A DNA stretch of 64,000 nt, from NCBI GenBank assembly GCA_037447655.1, contig JBBHKE010002952.1, positions 76,091-140,090 of the forward strand, given 5' to 3'. Made by a program: the position numbers and the translations under genes. Shown one piece after another: positions 1 through 64,000 of the stretch. The notes beneath the pieces are model-generated. The model had not been told where the DNA came from, did not search any database, and worked only from the letters and a program-made list of their open reading frames with translations. The DNA comes from Zygnema cylindricum (lineage: Eukaryota; Streptophyta; Zygnematophyceae; Zygnematales; Zygnemataceae). Numbering within the stretch: position 1 is the first letter of the stretch; every line of letters begins with the position of its first letter.

Positions 1-940
1 AAATATATATATAGATATTTACACAATAGCCAGCCCTGTAACCGCTTCAGCATCGACTACAGCAGTAATGAGTAAAAAACTTTCACGTTTCACTCTTTAA
101 TTATTTACAAACACTGTTTATTATTTTGGGCTGAAAATCATTATTAGAGTTAATAACAGTAGTTTGGTCTTGACTTTTTTGGACCGACAATCATATAATA
201 GGATCAACAATAAACACTTTTTGAGGGAGTGGACTACAGTACAATCTCCAACATCTCCTTCCAGTACATTAGTATGTATATATATATATTATATATATAT
301 TAGTGTGTTATATATTTGCGCTTCACTACTACATCCTAATACTATATAACCCTAATAACAATGGGCAGTGTAGAAGTGCAAATCTAGTAGAATTAGTATT
401 ACAAAGTAGCATTATAATTTATATTATTATGATTAGCATTAGAAATTTTAATTCCATGTTAACACTTGTAAATGCTTAAACGCTATAATGATCCGCAGTG
501 TAGTGTTATCCACACTACTACACCGCTCATTGTTATTAGTGTTAATAACACTAATTCAGTCGCGACTTTTTTGGCCAAAAATCACAAAATAGAGTTTAAC
601 AACATTATTTAAGGTCGTGGACTACAATCTGCCACGTCTCCTTGCACTAAATTAATATTATTATTCTAATTTCGCATTAACACTAATAAACTTTAACGCT
701 AATAACGATGATCGATGAGTGATGGCGACATACACTACCCATCGCTATTAGAGTTAATAACTCTAATTCGAGTACCTGTTTTCTTTTACCCGTAATCATA
801 AGTTGGCGTTAACAACACTAATAGTTGAGAGGCTTATAATGAGCCACGTAACAAAATATAATTTGGAGTACTTAATTATTATAAAGAATCGACGCTAATA
901 ATTACCTAAGTCTAATAACGCTTAACGGTGTACCGTTTCT
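1..940. repeat. Decayed MITE cluster at window start
   Basis: AT-rich DNA with no supportable gene. At least two MITE-like units of about 200 bp can be seen. One begins TACACCG at 519 and fades near 712. One runs 730-932, from TACACTACCCATCGCTATTAG to CTTAACGGTGTA. A more diverged stretch (about 120-500) shares the phrases 'attagagttaataac' and 'gtggactaca'. Internal words such as 'ctgccacgtctcc' and 'ataacactaat' are shared with the cleaner copies at 42579, 39097 and 57581. Assignment to the family is by shared words and ends only. Confidence 0.6.
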
Positions 941-1317
941 GTACCGTACTTTGATCTAAAAAAAAAGGGTTTTTTAGGATTTTTTTTCACTTCTTTTTTT
1001 TGTCATTCGAAAAGATACTCTCCAGGATACTAGCTTTTTTAAGTTTTAAGGGTTAGAATGAAGTTTTCAACTTTTACTGTTTAAACTTTTCACAAGATGA
1101 CAAAATGTATCGTACAAAAAACGACACCGTCCAATCAAACAGTCTAAAAAAAGCACTTTTCTTTGACAGACTTATAGGTAATCATTAAACTTCTACTTTC
1201 CTTCCTTTTCAGACTTAGTTAGAGATATTTTTCATTCATTTAATTTCACTTTATACCACGATTAAATACCATACAAATAACAGTCCATTATTTCCTTAGT
1301 TTTTGCGATATCGATAT

Positions 1318-1456
1318 TTTCGACAAAATGGAGAAAATTCAAAAAAAATGATACTTGTCGACAAAATCAACAAAATTGACAAAATCGATAAAATTGACAA
1401 AATCGATAAAATCGACAAAATCGATAAAATCGACAAAATTGACAAAATCGATAAGG
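1318..1456 (+). repeat. Degenerate 9-10 bp tandem repeat (GACAAAATCGATAAAATC)
   Basis: About a dozen back-to-back copies of a 9-10 bp motif alternate GACAAAATY and GATAAAATY. The array is preceded by diverged copies from about 1318. No start codon, splice signal or family similarity suggests coding use. The rest of 940-2400 is AT-rich with poly-A and poly-T runs and shows nothing recognisable. Confidence 0.85.
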
Positions 1457-2371
1457 TAGTCCAAACTAATGACTTTTTTTGAAGATCAGTATTATGTACT
1501 GATATTGCAATTAAACCACGGGTGAGTTCTCTCGATCTACAACATTGCTAACCATCAGCAAATTCCCAATTTTTTTTTTTCCATTTGTCCAAAAATTTGA
1601 TAACAAAATCCATACTTATTCTGGATTTCTCGCTCTAACGGAAGAGGCTTTATCCACACTGATTGTGGTGTGTAAAAAAAACACAAATGCCCAAAGAAGA
1701 GAGAGGGAAACTTAAAAAAAAAAAAAGTAAACCTACACTAAAAGAAACTGCATATATACAAAACCCCTATTAACCCCAAAATCCGGCTCTCAAATGGGAA
1801 GTTTTAATTAAAATATTCAATTTAAACAGTTAAACATAATATTAATACTAAATCCGTCGGAAAATCGTCATGGTTCAAGACTGTCAAAGTTTTTTTTAAG
1901 GGTTTTCAAAATAAAAAATTGAAACTTTCAAGGGGTTTAACAATACAAAAATCAAGTTCTAATCCAAAATTTCTAAACTTTTGCGAGTGCAAAATAGATT
2001 TCAATTTGAAACTAGCAAAAAAAAACATAATATATCAGTTTCATCCCCAAAAAATTCAAATTATTTCGATATAATGGTAATTAGATGTAATGCTGTATTA
2101 ACAAAATGATTTAAATTTTCCGGACAATTTTTTCGTATAAAGATATATCGGATTTCATGAAACTTAAATTTTTTCCCAGTAATTGACACTAATCTTGATG
2201 TAAAGTATGGAATTTCTTATTTTTATGGAATTATCCACATTATTTCCAGGCAGTTTTGATTCTTTCTTCTCCTTTTTCAATTGGCATTATCAACACTATT
2301 TCCCACGCGCTTTTTTTTTTTTTTCAGTTTGTTTTTTTCTTAAGGCCACCGAAAAATTCCCTAATATTGGT

Positions 2372-2380
<9 letters not shown>

Positions 2381-2404
<24 letters not shown>
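2381..2404 (+). repeat. Poly-T run of about 24 nt in Aha1 intron 2
   Basis: A T homopolymer lies just downstream (on the minus strand) of the exon 2 donor. A second run of T lies near 2311. Such long runs are unstable and may be miscounted in the assembly. Confidence 0.8.
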
Positions 2405-2409
<5 letters not shown>

Positions 2410-2412
2410 TAC

Positions 2413-3381
2413 CTGTCCTCCTCCGGAACATTTGTTTGAGTCAATTTCAAAATTGTCGTCCCTTCCTCCGGCTCCTCCAATGTGATACAAACCTGCGGAA
2501 ATCAATTTGTACAAATTAAACTACAGTTAAATTACGTTTAAACACAGTTAAACAACGGTTAAACACAAGTAAATTACGGTTAAATACAGTTGATAGACAA
2601 ATTGTCAGACATTCGAAATATCAAATTATTAAGTATCAACACTATTAACCATTCTTCTTCTTTTTTTCCCAAAAAATCGAATTTTTCAATTTCCCAAAAT
2701 TTCCAGACTCTCAAATCCCCAAATCTTTAAATCCGAGAATCCCAAAATTCACAAAACTTTCCCAAAATTCTAAAATTATCCCCAAATTCCAAAAACCCCG
2801 AAATCCTCAGATTCTCCATTTGAATATCCAACTATCATAAAATTCAGAGAAAATAATGTGAATTGAATATTTGGAATTTTCCAAATATAAGCTAAAAAGA
2901 GTAAACTATTTGTATAAAAACCAAAAAAAAAAAATAAGGGATTTGGAATTTGAAAAAAATGGAAAAAAAAGGAAACACGCTAAAGTACCAAGAATAGTGC
3001 ACCAAAAATATAGCAATTTGTACCTCATTCGAGGACTTTCCAAACCAAATAAAAGTCTCCGCCACCATTTTCAAAAAACCCAGTTGTAAACATCAGCATT
3101 TTATGCAACAATTTATAAAATAGAATTTCAAATCTACATCGGTTTTCAAATTCTACATTTTTATGTCACAATTTATAGCATGAAAACTCAATCTCAAATC
3201 TACATCAAATTGTTAGATTCCAATGTGGAACACTTAAACGAATGTCAAATGATTAGATGTCGATTGATTAAATTTCAAATGATTCAATGGCAAATGACTC
3301 AATGTCAAATATTATTTTGCAATGTAACATTCAACAATGCGTGGATTTCAACATTAAAACCAATATTCTACACTCGAGGGT

Positions 3382-3420
<39 letters not shown>

Positions 3421-4447
3421 TACGAGAGAGAGCGGGAGATAAAGAAGGAGAGAATAACAGACGGCTTACCGTGGAATAAAGCCCATCCGCCCAGCTGTTA
3501 AACCTCCACTTTTGAACAATTACCGAATCCGTTTCCAATTTTTGAAAAATACCCACGACGGATCCATCGAACACCGAAAAACCTCCTCCCACCTGTGGAT
3601 TAATTGTCGCTTTCGATTGGGTAAAAGCCATCCATCTCCTCTCGTCCATCAAAACGTCGTAAAGATCTCGTCTCCGACACCGAAATTGTTGACTCAATTT
3701 TATCGTTCGAAACCCGGCCTTCTCCTTTTCTTTCTCTTTTTTCTCTTTCTCTTTTTTTTCTTTCTCTTTTTGTTCTTTCTCTTTCTGTTTTTGAATTTGC
3801 GCTTGCGTTTGTCGCGACACATCGTCGTCGTCTTTCGCCGTACTTTTTGTCGCGTCGCTTTTCGTCTTTTCCTCGCCAGCTGGCGGTTTCCCGCTTTTCA
3901 TGCGAAGGATTTCGTCTTTTGCGGGTCCGCCTTCGGCCAATTCCTTAACCACAGTTCGAACTTTATCCATAACTAAACTCTTCCCCTTTTTTAATAAAAT
4001 TCCGCGAAAAATGTCGCTTTCTTTCGTATTTTCCTTCACCGAAACGCGAAAATCCGGATCCTCGTCAGCATTTTCGTCAGCAATGTACGGCAATTCGACC
4101 GTACCTTCCCCTTTCGCCACAATTTTGTCGTTTTCCTCTCCTCCTACCTTGCGGAGTACTCCTTCCCACTTCAATTTCACATTCAATTCGTACCCCGGGA
4201 TGATCTTTCCTTTCCGTACATTCACGTACGCTTCTCCCGAAACGGAATGTACGGAAAGTATGCTGACTTCCGTACAAATGTCCTTTTCGGTTTCGCTTGA
4301 AATCCGTACGTTTTCGAAAAGTTCCCCGAAACGACGTTTGGACCATTCGAGACAATCGCGTTCCGCCCAATGCCAAGCTGCCACGTTGGCACCGTCCGTA
4401 CGGTCTGACACGATCCATCTTTTGTCGCCTTCCCCAAACTTCGCCAT
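2413..4447 (-). CDS. AHSA1: Aha1-type activator of Hsp90 ATPase (3' end not found)
   Basis: Aha1 co-chaperones bind Hsp90 in the cytosol and stimulate its ATPase. Exon 1 (4447-3470) starts at MAKFGEGDKRWIV and encodes 326 residues. They hold an Aha1 N-terminal domain (about 15-165, with the family phrase GYELNVKLKWEG), a charged linker of K/E repeats (about 225-258), and the start of the AHSA1 C-terminal domain (about 262 onward). It ends at a GTAAGC donor (3469-3464). Exon 2 (2492-2413, acceptor GCAG, donor GTATTG) continues in frame with EEPEEGTTILKLTQTNVPEE, which closely resembles plant-type Aha1 C-termini. The family normally ends about 35 residues later with a GW..IK..FGFG segment. I could not find that exon in 1-2412. 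Reading on past the exon 1 donor gives only a serine/leucine low-complexity tail, so the splice is preferred. Identification is firm; the 3' structure is open. Confidence 0.9.
2510..2597 (+). repeat. Degenerate tandem repeat around TTAAAYACRGTTAAA
   Basis: Five or six imperfect copies of a 13-15 bp unit (e.g. TTAAACACAGTTAAACAACGG) lie in the large Aha1 intron between exons 1 and 2. The rest of that intron (2600-3400) is AT-rich with no recognised content apart from the GA run below. Confidence 0.6.
3385..3417 (+). repeat. (GA)n microsatellite
   Basis: About 16 GA dinucleotides lie in the Aha1 intron, close to the exon 1 donor. Similar GA or CT tracts recur in many introns of this window. 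Confidence 0.9.
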
Positions 4448-4551
4448 GACCTAAAAAAGTACGGCAAACCCTAAAAAAAGGAGTTGAAAAAAACAAAAAA
4501 AAAGGGAGGAGGGAATTTTCTTTGTACGGAAGAGGAAAGAAGGGAAATAGG

Positions 4552-4835
4552 AGTTTATGGTGGAGAAAGGGGGAGAGAAGGGAGGGGAAAGGGCGGGGAG
4601 GGGGGGGTGGAGGGAGAGAGAGGGAGAGAGAGAGCAGTTTCCGCCTTTTTGGTTGCTACCTCCTCATCCGGTACATAGCACACCGTCAATAGTTTGCCGC
4701 CCTGTTCCGGCCACTGCAGATTGTACAAAGCCTGTCGAGCCGCAGTAGCCTCCTCCACACTCGAATACTGGACATAGAGGGAGAGAAGGACAGAGAGAAA
4801 GGGAGGGAGGGAGAGAGAGAGAGAGAGCAGAATCT
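4552..4835 (+). repeat. GA-rich low-complexity DNA around the Acinus-like exon
   Basis: Purine-rich (GGGA/GAGA) DNA flanks the isolated exon on both sides (4552-4635 and 4776-4830). On the minus strand it supplies the pyrimidine tract before the acceptor. Confidence 0.75.
4660..4767 (-). pseudogene. Isolated exon with Acinus-like RRM fragment
   Basis: On the minus strand, after a pyrimidine-rich tract and CAG acceptor (4768), the frame reads YSSVEEATAARQALYNLQWP and then GGKLLTVCYVPDEE. This is the second half of the RRM of Acinus (ACIN1 and plant SAP-domain homologues), the apoptosis- and splicing-associated protein of the ASAP complex. A GTAGCA donor at 4659 gives the listed end; reading on, the frame runs VATKKAETA and then into Ser/Leu/Pro low complexity. 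I find neither the first half of the RRM nor the C-terminal RSB motif nearby, and the Aha1 start codon is only about 200 bp away. It is either one exon of a gene whose other exons I cannot see or a stranded fragment. Confidence 0.6.
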
Positions 4836-5362
4836 GTCCACGTGGCGGCCAACGAGAGGCTGGCGCGTCTCTTAGAAGGTTCGCGGAGAATCTGGCGTCA
4901 CAAATATACGGCGGATATTTGGCTTTCAAGGAAAATACATGTACGGAAAATGGTAAAATGTGTACGGAATACATATGAACCTTAAGTACAAAATTTTATA
5001 AGAAAATACGAAACGTGCGTACGAAATGCTGAATACGGAATCGATTCGATTTAACTCACCGATTAGGTTTGATCGAACGGTCATAATCGTGTCCGTAAAA
5101 TAGGGAGATAGTACGAAATAACGTACAGAATGTAACAAATGTAATTAAAATATGTGCAAAAAGTACACAAAAACGGTTTCAAAGAACGTTATTCGAAGTT
5201 TCCACTGTTGTCGCGAACCCTAGATTTCGTACGGCGATATTTTAAACGTTTAGGTCGCAATGGACGGTGTCCGTACATTCGATTCCGATGTGTCCCCATG
5301 CATCACTGCCTAGTAGTACAATGCCGTACAATAGTACAAAACTTTGATTACAATAGTACATA

Positions 5363-5836
5363 AATAATGACGTGAAACTGTACGTTTTGTCAGATTCTGT
5401 ACTTGTACTTAATTTACAGTGGATATATTCGGCGCCCAAATTTACGCCCAAACTAGAGTTATTGAAAAATTAGAGTAAATTTCCTTTATGAAAAAGTTCT
5501 ATCACACAAATTAGAGTTCATAACTCTAATTTTTTTTTTTACTTTTTTACTCTAATTTTTTCTTTACTCTAATTACGATTCGCGGTGTACTATACAGTAC
5601 AGTACACTACACCGCGAATAGTAATTAGAGTAAAGAAATAATTAGAGTAAAAAAACGAAAAATAATAATTAGAGTTGTTAACTCTATTTTGGGTAATCAG
5701 CCCTTTTCAAAAAAAAAATTTACTCTAATTTATCAATAACTCTAATTTGGGCGTAAATTTGGGCACTGAATATATCTACTGTAAATTAGGTACAAGTATA
5801 GAATCTGACAAAACGTACAGTTTCACGTCATTATGA
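5363..5836. repeat. Long inverted repeat from two head-to-head MITE ends
   Basis: Two arms of about 228 bp (5363-5589 and 5608-5836) are imperfect reverse complements around an 18-bp spacer. Both arms start at the spacer with the terminal sequence TACACCGCGAAT and share words such as 'cgtacgttttgtcagattct' in opposite orientation. The left arm is a truncated, reverse-oriented copy of the element whose full copy is 5608-6119. Confidence 0.85.
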
Positions 5837-6119
5837 CGTTTGCACTACGCTGTTTGTTAAAACGCAGTTACATGATAACGGCCTGTATTAAATCATTATT
5901 TGTACTTTTTTACTTAATATAAGTACAACTTTGTCGGACACCGACCGTACGTCATACTATTTAAAACGGCACTCTATTAGAGTTATTAACGCTCATTCAA
6001 AAAGTACCTTAAATAATGTAAAGAATAATTTAGAATAAGGTACTCTATTTAGGGTGATAGAGTCAAAATTTGAGGCGACGGAATTAGCGTAAATAACACT
6101 AATTACGATTCGCGGTGTA
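5608..6119 (+). mobile_element. MITE family A, full copy (512 bp)
   Basis: The element begins TACACCGCGAATAGTAATTAG and ends AATTACGATTCGCGGTGTA, so its ends are inverted repeats flanked by TA. It encodes nothing. Copies of similar length with shared interior occur at 13498-14020, 41996-42500 and 57079-57577. Ends CACCG...CGGTG with a TA at each side fit a Tc1/mariner-type nonautonomous element. No transposase is present in the window, so this superfamily call is inference. Confidence 0.8.
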
Positions 6120-6830
6120 GTACAGGTTAGTTCAATCGATACTATACATTTGGCAGTTTAAATAATGGGAAAGACACCTTAGTTTACTTTTGTAATATTT
6201 AGTGCGGACCATATATTCATACTTTACTCGTCTAGAATATTATAATTTACATATGGTTTTAAAAATAGCACATTTGGGATGTGCTACAATGACCAAAACT
6301 ACGAGAAGATAGGAGAATAATGACGATAAAAATGTTAGCGTATGTATTGATATATAATACTGGTTATAAAATGGATAGAGGCTTAAAAATAATGTTGCCA
6401 ATAAAATGAATGATATGGATATATATAATTATATAGCGTTGCCGCATAAAGATAGAGTTGACATTTAAATGGTATAAATATAGAGTACATAATGCGGATA
6501 CTGCTCGACACAAATAGAGTTAGAATATTTCGAACATTAACACTTTATTTCTATAACCTACACTAAATTATGTTTCGCGGCATGACTCGTTATGTGCTTA
6601 ACAAAATATTATTGTCAAAACTTCAAGGCGAACCATTATTAGTGTAGATAACACCAAATCCGTCTCAATGCTTGGCCCTCTGAACACAAACGAGCGTTAT
6701 TAAATATTAACTAGGATTTTCTTTCTTCAAGTTAATTCTTTTTTTGTGGTTCACAATTGTCCGCGTCATTTGGACTAAAAATTTAAAAAATCGACGCTAA
6801 AAAAAATTCCATTCTAACTATTTATTGGCG
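6120..6830. other. AT-rich spacer without a gene
   Basis: I see no gene. Short phrases shared with the MITEs (e.g. 'ccattattagtgtagataacacc' near 6635) suggest further decayed insertions. Confidence 0.6.
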
Positions 6831-6912
6831 CTGATTGTGATTCACCGTGTAGTTTAAAGTTTTGGGTCAAAAATACATTCACTCGAATTAGAGTGATTAA
6901 TAATTTTTTTTT

Positions 6913-7058
6913 CCACTTAAACCATCTTTTCTCCCCACACACTTGTCCGATTTTCAAATGGAGACGGCCAATCGGAAGGTAAGAATCTTGCCTTTCAATT
7001 GCAACTGTCAGATCCATAATCCGACAAGCGTGTGCAAAGAAAAGATGTTTTAAGTGGC
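6913..7058 (+). mobile_element. MITE family C core, copy 3
   Basis: The core starts CCACTTAAACCATCTTTTC and ends AAAAGATGTTTTAAGTGGC, forming an inverted repeat. The interior matches the cores at 14318-14452, 15180-15320 and 57820-57965 (shared 'gccaatcggaag' and 'gtcagatc'). No coding capacity. Confidence 0.75.
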
Positions 7059-7314
7059 AAAAAAAAAGCATAACTTGAATAGCGATTAGCGATTTACTTT
7101 ATTATACACAAGCCGAATTTCCGGCAACTTTTTTTTTTCTTTTTTAACTACTCGGATCTCGCGCAGCCAATCACAAACGTCGGAAGAATAACGAAACTCA
7201 CAGCAGGCAGCGGCAAAAAAATCAAATAAAATTGACTGCCCAGCAGAAAAAAGTCTATCTGCCCGGCACTCACGCAGCCAATCACAAACGTGAAAAAAGT
7301 CACAGACAGACAGG

Positions 7315-7353
7315 CAGAAGAGGAGGGAGGAGGGAGAGGGAGGGGGAGGGAAA

Positions 7354-7387
<34 letters not shown>

Positions 7388-7480
7388 GAGAGAGGGAGAG
7401 GGAGAGAGAAGACGTGGAAGAGAGATTGGAGCAAGGATGAGGAAGGGAGGAAAGAAAGAGAGAGAGGGAGGGAGACGGGC
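7315..7480 (+). repeat. G-rich tract with G33 homopolymer
   Basis: GGGA/GAGGA repeats enclose an uninterrupted run of 33 G at 7354-7386. Apparent reading frames here are glycine/arginine low complexity only. The length of the G run is probably uncertain in the assembly. Confidence 0.9.
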
Positions 7481-7559
7481 GCTCTTGTTAGTAATATAAA
7501 TTATCGTATTGCGAACTGTTGTCCAATTATTATTTCTTAAATTGCAAAACCAGTTTACA

Positions 7560-8480
7560 ATTTATCTCTTAAATTTTTAGACTTCTCCACTTTCCCCTTT
7601 TGTTTGAACCTCATGACATGCTTGTTATTTTTTTTTTGGGAATAAAAAACATTCCCGATAATGACGATATTTATTAACATGATTCTAAAAGCCCTAAAAA
7701 ACCTTTAAAAACCCTAAAAAGCCCTAAAAAACATTCAATTTATTGTCGTTTTTTAACCGTCAAACTTTTTAATTTCATGTTAAAAAAAATATTTTTCAAA
7801 CTTTATTTCAATTTAAATTTATATTTGAACTTAAATTATATTTCAAACAAATGTCAAAATGGAAAATTTAGAGATATCTTTCGTTTGCAAATTCATAAAT
7901 TATAAAAAATATTCCTTCATTATCTAATTTCTTAAGATTTATTATAACGAGTATTCCAAGGAAACAAATAAAAATAAAAATCTTAATAATAATAATAAAA
8001 TAAATAAATAAACAAAATAAAATAAAAAATTATTTGATATAACACATGAAATTTTTATTTTTCGATGACACGACAAAAAACTCATTTTCCTAAATTGAAG
8101 AATCATTTAAAAATTTCCTCTAATTTTATTTCAAAGAAAACAATTACTTTCTCAAAAAATATTATCAAAAATTCTTGAAACGTCCGTAAACATTACATTT
8201 AAACATTTCCTTCTCCTTCCTTTATTCCTTTGTTTTTATCAACAATTTTATTTTGTTTCCGATAAAAAAATCAAACATTATATAATTTCCCAAACCCGAT
8301 AAAAACTCATTTCCCAAAACAAAGCACACCAAAAAATTTGATGCTGAAATTTTCTCCTACTTCCTCTATTTTTTTTTTATTTTCAAAAAAACAAAAGAAC
8401 GTATTTCCTCTAATAAAAATCATATTTTCTCGACAAAAAACCATATTTTTTCATCAGAAAACATATGTTCCCGTCAAAAT
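7560..8480. other. AT-rich 3' flank of the SMYD-like gene
   Basis: No gene is seen. Irregular CCCTAAAA-type repeats at 7690-7735 look loosely telomere-like but are not in register. Confidence 0.55.
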
Positions 8481-8501
8481 ATTTTTTTGACAAAAACAAA
8501 G

Positions 8502-11843
<3,342 letters not shown>

Positions 11844-12099
11844 TTTTTGGGGGGGGAAGGGGAGGGGAGGAGGGGAGGGGGCAGGGAGGAAGGGTGAGGG
11901 AGGGGGGAGGGGAGGGGAGGGGGGAGGGGAGGGGAGGGGAGGGAAGGGGAGGGAAGGGGAGGGAAGGGGAGGGTATGGGGGGAGGGGAGGAGGGGAGGAG
12001 GGAGGAGGAAGAGAGGCAGTCTTTTTTTTTCTTGTTTCTTTTCCTTTGAAGGGTTTTGAATCTCAGGTTTACCTAAAAAGGAATTATTTTTTTGGATAG

Positions 12100-13480
12100 A
12101 AAGAAATAAATAATATTTGGAGTAAAATACGGATAATTACTCATCATTCTTTTTGTTGTTGTTTTTTTTTTTTTTTTTAATGGGAAAACATAATAATAAT
12201 AAGAATCAATTTTTTTTATGTTTAGGTTTTAGGGTTTAAAGTTTCAAGTTTTAGACTTTATAGGGTTTCAAGTTTAGGGTGGAAGTTTTAGGTTTCACTT
12301 TAGGGTTAGGGTTTAATTTGTTTTTGTAATTGTTTTTTGTTTTTAGCTTTTGTTTTTGTTTTTTTGTTTTTTATTTTTATTTTTGTTTATGTTTTTTTTG
12401 TTTTTTGTGTTTGTTTTTGTGTTTTTGTTTTTTGTTATTAAATTTTGTTTTTGTTTTTTTTTTTTTGTTTTTAATTTTTTTTTTTGTTTTGAAATGCCCT
12501 AATCTTCAGGTTTTCCGTTTTCTTCTTTCCTTCTGACTGTCGGATGTTGATAAATCGACTATGTTTAAATGTCAAAATCGACGCAGTATCAGATAGTACA
12601 AAAAATGTCTCCCTTCATTTTTTTAAATCTTAAGTACCAAGTTTTAAATTTTTAAAGTTCCCTTTTACGTCTCGAAAAGTGCGGACGTTTTTCGTGCGAA
12701 GTGCGCACCATCAAATTTAAAATACGGGAATTGTATTGTCGTGTACTGTACCGTTCTGTAGTAAGCTACGAGACAATGATTACAAAATTATTACTGAGTA
12801 ATAAAAATATCCGTACAAGAACAGTACTGTACTGTAAATTACTAAATTTACAATGAACCGACGCAAATCAAACGACAAACAACCGTAAACTGAAAATAAC
12901 GTGCGCACTAAATTACATCTTGAAAAATAACGTTTCAACAAATTTCACAATTGAAATCGCACGTCTAACTGTTGAGAGAGAAATATAGAAGAGCGAGAGG
13001 AATTTAGTGTGTCGTGGGAGATATGTTGGGGGAAATAGTTAAATATTTAAAAAGTCTTTGCTGCAAAAATTGCGATGGTAATTTACACGTGACATACCAC
13101 GCTATATACAGTTGAAAATATAAAACAGTATATTATAAAGTACTATAATATAGCATACTATATTTTTTCCACTTATCGCCCGATAAGGAATTTGCTGGTC
13201 TCGGAGCGATATATCGGGACCCGTCAGCGTTCGATTAGCGACAGAGGTCGCAAACGGTCATCCGAAACCATAACTGACTGTTAACCGACCCCCCGCGTCG
13301 AATCAGGAACGGATTCGGTTGCCAAATTTGGAGGGCCGGGCGGATTCGGGCTGTTGATTCACAGAAAAAATAAAATCGGTTATGGTCGGGCAAGCAAAAA
13401 ACCTATAAAATTGAAAATTTTGTAATGTCCATGCAATCCAGCATTATCGTACTTTGTACTTTTGTTATCGTGGAAGGTAT
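12100..13480. other. T-rich and low-complexity spacer
   Basis: 12225-12320 has irregular TTTAGGGTTT words. 12325-12490 is TTTTTG-rich. 13220-13400 contains a diverged copy of dispersed repeat D ('ggtcgcaaacggtcatccgaaacc'). No gene is supported. Confidence 0.55.
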
Positions 13481-13497
13481 ATAGGAGATGTACCACT

Positions 13498-14020
13498 ACA
13501 CCGTGAATCGCTATTAGCGTAATGAAATAGATAGCGTAATAAAACAATTAGCGTTATTTACGCTAATTGGGAATTTCAGTTTTTTTCCAAAAAAACTTTT
13601 ATTCTAACTTATCATTAACTCTAATTTGTAAACTGCTTTGTAAAAGTTTTCGGCGAATAATATTTCCACACTAAAATATGTTCATGTACGAAATTGTTCA
13701 AATCGTACGCCGTCGCGTTTTTTTGACATCCGCGTATGCCGGAAATATTTACGCAATTGCATGTTAGCGCGACTACGGGACATCGTGAATATTTTTTTTG
13801 TACTTTTCTACTTGAAAAAAGTACAAAATAGTACGTCTCTGACAGTTCGTACACCACCCTTATTAAAATGGTACCATATTAGAGTTATGAACCCTATTTA
13901 ATGGGGTACCTCAAATAACGTTTAGAAACATTTAGAACCATTAATTCTATTTGAGAATTTGCGGAAAAAAACAGGGTACCTCAACTAGAGTCATGAACGC
14001 TAATAGCAATTCACGGTGTA
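13498..14020 (+). mobile_element. MITE family A, diverged copy (523 bp)
   Basis: Begins TACACCGTGAATCGCTATTAG and ends AGCAATTCACGGTGTA. Interior landmarks match family A in order: an early AATTAGCGTTATTTACGC segment, a central 'gtactttt...aaaagtac' stem and a late 'attagagttatgaacc' segment. No open frame of interest. Confidence 0.75.
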
Positions 14021-14034
14021 ATTTTGTACTTATT

Positions 14035-14222
14035 CGGGTACGGGCGGGTACGGTTAGTCGCGATAAATAGAGTTTCGGTTAACTTTTATTTTCGTAAACG
14101 CGTTTCGGGTAACGGTTAACAATTTACGAGCGTGACATAACCCGGTCGGGCTCAGATTTTGAAAAAAAAAAAACGGTCGGTCTAGGTTATCTAAAATTTT
14201 GACTTTTGCAACCTCTGATTAG
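14035..14222 (+). repeat. Dispersed repeat D, plus copy
   Basis: Contains 'gggcgggtacggttagtcgcg', 'taacggttaacaat' and 'gcgtgaca', and matches the reverse complement of 18002-18195 over most of its length. Function unknown. The pair lies in opposite orientation on either side of the pseudokinase gene. Confidence 0.75.
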
Positions 14223-14317
14223 CGATAACTGTCGGTATCGGTATTATCGCGATAAATTTCTTGCCGATACACAACACTATCAGTTAAACCATATGTGTAC
14301 GAAAAGGATAATAAAAC

Positions 14318-14452
14318 ATATTTTTTCCGTACACACTTGTCCTATTCTCAATTTGAGACCGCCAATCGGAAGCTGAGAACCCTACATTTCAATTGCAGCC
14401 GTCAGATCTACAATCCGACACGTGTGTACGGAGAAAAGATGTTTTACGTGGC
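14318..14452 (+). mobile_element. MITE family C core, copy 4
   Basis: Inverted-repeat core with 'ccgtacacacttgtc' at one end and 'gtgtgtacggagaaaagatg' at the other. The interior 'gaccgccaatcggaagctgag' is shared with the other copies. Confidence 0.75.
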
Positions 14453-15135
14453 GATAGAAATTATTTAAAAAAACGTTTAAAGACTATAAGAGTTACAAAC
14501 ATGGAGTCTACCTCTAAAATATTAGAAAAAAACAAAACAGCACTAACAAAAAACAAACATCCAAAACAAAAAATAAAAAAGTTGGACCGCGTACAAAAAG
14601 AAAAAAACCAATGAGAAGAGAGAGAGAGCAGAGAGTGACAGACTGACACTCTGACACAAAGGAATTTGAAAAGTCAAAAATGCCGGAGGCATGAAGGAAG
14701 CACGTGTGACGTGACGTGAAGTCAGTTGAATATTCACTATATTTCAATCAGCGTCAGTGAGACGTCAGCACTCCAGGAAATAAGTTAAAATAGTACGGCT
14801 GCTAGTGGAGCCATCTCAAGTGGTCAAATAAAAATGTATAGCGTGTTTTAGGAAACGAGAGTGCCATTCACCGCGTTTCTTCAACCGACATATTTGTTCA
14901 TGGACTTTATACTGTAATATTCTACAAATCGGTACGTTGCAAATATTTTCGCGGTCTTTGCATTTTCACTTTTATAGCGAACGCGATTTTCAGCTACGCG
15001 ACAAAATTTCATTTCTTTGGATTCTGGGTAATAAACTTTGTGAGGTACGGAAATATTTGTCGGTAGTGCCAGCCTTGCAAGTGTATGCCAAAAAGTCAAA
15101 AACGCGTTTTTAAAGGAAAAATACTCATTGTCCGC

Positions 15136-15356
15136 TAGACCGTGAATCGCTATTAGTGTTAATGTTTTTTCTGCCATTTAAAACGTCCTTTTTTCGTACA
15201 CACATGTCGGATTGTGAATCTGACGGCTGCGATTGAAAGTTAAGATTCTCCGCTTCCGATTGACGGTCTCAAATCGAGAATCGCACAAAAGTGTACGGAG
15301 AAAAGATGTTTTAAGTGACTAACAAATTATCAACACTAATAGCGATACACGGCGTA
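15136..15356 (+). mobile_element. MITE family C, complete copy (about 221 bp)
   Basis: The outer ends are a TAGACCGTGAATCGCTATTAG start and an ACTAATAGCGATACACGGCGTA finish. Inside is the core inverted repeat (ttaaaacgtcc..tttcgtacacac / tgtacggagaaaagatgtttta). This intact arrangement shows what 57785-58810 looked like before the nested insertion there. Confidence 0.8.
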
Positions 15357-15639
15357 CTGTACTGTAGTCTCAATATCCTTGTCTGTTTCGATCATGACAT
15401 CTCATCATCTTACGCACAAATATTTGAGGCGGAGAAACGCTTTGAATGGCAGACTATTTTTTGTTTTAAATGCGATAAGAATATTTGTTTGACCGCCTGA
15501 GATGCTTCCACGTGGAAGAGTACTATTTAGCGGATTTCCTGACATGCATCGACGACGCGAATTGAAATAAAGAGAAGATAAGAATTCATTTGACTTCAGG
15601 TTATGTCGCGCCCTCTCCCTCCAGGCCACTGGCATATTT

Positions 15640-15960
15640 ACTGTTTAAGTCTCTCCCTTCCCTTTCTCTCTCTCTCTCTCTCTTCCCTACCTCTCTCTCC
15701 CCTTTCACTCTCCCATCAGGTCGTCCCCAGCTCCTTACATTCGTTCCCTCTCTCTCTCTCTTTCTCTTCTCTCTTCGCACCCTTCGCTTGACTACATCAA
15801 AAATTGTTTTTCCTTCCCCTCTTCCTTTCCCGAATACCTAATCTCTCTCCGTCTATCTCCACTTTCACGAATCTCATATTTCCCCCAGTTTCTGTCTCTT
15901 TTCTTCGCCTACTTCTCTCGGTTCTAATCGTGACTTCTCCTTTTACCTCTATTTAAGGTC
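15640..15960 (+). promoter_or_regulatory. CT-rich leader upstream of the pseudokinase gene
   Basis: A pyrimidine-rich stretch (TCTCTC, CCCTC) runs almost up to the start codon at 15986. It is a plausible promoter and 5' UTR by position only. No TATA box or initiator is convincingly visible. Confidence 0.3.
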
Positions 15961-15985
15961 TCTCCCGTTTATTTTACGGTCGAAT

Positions 15986-17457
15986 ATGTCATTCCTCCCT
16001 TCATTATCTGAAGAGGAGATAGAGAAAATCACAAACAAATTTTCTGATTTACAAGTGTGTCTTTCCTCTTCCGGCCTTATTTTCAGTGGAAATTTAGATG
16101 GCCTTAAAGTTTCCGTACACCGTGGACTGGAGATCGAGTTAAACGATTCCAAATTTTCTGATCAATTCAAAAAACTGCTACACCATGCGAAACATATGGA
16201 ACATCCCAACATTTCAAAAACTATCGCTTGGTCTCCTCAACCATTGTGTATCGTAACTGAATACATGGAAAGCGACACCGTTTCGGAGAGACTTCAGCGT
16301 AACAGTATCAGTCTTATTGACATGTGGCAAATAATATTGGATCTGACGTCAGCTCTTCTCTATTTGAACGAAATCGGCAGTCCTGTATTTCATCTGGATA
16401 CGAGCCAAATCTCCTTGGGAGAAGAAAAGATTTGGAAATTGCGATATAATGTTGGTGCGGAACATTTTTCTTTATCGTGGTTTCAACAAATGGAGTGTCT
16501 TAAGATTGTGTTGATTGAGCTTTTGACAGGCTTACCTAACAGTAATGAAAAACCTTTCTGTGAAATGTTAACGCATTTAACAGACGAAGGTCACATTCTT
16601 AGAGAAAATTTTCAATATTCAAACGGAAATACAACAATACATGTGCTCGAGGCGTTAGTTGATTTGGTAAACGAGATGGGAAGTCACGACTTTAGCATGG
16701 AAGGTTTGGAAAAATGGCGTTTGGGGACTGCTCTTCAGGTAAGACTTCACATATAGGTGTTTAACTGTTTATGCTGTTGAAGTCCCGGTAAACAGATATC
16801 TTTTTAACGAATGTTTATATACCATTTATTTTTGTTTTTCATCTCTCTATTTAATTTTTCAATTCATTTTTCTATTTCGATGTGGTTTCTATCACTCATG
16901 AAGGTGAACTAGAAATGCATTAGGGTCACAATGACATTTGCTATTCAACTTATGGGACGATTTTTTTTAACTCCCGAAGTACCCTCGCTAATCTGTTTTT
17001 TCCACAGGTAAAATACGATGACATCCGGCTCAACATAGACCAAATAAAAAATATAACGAACAATTGGACCCACGTTATGAACCGTGGAAAAACTCACAAG
17101 TCATTCAAAGGCCGTTTCAATGGAAAGGATGTATCTGTTGTAAGAGTCTTTGCGAAGAAATCCGCTCCCTCATTAGAAACAGAAGCCTTGTTGCTTCATG
17201 CTTTGAAGCACCCTAATGTCATGACTGTGATTGGATACGAACTAAGTGCTCCCGATTTTGTAACCGAGTACACCTATGGTGGAACTCTTAAATATTGGCT
17301 AAAAGAATCTCTAGGCAGAGGTTTGAATTGGAAGGAGAGAGTACAAATCTCATGTGAAATGGCGTCTGCGGTATCGTTTATGCTCAAGTCAGGATTCTTG
17401 CATTCCGAGTTGAACCCAAATTATGTTTTGTTAAAAATCGATCAAGTGCCCCGATAG
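15986..17457 (+). CDS. Tandem TKL-like pseudokinase, truncated second domain
   Basis: Two exons, 15986-16738 (donor GTAAGA) and 17008-17457 (acceptor CACAG, stop TAG), are in phase and give 400 aa. Two protein-kinase-like folds are visible. Domain 1 (about 15-230) has an N-lobe-like segment with HPNI (73-76) and the hinge phrase IVTEYM (89-94), but the catalytic loop is HLDTSQISL (136-144) and there is no DFG. Domain 2 (about 270-400) has VVRVFAKK in place of the VAIK lysine strand, LKHPNV (317-322), FVTEYTYGGTL (335-345) and HSELNPNYVL (383-392) in place of HRDLxxxN. It then stops without DFG, activation loop or C-lobe. Both domains lack catalytic residues, so a binding or regulatory role is likelier than catalysis. 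The abrupt end just before transposon-derived DNA suggests truncation; a functional short form cannot be excluded. Confidence 0.8.
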
Positions 17458-17999
17458 ATGCTCATAAAGAACAAGCTCATTAACACAGCGGAAGCTTTGA
17501 ATAAACATTCTTACACATAAAGCACTCACGGCTCACAATAAAACATGTCGGCCAAATATCAATATATTAAACTGAAGCTTTCTTAATAACAACCTCTCTT
17601 CTTTCTTCCCTCAAATCATATTTTCTCTCTACATCTTAATGTGTCATTCCTTAAGTCACATAATGCATCTCTACATAGACTGCATGATGCATCTCCCCAG
17701 ACTGCATACTAAAGTGATAGTAACACACGCTAGTATACCTTCTTAACACCGACAACTCACGATCACTTACTCCACTAAGTGAAAACAGACGAGGGCGCCG
17801 AAGTCCACATGAGGACGTGAGCATAAAAAGCATTCAAGCGCCGGAACAAAGTGACACGCACTAAAACGAACTAAACACGTACAGCGCACTAAATAGCATA
17901 GTCACTGTTCAAGACAACACGAAACAAAACAGACGAAACCAACTGAACCATGATACATAAATAATCTATGTACCGGCTGGTACTGAGCCGCCGTACATT
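17458..17999. other. Unassigned DNA after the pseudokinase stop, possibly LTR-derived
   Basis: Contains AATAAA words (17500, 17538), which could serve as poly-A signals for the gene upstream. Read on the minus strand it starts TGTTGTCTTGAACAG at 17920, in the style of an LTR, but I find no second copy and no matching terminus. Treat the LTR idea as a guess. Confidence 0.3.
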
Positions 18000-18001
18000 G
18001 A

Positions 18002-18195
18002 ACGAACCAAAGGCAGAGGTCGCAAAAGTCAAAAAAAGTCATACCCGAAACCGACCGTTTTTTTTTTTCAAAATCTGAGTAACCGACGCCCGACCGAGTT
18101 TTGTCACGCTTCAAAATTGTTAACCGTTAACCGACCGTCGTTTACGAAAAAAAAATTAACCGAATCTTGATTTTTCGCGACTAACCATGCCCGCC
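18002..18195 (-). repeat. Dispersed repeat D, minus copy
   Basis: Reverse complement of 14035-14222 over most of its length; shared words include 'cgcgactaacc' and 'attgttaaccgttaacc'. It abuts the 3' end of the decayed minus-strand copia element, and may have replaced that element's 3' LTR. Confidence 0.75.
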
Positions 18196-18239
18196 CGTAA
18201 CCAAAAAAGTACAAAATTAATCAATGTACAACGGAATAA

Positions 18240-20664
18240 GCCAATAATTACGATTTGTCGCGTTCCCTAAGATTTGTGAAATGAATAGTGTACAACATTA
18301 CTGTGTCAGATTTGCGACGCTTTATCGCGTTTCCGTTGAGCTGACTAACAAACTCAAACTTTAAAACTTTCTTTTCAGCTTGTTCTCTCACAAAATATGT
18401 CTGAATGTCTATATGTTTTGTCCTTGCATGGTAAACACGATTTTTCATCAAAGCAATTCTACTCTGATTATCTGTGAGAATCAAAGTCTCCTCTATTGGT
18501 TCAAACCCTATCTCAGAGTAAAAATTGCGAAGCCTAATGGCTTATTTTGCTGCTTGAGTAGCCGCCACGTATTCCGCCTCCGTGTTGGATAACGCCACAG
18601 ATAATTGGCATTTCGAACTCATACTAATTGGGTCCTCTTGAACACGTGAAAATCCAGCCGGTAGTGCTCCTCTTTGTGTTGAGGTTGCCTCCCCAATCCG
18701 CATCAACATAACCAAAAAAATCAATGTTTTCGGTTTTCTTCAAGAATTGTAGGCCGTAATTTATAGTCCTTTTCACTTAACGTAAAATACGTTTAGCAAC
18801 ATACCAGTGTTTAGACCTAGGTTATGCATGAATTGACTAGCTGAGCCTACAGCTGCAGCTAGATGAAGGCGTGTGCCAACCATTAAGTACATTAAACTGC
18901 CCACAACCTCTTTGTAAGAGACTTGCCTCATCTGTTCTTTTTCAAACTCTGACTCAAGACCCATTTCCTTCATAAGCTTTTAACTCGTGTCTAAAAGTGT
19001 TGATACAGGAAGATAGTCCTTCCATACCAAACCGTTTTAATACTTCCGCTGCATGTTTTTGTTGACTCATGTAGATTGTACGAACATTGTTTTTGATTTC
19101 TATACCAGGAGGGTAACTTAACTCTCCTAGGTCAGTTTTCTCAAATTTGTTGTTCAAGAACCTTTTGACCTCTTTATATCGACTAACCAAACACACTCAT
19201 GTCATCGACATCAACTGAGACAATTATTATGTTTTTGTCTTTCCCAATAGTGTTAACTGCTCTGTCTATATGACATCTCTCAAAGCCCTCTTTTCTCATT
19301 TCGGTGTCAAGTTTGATGTTCCAACACCTAAGACTTTGTTTTAGACCGTATATGGATTTTTGAAGTTTACACAACATGTGTTCTTTTCCTGGTTCTATCA
19401 TGCCCTCTGGTTGTTCCATGTAGACTTTTTCCTCCAAATTCCCATTTAACAATGCAATTTTGATATCTATTTGATGTATACGCATACACTTTGCTACCCT
19501 TAAGGCTATTAAACTTTTGAGACTATTAAACTTCACTACAGGTGAGAAAGTCTTAGTGTAATTAACCCCCTCTTCTTGGGAAAACCCTTCAGCTACCAAC
19601 CTCGCTTTATTTTTTTCCACTGATCCATCTAACTTCATCTTAATTTTAAAGACCCATTTACATCGCACAATAATTTTCTCTCTTGGGTCGTCTACTAAGG
19701 TCCAAGTTTTGTTTTTGATTAGTGAGTCATATTCTAATTCTATTGCCTCTTTCCATTTTTGAGAATTAGAACTCTCAAAAAATTCATGAAACGTTTGCAG
19801 TTCCCCTCTGCCGCTATAAAACAATAAGCTAAACCCACATATCCTGTTTCTTCAATTAGTCGTTTTGGTTTAGCACGTATCCAATTATAAACCCTTTGGG
19901 GAGTTACCTTCAATCTCGATTGTTAAATCGGATTTGGATAGGTTTTAATTTGCGAAGGTTGTGGTGTCGGTAATTTATCCACTGGTAAAGATTGAAAGGT
20001 TGATGTTCCACTATGGATGACGGAAGTATGAACTGGAATGGAAATTAGCGTGTATGACAAAGGCTCTATTTCATGTTCTTTGACTAGAGAACTTGGTGTC
20101 TGTGGAGACCCACATTTTCCAATTATTCTTAATTGTTAATGGCCACATTTTCCAATTATTCTTAATTGTTAATGGTGTCTGTGGAGACCCACTTTCCAAT
20201 TATTCTTAATTGTTAAAGGGAACAGTGTCTATCTCAGATTCTTCATACCAAGTGTCAAAATTATATGTCACATCTGAACTATTTTCTTTCCTTTCATCCA
20301 CATTCAAATCTCAGCTAACATGGACTATTTCTGTAACCGGGTCATAAATTCTTGTAAGCTTTTCAATTTATGTTATAACCTACTAAGACACCTTTCCAAC
20401 TTTTCATGTCAAATTTCCTTTATTCAGTGATGGGATGTGAACAAAGGTTTTACTTCCCAAAACTCTAAAATATTTAACATTTTGTTTAAAGCTTGACCAA
20501 GCTTCTCCACGAGTGATATCTTTTAGAGAAGTGCTTGGAGAACGGTTTTTTCAGATAAATTGCAGTAAAGATAGCTTCAACCCATAAGTTTTGATTCAGT
20601 TTTGCACTATGTACTAAACAACGTGCAATTTCAACTAGAGTTCGGTTAAGTCTTTCTGATACTC
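18240..20664 (-). pseudogene. Older Ty1/copia element, pol 3' part (RT/RNase H)
   Basis: Minus-strand fragments in several frames. A reverse transcriptase block (19824-19183) has CKWVFKIKMKLDGSVEK, LVAEGFSQEEGVNYTKTFSP and the catalytic region as VDVDDMSVFG, where a YVDD-type motif is expected. RNase H remnants follow (NTEAEYVAAT near 18570; TKHIDIQTYFVRE near 18400). Frameshifts and stops break it throughout, and tandem duplications are seen at 20100-20215. It is interrupted at 20669 by the younger copia array and continues at 32596. Retrotransposon pol normally copies the element RNA into DNA in a virus-like particle; this copy cannot. Confidence 0.85.
20104..20215. repeat. Local tandem duplication in the older copia element
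   Basis: The phrase 'attttccaattattcttaattgttaatgg' is repeated, and 'ggtgtctgtggagacccac' occurs twice. This is a small duplication inside the decayed integrase-RT spacer. Confidence 0.8.
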
Positions 20665-20669
20665 CGTTT
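20665..20669. other. Target-site duplication CGTTT (left)
   Basis: CGTTT directly precedes the first LTR at 20670. The same five bases directly follow the last LTR at 32591-32595. This is the expected 5-bp integrase footprint. Confidence 0.9.
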
Positions 20670-21735
20670 TGTAGAAATTAATGGTACATTTTTTAGTATT
20701 TTCTAGGTCTAAATAGAAATATAGAAAGAAGCCGAGGCAGTCTACCTCTAACTTCTCTCTCCAAACTCTCAAACTTGTCGCAGTCACTGAGAAATTGAGA
20801 GGGAGCTAGAGCCATGGCTACCTAGGCTATCCAGAGGTTTACGGGAAATTTATATAAGTTAAAGGGTTTATTTTATCGAAAATATATGTGTCGGCCGCAG
20901 GATTTGATCCCTGTACCTACCGGCCGGCAGACAGCACATAGCCGATAACCTTAGCCGTTAAGTCTAGGACTAGTGTTACGTAGTATATAGTTTGATATTT
21001 ATTTCAACATGTATGCGTAGGGTTAATCATTTAACTGTAATTTATTACAGGATACATAAATCCGGTAATGTGTAAAGTACAGATTACGGTACGGACAGAA
21101 AATCAATACCGCACATTTATTTCTTAATTGAAACGAATGCCGCGCAAGTATTTATTACGGTTACGATTAAATCCTGATTTAATCGGACGGACAGAATTAG
21201 CGCCGAGATCGCGGAAGAAGATTTCGGCGGTTTGTGGCCATCGCCACATCGGATGACACGTGGCAAAATTACATTGGATCGTCGAATCTTCGGAGATTAT
21301 GGCACCGAATCCGGATATGACATGTGTCGACATTTAGGCCATGTCGTACAATGTCCGTACCTAAAGTACACCGGCAGCTGTACTTTTGCGTACGGAACTG
21401 TATTTTGATTGGTTCCGTATATCAGTAGATAGAGTATGTAAGAGAGATAGGACTTAGAAAAAATTAGGAGATAGGACCCTCTCTCCCAGAGAGCTTCTGT
21501 ACAAAAGGTCAACTTTGACCCCCCCATAACTTACTGCTCAGGGGAGCAAATTCAGAGATTCTTTTTACTATCGACTCAGGGGGAGTCTTCCCTTCACAGG
21601 GGTGCAGGGTGGTCAGGGCTTTTGTCTGCCAGGGTGGCAGGTATTTTTGCTGAAACACAAAGGGGTCAAGATTATCCTGGAGGCTTCTTGGAAGCTGTCT
21701 ACTCTGAGGGACTTATGGAGGGTCTCAGAGTTTCA
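20670..21735 (+). mobile_element. Copia array LTR 1 (1066 bp)
   Basis: Begins TGTAGAAATTAATGG and ends CTCAGAGTTTCA (TG..CA). Nearly identical copies lie at 26101-27162 and 31525-32590. A TATA-like stretch and the start of transcription cannot be fixed by eye. Confidence 0.93.
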
Positions 21736-24700
21736 AGTTATGGGCCCCCCCTCTAAGGTACCAATCTTTAATGGAACTGGCTTCATATACTGGGAAAGTA
21801 TGATGATAGGAGCTCTATGCGAAAAAAGGTTTTGGGAGATAGTGAGTGGACGGTTGGGGCGTCCATCAAGTCTTGGAATTCCTCCAGGGTTTGGAGGAAC
21901 CAGATTCACCAAGAAAGAGGATCCACCTTCAACGGAGGAAACAAAAGAAGGAGAGGGTGGTGGACAAAGGAAAGGAGAAGGAGACGACCACTCCAATAGC
22001 AACTGGTTCGACATTCATGTCACCTATTCCGAGGAACGAGGAGAATGATACTGAAACCTGGGACTTCAACAATATGGCGGCAAAGGACTTCATCCTACGC
22101 CATCTCACTCAAGGACTTGCATGTCCTCATTTGCAGGTAGAAAAGGCATTCGATCTTTGGATGGCTCACATAGAGATGTACCGAAGTGGTACGATTCAGC
22201 ATCAACAGTTGGCTGATTAGAAAGTTAAGGAGTATGTATACAAAGGGGGAAATATGTTGGATTTTTGCAATGAGCTTGCTACACTCTTCATGGAGCTAGA
22301 GAGTGCGGGAAAAGATATTAGTGAAAAAGAAAAGGTTAACTGTTTACTGATGAAGTTACCTGATGAGTTCGTGAACATAGTTTACCGTGTGCAAGACTTG
22401 GTTTACTCAAGGTGGATATGGAACTCAGTGGTAGGGATGATTCTCGTTCAAGAGAATACAATTGAGATCCGAAGGGGAGGAAAGAGTGGCCAAGCCTTGG
22501 CAACAGCGACTGATTGGAGGAATAGGATTTCGAAAACCGGGTCGGAAACTATGGGGGTAGGGGAGCAGAAAAAACAGGACGACGAGTTCGAACCAAGGGC
22601 TCCCAAAGATTTATGTCATTTTTGTAAGAAACAGGGGCACTATATGGCAGAGTGCACTAAGCTAACCGAGCTTCGGCTAAAGGAGGGGTAGTAGACCGGT
22701 GGTACCGCGAGAGGAAAGAAAAAGGCCCTTGTCACACAGGTACTTGAGGCGGAATCCGAGGACGAGACGATGAGCTCTTTTTGGATGAGGAGTTGGAGGG
22801 GAAAAATGAGGTCGAAATTCCACGAAGGCAGAAATGTGTTTACGGTGGATTTAAAGGTGAAGCAGGCTGGATCATAGATTCAAGTGCCTCCATGCACATG
22901 TGTAAGGATAGGCACCTGTTCACTAAGATAAGAAAGATTCCCACCGTAGAGATAGAGTACGGGGATGGGAGGATAGTCACCACTACTCTTATAGGATCGG
23001 TAGATCTGAAAGTGTTAGTAGAAGGAAAGACATCCATTTTAACATTCTCCGATGTATTGTTTATTTTGGAGCTGAACAAAAATCTTATCTCTACATCAGT
23101 ATTAGATGATAAGGGTTTTTTTTACTAGCACTAGGGAAGGAGTTTTTACTGCTAGTTTTGAGGAGGATGTCTATTTCATTGCTGAGAAAGGTAGCCATGG
23201 GATGTTTAGGCTGATTTTAAGTAATGAAACGAAGAAACTTTATTATGCTGGTGTTCATGATATTATGATGTGGCATAAGAGGGCTTGGGGCATGTGGAAT
23301 CTAGATAAGTTAAGAGAGATGAAAAAGATGGGAGTGGTGGAAGGGATTCAGTTCAGTGAGAGTGATGATATAAGTGATTGTAGTGGATGTGCTCAAGGTA
23401 AAGCACACAGATTACCCTTTCCTAAATCAGCCACTTATAAGGGAGAAAAAATTCTAGATCTAGTACACACAGATATTTGGGGACCGGCTAAAGTGCCCCT
23501 CACCGGGGGGGGAAGAGATTTATGATGACTATAACTGATGATTGGTCTCGGTATTCCCGGGTGTATCTTTTGAAAAACAAGTCAGAAGCTCAGGATTGTT
23601 TTAGACAATATAAAACGAGGAGCGAAAAACTCATGAAACTCCAATCAAGAGAGTAAGGAGTGACAATGGTGGAGAGTATACTTCTAACCAGTTTGAGGAT
23701 TTTCTGAGGGAAGATGGGGGTTCAACACCAAAAGATAGTTCCAGAAAATCCGAAACAAATGGGGTAATTGAAAGATTAAATAGAACACTAAGTGATAGTG
23801 CTAGAAGTATGCTGTCAGATAAAAAGATAGGAAAAAGGTTTTGGGGCAGAAGAACAATGAACTGTGCTAATTACCTCAAAAATAGAGTTCTTACTTCAGC
23901 TATAAAAGATCAAACACCTTATGAGAGATGGACAGGCCGGAAACCAGACATATCTCACTTAAAGGTTTTTGGCAGTCAAGTATTCAGTCTAGATACTGAT
24001 CGGTCCAATTGGAAGCTAGATCCTAAAGGAAAACCGGGATACTTATTAGGATATGATGAGGATGTTAAAGGATATAGAGTTTATGATCTAAAAAGGGAAG
24101 ATATAATCTTAGTAAAGCATCTAGTAGTTATGGATGAATGAAAGTTTGTGGATCCCTTCAAATATACGAAGTTAGTAAAAATCAGATTTGAGTCAGGAAA
24201 TTCCGATGACTTTGAACTTCCTAACTATCCAGGGTTTTAGAGAAGATGACATTCTTGCAGGAACAAATCAGACCGAAAAGGACTCGGCTGTGGGAAACTC
24301 CAGTGACAACTCTACTCGAAGCGGAAGACGTGGTGGAAATTTATTCGGAATCAAGGGATAGGGGAGAAGCCGAGTTTGTTCAAAAGAATCCACGAGAACC
24401 ATCTATTCCGCCCTCGGATTTTGAGGGGGGGAGGAGAAATAGCAAAAGACTGCAAAAAAAACAGGTTAATAACAAGGTAACTAAACTATCTCATCAAGAT
24501 GAACCTAAAACTTATGGAGAGGCGATGACCTGTCCAGAAAGAAACCGGTGGAAGACAGCCATCAATGAGGAGATGGCTTCAATCATGGCAGCCGATACTT
24601 GGGAGCTGGTGGATTGTCCACCTAACCGAAAACGAATCGGTTGTAAGTGGGTTTTCAAATTAAAACTGAACCCAGATAACACAATCGAGCGCTACAAGGC

Positions 24701-26100
24701 CAGATTAGTGGCAAAGGGGTTTACACAAAAGGAAGGAATTGACTACGAGGAAACCTTTGCCCGGTGGTCACATTTCCCTCCGTCCGCCATACTTCTCAGT
24801 TTAGCAGCGGCGGAAGACATGAAAGTGCATCAGATGGACATCAAGACAGCCTTTTTGCATGGAGAATTGGAAGAGGAGATCTTCATGCGACAACCCGAAG
24901 TTTTGTGGAGGAAAGAGAGGAGAGTAAGGTATGCCGGCTGATTAAATCTCTTTATGGTTTGAAACAGGCGCCTCGACAATGGAATAAGAAGCTTGATGAG
25001 TTTCTTACCGGTCTGGGATATATTCGGATTAGCTCAGATCACTCAATCTATGTTTTCGAAGAGGAGGAAGGTTTTATACTTATTGCAATTTATGTTGATG
25101 ATTTTCTTGTTTTAAGTAAATCAATGGAAAAAATTAACAAACTGAAAACCGATCTTAAGGGGAGATTTGAAATGAAGGATATGGGAGAAGCAAGATATAT
25201 TTTGGGAATTCAAGTAGAGAGAGACCGAAAAAGGAAAATTATAAGACTGACTCAAAAGGAAGCAATAGGGAACATGCTTGAAAAATTTCAAATGGATAAA
25301 GCTAATAGTTGTACAACTCCAATGGAGTTGAAAAAGGGAAGTGAGGGGAGTGAGGAAGAAGGAGTCATAGTCTTAGACGAGGAATTATCTCCTGAAGAAC
25401 AGAAGTTCATGCAGACTATTCCTTACAGGCAAGTAGTGGGAAGTCTAATCTATTTTATGAATTGTACCCGGCGGATTAGCTGCAGCTGTAGGAGTGCTGA
25501 GTAGAAGTCTAAATGCTCCCACTAAGAAGGAATGGGAGGCAGCTAAGAGAGTCTTTAGATATTTGATAGGAACTAGGGATCTATGGTTGGATTTGGGTGG
25601 GGGAGAATACTGACATCACTACTTGGAGTGATGCCAGTTATGGTGATGCTCCGATGAGGAGATGTACTTCTGGATATGTATTATATCTGGGTGATGGGGC
25701 TTGATGTTGGAGTAGCAAACACCAAAAAGGTTATTGCTCAGTCCACCATTGAGGCTGAGTATATGGCCTCTTGCTCTGCTGTAAAAGAATTGATGTGGGT
25801 CAAGTCTTTGCTTGGTGAGCTTGGTCACCTTAAGAGTGGTGTGCAGAAATTTTTTTTGTGATAATCAGCAGCAATCGCTATTTTTGCCAATCCAAAACAT
25901 CATTTTAAAGCTAAACACATGGACATCAGACTCAGCTTTGTTAGAGAGAAAGTAGAAAACAAAATAATCAGTTTAGAGTACAGACCAGATAGTGAGATGG
26001 AAGCAGATATGATGACCAAACCTGTGCCTTCCCCCTAAGCTAATTTTCTGCAGGGAGAAGTGCGGTCTGAAATTAAAGATTGACTAGAAAATAAAGGGAG
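21736..26100 (+). pseudogene. Ty1/copia internal region 1: gag-PR-INT-RT-RNase H
   Basis: Gag starts about 21741 (MGPPSKVPIFNGTGFIYWES). A CCHC knuckle CHFCKKQGHYMAEC lies at about 22615-22656. The protease motif is WIIDSSAS (about 22870), with DSS where DSG or DTG is usual. A GAG-pre-integrase HKR..GH region follows with C-x2-C (about 23390), then integrase with DLVHTDIWGP, SDNGGEYTS and RLNRTLSDSA. RT includes CKWVFKLKLNP, HQMDIKTAFLHG and IYVDDFLVL (about 25090), and RNase H runs to about 26085. PR-INT-RT-RH order is diagnostic of copia. A TAG at 22218-22220 and several single-base indels break the frame. A polypurine tract AAATAAAGGGAG abuts the next LTR. The primer site is uncertain (TGGGCCC follows the LTR by a few bases). 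Confidence 0.9.
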
Positions 26101-27162
26101 TGTAGAAATTAATGGTACATTTTTTAGTATTTTCTAGGTCTAAATAGAAAATATAGAAAGAAGCCGAGGCAGTCTACCTCTAACTTCTCTCTCCAAACTC
26201 TCAAACTTGTCGCAGTCACTGAGAAATTGGAGAGGGAGCTAGAGCCATGGCTACCTAGGCTATCCAAAGGTTTACGGGAAATTTATATAAGTTAAACGGT
26301 TTATTTTATCTAAAATATATGTGCCGGCCGCAGGATTTGATCCCTGTACCTACCGGCGGCAGACAGCACATAGCTGGTAGCCTTAGCCGTTAAGTCTAGG
26401 ACTAGTGTTACGTAGTATATAGTTTGATATTTATTCAACATGTATGCGTAGGGTTAATCATTTAACTGTAATTTATTACGGGATACATAGATCCGGTAAT
26501 GTGTAAAGTACGGATTACCGTACGGACAGAAATCAATACCGCACATTTATTTCTTAATTGAAACGAATGCCGCGCAAGTAATTATTACGGCTACGATTAA
26601 ATCCTGATTTAATCGGACAGACAGAATTAGCGCCGAGATCGCGGAAGACAATTTCGGCAATTTGTGGCCATCGCCACATCGGATGACACGTGGCAAAATT
26701 ACATTGGATCGTCGAATCTTCGGAGATTATGGCACCGAATCCGGATATGACATGTGTCGACATTTAGACCATGTCGTACAATGTCCGTACCTAAAGTACA
26801 CCGGCAGCTGTACTTTTGCGTACGGAACTGTATTCTGATTGGTTCCGTACATCAGTAGATAGAGTCTGTAAGAGAGATAGGACTTAGAAAAATTAGGAGA
26901 TAGGACCCTCTCTCCCAGAGAGCTTCTGTACAAAAGGTCAACTTTGACCCCCCATAACTTACTGCTCAGGGGAACAAATTCAGAGATTCTTTTTGCTATC
27001 GACTCAGGGGAGTCTTGCCTTCACAGAGGTGTAGGTGGTCAGGGTTTTTGTCTGCCAGGGTGGCAGGTATTTTTGCTGAAACACAAAGTGGGTCAAGATT
27101 ATCCTGGAGGCTTCTTGGAAGCTGTCTACTCTGAGGACTTATGGAGGGTCCTCAGAGTTTCA
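26101..27162 (+). mobile_element. Copia array LTR 2, shared by both units (1062 bp)
   Basis: TGTAGAAATT...GAGTTTCA. It serves as the 3' LTR of the first unit and the 5' LTR of the second. No target-site duplication separates the two units. Confidence 0.93.
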
Positions 27163-30100
27163 GGTTATGGGCCCACCCTCTTGGGTACCAATCTTTAATG
27201 GAACTGGCTTCATATACTGGGAAAGTATGATGATAGGAGCTCTATGCGAAAAAAGGTTTTGGGGGATAGTGAGTGGACGTTTGGGGCGTCCATTAAGTCT
27301 TGGAATTCCTCCAGGGTTTGGAGGAACCAGATTCACCAAGAAAGAGGAATCCACCTTCAACGGAGGAAACAAAAGAAGGAGAGGTGGTGGGACAAAGGAA
27401 AGGAGAAGGAGACGACCCACTCCAATAACAACTGGTTCGACATTCATGTCACCTATTCCGAGGAACGAGGAGAATGATACTGAAACTTGGGACTTCAACA
27501 ATATGGCGGCAAAGCACTTCATCCTACGCCATCTCACTCAAGGACTTGCATGTCCTCATTTGCAGGTAGAAAAGGCATTCGATCTTTGGATGGCTCACAT
27601 AGAGATGTACCAAAGTGGTACGATTCAGCAACAACAGTTGGCTGATTAGAAAGTTAAGGAGTATGTATACAAAGGGGGGAAATATGTTGGATTTTTGCAA
27701 TGAGCTTGCTACACTCTTCATGGAGCTAGAGAGTGCGGGAAAAGATATTAGTGAAAAAGAAAAGGTTAACTGTTTACTGATGAAGTTACCTGATGAGTTC
27801 GTGAACATAGTTTACCGGTGTGCAAGACTTGCATGACTCAAGGTGGATATGGAACTCAGTGGTAGGGATGATTCTCGTTCAAGAGAATACAATTGAGATC
27901 CGAAGGGGAGGAAAGAGTGGCCAAGCCTTGGCAACATCGACTGATTGGAGGAATAGGGATTCCCGAAAACCGGTCGGAAACTATGGGGGTAGGGAGCAGA
28001 AAAAATAGGCCGACGAGTTCGAACCAAGGGCTCCCAAAGATTTATGTTATTTTTGTAAGAAACCAGGGCACTATATGGCAGAGTGCACTAAGCTAACCGA
28101 GCTTCGGCTAAAGGAGGGGTAGACCGGTGGTACCGCGAGAGGAAAGAAAAAGGCCCTTGTCACACAGGTACTTGAGGCGGAATCCGAGGACGAGGACGAT
28201 GAGCTCTTTTTGGATGAGGAGTTGGAGGCGAAAATGAGGTCGAAATTCCACGGAAGGCAGAAATGTGCTTACGGTGGATTTAAAGGTGAAGCAGGCTGGA
28301 TCATTGATTCAAGTGCCTCCATGCACATGTGTAAGGATAGGCACCTGTTCACAAAGATAAGAAAGATTCCCACCGTAGAGATAGAGTACGGGGATGGGAG
28401 GATAGTCACCACTACTCTTATAGGATCGGTAGATCTGAAAGTGTTAGTAGAAGGAAAGACATCCATATTAACATTCTCCGATGTCTTGTTTATTCCGGAG
28501 CTGAACAAAAATCTTATCTCTACATCAGTATTAGATGATAAGGGTTTTTGTTACTAGCACTAGGGAAGGAGTTTTTACTGCTAGTTTTGAGGAGGATGTC
28601 TATTTCATTGCTGAGAAAGGTAGCCATGGGATGTTTAGGCTGATTTTAAGTAATGAAACGAAGAAACTTTATTATGCTGGTGTTCATGATATTATGATGT
28701 GGCATAAGAGGCTTGGGCATGTGAATCTAGATAAGTTAAGAGAGATGAAAAAGATGGGAGTGGTGGAAGGGATTCAGTTCAGTGAGAGTGATGATATAAG
28801 TGATTGTAGTGGATGTGCTCAAGGTAAAGCACACAGATTACCCTTTCTAAATCAGCCACTTATAAGGGAGAAAAAATTCTAGATCTAGTACACACAGATA
28901 TTTGGGGACCGGCTAAAGTGCCCTCACCGGGGGGGAAGAGATTTATGATGACTATAACTGATGATTGGTCCTCGGTATTCCCGGGTGTATCTTTTGAAAA
29001 ACAAGTCAGAAGCTCAGGATTGTTTTAGACAATATAAAGCGAGGAGCGAAAAACTCCATGAAACTCCAATCAAGAGAGTAAGGAGTGACAATGGTGGAGA
29101 GTATACTTCTAACCAGTTTGAGGATTTTCTGAGGGAAGATGGGGTTCAACACCAAAAGATAGTTCCAGAAAATCCGAAACAAATGGGGTAGCTGAAAGAT
29201 TAAATAGAACACTAAGTGATAGTGCTAGAAGTATGTTGTCAGATAAAAAGATAGGAAAAAGGTTTTGGGCAGAAAACAATGAACTGTGCTAATTACCTCA
29301 AAAATAGAGTTCTTACTTCAGCTATAAAAGATCAAACACCTTATGAGAGATGGACAGGCCGGAAACCAGACATATCTCACTTAAAGGTTTTTGGCAGTCA
29401 AGTATTCAGTCTAGATACTGATCGGGTCCAATTGGAAGCTAGATCCTAAAGGAAAACCGGGATACTTATTAGGATATGATGAGGATGTTAAAGGATATAG
29501 AGTTTATGATCTAAAAAGGGAAGATATAATCTTATTAAAGCATCTAGTAGTTATGGGATGAATGAAAGTTTGTGGATCCTTTCAAATATACGAAGTCAGT
29601 AAAAATCAGATTTGAGTCAGGAAATTCCGATGACTTTGAACTTCCTAGCTATCCAGGTTTTAGAGAAGATGACATTCTTGCAGGAACAAATCAGACCGAA
29701 AAGGACTCGGCTGTGGAAACTCCAGTGACAACTCTACTCGAAGCGGAAGACGTGGTGGAAATTGATTCGGAATCAAGGGATAGGGGGAGAACCCGAGTTT
29801 GTTCAAAAGAATCCACGAGAACCATCTATTCCGGCCTCGGATTTTGAGGGGGGGGAGGAGAAATAGCAAAAGACTGCAAAAAAAACAGGTTAATAACAAG
29901 GTAACTAAACTATCTCATCAAGATGAACCTAAAACTTATGGAGAGGCGATGACCTGTCCAGAAAGAAACAGGTGGAAGACAGCCATCAATGAGGAGATGG
30001 CTTCAATCATGGCAGCCGATACTTGGGAGCTGGTGGATTGTCCACCTAACCGAAAACCAATCGGTTGTAAGTGGGTTTTCAAATTAAAACTGAACCCAGA

Positions 30101-31524
30101 TAACACAATCGAGCGCTACAAGGCCAGATTAGTGGCAAAGGGGTTTACACAAAAGGAAGGAATTGACTACGAGGAAACCTTTGCCCCGGTGGTCACATTT
30201 CCCTCCGTCCGCATACTTCTCAGTTTAGCAGCGGCGGAAGACATGAAAGTGCATCAGATGGACATCAAGACAGCCTTTTTGCATGGAGAATTGGAAGAGG
30301 AGATCTTCATGCGACAACCCGAAGTTTTGTGGAGGAAAGAGAGGAGAGTAAGGTATGTCGGCTGATTAAATCTCTTTATGGTTTGAAACAGGCGCCTCGA
30401 CAATGGAATAAGAAGCTTGATTGAGTTTCTTACCGGTCTGGGATATATTCGGATTAGCTCAGATCACTCAATCTATGTTTTCGAAGAGGAGGAAGGTTTT
30501 ATACTTATTGCAATTTATATTGATGATTTGCTTGTTTTAAGTAAATCAATGGAAAAAATTAACAAACTGAAAACCGATCTTAAGGGGAGATTTGAAATGA
30601 AGGATATGGGAGAAGCAAGATATATTTTGGGAATTCAAGTAGAGAGAGACCGAAAAAGGAAAATTATAAGACTGACTCAAAAGGAAGCAATAGGAACATG
30701 CTTGAAAAATTTCAAATGGATAAAGCTAATAGTTGTACAACTCCAATGGAGTTGAAAAAGGGAAGTGAGGGGAGTGAGGAAGAAGGAGTCATAGTCTTAG
30801 ACGAGGAATTATCTCCTGAAGAACAGAAGTTCATGCAGACTATTCCTTACAGGCAAGTAGTGGGAAGTCTAATCTATTTTATGAATTGTACCCGGCCGGA
30901 TTTAGCTGCAGCTGTAGGAGTGCTGAGTAGAAGTCTAAATGCTCCCACTAAGAAGGAATGGGAGGCAGCTAAGAGAGTCCTTAGATATTTGATAGGAACT
31001 AGGGATCTATGGTTGGATTTGGGTGGGGAGAATACTGACATCACTACTTGGAGTGATGCCAGTTATAGTGACTGCTCCGATGAGGAGATGTACTTCTGGA
31101 TATGTATTATATCTGGGTGATGGGGCTTGATGTTGGAGTAGCAAACACCAAAAGGTTATTGCTCAGTCCACCATTGAGGCTGAGTATATGGCCTCTTGCT
31201 CTGCTGTAAAAGAATTGATGTGGGTCAAGTCTTTGCTTGGTGAGCTTGGTCACCTTAAGAGTGGTGTGCAGAATTTTTTTTGTGATAATCAGGCAGCAAT
31301 CGCTATTTTTGCCAATCCAAAACATCATTTTAAAGCTAAACACATGGACATCAGACTCAGCTTTGTTAGAGAGAAAGTAGAAAACAAAATAATCAGTTTA
31401 GAGTACAGACCAGATAGTGAGATGGAAGCAGATATGATGACCAAACCTGTGCCTTCCCCTAAGCTAATTTTCTACAGGGAGAAGTGCGGTCTGAAATTAA
31501 AGATTGACTAGAAAATAAAGGGAG
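27163..31524 (+). pseudogene. Ty1/copia internal region 2: gag-PR-INT-RT-RNase H
   Basis: Near-identical to 21736-26100 with the same domain order: gag from about 27167, knuckle about 28045, protease WIIDSSAS about 28300, integrase about 28880-29250, RT about 29930-30560, RNase H ending with a stop at 31509-31511. It keeps the TAG after gag residue string QQLAD (27647-27649) found in unit 1. It carries different single-base indels, mostly in homopolymers (for example extra G at about 27680 and extra T at about 30421). RT reads IYIDDLLVL where unit 1 reads IYVDDFLVL. Not translatable as given; whether all indels are biological is doubtful. Confidence 0.9.
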
Positions 31525-32590
31525 TGTAGAAATTAATGGTACATTTTTTAGTATTTTCTAGGTCTAAATAGAAATATAGAAAGAAGCCGAGGCAGTCTAC
31601 CTCTAACTTCTCTCTCCAAAACTCTCAAACTTGTCGCAGTCACTGAGAAATTGGAGAGGGAGCTAGAGCCATGGCTACCTAGGCTATCCAAAGGTTTACG
31701 GGAAATTTATATAAGTTAAACGGTTTATTTTATCTAAAATATATGTGCCGGCCGCAGGATTTGATCCCTGTACCTACCGGCCGGCAGACAGCACATAGCT
31801 GGTAGCCTTAGCCGTTAAGTCTAGGACTAGTGTTACGTAGTATATAGTTTGATATTTATTTCAACATGTATGCGTAGGGTTAATCATTTAACTGTAATTT
31901 ATTACGGGATACATAGATCCGGTAATGTGTAAAGTACGGATTACGGTACGGACAGAAAATCAATACCGCACATTTATTTCTTAATTGAAACGAATGGCCG
32001 CGCAAGTAATTATTACGGCTACGATTAAATCCTGATTTAATCGGACGGACAGAATTAGCGCCGAGATCGCGGAAGAAGATTTCGGCGGTTTGTGGCCATC
32101 GCCACATCGGATGACACGTGGCAAAATTACATTGGATCGTCGAATCTTCGGAGATTATGGCACCGAATCCGGATATGACATGTGTCGACATTTAGGCCCA
32201 TGTCGTACAATGTCCGTACCTAAAGTACACCGGCAGCTGTACTTTTGCGTACGGAACTGTATTTTGATTGGTTCCGTATATCAGTCGATAGAGTATGTAA
32301 GAGAGATAGGACTTAGAAAAATTAGGAGATAGGACCCTCTCTCCCAGAGAGCTTCTGTACAAAAGGTCAACTTTGACCCCCCATAACTTACTGCTCAGGG
32401 GAGCAAATTCAGAGATTCTTTTTGCTATCGACTCAGGGGAGTCTTGCCTTCACAGGGGTGTAGGTGGTCAGGGTTTTTGTCTGCCAGGGGTGGCAGGTAT
32501 TTTTTGCTGAAACACAAAGGGGTCAAGATTATCCTGGAGGCTTCTTGGAAGCTGTCTACTCTGAGGACTTATGGAGGTCTCAGAGTTTCA
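31525..32590 (+). mobile_element. Copia array LTR 3 (1066 bp)
   Basis: Ends CTCAGAGTTTCA at 32590, directly followed by CGTTT, the right half of the target duplication. Confidence 0.93.
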
Positions 32591-32595
32591 CGTTT

Positions 32596-34435
32596 TGCTG
32601 CCGACTATAAGCTACTGTGTATTCTTTTTGTATCCCCCTAAGCTTTACAATTTTCTTTAAAAGAATTTGAGGTATATTCCCCCCGATTATTCGACCTTAA
32701 AATCAGGATCAGCTCTCCTGCCCGATTTTCTCCCCTGGTTTTAAACTCTCTGAATTTCTCAAAGCTTCACCCTTGGATTTTGTAAAATTCACCTATTCTT
32801 TTCTAGTACACTTAATTATAAACGTGATGAAAAATTTAGAACCTTGAGGACTTAAGAAGTGAGGACCGCTCAAGTTAGAATGAATAAGCTCCAACTTTCT
32901 TCTATGTTTGGGTTAATCATTTTTATGAAAAGAAAGCCCTCTTTGCTTTCCTTGAGCACATCCTTCACACACCTTAAGGTTATCTTTGACGTGGACGTCC
33001 TCAAGTCCTCTGACCATCTTTTTTTCGATGAGTCATTTGAGATTTTGTTCTCCTAGATGACCAAATTGCCGATTCTATAGCTCCAAAGTCTATGCTTCTT
33101 TGCAGAAATTCATCTGTGCATCTTCATCATCCAAACATAAATTAAAAAGATTCCCTTCCGGATATCCCAAAGCGATTAGCTTTCCCTCACTTCTGATTTC
33201 ACAAGGTTCATTATTCTTTTTCTCAAATTCGACTTTCAGTCCAGTCCTCACAGCATGCATAACACTAAAAAGGTTATACTTTAAACCTGGTAAGTATACA
33301 ATTTCTTTTAGATGGCCTTCATGGCTACCTGTATCACAATTATAGTTATAACTTAACTTCGCCCATTAAACTGGTCTCTATAATTTTATCATCTGCTAAT
33401 ACAATCCGTCGAAGACTCTATAATGCTGTGAGAGAAGAAATGATGGACTTGTCATTACACATATGATGAGACACTCTAGAATCTATAATCCATCTCCTAT
33501 TCTGAGCATTTAACTGTGTGAGAAAAAGTTTAGTCTCATCTTGAATGTTCATGGCAAATGATTGTTTGTTCTGTTTGTTTTTGTCTTTGCTACGACAAAC
33601 TAAAGACTAATGACTTGGTTTTCCACAATTGTAAAAAACAATATTTTCATTGAAGTTTTCTGTCCCTTTCTTTTTTAATCTACAATCAGCGTCTGATGAT
33701 TAATTTTGCCATATGTAGCACAAGCAGTTACTAACTTAGTGTTAATTTTGCCATATGTAGCACAAGCAGTTACTAACTTAGTGTGTTTTACTGACTGTTT
33801 GACTTTGGCATAAAGTGCTACATCTGACTCTTTTTCCTCCTTTCTTTTAATTTTAACTTCTTCCTGAACGAAATGCTGACATATTGCATCAAAGTCTACA
33901 GTAGGTTGACTTTTCAAAGCCGTGATTATCATAGCATATTGTGATGGCAATGACCTAAACAGTGTGAGGATCAAGTCATCATCATTCACTTTTGTGCCAA
34001 CTGCGGCTAATTGTTACTTAAGCATTTTCAGTCTATAAATATGGGTTTCTATAGTATCTCCACTCTCCATTCTAAAGTCCAGCAATTTGTTCTTTAATTG
34101 CATAATATTGGACTGATTAGTGCGCTCATGTACAGTCTTTAGTTTATCCCACATAGCCTTAGGTTTATCCAACTCAACTATGTGTAAAAGCTCACGGCCT
34201 TTCATTGCTAGAAAATTTAATGTCGCTGCCTCTTCTTCCCTTCTATCATATCCTGCTTCCGCTACGGGCTTTAGTAGGTTTATGTTGCGTGCTACAATAC
34301 CCCAAAAATTCTTAAACTTTGGAATTCAGGTCATCTTAGCTTTCCACAGTAAATAATTACTTCCAATAAGTTTGTGGATGTCTGTAATTTTTTCTAAAGC
34401 TCCGATTCTATGTTGAGATACACAAATAGTGGCCA
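32596..34435 (-). pseudogene. Older Ty1/copia element, gag-protease part
   Basis: Minus-strand continuation of the element seen at 18240-20664. A gag start at 34435 reads MATICVSQHRIGALEKI. UBN2-type gag phrases follow (PKAMWDKLKTVHERT about 34150; DLILTLFRSLPSQYAM about 33960). A damaged CCHC knuckle with an in-frame stop lies near 33600, and a protease motif WIIDSRVSHHM near 33490 where DSGAS is expected. A local duplication lies at 33693-33782. The active-site changes and stops show it is dead. Confidence 0.8.
33693..33782. repeat. 46-bp tandem duplication in the older gag
   Basis: 'taattttgccatatgtagca' plus 'caagcagttactaacttagtg' occurs twice in a row, duplicating about 15 gag residues. 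Confidence 0.9.
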
Positions 34436-34439
34436 TGAC

Positions 34440-34987
34440 ATTGATGAATTACAAGACAGGAAGCTAAGGAAAAGAACTCTTTATATGAGAAGACAAGCTT
34501 TATTACTGAACAAGGAAGAAGATAGATTAATTACACGACAAAATAAATAAGCACTCAAAATAAGCACTCAGTGCCAAGATAATAGTAAAAAGAAATTGGA
34601 GAGAATTATTCAATTGATTGATTTCAATATCAGGCATGCATACATTTTATATGTGTGGATGACGTAGGTAATACGCTACTTGTGTTTCACGTAAAGAAAT
34701 AAACTCCTAACTTGTGAACTACATAATCGATTCAACGTTCACAATTCACTACGTGAAATACACTCAAAACCTGCGACGACTTGACTTGCCGTATACTTAA
34801 CGTAAACGACTACGTTTCACCAAAACTTGACGTCTACGTGAATGTAACTTGATGTCTACGTAAATGTACCTTGACGTCTAATCAACCGTATATGTACCTA
34901 ACAGGACTTCGGTTGATTATTTCTCACGCAACGTTGACTAACTTTGACTTCTGGTCCTTAGCAGGAAATTGACACTGAGTTCTAACA
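34440..34987 (-). mobile_element. Probable 5' LTR/leader of the older copia element
   Basis: Read on the minus strand it starts TGTTAGAACTCAG at 34987, contains a TATAAAATG word and leads to the gag start at 34435. I find no matching 3' LTR near 18240, so the LTR call rests on position, the TG start and the promoter-like word. Confidence 0.5.
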
Positions 34988-35084
34988 ATATTGACCATCG
35001 GTGTAAAATATTTTCGATTTTTTAGGCACTCATATGTCTTGAACTCTATTGACAGCCGTTGGATGTATTTTTTCCTTTTTTTTC

Positions 35085-35390
35085 ATAAGGAAGCAAGCAA
35101 TTTCATGTCACGTTTTGAACTCGAAAAGAGTCTCAAAAGGAACTTTCATGTCACGTTTTGAACTCGAAAAGTGTCTCAAAAGTAAAAGTTGTTTGAGTGC
35201 CCTAAAAATATTTGTCACTAATAGTGTGTAGAGGGAAAAGTACTTAGAGTGGCCTAGAAATACTTTTCATTTATAGTGTGATAATACAAAAGTACTTTCA
35301 GTTACCATAAAAATGTTGTCACTAATAATGTGAAGAAAAGAAGTACTTCGACCACCTTAGAAATGTTTAATAGTGATGGCCTATTATAGA
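35085..35390. repeat. Degenerate tandem repeats beside the older copia element
   Basis: 'tttcatgtcacgttttgaact' is duplicated (35102, 35146). From 35190 there are about three copies of a 60-65 bp unit built on 'taaaaatatttgtcactaatagtgtg'. Confidence 0.65.
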
Positions 35391-35499
35391 GAAGGTGTAA
35401 AAATTTATAAGTAATGTAACCTGCTCAAGAATACGTGTTTTAAGAAAGAAGGAAAAAAAAAAAAAAACCAAACCATGAAGTCCGAGGATAGGTTCCGAG

Positions 35500-36902
35500 A
35501 AAGGGTAGGGGAAAATAGAGGGCGGAAGGAGAGGGGAAGTGGGTAATGGGGGGGAGGTGGGAAAAGGGGAGGAGGGGGGGGAGAGGGGAGAGGGAGAAGG
35601 GGAGAGGGAGGTGGGGGAGAGGTGGGCTGGCAGGGAGAAAAGGAGAGGGAGGTGGGGTAGAGATGGGGAGCGAGAGATAAAAAGGGAGTGGGGGAAGAGG
35701 CAGTGGTGGAGAAGGGAAGATAGGAGAAGGAGAGGAGGAGTGTGACAGATAAAAAGAAGGGAAGAGGGTAGGAAACGTGGGGAAGAAGGGGAGGAGGAAA
35801 GAGGGAAAGAGAGGGGAAGAGAGGGTGCTAGGGAGTTGGGGAGATGGCAAAACAGGAAGAGAGGGAGATGGAGTGGAGGAGGGTGGAGGGGGCGGAGTTG
35901 GGAAAGTAGAGCGAGATTTAGGGGTAGGGGGAGGGTGAGGGTGCTACGGCGGGATGTTGGGAGGGAGAGGGGGAAAAGATGGGGAGGAGGACGAGGAGGG
36001 AGAGGGGAAGAAGGAAGAGGAGGCGAAATGACAAAATAGGGAGGGAGGAGAGAGGAGGGAAGAGGGGAAAAGGGGAGAGGGAGGGGAGGGGAGGGGAGGG
36101 GGGAGGGGAGGGGAGGGGAGGAGGGAGGGGTGGGGAGGGGAAGGGAAGGGGGGGGAGAGGGGGGGGGGGGTAGGGGAGGGGAGGGGAGCGGTGGGGAGCG
36201 GAGGGGAGTGGGGGGGAGGGGAGGGGAGTGGATGGGAGGGGAGGGGATGGGATGGGAGGGGAGGGGAGGGGAGGGGAGGGGGGGGGAGGGGAGGGGATGG
36301 GAGGGGAGGGGAGGGGAGGGGAGGGGAGGGGAGGGGAGGGGAGGGGAGGGGATGGGAGGGGAGGAGAGGGGAGGGGAGAGAGGAGAGGAGGGGAGGGGAG
36401 GGGGGAGGGGAGGGGAGGGGAGAGGGCGAGGAGAGGGGGGCACGGGAGGGGAGGAGAGGGGAGCGGAGGGGAGGGGAGGGGAGCGGGGGGAGAGGAGGGG
36501 AGTGGAGGGGAGGGGAGGGGAGGGGGGGGGAGGGGAGGGGAGGGGAGAGGGGTGAGGAGGGGAGAGGGGAGGGGAGGAGGGGAGGGGAGGAGAGGAGGGT
36601 ATGCAAGAGGGGAGGGGAGAGGAGAGGAGGGGAGGGGAGGGGAGGGGAGGGGAGGAGAGAGGAGGGGAGGGGAGGAGAGAGGAGGGGAGAGGAGGAGAGG
36701 AGGGGATGGGAGGAGAGGGGAGGAGAGGGGAGGGGAGGAGAGGGGAGGGGAGGGGAGGAGAGGGGAGGAGAGGGGAGGGGAGGAGAGGAGAGGAGAGGAG
36801 AGGAGGGGAGGGGAGGGGAGGGGAGAAGAGTGGATGGGAGAAGAGGGGAGAAGAGGGGAGAGGAGGGGAGAGGAGAGGAGAGGAGAGGAGAGGAGAGGAG
36901 AT
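35500..36902 (+). repeat. Purine minisatellite (GGGGA)n, about 1.4 kb
   Basis: The plus strand is almost only G and A. From 36070 onward it is mostly GGGGA with GGAGA, GGGAT and GAGGA variants. The long frames on both strands (Pro/Ser/Leu or Gly/Glu/Arg) follow from the composition and are not genes. Repeated G3-4 blocks make the strand a strong quadruplex or triplex former. Confidence 0.93.
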
Positions 36903-36939
36903 GGAGTACACGCTTTATTTCTTTAGGAGCAACGTAGGT

Positions 36940-38430
36940 TCCTATTTAGACTACAAAACTGCAAAGATTCTAACAACACAAAATATAACCATCGTAACTG
37001 TAGCGTCTGACAAAATTTAAGATTCTTAAAGAGTGTTAAATCTTTAGATTTGTCCGTGTTTACTTTATCACTGGTCGAATTGGGGCATTATATTTCAAAC
37101 GCGGAGTCCTTTCGGCGAAGGTAAATAGATGTCAGAAATAGCTTCGGAGGATAACCATCCGGCATTGACTTTTTAGTCGTTTTCCGTGGATTTGATCCAC
37201 CTTATACGAAAGCACATGGCCTTGGCCAATTGTTAAGTTGTCATGGCATGTCCACCGTGGATCATATCTTACTACTAAGTGGACAATTTTTTAACGTCTA
37301 GTGCGTGGCTAGTTTCCTCGTTGAAAATAGTTTAAGATAGTAGCCTGATAAACTGAGCAATTGCTTGGAAAATAACGAATCGGACGGTTCATGTTATCCA
37401 CCAAAAGCTTGGAGAATCTTGTCGAATCTACAGTTAGCATGTTTAGAAAAAAACTTGCAGCATAGCCTTATACGAAAATGCACTTTTTTCCAATGAACAA
37501 CCTCACTTTTCACGTGATAGAGGCCCATCCAAATATAGGCGCGAAACGTACTTGTAGTAGTTTAAAAAACGTAAATAACAATTAATACCCCTAAATTACA
37601 ATAATTCAAAGAAGAAGGTTACTTGTTAAAGTAAGGGCATGCTCTCATGCGATAAAGTAAGGTTTTTTTCCCATTGTTTTCCTTCAAAACTTAGCCCGCA
37701 ATGATAAAATCTGCAGCCGTGCCAGAAAAATCATCACATATTTATTTGTGTCACCTTGAAACTTTGCAATTTGTCGTCTAGCACATTTAGACCCACTTGC
37801 ACTTCCCATCAATTCATCTTCAAGCTTCTTCGGAAATCACCTCGCTTGGTGAATTTAGTTAAAGTAACAAGTTATAATCAAACACAAAGACGTTGTGGCA
37901 CACGTCACACGCTTTTCATTTTTTTTTTGTAGGACGCGGAGTACAGGATAAAAAACCCACTGTCGATTTCATGCCTGTGTGTACTTCCCGTGTAGGGGCC
38001 ATGGAGGGGTCTCCAACAACGGACGCCATTTTGTAAAATCGAAGTACGTGAAGGCGACTTTCTCTCTCTGTTATTCTCCTACTAACGCGTCCATGTCACA
38101 ATTTTTGCAATGAATACAACAATAATGGCATCAAACGAAAAATTTATAAAAATATTACTTTTGACTATTTTTTGGCGTATTTTGATGGCAAATAGAGTGA
38201 GAAATGACAAAAAAACTAAATATTAAACCATTGCGTAAATTTTTGGAACTAGTGACACCGACATTATCATAAAGGACCGTGACGTCAAAATGTCACAAAC
38301 CCTAAACATCTACGATGTCAGAATAAACTACAACGTGAATCGCTTATATTGTTAATACACTGTATTGGCGCCCCTAAGCTTTGAGCCTTGAACCTTAAGT
38401 TAATTAACAATACTATTTTTTTCTCTATAT
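36940..38430. other. Unassigned intergenic DNA
   Basis: No gene, RNA or clear mobile element. 37725-37870 shares diverged words in reverse orientation with 58540-58680 (inside the PIF-like element; 'tcacctcgc', 'tgtcgtctag', 'ccttgaaact'), hinting at an old relative of that element. Confidence 0.4.
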
Positions 38431-38438
38431 TAAGATAT

Positions 38439-38533
38439 GTACGGTTTAGGTAGCGTCATTGACTCTCATCTGACCTACTTTTAATTGTACGGTTTAGTTA
38501 GCGTCATTGACTCTCATCTGACCTTCTTTTAAT
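38439..38533 (+). repeat. 48-bp tandem duplication
   Basis: Two copies of a unit starting GTACGGTTTAG(G/T)TAGCGTCA, at 38439 and 38487, differ at a few positions. Confidence 0.9.
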
Positions 38534-38542
38534 ATTGTACAG

Positions 38543-39096
38543 TACACCGCCAATCGTTATTAGCGTTATGAACGCTATATTGGCACCCCCAAATTTTGAG
38601 CCCAAAACCTGAAATCCAATTAATAACACTATTATTTTATACGTTAATTAAAGTTTTGGTGAATTGGCGTTAATAATTCTATTTTATGATTTTATTGAAC
38701 AGTGTGGTGTACGCACATGTCAGTCCGTACATTATGGTACTTTGTTAAAGAAAAACGAACGAAACATTGATTAAAATAATCGTGATTGCACGTAAAAGGC
38801 AGAAAGAGATCGTACCTATTTTAGTGTAAAGATATTTATCGCGTATTAATTATACGCAGAAAACCAAAATTAGAGTTATGAATAAATTAGAGTAAAAGGA
38901 CGCGACGGTGTACGATTTGTGAGATTATGTACTTTTTTACCTATTTTATTGTGAAGATCATGATGGCAGATCAGTTGTACCAAATCACCGTTATGGATCA
39001 ATTAGAGTAAACTTTTTTATTCAAAATCTTGAAACACTCAAATTAGCGTTAATAACAACACTAATAATTTCTAAACGCAAATAACGATTGGCGGTA
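38543..39096 (+). mobile_element. Composite MITE with CACCGCCAATCG ends (about 554 bp)
   Basis: Ends are TACACCGCCAATCGTTATTAG and AATAACGATTGGCGGTA. The interior mixes family B words (near the left end) with family A words ('gtacgatttgtgagattatgtac'), so it may contain nested insertions. Confidence 0.65.
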
Positions 39097-39299
39097 TACA
39101 CCTTGAATCGTTATTAGCGTAGAGACATTATTAGTGTAAAGAAAAAAATAGCGTCATTCATTTCAGTTTAGTGCCAGAAGATGTGACAAATTATGGTCCA
39201 CGTCCTTAAATAATCTAATTTATTATATTTAATGTATCAATGTCAAAATTTTGGGGTGCCGATATAACGTACATAAGGCTAATAACGATTCACGGTGTA
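39097..39299 (-). mobile_element. MITE family B (203 bp), minus orientation
   Basis: TACACCTTGAATCGTTATTAG to AACGATTCACGGTGTA. It is the reverse complement of 42579-42781 in layout; both contain the 'gtggaccataatctgccacg'-type word and a CAAAATTTTGACATTGA stretch. Confidence 0.8.
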
Positions 39300-39534
39300 G
39301 TATACAAAATTTGTCAATCTATACTAAGGGTGAACTTCCATTAGAGGAAAAGTGGTGTTGCTTACTGGACGCCGTACACTTTCGTACAGTTTCGTACAAA
39401 TTTTTTTTTTGTCAAACGAAACATTTCGAAACATGTTTACTGGATCGCTCCAACATTATAGGCGTAATTATCGACCGTTGGATTTTTAGCTTTTCTAGAT
39501 TCGCGAAGCAATTGCGCACGTCGTCCTGAGTGAA

Positions 39535-39640
39535 GATACTCGCCTCGCCGAGGAGAGTATCTCCAAACTGGACGATCGGGCACATCGTCCAGTTTGAAGA
39601 GACTCTCTTCAAACTGGAGTCTCTTCAAACTGGACAATGT
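39535..39640. repeat. Cluster of perfect short hairpins
   Basis: GATACTC (39535-39541) pairs with GAGTATC (39555-39561). CAAACTGGACGAT (39564-39576) pairs perfectly with ATCGTCCAGTTTG (39584-39596). Further copies of 'cttcaaactgg' with AGAGACTC/GAGTCTCT follow to 39634. No coding or RNA family is recognised. Confidence 0.8.
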
Positions 39641-39790
39641 GCGCGATGTACTCCTTGGTCGATGTGCGCGATTTTCAAGTGAAGAGTAAAAACAATCGCC
39701 AACACGAATAGGCGATGAGAACCGAACACGTCGTACACGCTATCCACTGTCCAGAGTTAAAGGCGCTTTCGCTCTATAAAGGCGCTTTCG

Positions 39791-39934
39791 CTCTATTAAC
39801 TCACGTAAAAATGTGATAGATGTCACATAATACGGCAGAGACTTTCCTTTGGAGGTACGCGTCTCTATTAACACACGTAAAAATGTGACAGATGTCACAT
39901 AATACGGCAGAGGCCTTCTGTTGGAGGCAGACGT
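39791..39934 (+). repeat. Two tandem copies of a 72-bp unit
   Basis: Unit starts CTCTATTAAC(T/A)CACGTAAA (39791 and 39863) and contains 'gatgtcacataatacggcag'. The two copies differ at several positions. Just upstream 'aggcgctttcgctctat' is also duplicated. Confidence 0.85.
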
Positions 39935-41070
39935 TCAAGTAAAGGCCATGGTAGTGAAGAAGTTAGGGTTTGTTACAAACCCTGATGAAGGTACAAATAG
40001 TACGTTAGAGCATACTCGTACTATACTTTAAGTACATTACGCTGGTATACTTTAGGTACATTACGCTGGTACAAATATTTCGTTTTGACATTCCGTTGAA
40101 GATATTTTGCAGATTTTCAAAATTTTTAGGTGGTCCACGTTTTTCGTTCTGACTTTCCGTTGAAGATGTTTGGCAGATTTTCAAAATCTTGACTCTAACC
40201 TACGTGGCGCCAATCATAATTGAGAAACGATGTTAACTAGCACGACATAATGGAAGGCAGTGCCAGTAAATATCAAAAATAGACGTATCGCATGTTTACT
40301 GGGACCGCCTTATGGAGAACAGGCCTAAGACTGCTCGATTTTTGTTACAAACGTACAAAAAGGTTTGAGATAACGTCGTCGAGTCCGTAAAGTGAGTGGT
40401 GCTGACACGTGAAAGTGCTCTCGGAATTGATTCATAGTAGTAAATACCGGCGAAATCATGCGAACCAGTTCTCACATGTTCAAACGTCGACTATGTGAAC
40501 AAGGCTGGAGGGGCTACAACATGGGAATGTGTCTCCTAATTAGTGTTATATATATAAATTTGTATGTATAAATTAAAGTTCATGTTTTGTTGGAGCTCAC
40601 GAAACCCATTATAGAGCTAATAACACTACTTGTTTCTTTACGCTAATATTTTATAAACATTGTAAGCGATTCACGGTGTAGACGCCTACAACCGTCGATA
40701 TTTTGGAAGCGTCATCAATTGTCGCAAGTTTTGTAGTCATCTACAACCGTCACAGATTACACCCACATCTACATCCGTCACAATTTGAAGTAACGATTTG
40801 CGTTACAACGGAACGCTTTGAAAGTACTGTAGTATGTCAAACCTTCGCTAAAAACAAAGTATTACAACTATATGTTGGATACATGGGAACATGCCCTAAA
40901 ATGCTGGATACGCTTTGAGTACATGACGCGAAAAGACGTCATTGTCACTTGGTGAGGTACATTGTGTCAGAATTCAAGATTCGCACCTTTTTTAGAGTGA
41001 AAATCTGAGTCGCGGCTACATCATGGAATTATGGGAATGTGTATCCGAATTATACAGTACACAGTACAGT
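39935..41070. other. Intergenic DNA without a recognised gene
   Basis: Small duplications at 40023-40075 (actttaGGTACATTACGCTGGTA, twice) and decayed MITE ends near 40670 ('gcgattcacggtgtag'). Nothing else is supported. Confidence 0.5.
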
Positions 41071-41077
41071 AATGCAG

Positions 41078-41560
41078 TACACCGTCAACCGCTATTAGAG
41101 TAAAGGAATAAATAGCGTAAAAAAAATTAGTGTTATTAACACTAATCGGGATTTTTGAAAAAAAATATATATACTAATATATCCCTAATTTATCCCTAAC
41201 TGTAATTTGGGTTGTCCTGAATAATAAATACCCGCCCTTTCGATGTCTACATTAATATGTGTATTTGTACAAAATCTGACAATTCGTAAGCCGTCGCGGT
41301 GTTCATATGGTCGACGGACGAACATATGAGAACGTGATTGTTTTCGACGAGTTTGCATCTCTTTCTTCCAGTGCACATTCACCTGTGTGCGCAATAATGT
41401 TAAGTGTCTTTTTATGCCTTTGTAATTCAAAAAGTACCATTTCGTACGGAAAAATCCAGTCCGTACGCCACACTATTTCCATCGCAGTGTACTTCCATTA
41501 TTAACACTAATTGAAAAAAAAACCTAATTAGAATAATGGAAAAAATAGAATTATGGATTG
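41078..41560 (+). mobile_element. MITE family A, diverged and 3'-truncated
   Basis: Starts TACACCGTCAACCGCTATTAG and follows the family A plan, then is cut near 41560 by the foldback element below. Confidence 0.6.
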
Positions 41561-41566
41561 TATTTA

Positions 41567-41758
41567 GTAGTGTTGGGTATCGAGGACCTATTGCCGATAT
41601 TCGATATTATCGAATTTTAGCTACCCGATAATCGATATATCGAGACCATGTACGGAGAAGCTAAATATCCAATTTTTTTTTTTTTTTTTTTTTTCGGATT
41701 TGTTTTTTTTTTTTCCAAAAGCCCCCCCCCCCCCCCCCCCCCCCGTGGCGGGCGCTCA

Positions 41759-41801
<43 letters not shown>

Positions 41802-41998
41802 CGGTCCGTACCATTTTCCGTACGGTTTGCCGTAATTTTCTTGTACGGTAACTGTACGGATGCCCATTTTTTGCGATATATATCGCGATAATTTATGTTG
41901 GTCTCGGTACGATATATCGAGGACTTTCCTCGATCGATATTCGATATATCGAATATCGAAATTATCGCGATATGAAACTACCCGATACCCAACACTAC
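41567..41998. mobile_element. Foldback element with C23/G41 centre
   Basis: Ends are perfect inverted repeats of GTAGTGTTGGGTATCG (41567-41582, complement at 41983-41998). Subterminal DNA on both sides is rich in ATCGATA/TATCGCGATA words that can also pair. The centre holds a T run (about 41672-41693), an uninterrupted C23 (41722-41744) and G41 (41761-41801) separated by 16 bp. No open frame is meaningful. Superfamily unknown; the right end abuts the next MITE at 41996. Confidence 0.75.
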
Positions 41999-42500
41999 AC
42001 CGCGCATCGTAATTAGAGTAATGAAAAAATTAGAGTAAAAAAACCAAAAAAAATAATTAGAGTAATGAATGCTAATTTATGTGATAGAGCTTTTTCAAAA
42101 GGGGATTTACTCTAATTTATGCGGTGTACTCTAATTTGGCGCGCTAATATCCTCTACTGTAAATAAGGTATTCGTACATAATCTGACAGGACGTACAGTT
42201 TATCGTCACTTTGACGTTTGCATTACGTGGTTTGTTAAAACGCTTTTACATGATAGCGGCCTGTATTAAATCATTATTTGTACTTTCTTACTTTTAAAAG
42301 TACAATTTTGCACGGTCGGACGTCGTCCGTACTCAACACTATTTAAAACGAACCTATATTAGAATTAAAAACGATAATTAAGCCTCACCTAAATTAGAGT
42401 AATGAAAAAATTAGAATCGATTACTCTATTTGATGTGATAGAGTCGAAATTTCGAGCGACCGAATTAGAGTAATTTACTCTAATTACGATTCACGGTGTA
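41996..42500 (+). mobile_element. MITE family A (505 bp)
   Basis: TACACCGCGCATCGTAATTAG to TAATTACGATTCACGGTGTA, with the same interior order as 5608-6119 ('ttgttaaaacgc', 'gcggcctgtattaaatcatt', 'gatagagtcgaaatttcgag'). Confidence 0.85.
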
Positions 42501-42578
42501 GTATTTAGGGTTTTGTTTTTTTGAAAAAAGGGCACCGAATTGGCGTTATATACTCTAATAGCGATTGATGGTTTACTG

Positions 42579-42781
42579 TACACCGTGAATCGTTATTAGC
42601 CTTATATACGCTATATCGGCACCCCAAAATTTTGACATTGATACCTTAAATATAATAAATTACGCTATTTAAGGACGTGGACCATAATCTGCCACGTCTC
42701 TTGGCACTAAATTAGAATGAATGACGCTAATTTTTTCTTTACACTAATAATTTCTATACGCTAATAGCGATTCAAGGTGTA
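42579..42781 (+). mobile_element. MITE family B (203 bp)
   Basis: TACACCGTGAATCGTTATTAG to AATAGCGATTCAAGGTGTA. Central word 'gtggaccataatctgccacg' is shared with 57581-57781. Confidence 0.85.
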
Positions 42782-42789
42782 GTGCTAAT

Positions 42790-43915
42790 GTGTGTCGTTA
42801 CAGAATTGCATTTATTTTCGTGCGCTATTTTTTATCTGTGATGTCTACGAAATTTTTGCTTTGAGCTTCATACGAAATGTTAGCACTTTTTTTTTAGACC
42901 TTTCAAGTTTCAACGGACATATTTTTTGTACGTTTAGATTTTGTACACCTGTACAGTAATTTTTCCGCTGGTTTGTACGGATATTGTCTCTGTCAGTTTG
43001 TCTTATTGTATTTTGTACGGCTATTGTATCTGTACGGCCAATGAACAGCCATGAATGATGGATGTGTACTGTAATCCTCAATTTTGCATTTTTCTTGCAA
43101 GGCATGATGCCTCGCCAGCCAACTTTAATCATCTTTTCAAATTTAAAAATTAATATCGTACTGTAAACGCGCCCTTTTAACCTCCTTCTTAACCTAAAAC
43201 TCTTACAGTAAAATAATAGTTAGATATAAATATACACTTTCTTCTTCCTTGAGACCCTAAAAATCACACATTCTTTTTTCTTTCTTTTTGACCTGTCACG
43301 TGCTATCCTCCTTGCCATGGTTAAATCTCGTTTTTAATCTTTTTAATGTGAAAATGATTCGGAAAACGACAAAATTTGCAGTAAAAAGGCGACATAGTCT
43401 GCACTAGAAAGTCGACAAATTTCGCACTAAAAAAGGCGCTCTTGCTAGAAAAGGCGAGTTTTGTCGTTTTATAGAGATCCAATTCAGTTACTAAAGAGAT
43501 AAAAATAAACCCTAATCACTTTTATATATGCCGGTTAATAAATTCATTAGTTTTCAGTTATTAAAGAGGTGATAATAAACGATTTTATATATATATATAT
43601 ATATTGGCTTATATATATTAATAATATACATTTTATTTATTTATATATAGGCTTATATAGCCATTGGTTGTTTCATATAAAAACATGTAACTAAGAAAGT
43701 GTGCTGTGACTGTTTCTTTTTTTCGAATTAACCTTGCAGAAAATCTCATTGTGTTTATTTCTCTCATAACTTATTTTTTTGTCTATTTTGTTTTCTTTTC
43801 AGTAAAAATATGTCTCTTAGGGTTTTGCCCTTTTTTTAGAGTTGATGGTCCATAAACTCCTCTTGATCTCATTTGAGTCCATTTTGGCTCCTGGAATATT
43901 GTTAAAATAAAAAAT
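42790..43915. other. Intergenic DNA, no gene supported
   Basis: AT-rich. A 95-codon minus frame at 42845-43132 has no family resemblance. (TA)n-rich DNA at 43590-43665. Confidence 0.5.
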
Positions 43916-43936
43916 GTAAGTATGTAGCCTAAAGTT

Positions 43937-44075
43937 AGGGAGGGAGGGAGGGAGGGAGGGAGGGAGGGATGGAGGGGGAAAGGGAGGGAGGGATGGAGGG
44001 GGAAAGGGAGGGAGAGGTGGGGAGGGGGGGGGGGGAAGGAAGGGGAGAGGAGGGGGGAAGGGGCGGAGGGGGGAT
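43937..44075 (+). repeat. (GGGA)n tract
   Basis: GGGAGGGAGGGA with GATGGAGG interruptions, about 300 bp upstream of the BRCT gene start; likely quadruplex-forming. Confidence 0.9.
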
Positions 44076-44145
44076 TAACGTTCCAAACTGCCAATTACAA
44101 GAACCTAATTGCATAAACCTCAATTTTTAACCGTAATCTTAAACC

Positions 44146-44226
44146 TTAATTTTAAACCTTTATCTTAAACCTTAATTTTAAACCTTTATCTTAAACCTTA
44201 ATTTTAAACCTTTATCTTAAACCATT
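44146..44226 (+). repeat. 26-bp tandem repeat (about 3 copies)
   Basis: Unit AACCTTAATTTTAAACCTTTATCTTA, alternating two half-units of 12-14 bp; it lies in the promoter-proximal region of the BRCT gene. Confidence 0.9.
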
Positions 44227-44324
44227 CCCTTATGTTTTTACGAATCTGGTTGACCTGCAGGTTCCTAAGCTTCATATGTCGAGTTTTAGCCGCGGCTTTC
44301 CTGCGATATAAATTGACTTTGCAA

Positions 44325-44339
44325 TAAAATGACCTCGAG
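44325..44339 (+). promoter_or_regulatory. Possible 4-codon upstream ORF
   Basis: ATGACCTCGAGATAA lies about 20 nt ahead of the main start at 44361, within three near-repeats of 'gataaaatgacttt'. If transcribed in the leader it could lower initiation at the main ATG. Inference only; coordinates good to a few bases. Confidence 0.35.
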
Positions 44340-44360
44340 ATAAAATAACTTTGAGATAAA

Positions 44361-47300
44361 ATGACTTTGAAATCGATTAGGTCTCGAAAGCGAGGAAGTC
44401 AATTGGACAAGCTTCGTTTTGATGCAGAAAAAAGTAGTGGGAACAACAAATTGCGTGTCTTAAAATTTGCAGAAAAAATGAGGAAATTCAAAAGTGCATC
44501 GGAAGTTGTTGATTCTGACGCTTCGACTGAAACCGAAGAAGAAACGGAAACGGAATCAGAAACGGAAGCGGAACGCGGTAGGGAAACTGAAGCAAAATTA
44601 GAAACGAAAATGGAAACTAAAGCGAAAAAGGAAACTGAAACTAAAAAGGAAAGGCGTCATCTTCGTCGAAGTGGGAGAGGAAAAGTTGACAAGGAAGTAA
44701 AGAAGGATGTCGAATGCGGGAAACCGGACTTTCTGGTGCCTTGCAGCAAAAATAAAAAAGGGAACAATAGTGAGGAGAAGAAGAAAGGAGGGAGAGAGGT
44801 GAGTGACAAAAAAGGAGAGAAAGAAGAGAGGGAAAGGAAAGGAGGGGGGGAGAAGAGGGAGATGAAAGGAGGAAGAGAAGAGAGGGAAAAGAAAGGAGGG
44901 GGAGACGAGGGGGAAAAGGAAAGAGGGGGAGAAGAGAGGGAAAAGAAAGGAGGGGGAGAAGAGAGGGAAAAGAAAGGAGGGGGAGACGAGAGCGACAAGA
45001 AAGGAGGAGGAGAAGAGAGAGAAAAGGAAGGAGAGGGAGAAGGGAGGGAAAAGGAAGGAGAGGGAGAAGCGAGGGAAGATGAAACCAGTTATGATGGGGA
45101 GGCTCGGCTTAAACTGTCGCTGTCAGAATCTGAGTCCCAAAGTGATACTGGAGACTTTGGAGAGACACCGATTTCGAAAAAGCAGTTAGTAATGGTTAGT
45201 CCAAAGGATATCTCAAAAAATAATTTGAACATGATTGGTACAAAGGGAAAAAACGAAAAATCAATATCCAATGTTGACGATAAATATGGTCAAAACGAAG
45301 ATCGTTGCGAATTCCGGCGAACCCATGGGAACAGTTTTGAGGATAAAGGGACGGAAGATAGGAAACAAGATATGGTTGGGTTTGCTCCAGAAATTGGTGT
45401 GGAAGAGGAAAAATATTTCTCCCCTTCAGAATTGGAGGAGACGCAACAAATGGAAGTTCAAAAAAGGAGTGGATTGGAAGCGAAAAAGGAAGATATCGAT
45501 TCTGAAAAAAAACGTTTTTTAAAAGAAGAGACAGACGGAAAAATGAAAGGAGAGTTTGTTTCTGTTTGTGATACGGAAGAGGTAAAGGGATGTGACATCA
45601 TTTTGTATGGACAATGTGAAAATACACAAGTTATCGAAGATAATTTAGGGACTGATTGGATTGAAGAAGAGGGAGGAACTCAGGTTATAGAAAATTGGGA
45701 TTTTACAAATGGATTAGACGGTACTCAACCAATAATTTGGGAACCAGAAATTGGTGAAAAAGATTCTGGAAAATCTTCTCCTCTTTCTCCTCTTCCTCCT
45801 CCTCCTCTTTCAATATGTTCGTCTGGTCCTCAAACAAATCGAACTCTTTCGGGAAATCCAAAGAGAGGTTCACACGAGGAATTTCGATTAAATGGGGAAC
45901 TGAATATGGTTGAGGAGGAGAGGAGAGGGAGAGAATGTATTAAAAACGATGGACCGGAAGGTGCGAGAAGAAACTCTTTGGAGGAAGCTCACAAACGGTT
46001 AAAAGCAATTTGTGGAGGAGAGAGTGTCGAAAGGCAAAATTTTTTGAAGGAAGAATGGTTTTTTACGGAACTAGGAACTGGTGAAAAAATAGAGATCGAA
46101 GGAAAAAATGTGAATCGAAGGAAGTCAAATGAGACTAAATTGGAGGGAGGCGAGAGGAGAAACTGTGAGGAGAAAGAATTGGACGAAAACGTGAACGTAA
46201 AGGAAAGGTCTAATGAAGATGAGAGAGAAAAATGCTGTCTTACGGAAAAAACTTTTCGAGAATCTGAAGAAGGAAAAAATGACCTTCAGAGAGATGTGGA
46301 AGTCGAGGTTAATCCTGGGGTTTCTGTGGAGGGGCGAGGAGAGAAGCGAGAGGGAGAGGGAGAGGGAGAGGAGGAGAAGTGGGTTTTTGGAATGAGTTTT
46401 GATTCTGAAACGGAAATTCCCGGGGAAGAGTCTCAAGCTCGAGCTTTGGGAGTTATAAATAAACTGCTTCCGGATTCTTGTGATGATGTTATTATTCAAA
46501 AATTAAATGGTTTTGAGGGAGAAGGAGAAGGAGAAGGAGAAGGAGAAGGAGAAGGAGAAGGAGAAGAACACAAGCAATTGGATAATAGAGGCGAAAATAA
46601 TCACCTTTTAGGATCAATTATTGTTGGTAAGGAGAAAGAAAAGAACGAGAATGTGGTCTTGAATGGAGATTTAAGTCCGTTCATCTCGAAGGAAATTAAC
46701 GGAAATGGGAAGGGATATTCTACACCAATTATAGGGCCAGGAGGGAGAGGAGGGACAGGAGGGATTGGAGGGAGTGGAGGGAGTGGGAGAGGAAAGTTGT
46801 CGAATAGGAGTCTCTTTGGAGTACCAATTTCTAATATGAAGGGAGGAGTTTTTACGAGTGCGAAAAAAGGGGATGTGGAAAAAGGAAAGGTAGTGAGTTT
46901 CCTTGGAGTGGGACGGGGTGGGGGAGAGGGAAGGGGAGGGAAGAGTGAGCGGGAAATTGTTCAAGAAGTTTATGATTATGTCGATAGTGAACCAAGCGAG
47001 AGGGATTTTACAGACGAAATAAATCAAAAAACGGTCGTTTATACAAAGAGGAGGAGGGAAGAAGGGAGGGAGGGCAGGGGAAGAGCTGAAATTTCTGAAT
47101 GTAAAACTTCCATCGGAGAGGGAGAGAGCGAGGGAGAGGTAGAGGAACAGGGAGGGGGAGGGGGAGGAGATTCCTCAGGAAAACGAGGGGAAGTAGGTAT
47201 GAAAAAAACTGAAGGACCCGCCAAAGGGGGGGAGGGAGGAGAGAAAACTGTAAACTCTGGGATTGAACCTATAATGGACATTTTCAATTGGGTCGACTCG

Positions 47301-50300
47301 CAAATTGACGAGAGAGAGATGAATAAGACAAAAGCTGGGATGGCAGACCTTCCTTCAACCAGAGCTTTTAAAACTCCGGAACGCAGTATTTTAAAGGGAG
47401 GAAAAGGAGGAGAGAGAGGGAGTGAGCGAGGGGGAGGGAGGAGTGGAGGGAGAGGGAGAGGAAGCAAATGTCAGAGCCACGTGGAGGTAAGTAAACCTCC
47501 AACAAGTGGGGGGCGAACGGGAGGAGGGAGAGGAGAAGGAAAAGGAGGGAGGTGGAAAAAAGGGGTTGTATTAGGGGAGCCTGTCAATTTGGAAAGTATA
47601 TTCAAAGAGAGAGAGAGAAGGGAGAGGTCGAGTGGTAAAGACGATGAGAAAAGTTTAGGTCTGTCAGATAAGGAAGGGGTGGCGAGACAGGAAGGTACAG
47701 AAACTATCGATAGTTCAAAAAGAGAATCCGGATTGAAAAAAATTGGGAAAGGTTTTTCAGAAATATCTTTTTTGTCGAGGGAAAAAATAATGAATAAAAC
47801 AGGAAAGGAGAGTGATGTTTTTTCGGTCGAAACAGAAAATTTGAAGAGAGGAAATGAGAAAAATTTGGAGAAAGAATTGGAGAAAGAATTAATAATAGGG
47901 AAAGAAACCGATAATATTAATACTAATATTAGCCATTTGACTGATACCCCAATTGGAGAAGATACCCAAATAGCTTTAGAAGCGATAAATCTTATTAGTA
48001 ATTTACCGAATCTTTATCCATATTTAGGAGAAGGAGAGCCGAAAATAAAGGACAAAAACCAGTTAGGAGGGGGAGGGGGAGAGGAAAAAATAGAAGGTAT
48101 TATTGGAAAAGAAAAGAATGAATTGGAGGGAGGAAGGTTAGAGAAATGGAAAAATGATCCGAAAGCTGATTGGGCCGACGTTTTTGCTCCCAAAGATTTG
48201 CACTTAAGGGGGGAGAAGGGAGGGGAGAAGGGAGGGGAGAAGGTAGGGGAGAAGGGAGGGGAGAAGGTAGGGGAGAAGGTAGGGGAGAAGGGAGGGAAGA
48301 ACAACGAGGGAGAACAAAAGGAAACTGGTAATAAAAGTGAGGGAAAACAGAAGAAAAAGGAGGAAAAGGAGGAGGAGGAAGAAGAGAAAGACGAGGGAAC
48401 GGAAAAAATGAAGGTTGTTAAAGAGGCGGAAACGTCTCGTATGGAGGGAAAAGGACTTAAGGAGAGGGAGGAGGAGGAGGATAGGGAGGATGGGAGGGAG
48501 GAGGAGAGATTGGCAGGCTCCCAAGGGTTAAAAGAATATGAGACGAAAATCGAATCGGTTAGGGGAGTTACAAAAAATGAAAATACTGAAAATTTTAATG
48601 AAAAAAAATTGGTTCAAGAAGTGTCCAAAGGGAGAAAATTAAATCGAGGAGTAAAGGTTAATAAACGAGAGGAAGAAAGGAGTAAAGAAGGAGAGAGAGG
48701 GAGCGGAAGTAAAGTTTTTGAGTTAAGGAGTGGGGTTATAAGAAAGGATATTCCAAAAGAGAAAGTTGATGGAAAGTTTCCTATCGAAGATAAGACAAAT
48801 GACGATAAGGCAAATATAGATAAGTCAAATATAGTTGAGACGAATGCAGATAAGACAAATGTAGATGAGACAAATATAAAGGCAGGTAAGGCAAATATAG
48901 ACAAGAAAAATATAGATGAGACAAATGCCGATAAGACAAATGCATACAAGACAAATGCAGATAAGACAAGTACAGATAAGACAAATAGAGATACGACGAT
49001 TATCAATGAGACAATTGAAGATAAGATCGTTGTGATCAGTAGCAGGAAGTCAGGGAGACTGAAAAATGCAAATGAAACGAGAATGGGGACAAGAGGGAAG
49101 GACAGAGAGGGAGACAATCCAGACAACAAAGAATCTGTTGTGTGTAAGAAAACTTCTCAAAATTTTGCAAAAAAATCTCCTGAAAAAGGTAAAATAACTC
49201 CTGTAATTTCCCCTGAACTTTCCCTTCGAATTTCTCCTCGATTGAAAGAATTGAAGGAACTCCGTGAAGATTTTAGAGGGAAAATGGTCAAAAGGGAGAC
49301 AGGACAAGATAAGCCGGAGGGAGAAGAAGAGGGAGAAGAGGGAGAAGAGGGAGAAGAAGGAGAAGAGGGAGAAGAGGGAGAAGAGGGAGAAGAGGGAGAA
49401 GCAGGAGAAGAGGGAGAAGAGGGAGAAGCAGGAGAAGAGGGAGAAGAGGGAGAAGTGGGAGAAAAGAGAGAAGAAAGAGAAGATAATACCAAATCAAGGA
49501 GAGAGGCGCAGTCGGTTGCGAAAATAAGTCCGCAAGTGAAAGAAAGGAATTTGGAAAGAGTTGGGAAGAAAAAAAAGACGAAAGTAGAAAAGAAAGCATC
49601 AAAAGAAAGTATCAAAAGTGGTGAAAAGGGAGAGAGGGAGAGGGATAGAGGGAGAGAGAAAACGGATAAAAATACTGAAAAAAAATCTGGGAGAAGTATG
49701 GAAAATGAGGAAAACGGTAGGTCACTTAGAAGGACTTCTTTACGAAAAGAGAGAGATGTACTTTCAGAAGGAGAGAGTAAGGGGAAAAAGGAAAAGGAAG
49801 TTACGAAAAGGAAATTTCCAGGGCTTGGTCAGGAGGAGGGAACAAGAAAGAAAGGAGAGGATAAGGATGTCCAAATAACAAAACGGAGGAGGAAGGACAC
49901 GACCCCAAAATATTTGGAAGAGGTGAAACTCGAGGTAGATGTAGAGGTAGAGGAGGCGATAAAGGTGCAAGGAAAAAGACAAAAGGAGGAGGAAGTGGTT
50001 CCTGTATTGAGGAAAAGACGAACTCCGGGATCTCTGTCAAGGTCAAATGCACCTGCGGAGAAAAAAATTAAGGCAGGGAGAGAGAGAGAGAAGGAAGTTG
50101 CGAGTACAGAAAATGAGAGGGAAAAAGTGAGAGCTTTGAGGAACGTTTCTCCTCCTGACACTACTATTGAAGGAGGAGGAGGCAGAGGTGGAGGAGGAGG
50201 AGGAGAAGGAGAAGGACAAGGACAAGGACAAAGAAATTTGAGGTCCAAAAAGCCGTTAGATGAAGAGAAAGTGGGAGGAGGAGGAGGAGAAGGACAAGGG

Positions 50301-51096
50301 CAAGGACAAAGAGATTTGAGGTCCAAAAAGCCCTTGGATGAAGTGAAATTGGGGAAAAGTCCAAAAGAGAAACTTGCAAATGCTACTTTTACTGAAAAAG
50401 AAACAAAGAAAGATTCAGAAAAAGATTCGAAGAAACATTCTAAGGACGATTCTAAGGAAGTTTCAAAGAAAAGTTCAAAGGAAGTTCCAGAAAAAGCTTT
50501 GGGAAAAGATTTGGAAAAAGATTTGGAAAATTATTTGAAGGAAGATTCTAAGAAAGATTCGAAAAAAAATTCTAAAGACGTTTCTAAGAAAAATTCGAAG
50601 AAGGATTCTAAAAGAGAGTCGAAGGATAGCAAAAGTCCTAAGGTACACTCCACAGTAATTCAGGGAGAGGAGGAGGGATTTTTTCCTTCTTGTACTCCTA
50701 TTTCAAGTCAAGAAAGGAAGGCGAGGAGGGAGGCAACAGATACCAAGGTTCTCTTCAGTCATTCCCTGGGAGAGGAGGAAGTGAAGCTTTACACTGCGGT
50801 GAGGGAATCTCCACCAGCAACCCCATCTTCTCTTTGGCCTTTCCCTCCTTGTCTCTCATTTACGTACTTAAAATTCAAAATATTTGACCCTTGTCCCCAG
50901 GCTTTATTATTGTCCGAGATATCGACATCATATTGGTGAACTGAGGGATAATGTTCATTTGTAAGATGTTCTTTCCAGTTCTTTTCTGAAATTTATATTA
51001 CCTCTTTGTCTTTTTACATCTTTCAACCTCTAATAATTTCTTGTGATTTGTACGTCATCTATGCTCATAGTTCTATAATTTATAACTCCTTTTGAC

Positions 51097-51167
<71 letters not shown>

Positions 51168-52558
51168 TGCTTATGCTCATTGTTTTACAATTTAACACTT
51201 TTTGTCTTATTCATGTTAACTTTTTTTACTTCGTAGTCAGTAACAAAACTGGGAGGCCGGGTCACTTCTGACCCTTAACTTTGTACCCATTTTGTAACCG
51301 AAAAGTTTGGGACAACCGTCAATATGTTCATGTTTTTTTGTTTTATTCATGTCGTTTACTTTTGTCATTTTCAGACGGTAACAAAACTGGGAGGCCAGGT
51401 CACTTCCGACCCTTTACTTTGTACCCATTTTGTAACGGAAAAGTTTGCGAGAACTGTTAATATGATGATTGCTGTCGCTCGAGGCCTCCAAGTGGCGACT
51501 CCTGATTGGTTGGAAAATTGCAAAAGGGCGAAAATGTTTGTCGATTCGAGCAATTTTGTTCTTCAAGATGTTCGAAAAGAACGAGAATTTGGGTTTTCTC
51601 TTCGAGTTGCTTTGACCAAAGCTCGACAAAAACCCATTTTTATGGTACTGTTTTGGACCGAGTTTTTTTACCGCCTTTTTTTTTTTGGGACTGACTTTTT
51701 TTTTTTTTTTTCGGCACATTTTTTTTTTTTGTTTTTTGGTTTTACCCTTTTCTCGCTGAAAATTAATAAACTTTAGTTTTGTTCGAGTAATTAGGGTTTT
51801 GGATTTTTCTTAAACTGTTAAAAGCCAAGTTTAGAATATGAGTGTCACATATCACAATTTTTTTTTTTGATTTTTTCGGGTTTGAAGGTAAAAAAGATTA
51901 TAGATTTAAAAACTTGTTTTAAAAAGGATAGAGTTTTAAAAAACATCTGGTTTTAAAAAGTCCCTAGTTTTTAAAAATTCCATAGTTTAAAAGTGCAGCA
52001 AAAAAAAAAAAAGCCGGGGACATACCACAATTTTTTTGTTTGTATTATAAATGTTTTAAATTTGAATTTATATTTAATTTACTAAGAGGACGTTGGAGTT
52101 TAATTAATTTTTTACGTCGTTGAATATTAATTAAATGTGTATAATAATAATATTATCTGCTTCAAATCTTTTTTCAAAGCTATACTTTCTTCTTTTTCCT
52201 TCTTTTTTCCTTCGAGAAAAGGGAGCTAATTCTAAAAACTAACATTGGAAACTAGTTTTAAAAACTAATGCTAGAAAACTAATATAAGGATCCAATTTCA
52301 AAACTAACTATAGAAACTAATTTTAAAAACTTTTTTTTACAACTCATTTTAGAAACTTGTTTTTAAAATTGTTACAATGGTTTAAATATTGACACAATTT
52401 TTGTCCACACTATTTATGGTATGGGTTTTCAGGGTTGGCGAGTGTACATCGCCCCTCTCACTGCCCCCCTTCTACCCCAATTAGACACCATTCTTACCGC
52501 GGCCGGAGCCCAAGTAAATTTTTATTTTTTTTATTATTACTGCTATTCTTATCATTTA

Positions 52559-52597
<39 letters not shown>

Positions 52598-52603
52598 GTA
52601 TAT

Positions 52604-52657
<54 letters not shown>

Positions 52658-54493
52658 TCGATCAATTCTTTCCCCTGATCAAAACTACTTGTTTTTTGAA
52701 TGTGAATTACGTTTTCGCTCTCTTGTTTTTTATTTTGATTTTTTGTTTTTTTATATTTTGTGTGTCCTTGTTTGTCTTTTGTGATGTCGTTTTTTGTTTT
52801 GTTTCGATGTTTTGTTTTCTTTCATTTCATATTTTTTGTTTTCATTGCGATTTCGTTAGTTTTTTTCGTTTTCTTTTGTTTTGTTTTTGTTTTCGTTTCT
52901 TTTCTTTTGCTTTTTATTTTTCTTTGTCCTCTTTACTTATGTTGTTCTTTGTTTTGTTAGCCTTTCTTTATCATTTCATACTTCGTTTGTTGGAAACCGA
53001 TTCATGTTCTATTTTGTGAAAAACAATGGATTTTTTTTTTTTTTTTTTCTTTATTGTATTTACAGGTCGTCGATTCTTACGAGGGTCCCCCGGCAGTCGA
53101 GGGAGAATCCTCTCCTTGCCTCGTATTGGCCGGAGAGGACGACCAGCAGCATTGTCAACCCCTTTTAGCCAAAGGTACGGTAATTTTTAGTAAGGTACGG
53201 TACTATTCAGTAAGGTACTGTACTATTTAGTAAGGTACGGTACTATTTAGGAAGGTGCGGTCCTATTTAGTAAGGCACGGTACTATTTAGTAAGGTATGG
53301 TACTATTTAGTAAGGTGCGGTACTTTTTAGTAAGGTACGGTACTAACTGGAACTAAAGGTATATATAATGTGTATATATATAGATAGACGTCTCTATTGT
53401 CTCTCGTCTCTCTCTCTCTCTCTCTCTCACTCTCCCCTCTCTCCACTCCCCTCTTCTCCCTCTCCTCTCTCTCCCCTCTCCCTCTTCCTCTTACTCTCCC
53501 TCTCCCTCTCTCCCCTCCCTCTCCCCTCTCTCCCCTCCCTCCCTCCCCCCCTCTCCCCTCTCTCCCCTCTCTCCCCTCTCCCCTCTCTCCCCTCTCTCCC
53601 CCTCTCCCCTCTCTCCCCTCTCTCCCCTCTCTCCCCTCTCCCCTCTCCCCTCTCTCTCTCTCTCCCCCTCCCTCCCTCTCTCCCTCCCTCCCTCCCTCCC
53701 TCCCTCCCTCTCTCTCTCTCACTCTTTTTCCATAGATATATATGTTTATATACCTTCATTTTTTTTTGTATTGGATAAAACTAATTGGAAAAAAGAGTTT
53801 GTATCACCAGAGGGAGTCACTATGTTATTTTTTCTCTCCTTTTTTTTTGTTTTTTTTTTCATTATTCAGTATTTTTATTTCATTTGCTTTCCTTTTTTTT
53901 TTTTTTGAGTCCAGGAGCTGCATTTTACTCCTCCGAATTCGTTATGGCCTCCATACTTCACCACCGAATCGATCTCTCAAAGTCAGTTCTTTTCCTTTCC
54001 CTTCCCCTCCCTTCCCTTCCCTCCCTTCCCTTTCCGTTTGTTCCCTTCTACCTTCACTTTCCCTCCCTTCTTTTCCCTTCCCTTTCCCTTCCCTTCTTTT
54101 CCCTTCCCTTTCCCTTCCCTTTCCCTTCCCTTCTTTTCCCTTTTGTTCCCTTTTCCCTTCCCTATCTTTTCCCATTTCCCTTCCCTTTCCCTTCCATTCT
54201 CATTCCTTCCCTTCCCTTCCCTTTTCCGTTTCCTTCTCATTCCCTTCTTGCATCCCTTTCTTTTCCCTTCCCCTTTCCTTTTCCTTCCGTTTCTCTTTTT
54301 CCCGTTTTTTTTGTCTTCCCTTCTCCTTCCCTTCTGTCCTTCCTTGTCCCTTCTTCCCTGAAAGTTCCTTTTTTCTCCTTTTTATGCACAATTCCCTTTA
54401 CTATTTAATTTTGAGAATTTATGATGATCAAATATCATAAAATCATTTTTCTTTGTCCTTGACCCTTTTGTTTTGGTACTTGTTATATCGGTC

Positions 54494-54577
<84 letters not shown>

Positions 54578-54607
54578 TATATATATATCTATATACGTAT
54601 ATAGATA

Positions 54608-54638
<31 letters not shown>

Positions 54639-54660
54639 TATGTATATATATATGTATATA

Positions 54661-54708
<48 letters not shown>

Positions 54709-55211
54709 TGTACCGTATATTGTTTTCTATTATTGTATATAGACTATTTTTTTGTATACTGTTATATATTGTTAAATAATATATAATTTTATAAACGGTT
54801 AAAAAAAAAATATCCTCGTCACGCGGAACTGAAATAAAACAACACATACACCTAAAATAGTTGTTGTACTCTAATAAATCCTAAAGAACGCTAGCCCTAA
54901 AAAACCTTAAAAAATCCGTTATTCTAAAGTTAAGACCTTATCTTGCCTCCCACAAAAGGGGATTGTTGTGCAGAAAGAAAACAAGAAAGGTTTTTTTAGC
55001 AAAATCTCTTTCTCCCCTTCTCTCTCTCTTTCCCCCTGCCTCCCTCTCTGCCCCTTCTCCCTTCTCTCTCCCCCTCCCCCACTCTTCCCCACCACTCTCT
55101 CCTTTCCCGCCTCTCTCTCTTCTTCTCTCCCTCTCCCCCAACCCCCGGCTCTACAGGAACAAAATGTTCGTCAAACTTAAAACCAAAAAACGGAGGACCT
55201 CGAATTTTTAG
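44361..55211 (+). CDS. MDC1/PTIP-like giant scaffold with C-terminal tandem BRCT, 2339 aa
   Basis: Six exons: 44361-50798, 51375-51644, 52433-52513, 53066-53174, 53915-53981, 55157-55211 (stop TAG). All junctions are GT..AG and phases close. Residues 1-2127 form one low-complexity charged exon with serine/threonine clusters, TQ sites (TQVIE twice, TQPI, DTQI), acidic stretches such as [11 protein letters not shown] and several tandem repeats. The C-terminus is a BRCT pair: BRCT1 about 2128-2236 ([45 protein letters not shown]), then GWRVYIAPL opening BRCT2, and [17 protein letters not shown], which matches the MDC1/PTIP 'spEFll.gvl' helix. The end is KTKKRR, a likely nuclear signal. The family reads phospho-H2AX or phospho-protein tails at DNA breaks. 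No FHA domain is seen at the N-terminus, unlike vertebrate MDC1. Orthology is inferred from BRCT phrases. Confidence 0.88.
46517..46566 (+). repeat. Coding (GAAGGA)n repeat in the BRCT gene
   Basis: An in-frame hexanucleotide gives (Gly-Glu)n. It is one of several unstable coding repeats in exon 1. Confidence 0.9.
48207..48300 (+). repeat. Coding 12-bp repeat, (Gly-Glu-Lys-Gly/Val)n
   Basis: GGGGAGAAGGGA/GGGGAGAAGGTA units repeat eight times in frame. Confidence 0.9.
48785..49020 (+). repeat. Coding 15-bp repeat, (Asp-Lys-Thr-Asn-X)n
   Basis: About 15 imperfect in-frame copies of a pentapeptide repeat DKTNA/DETNI/DKSNI. Variation keeps the frame, which points to selection on the protein. 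Confidence 0.9.
49318..49470 (+). repeat. Coding (Gly-Glu-Glu)n acidic repeat
   Basis: GAAGAGGGA units give about 16 GEE/GEA triplets, a highly acidic stretch. Confidence 0.9.
50395..50640 (+). repeat. Coding SKKDSKK-type lysine/serine repeat
   Basis: Imperfect 12-15 bp units code for K-[DN]-S-K-[KD/E]-[DV]-S repeats just before the BRCT pair; a basic, Ser-rich linker. Confidence 0.85.
51101..51163 (+). repeat. (TA)n microsatellite, intron 1
   Basis: About 31 TA units in intron 1 of the BRCT gene. Confidence 0.95.
51207..51340 (+). pseudogene. Decayed duplicate of the BRCT exon 2 start, in intron 1
   Basis: A tandem duplication with period 136-138 bp. 51241-51326 repeats the first about 86 nt of exon 2 (51379-51464), including the upstream pyrimidine/acceptor region ('ttattcatg' at 51207 and 51343). 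The copy has single-base changes, the acceptor reads GTCAG rather than TTCAG, and the frame meets a stop, so it should be skipped. Confidence 0.85.
52562..52656 (+). repeat. (TTA)n and (TA)n microsatellites, intron 3
   Basis: TTA repeats at about 52562-52594 followed by about 22 TA units, just after exon 3 of the BRCT gene. Confidence 0.9.
53175..53350 (+). repeat. 20-bp minisatellite that repeats the exon 4 donor motif
   Basis: The donor of exon 4 is AAAG|GTACGG. Directly after it come about eight copies of a 20-bp unit, TAGTAAGGTACGGTACTATT, each with AAGGTACGG, a close match to the true splice site. Confidence 0.9.
53400..53730 (+). repeat. CT-rich repeat (CTCTCTCCC)n, intron 4
   Basis: CT, CTCTCCC and CCCT units over about 330 bp inside intron 4 of the BRCT gene. 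Confidence 0.9.
53990..54360 (+). repeat. (CCCTT)n pyrimidine tract, intron 5
   Basis: CCCTTCCCTTTC repeats start right after the exon 5 donor. No exon is visible inside. Confidence 0.9.
54500..54712 (+). repeat. (TA)n and (TG)n compound microsatellite, intron 5
   Basis: Several long TA arrays broken by ATACATAT words, then about 23 TG units at 54660-54708. Confidence 0.95.
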
Positions 55212-55435
55212 AGAGAGAATCTCCTCTTTTGTCCTTTTGTGAACCTTTTTTTTTTACTTTTTGATTTTGAAATTTTGTCGTATCGTTGTTGAAAACAAAA
55301 AAAAAAAAACCATACGGAGTAAAAATTGTGTAGAAGGAAAAATAAATTCACTTTTTTTTTTCTTTTTTTTTCTTTCAATTCCAAAGCACATTTTCAAATG
55401 CAGTTTGTGCCTTGTGACAAATGTCACCCGTGGAG

Positions 55436-55590
55436 AGAGAGAGAGAGGGGGGGTGAGAGAGAGAGAGAGAGAGAGGCAGAGAGGGCGAGACGGAGGCAGA
55501 GCGGGAGAGAAAGAGGCAGAGAGGGAGAGAAAGAGGCAGAGAGGGAGAGAACGAGGCAGAGAGGGGGGAGGAGAGAGGGAGAGAGAGTTC
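55436..55590 (+). repeat. GA-rich tract with 18-bp AGAGGCAGAGAGGGAGAGAA repeats
   Basis: Purine repeat downstream of the BRCT gene stop. Four copies of a GAGGCAGAG-containing unit are visible. Confidence 0.85.
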
Positions 55591-55699
55591 ACTGTTTGCC
55601 TCTCAAGAGAAAAAAAGACAGTTACAAGTTATAAAGTAGAAAGTAGGTCGGTCTCTTTGTATATAAACCTAGAGAAAAAAACCATTATAAAATTACTGG

Positions 55700-57075
55700 T
55701 TGTCCCAAAATAGCATTTCTTTTCATTCCATTTACTCCTTTTTTTTTTTTTGCTTTTTTTTCTCGCATTTTTGGGTTTTAATGTTTTTTGTTACTTTTTT
55801 TTAATTACAATTTTTAAAGTTCAAATTCAGTCCTAATTTTATTATTTACAAAAAATGTAAAATTGTTGATAAAAAATGTATAATTGTTCACCAGAAAAAT
55901 TGGAACTTTTACCAAAATAATATATGAGGGTACTGAGGACAAAAAAGTACAGTTGGCGGTACGGATTTTGTCATGAGGTGTCATCAGCTTCATATATTGG
56001 CCGTTTCATTGGCAGCATTTTTTTTTTTTTTGTTCCACATTATGTTTTTGGCTAGTTTTTTATGCTAATTAAATTATAATCCTAATCGCGGCCTCAAAAT
56101 AGAGTCAACAGGCCTCAGAAAAAGTCAACGAGGCTCAAAAATGAAGTCAACCTTTACTGTATTAACCGAAAGTTAATGGAATGTGCTTATTGTTAGTGTA
56201 AATGTTATCTTTTCAAATTTTCAAAAAAATATGTATTAAAAGAGTGTACTGTATTAAAAAAAGTGTACTGTAGTAAAGTGTATTGTATTCAAAAGTGTAC
56301 TGTATTAAAAAGTGTATTGTATTCATTGTCGACTTTTGAATATATGAAAACAGGTTTACGCTATTTTAATTAGCAGTACAAATTAGAGTGCATTTTTTAG
56401 TTCCACACTGTCATCTAACACTTTTTTCTGTACTTCGATTATAATTTTTTGTACTTTGTTTGTACTCTTTTTCGGAAAAAGTACAAACAGTTTTGGTAGG
56501 AACTGACACATTTCTTACGCTGCATTATTTTAGATACTGCCGAAATTAATGTAATTGACACTAATTAAATCGTACCTGTATTAGCATAGAAATAAAATTA
56601 GTAATTTTATTTATGTTTCAGGTTTACGGATCAAAATTTAGGGCGCCGAATTAGTGTTTTTAACAATAAGGGCGAAGCTGCATAGGACGAAAAAGTAAGG
56701 TTGTTAACAGGAATCCGCACCTTTCCACACTATGCCGTACCTATTATTTTGTTTTTTGTTTTTTTGAAAACAACATTACAGAGGATATTACCGGTATTCT
56801 CCAAAGGTCCGGAGATTCTAGCGTATTTCTACGAGCAAGGAAAATGACGCCAAAATTTTGAAATCAAGAGAGAGATGACGTCATATTTTGGGAAAAAAAC
56901 GATATGACGTAAAATTTATGGAATAGCATCAAATTTTGGAGCCAAGCGGAAGTCACGAATTCAGTTTTATTACGGTTTTACCGTTTAAACGTAATTGATT
57001 TGTTTCACCACGCGGCAAAATGCAAAAATTCAAAGATATACAATTCTTCGGTAGTAATTAGTACGGACATTTATC
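55700..57075. other. AT-rich spacer downstream of the BRCT gene
   Basis: No gene. 56230-56330 repeats 'gtgtactgtattaaaa' several times. 56380-56650 has MITE-like words. Confidence 0.5.
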
Positions 57076-57078
57076 AAG

Positions 57079-57577
57079 TAACCGCGAATCGTAATTAGAG
57101 TAAATTACTCTAATTCGGTCGCTCGAAATTTCGACTCTATCACATCAAATAGAGTAAACGACTTCTAATTTTTTCATTATACTATTTAAGGTAAATTATA
57201 ATTAGCGTTTTTAATTCTAATATATGTTCGTTTTAAATAGTGTGGAGTACGGACAACGTCCGACCGTGCAAAATTGTACTTTTATAAATAAAAAAGTACA
57301 AATAATGATTTAATACAGGCCATTAACATGTAACTGCGTTTTAACAAACCGCGTAGTAAAACGTCATAGTGACGATATGTACGATTTGTCAGATTCTGTA
57401 CGAATACCTTATTTACAGTAGAGGATATTAGCTTGCCAAATTAGAGTACACCGCATAAATTAGAGTAAATTCCTTTTTGAAACAGTTCTATCACATAAAC
57501 TAGAGTAAATTACTCTAATTCTTTTTTTCTTTTTTTACTCTAATTTTTTCATTACTCTAATTACGATGCGCGGTGTA
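57079..57577 (-). mobile_element. MITE family A (499 bp), minus orientation
   Basis: Left end GTAACCGCGAATCGTAATTAG, right end AATTACGATGCGCGGTGTA. It is the reverse of 41996-42500 in order of interior words. Confidence 0.85.
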
Positions 57578-57580
57578 CTG

Positions 57581-57781
57581 TACACCGCCAATCGCCATTA
57601 GAGTATATAACGCTAGTTCGGTGCCCCTAAATTTTGACCCCAAACCTGAAATAGAATTAATAACGCTATTTAAGTACGTGGACCATAATCTGCCACGTCT
57701 CAGGCACTAAATTAGAATCAATAACGCTAATTTTTTTTTGACGCTATTTAATCCTTGACTCTAATAGCGACTGGCGGTGTA
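57581..57781 (+). mobile_element. MITE family B (201 bp)
   Basis: TACACCGCCAATCGCCATTAG to AATAGCGACTGGCGGTGTA. It sits 3 bp from the family A copy on the left and 3 bp from a family C copy on the right, giving a three-element array. Confidence 0.85.
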
Positions 57782-57784
57782 CTG

Positions 57785-58810
57785 TACACCGTGCATCGTT
57801 ATTAGTGTTAATGTTTTTTCTGCCACTTAAAACATCTTTTTTCCGTACACATTTGGCCGATTTTCAATTTTAGACCGCCAATCGGAAGCTGGGAATCTTA
57901 CTTTCAATCGCAACCGTCAGATCTACAATATGACATGTGTGTACGGAGAAAAGATGTTTCAAGTGGCGAAAAAAATATTAACACTAAGGGTACTTTCGCA
58001 TGTAACCGAAACTTAGTCTTGCTATGTTTTTTAGCGAAGATTCTCCGTACAGATTTCAGAGCATTTGGATGTAAACACAAATAACTTATTACTTAAAAAA
58101 GTGACTTACGTAGACGTGTACGAAACAATGTGACAGATGAAGTGGTAAACAAATTGAGGCGAAACTTCCACTCGGCTTCAATGTGAGGCGTTTCTCCGCA
58201 CGCTGTACAATTTTTGTGACTTCGTAATGTCCGTACGCCACATTGTCGACGTGTCGAAACCCTAAAAAACCTTTCGCTGTCGCACAGAAATGCGGTTTCA
58301 TTTTTCGTCTTCCCATTTGCCGATAGGTGCACAATGTTTTTCTACGCCATATGTGTGAAGACACGTGTGTTTGAGAGCGAGGCCCCTGTGCGGAAATTAG
58401 CGCATGGAAAACAGTATGCACACTGTAAACGTGCAGTGGGGTTTTTTTTTTGGTACTCCGTGCACAAAAATTGAAAAAACTTCCAACACATGCAAAAGCA
58501 TCAGCCTATTCGCTCATCTTATTGGACTATATTTAAAATCACCTCGCGAGGTGATTTGATGTAAAGTTTGAGCATGTGGTGGAAGGGCGCGAAAATGGGC
58601 CGAAATGCCATAGACGACAAAATGCATCGCGCTAGACGACAAACTACTGTACGTATAGAGTTTCAAGGTAATGCAACTTGTACGGTGGTAATTTCAATTT
58701 TTTGGTACGGTTGACGATTTTCTCGTTTTTTTAGGTTATGAACGAAAACGACAGAAAATAACTGTAACTTTAGTACATGCGAAAGTACCCTAATAGCGAT
58801 ACACAGTGTA
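57785..58810 (+). mobile_element. MITE family C interrupted by a nested element
   Basis: Left part 57785-57987 (TACACCGTGCATCGTTATTAG...AACACTAA), right part 58791-58810 (TAATAGCGATACACAGTGTA). Joined across the insertion it has the same layout as the intact copy at 15136-15356. Confidence 0.85.
57988..58790. mobile_element. PIF/Harbinger-like nonautonomous DNA element (803 bp)
   Basis: Perfect 17-bp terminal inverted repeats GGGTACTTTCGCATGTA, flanked by TAA on both sides (57985-57987 and 58791-58793). A 3-bp TWA target duplication with G-rich ends is the hallmark of PIF/Harbinger. The interior has no recognisable transposase; a 110-codon minus frame (58089-58421) resembles nothing I know. 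Confidence 0.85.
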
Positions 58811-59066
58811 CTGTAATGTAATGTACTATATCATAACAGCTTTACAAAATCCTTTCGGCGTTTCGTATTTTGCGTTGACAGACGAAACCAAAAACTTTAA
58901 AAATACGAAACGACGGAATGGTTTGACTTTTGGATCTCCGAATTGACATAAAGTGAAAAAAAAAATCGTATGTTTCAAAAATTGCCGAAAATTATATTTC
59001 GCGACGCCGTCGATCTTTTTCCCGCCCTTAAGAAAATCATTCCGTTTGTGAACGTTTGCCGCTCCA

Positions 59067-62000
59067 ATGGCGTCGCTTCTTCGCACGTGCGGGTTTACAT
59101 TGTTCGCTTTGGGCTGCCTTGCTGCCATTTGTGGACTCCCGACTAATGCGGGTAAGTGGGCCATTTTTCTTAGATTTTTATGGAATAAAATTAGTAATTG
59201 CAAAATTTGATAGAAAACATTTGTATTTTTTGGTTTTGTGGTCAAAAACAATGAAATTGCATGTTTTTTTTTTATAGAAAAAGGAATTTTTTTCTTGTAG
59301 AGGTGATTTTTTTATTATTTTGACGCTTTCAATATTTTAAATCTTGAGATTTTTGGCTTTTTATAAATTTAAATGGTTTGTGATTTTGACATTCTTGTTA
59401 TTTTGAAATTCAACATTTTCGCATTTCAAAATTTTAGCATTTTGCTCTTTTGAAAAATTAAATTTTGAAATTATAGCACTTGGCATTTTTTTATGTCAAA
59501 TATTCTTGACAATTTGAAAATTTTGACATTTTGTTGTTTTGACATTTTGGGCATTTATATTTTCAACCTTTTGGCAATTTGGTGTCCTTTTAACATTTTA
59601 GAATTTAGAATTTTGAAATTTTAACATTTTGGAAGTTTGACATTTCTGACATTTTGACATTTTAGTATTCACTTTAAAAATTCATTTTTTCTTTTTAATC
59701 AATTTCGGCAATATTTGGAACTTTTTAGAATGTGTTGGACCTCCATGTGGCCGAGGTTTTGAAAACCCCATTAGTATTTCTTCTCTTCCGTACAAATTTG
59801 AGGGAAACATTTCAAACTGGGACAATACGTACGGAAAGGAAGGACCGGATGTAACTTTTCAATACATTCCCAAAATGGACGAGGTACGTGTTTTTTTGTA
59901 TATTCCTGTATTTTATTTTCAATTATTTAATAATAATTTTTTTCTTTGTTTTATTTTTTTTGAAATTTTATTTTTGTTGGATTGAATGAACGGGGTTTAA
60001 CTTATCAACATTCAAAAAAGACCGAAGTAATTTCTTTTTTTGTTATTTCGTGTATTATTTTTGACTTTTTTTGGATTTTTACCCCATTTCTTGCAATGTT
60101 TTTCATTTCATTTTTTATTAGTAATTTTTGTATTTTCTTTGGTATTTTTCGTAATTTTTGAAGATTTAAGGAGCGGATATTTTTTTTCAATATATTTCAT
60201 ACCTGTGAAGCTCAAATTTTATTGTTGAAATTGTTGGATTGGCACGTGAATGCCGGTTCAATACGGGGTAGAATGTGAAGTGTCACACTCGAATCCGCCT
60301 AAAAGAAATAGGTACGGACCCGCCAGGCTCTACATCGAGCTGGTGGCACAGTGGTTAGTGCGCTGACAGCTCAAGTCAGAGGTCCCAGGTTCGAGCCCTG
60401 GCCGGCTCACTTTTCCCTAGTATGGGACATACCGAATCCCGGATTTCTAGGAAATCAACATGGTATCAGAGCCAGCGGGATTGCGGATGGTGTGACCGGC
60501 CTTCCCGTGAGGGGGGGTGTTGGATTGGCACGTGAATGCCGGTTCAATACGGGGTAGAATGTGAAGTGTCACACTCGAATCCGCCTAAAAGAAATAGGTA
60601 CGGACCCGCCAGGCTCTACATCGAGCTGGTGGCACAGTGGTTAGTGCGCTGACAGCTCAAGTCAGAGGTCCCAGGTTCGAGCCCTGGCCGGCTCACTTTT
60701 CCCTAGTATGGGACATACCGAATCCCGGATTTCTAGGAAATCAACAGAAATGTTATAATTTTTGCACTTATCGATAATCGATTTGTTTGTTCGATATACC
60801 GAGAAATAAAAACTGCGGTAATTGACTATTTTCTATAATATTTTTGTCAATAAAAACAGAGAAAAACTAATGTCGACAAAATCGACGACGTGCCCATCGT
60901 TTACCTTTCTCTATCTATCTCTTTTCTCTCTCCTCTTTCTCACTCTCCCTCTTTTTTCTCTCTCCCCTTTTCTCATTCTCCTTCTCTCTTCCCACTCTCT
61001 CTCTCTCCCTCTTTATTTCTCCTCCTCTCTCCTTTTATCCCTCTCTCCCCCTCTCTCCTAATCTCTCCCTCTTCTTTCTTTTCCTCTCTCTATCTTCCTC
61101 TCTTTTCCTCCCTCTCCCTTTTGTTGTCTCTTTAGTGACACATTAGGATTAAACCCTTAATTAAAATAAGCTTGCTATACTACAATTGTGGTTTTCCACG
61201 TGGCTCATTTTGGACCAGTGAAATAAATAGTGCTATCAATATTAATTTATGATTTTCTATCTAAAAATATGCATGAAATAAGAGTGATTTACTCCATCAA
61301 ATTTCTACTGATCAAAAGCGAGTCTTGTCGTTGATTTCTTTTTCAAGATTATGATTAATAACTTGTGATCCAAAATTCTTTTTTGTCCCTTTTTTACTTT
61401 TTGTTTTGATTTTTTCTTTTTTTGTTCTTTCTTGCGTCTCTTTCCTTTTATGGTTACGACCGTAACGACATGTGATTCAAAATCCCCTTTTTAACTTCAT
61501 TTTTCTTGATATTGAAAAAATCTTTGTTTTTTTTTTTTTTTTTTTTTTGAAGACCGTGACAATATCAACTTGTGATCCGGATTTAATCAACGAATTCGAA
61601 TTCACAGTTACCGTTTTTTTGAAAAAAGATAAGGAACTTACGCAAATCGCTCACCTCGAAGATCCATGTTTCGCTGAACCTCTATGGATAAAAAATTTAC
61701 CACTCTTACCAGAAAGTAAATACATTATTGTAAGTTTATTTTTTTGAAACCCCTCAAATACCCTACAAAAACCCTAATAAGCCTCTATCAGGATTGTGGG
61801 CATTGTATGTTTTTCTTTGCTTTGCTTTCCTTTCTCTCTCTCCCATTTCACTCTCGCTGTCTCTCTCCCTCTCTCTCTCTCTCTCGCTCTCTCATTAACC
61901 ACCAAGTATATGTATATATAATATATGCATATTTATAGGTATATGTATATAATATATATATTTATATATATTGATTATGTTTACTCATTATTAACGTTTT

Positions 62001-62244
62001 AACATACATTTAATAACCGTTTATTTGTCATTATTGTTAGTAGAATAGAGATATTAGCAAGAGTAGTAGTAGAATATGTAGTAGTATGAATGCATATGCA
62101 TGCATGTATATATATAAAAAATTTTTACTGCTTTTTCCTGTTTTTTTAAGATTTTTTATCTTTCAATTTTCTTCTTTCACAATCTTCAGCTAGTGGATGG
62201 AGCATGGAGTTGGCAAGGTGGCATTTTCCATATTATGGTGGATG
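59067..62244 (+). CDS. Secreted protein with PPC-like domain (3' exons missing)
   Basis: Four exons in phase: 59067-59151 (donor GTAAGT), 59729-59883 (GTACGT), 61553-61729 (GTAAGT), 62190-62244 (GTAAGT). The start MASLLRTCGFTLFALGCLAA is a signal peptide; cleavage is likely after GLPTNA. The mature part has CVGPPCGRGFENP and then a beta-sandwich-like stretch: GPDVTFQYIPK, TVTISTCDP, FTVTVFLKK, EDPCFAEPLW, KYIILVDGAWSWQGGIFHI. The order (polar strand, IST-C, C, 'Y-IVDG...G-F-I') matches bacterial-type pre-peptidase C-terminal (PPC) domains, which protists also use in cell-surface proteins. Two cysteines could pair. The last visible exon ends in phase 1, so more exons lie beyond 62244, probably past the window. 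Intron 2 (1669 bp) contains the TRIM. The PPC call is by pattern and moderate. Confidence 0.7.
60227..60231. other. TRIM target-site duplication GAAAT (left)
   Basis: GAAAT precedes the first LTR and recurs at 60747-60751 right after the second LTR, a 5-bp duplication as expected for LTR-element integration. Confidence 0.93.
60337..60409 (+). tRNA. tRNA-like gene inside TRIM LTR 1
   Basis: 73 nt fold into a full cloverleaf: acceptor GAGCTGG/CCGGCTC (one G-U), D stem GCAC/GTGC, anticodon stem CTGAC/GTCAG, variable AGGTC, T stem CCAGG/CCTGG with loop TTCGAGC, discriminator A. A box GGCACAGTGGTTAGTGC and B box GGTTCGAGCCC are canonical, and TTTT (60411-60414) could end pol III transcription. 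The anticodon loop is AGCTCAA, giving CTC (Glu) by position, but position 33 is G where T is nearly invariant, so use in translation is doubtful. Best read as a tRNA-derived pol III promoter/RNA domesticated by the element. Confidence 0.85.
60623..60695 (+). tRNA. tRNA-like gene inside TRIM LTR 2
   Basis: Identical to the copy in LTR 1, including the G at position 33 and the TTTT that follows. Two identical pol III units 286 bp apart are therefore present in one intron. Confidence 0.85.
60900..61125 (+). repeat. CT-rich low complexity, intron 2 of the secreted-protein gene
   Basis: CTCTCTCCC and CTTTT words; no exon seen. 61126-61540 is AT-rich intron, ending in a T run before the exon 3 acceptor. 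Confidence 0.8.
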
Positions 62245-62249
62245 GTAAG

Positions 62250-62930
62250 TCTCTCTCCTCACCCCCTTCTGTCTTTCTGCCTCTCTATCTCTTTCCCTCT
62301 CTCCCTTCCCCTCTCCCTCCCTTTCACTCTCTCGTTCTCTCCGTCCCTTCTCCTCACCCTTGTTCCTCTCTCTCTATCTTCCTTATCCCTCCCTCTCTCT
62401 CACTATCTTCCCCCTCTCTCTTTCTCCCACACTCATTCTATTTTCCTCTCCCTCTTTCTCCATTCTATCTTTTCTCTTTCGCTTCTCTGTTCCGCCCATC
62501 TTCGTGTTCCTCTCCTTCCCTATCTCTCTCCTTCCCTCCTTCCCTTTTTCTCTCTCTCACTCTCTCCCTCTCTCTCCCTCTTCCTCCATGACTCCCTCTC
62601 CCTATTCCTCCCTCTATTTTCTTTTAATAATACCTTTAACACAAGGTAGCCGTCGGGACCCTAGATTCCTCTCTCTATATCTCCCTCTAACTCTCTCCCC
62701 TTCTCTTCCCCCATCTCTCTCCCTAACGCTCTCATCTCTTTTAAAAATGACTTCATAGGATCCCTTTCTCTCCCTCTATCTCTCTCTTCCATTCTCTCCC
62801 CCTCTCCCTTCCCTCTCCCTCTTTAGCTCTCTTAAACCAGATAGTGCGTGGGACCTTATGTCCGTCTCCCGCTCACTCTCTCTCTCTCTCCTCCTTCCCT
62901 CTTTCTTTCCCTCCCTGTCTTTTCCCTTCG
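62250..62930 (+). repeat. CT-rich low complexity after exon 4
   Basis: CTCTCCCTC repeats. Long Ser/Leu/Pro frames here are compositional. 62930-63430 is T-rich with no recognisable exon. Confidence 0.8.
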
Positions 62931-63439
62931 AAACAATTATGGACCTTATTGACGTTCAATTCTGGTTGTGAATTTCCCTTTTTTGTACTCCAAACTTTTC
63001 ATTTAGGCTCTAAGGAGGCCCTTTTTTTTGTATTCATTTTTCTCTCTTTTCTCTCACATTCATTCGCTTTACTATAAATTTCAGCCCTTTCAAATAATTT
63101 TTTATAATCCTTTATTCAAAGTTTATTCTTTTCCGATTCGCTTTAATTTTTTCATCTCTCATTTTTTTCCTCAATATGTCCTCCATATCCCTTTTCTCCA
63201 CCTCTTCCACTCTTATAAAGTCTTCTCCATACGATTCCTCTTATTCCATTTGACCACCTCCTTTTTTTTTAAATCTTCAAATAAGACCGCGAGATTTCGA
63301 CGCCAAACAACACTAACAACAATGAAAATAAAACACGCAGAAAAGTCAATTTAGAAAAGGTAAATTTCGGTAATTACACAACCAGAAATGTACTTCAACA
63401 AATCTACCTCCAGTTCTAAAGAGTCTTAGGAATGTTTGC

Positions 63440-63612
<173 letters not shown>

Positions 63613-63881
63613 GTTATGTGTCTTACTCTCCCCCTCTCTTCCCTCCTCTCCCAAACAACAGTCAATGAATGTAAACCGCACTTAAGTCAACTTTAAAACG
63701 GAAGTTTCACTAATTCCACAATTAGATGTGTACTTTAACTGATCTAGCTCCTGTTTAGGAAATGCTTAGGAATGTTTACTCTCTCTCTCCCTCTCCCTCC
63801 CTCTCTCACTCTTTTTCTCTGTCTCCCTCTCTCCCTCTATCTCTTTATCTCTCGCTATCTTTATTAATTTGCTGCTCTCTT

Positions 63882-64000
63882 TGTTGGATTGGCACGTGAA
63901 TGCCGGTTCAATACGGGGTAGAATGTGAAGTGTCACACTCGAATCCGCCTAAAAAGAAATAGGTACGGACCCGCCAGGCTCTACATCGAGCTGGTGGCAC
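63882..64000 (+). mobile_element. Third TRIM LTR copy, cut by the window end
   Basis: Starts TGTTGGATTGGCACG as in the LTRs at 60232 and 60518, and matches for 119 bp with one extra A in the 'ctaaaaagaaat' stretch. The tRNA-like part begins at 63988 and runs off the end. Whether this is a solo LTR or a full TRIM cannot be seen. Confidence 0.9.

Follow-up and report, generated by a model that had tools for sequence, protein, structure and literature searches.

The window (the whole stretch of DNA that was analysed, 64 kb in length) contains a 515-bp element that is probably a recent copy of a non-autonomous TRIM of the Helenus type, with a tRNA-like block in each LTR that would act as RNA polymerase III (pol III) promoter and as R region, and with proteins supplied in trans by a Copia element. 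The element has two LTRs, a primer-binding site, a polypurine tract and a target-site duplication (TSD), and belongs to a multicopy family that includes solo LTRs and tandem arrays. The genome holds at least four Helenus-type families or subfamilies (A to D, the window element belonging to A) with two different tRNA heads, which is new here.

The element in the window and its multicopy family

The two LTRs of the window element are identical over 229/229 bp, start with TGTTGG and end with TCAACA; because of this identity the element is judged recent. Within each LTR, the tRNA-like block has 105 bp upstream and 51 bp downstream of it (Table 1). Both tRNA-like sequences match the Rfam tRNA family RF00005 with 54.6 bits (E 2.5e-10; gathering cut-off 29 bits), and no other part of the 64-kb window has an Rfam match at gathering thresholds. 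The preliminary description of this DNA had given the coordinates of the element exactly, and its identical LTRs, its 57-bp interior with polypurine tract, its 5-bp target duplication and its cloverleaf and TTTT in each LTR were all recovered. It had also named the primer-binding site correctly as one for initiator tRNA-Met, the length of the match being 15 nt rather than the 13 nt proposed.

Table 1. Features of the element at 60232-60746 and of the second copy that begins in the window
Feature	Position	Strand	Remarks
Whole element	60232-60746		515 bp, two LTRs and interior
Left target-site duplication	60227-60231	.	GAAAT
5′ LTR	60232-60460	+	229 bp, TG...CA ends
tRNA-like sequence in 5′ LTR	60337-60409	+	73 nt, all arms paired, G33
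Box A-like sequence, 5′ LTR	60344-60355	+	TGGCACAGTGGT; position read off sequence
Box B-like sequence, 5′ LTR	60388-60398	+	GGTTCGAGCCC; position read off sequence
TTTT, 5′ LTR	60411-60414	+	Candidate (leaky) pol III terminator
Interior	60461-60517	+	57 bp, non-coding
Primer-binding site	60461-60475	+	15 nt, complement of host initiator tRNA-Met 3′ end and CCA
Polypurine tract	60507-60517	+	GTGAGGGGGGG, end of interior
3′ LTR	60518-60746	+	Same sequence as 5′ LTR
tRNA-like sequence in 3′ LTR	60623-60695	+	
TTTT, 3′ LTR	60697-60700	+	Behind tRNA-like sequence
Right target-site duplication	60747-60751	.	GAAAT
Second full copy, same family	63882-64000	+	Start only in window; contig C2219:139972-140488, TSD CTCTT

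The genome searched was a 352.8-Mb assembly of 2689 contigs. The 515-bp unit gave at least 46 matches (40 of 926 candidates scored); a 39-nt core of the interior, with up to three mismatches, gave 189 (105 on one strand and 84 on the other, subfamily B included; reversed control 0); and an exact 19-mer, consisting of C or T and then nucleotides 1-18 of the tRNA-like block, gave 490 (reversed control 1). Perfect 5-bp duplications are present at the element ends in 19/40 family A loci that were read with their flanks. Identical flanks suggest that two pairs of loci (L032/L033 and L043/L044) arose by segmental duplication of entire copies, and the count is then 18/38; the right flank of the truncated copy L036 is also common to L014. 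The loci without a perfect TSD include several that are truncated or are arrays, and some that seem complete (L011, L013, L023). The divergence between the two LTRs of a copy ranges from none (L001w, L009, L010) to strong. One of the identical pairs belongs to the second copy in the window (L010), which, followed into the contig, is a full element with LTRs identical over 230/230 bp.

Solo LTRs flanked by matching 5-mers were found at four of 20 loci (L093, L098, L099, L103) and additionally at L073; that at L093 sits in a GA repeat, where a chance 5-mer match is likely, and other solo LTRs (e.g. L086, L088, L089) have no matching 5-mers. Tandem arrays with shared LTRs occur at L027, L029, L041 and L047, and contig C683 carries four interior cores at a spacing of 286 bp.

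A single duplication of a region with an ordinary tRNA gene would likewise present a pair of identical 229-bp repeats that both contain a tRNA-like gene, and ARAGORN does name the window copy tRNA-Glu(CTC). Nevertheless, the 189 interior cores, the TSDs, the solo LTRs, the primer site, the purine tract and the loss of U33 throughout the family (see below) speak against such a duplication, the probability of which is negligible. A gene captured once, or a segmental duplication, is refuted by the copy number and the TSDs; the preliminary description had proposed a count of both, and had set few copies without TSDs, or one captured gene, against its own reading. Neither holds, as there are many copies with TSDs.

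The remainder of the window contains other features. An Aha1-like gene lies at 3371-4450 (-), with the Pfam domains Aha1_N and AHSA1; among the 120 of 560 matches listed, the best match of its protein has 84% identity, and, of the matches that carry an organism name, those from ferns, lycophytes, Closterium, a moss, liverworts and seed plants follow with ~42-48%, so that the host would be a streptophyte. A 2194-codon open frame (44355-50936), the first 120 residues of which are rich in Lys, Glu and Ser, is followed by a BRCT-type piece (51279-51773) with a local 84% duplication. There is also a dispersed repeat of ~500 bp, present in both orientations at 5602-6122, 41992-42503 and 57081-57584, the copies of which are 77-90% alike.

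The tRNA-like module and its relatives

In family A, the majority LTR sequence forms 21/21 cloverleaf pairs of the standard kind, and the anticodon loop is AGCTCAA in 66/83 LTRs. Position 33 is G in 75 of these LTRs, A in seven and a gap in one, i.e., U in 0/82 of those with a letter there (the set includes a few B-type LTRs, and a single LTR piece of 84 was excluded because of its length). In ordinary tRNAs, position 33 is U. Thus, the name tRNA-Glu(CTC) is merely formal for family A, and a functional tRNA-Glu(CTC), as called by ARAGORN for the window copy, is rejected because U33 is gone; the tRNA-like RNA of family A would appear to have no use in translation. The preliminary description had spoken of a complete tRNA gene: the full fold and the Rfam score bear out the cloverleaf, and the term itself is too strong in view of the absent U33.

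The relatives of family A were reached via a mixed tandem array (L104, C2190:40841-42314), in which pieces of families A, C and D adjoin and share LTRs and interiors, and which suggests recombination or template switching between families; parts of this array were used as queries for C (L104:301-538) and D (L104:887-1140). Subfamily B has the interior of family A bar a few bases and a tRNA-like block of 72 nt. Twenty B loci were fetched, of which 14 were delimited by script, 9/14 with perfect TSDs; in one copy (L117) the LTRs are identical over 229 bp and GTCAT is present on both flanks. Family C has at least 74 genome matches (40 of 835 candidates scored), and in L128, the only copy of which the full sequence was read, the LTRs are 222 bp long with one difference, the interior has 66 bp, CCTTT stands on both flanks and the tRNA-like block scores 56.3 bits. 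Family D has at least 53 genome matches (40 of 304 candidates scored). Two of three copies read were delimited by script, with LTRs of 246 and 247 bp and an interior of 61 bp; no perfect TSD was found in these two, and L133 has AACTG on both flanks (by eye). The tRNA-like block of family D is a different tRNA in a similar place in the LTR (44-54 bits). ARAGORN gives the names Glu or Gln to copies of A and B, and Ala or Asp to copies of D. In family D, L133 and L135 have C at position 33 and L134 has T; because of this T33, the test of position 33 does not speak against a decoding role for the D head.

The tRNA-like module is more alike between families than is the rest of the LTR. Its identity is 89% between A and B, against 83 and 87% for the rest; 86% between A and C, against 61 and 60%; and 96% between B and C, against 61 and 61% (majority sequences were used for A and B, and L128 alone for C). 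When the C flanks are shuffled, the mean identity is 48-49% and the maximum 55-63%, so that on the 3′ side the C flanks are near chance. The acceptor, D and T arms are common to families A, B and C, which lack U33, and their anticodon stem has changed yet has been re-paired: A differs from B and C by C-G versus U-A at 27-43, and by G-C versus C-G at 29-41. These paired changes can be due to selection on the fold or, alternatively, to two parental tRNAs.

Perhaps, the block has been selected as a folded cloverleaf beyond boxes A and B, with a tRNA-type recognition or processing that sets R, two tRNAs having been recruited in one streptophyte genome; this is put forward tentatively, as something rather unlikely. 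A use of the cloverleaf fold itself, for example as an RNase P/tRNase Z processing site setting the RNA ends or for the binding of a host factor, is improbable. The changes on both sides of 27-43 and 29-41 are not within boxes A and B; in an alignment of 10 sequences (D included) 93.3% of cells are paired and 9/21 pairs have changed on both sides, a degree of pairing that 0/500 shuffles reached and that compares with 27-41% in slid controls. However, the difference between A and B may go back to a single event, or to two tRNA genes that were captured or converted; D, as a separate tRNA, inflates the count from the alignment; and related sequences can beat every shuffle. Furthermore, among 1737 pair cells within family A, broken cells (105) outnumber both one-sided (67) and two-sided (10) changes, the isolated 73-mer does not adopt the cloverleaf at minimum energy (the D and anticodon arms appear in folds of the LTR and of the long RNA), and cleavage in both LTRs should damage the template.

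Among the copies of family A, no special conservation of the tRNA-like window was found, its divergence being the 67th lowest of 157 windows; the conservation is thus seen between families and not among the copies of family A. A weaker hint comes from family A substitutions other than C>T and G>A, of which there are 100/6042 inside the block and 435/12863 outside. A parental tRNA or SINE of the head common to A, B and C was sought by exact pattern (the head preceded by A or G): of nine matches, all four that were read are LTR copies or an LTR fragment. A more distant parent of this head is possible.

Probable transcription, priming and mobilisation

The mechanism that we favour starts in the 5′ LTR, where RNA polymerase III would bind to boxes A and B of the tRNA-like block. 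Transcription would begin at, or just ahead of, the first base of the block, and would continue past the weak TTTT and across the interior and the 3′ LTR to give an RNA of ~365 nt. Given its position in the LTR, the block would be a natural R region if transcription begins at its first base, i.e., the tRNA-like block would be the repeated R region of the element RNA. The first strand would be primed by host initiator tRNA-Met and the second by the purine tract, and a Copia-type element would provide reverse transcriptase, integrase and particles in trans.

With regard to the boxes, the strict box A of Helenus (TRGCY) is matched by family D (TAGCT) and not by the window copy (TGGCA). Box A starts with TGGCA in the aligned A, B and C copies except mutated ones, and TGG and the box B motif GGTTC are present. 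TTTT stands directly behind the block in 73/83 family A LTRs, and the family C copy L128 has no TTTT anywhere in its LTR, so that the element might do without a terminator there; presumably, all that strand transfer would require is an R near the 3′ end. Several points weigh against the pol III model: the TTTT of the 5′ LTR would end some transcripts early; the window copy departs from the strict box A; the block is not specially conserved among the copies of family A; and L128, with no TTTT, has TATATAAAAT 32 nt upstream of its tRNA-like block, an arrangement that would suit pol II as well. In the B majority sequence there is CAA at -7 to -5 (by eye), which the window copy lacks at these positions. 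These upstream motifs would fit pol III, and pol II too.

It is conceivable, with a clearly smaller likelihood, that a TATA-like box in U3 drives pol II transcription of the TRIM, and that the tRNA-like block was captured once and carried along, or serves only as a structure in R. In addition to TATATAAAAT in L128, there are AT-rich stretches at like places in A and B (by eye), and some TRIMs related to Cassandra are described as bearing TATA boxes in place of the 5S promoter (PMC10853983). On the other hand, family C has kept boxes A and B and all arms within flanks that are only 60-61% identical to those of A and B, family D has another tRNA head at a similar place in the LTR, and 22-32% of flowering-plant tRNA genes are given as having TATA motifs upstream (PMC11700998).

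The pattern of the host initiator tRNA-Met was found in five genes; the four that were read represent two variants, ending GGCTCCGATA and GGCTCTGATA, and the complements of both variants with CCA fit primer sites of the elements over 15 nt. The majority form of the primer site corresponds to the first variant, and that of the window copy to the second. At position 8 of the primer site, family A has 29 G, 11 A and 1 T (41 interiors starting TGGTATC, of 45), and subfamily B has 14 G and seven A. This is consistent with A or G at position 8 tracking the two variants of the host tRNA, and stops short of proof, as G to A is also expected from CpG decay. The match extends over 12 nt in the family C copy, and likewise in L104 in the interior that precedes the D LTR. 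The tRNA-like sequence was rejected as a self-primer, since its 3′ end with CCA fits the primer site over 4 nt only (by eye).

The exact primer-site pattern occurs at one place outside the interiors of Helenus-type elements (C185:62166, in L107), where the LTR end TCAACA is combined with 13 nt of primer site. Downstream there is a Copia-type gag (Pfam Retrotran_gag_2, 61.1 bits), which makes this Copia element a candidate helper for mobilisation in trans. A Copia reverse transcriptase is also present in the locus, on the strand opposite to gag, and is, for that reason, not assigned to the gag element.

The window itself holds two tandem Copia-type elements (20670-32597) that share a middle LTR of ~1.08 kb, the copies being 97% alike. 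After the first LTR, 11 nt (GTTATGGGCCC) match the complement of the anticodon region of the host initiator tRNA, and the apparent start ATG of gag lies within this site, opposite the CAU anticodon. At 19186-19851 (-) there is a piece of reverse transcriptase (Pfam RVT_2) from a further Copia-type element.

Comparison with known systems

The tRNA-derived SINEs (SINE2) also have a tRNA head with boxes A and B. They differ in being without LTRs and in joining the head to the tail of a non-LTR element, whereas the head described here stands within LTRs, together with a primer site, a purine tract and a 5-bp TSD. No SINE with the A/B/C head was seen among the four sequences read of the nine matches from the single exact-pattern genome search. 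SMARTs and other plant TRIMs share with the window element the very short LTR structure, the primer site, the purine tract and mobilisation in trans, and differ in having LTRs described as being without a small-RNA gene (PMC10886601).

The preliminary description was right that the element is a TRIM whose LTR holds a tRNA-like module, and its analogy with Cassandra was apt. Cassandra, which uses a 5S pol III promoter, similarly has the sequence of a pol III-type gene in the LTR, a Met primer site and no coding capacity, according to PMC10853983, and its tandem arrays are known (PMC7215508). The difference is that the LTR of Cassandra carries 5S rRNA sequence and that of the window element only the tRNA; a search of the 64-kb window with Rfam gave no match to 5S rRNA.

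The preliminary description had known of no family with a tRNA in this place; such a class, Helenus, was in fact named in 2024, for TRIMs with tRNA-derived sequence in the LTR from fungi, animals and one plant, Selaginella (Kojima 2024, PMC10886601). There, Helenus is grouped with Cassandra and Ajax as TRIMp3, its movers are given as Copia in fungi and Gypsy in animals, most families have a box A of TRGCY with YGG and a box B of GGTTC, and pol III transcription is called unproven by the author. Helenus is mentioned in passing in a 2026 meeting report (PMC12859917), and no further report of Helenus in plants was found in the open-licence literature.

The window element is filed as a new Helenus-type family, Helenus-1_SMo of Selaginella having been compared by its description only. 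As portrayed in PMC10886601, Helenus elements are TRIMs of less than 1000 bp (515 bp here) with two LTRs, a tRNA-derived sequence in each LTR, a primer site and a purine tract bounding the interior, and a GGTTC box B, all of which are shared. Further features in common, by the same account, are several families per genome, tRNA-like sequences that are mostly unlikely to be a working tRNA and, for plant and fungal Helenus, a 5-bp TSD, as seen here in family A and in the delimited B loci. There are also differences. Most fungal Helenus are described with a primer from the anticodon loop, and the window element would use the 3′ end of the initiator tRNA. In Helenus-1_SMo the LTR has 120 bp and the interior 85 bp, in comparison with 229 and 57 bp. 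The preliminary description had considered the interior about as short as possible: it is indeed shorter than that of the Selaginella element, which has the shorter LTRs, and SMARTs of 292 bp are cited in the same paper.

Set beside Helenus as described there, the genome is distinguished by its number of families and subfamilies and by the second tRNA head, and it extends Helenus-type elements from one plant (Selaginella) to a second streptophyte, with recent copies. The interest lies in this multi-family system, in the second head and in a module conserved between families. One practical consequence is that automated annotation of the genome may yield hundreds of false tRNA genes, as ARAGORN names copies Glu, Gln, Ala and Asp. 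Thus, with several families and recent copies in a streptophyte, there is a system for testing LTR retrotransposition driven by pol III.
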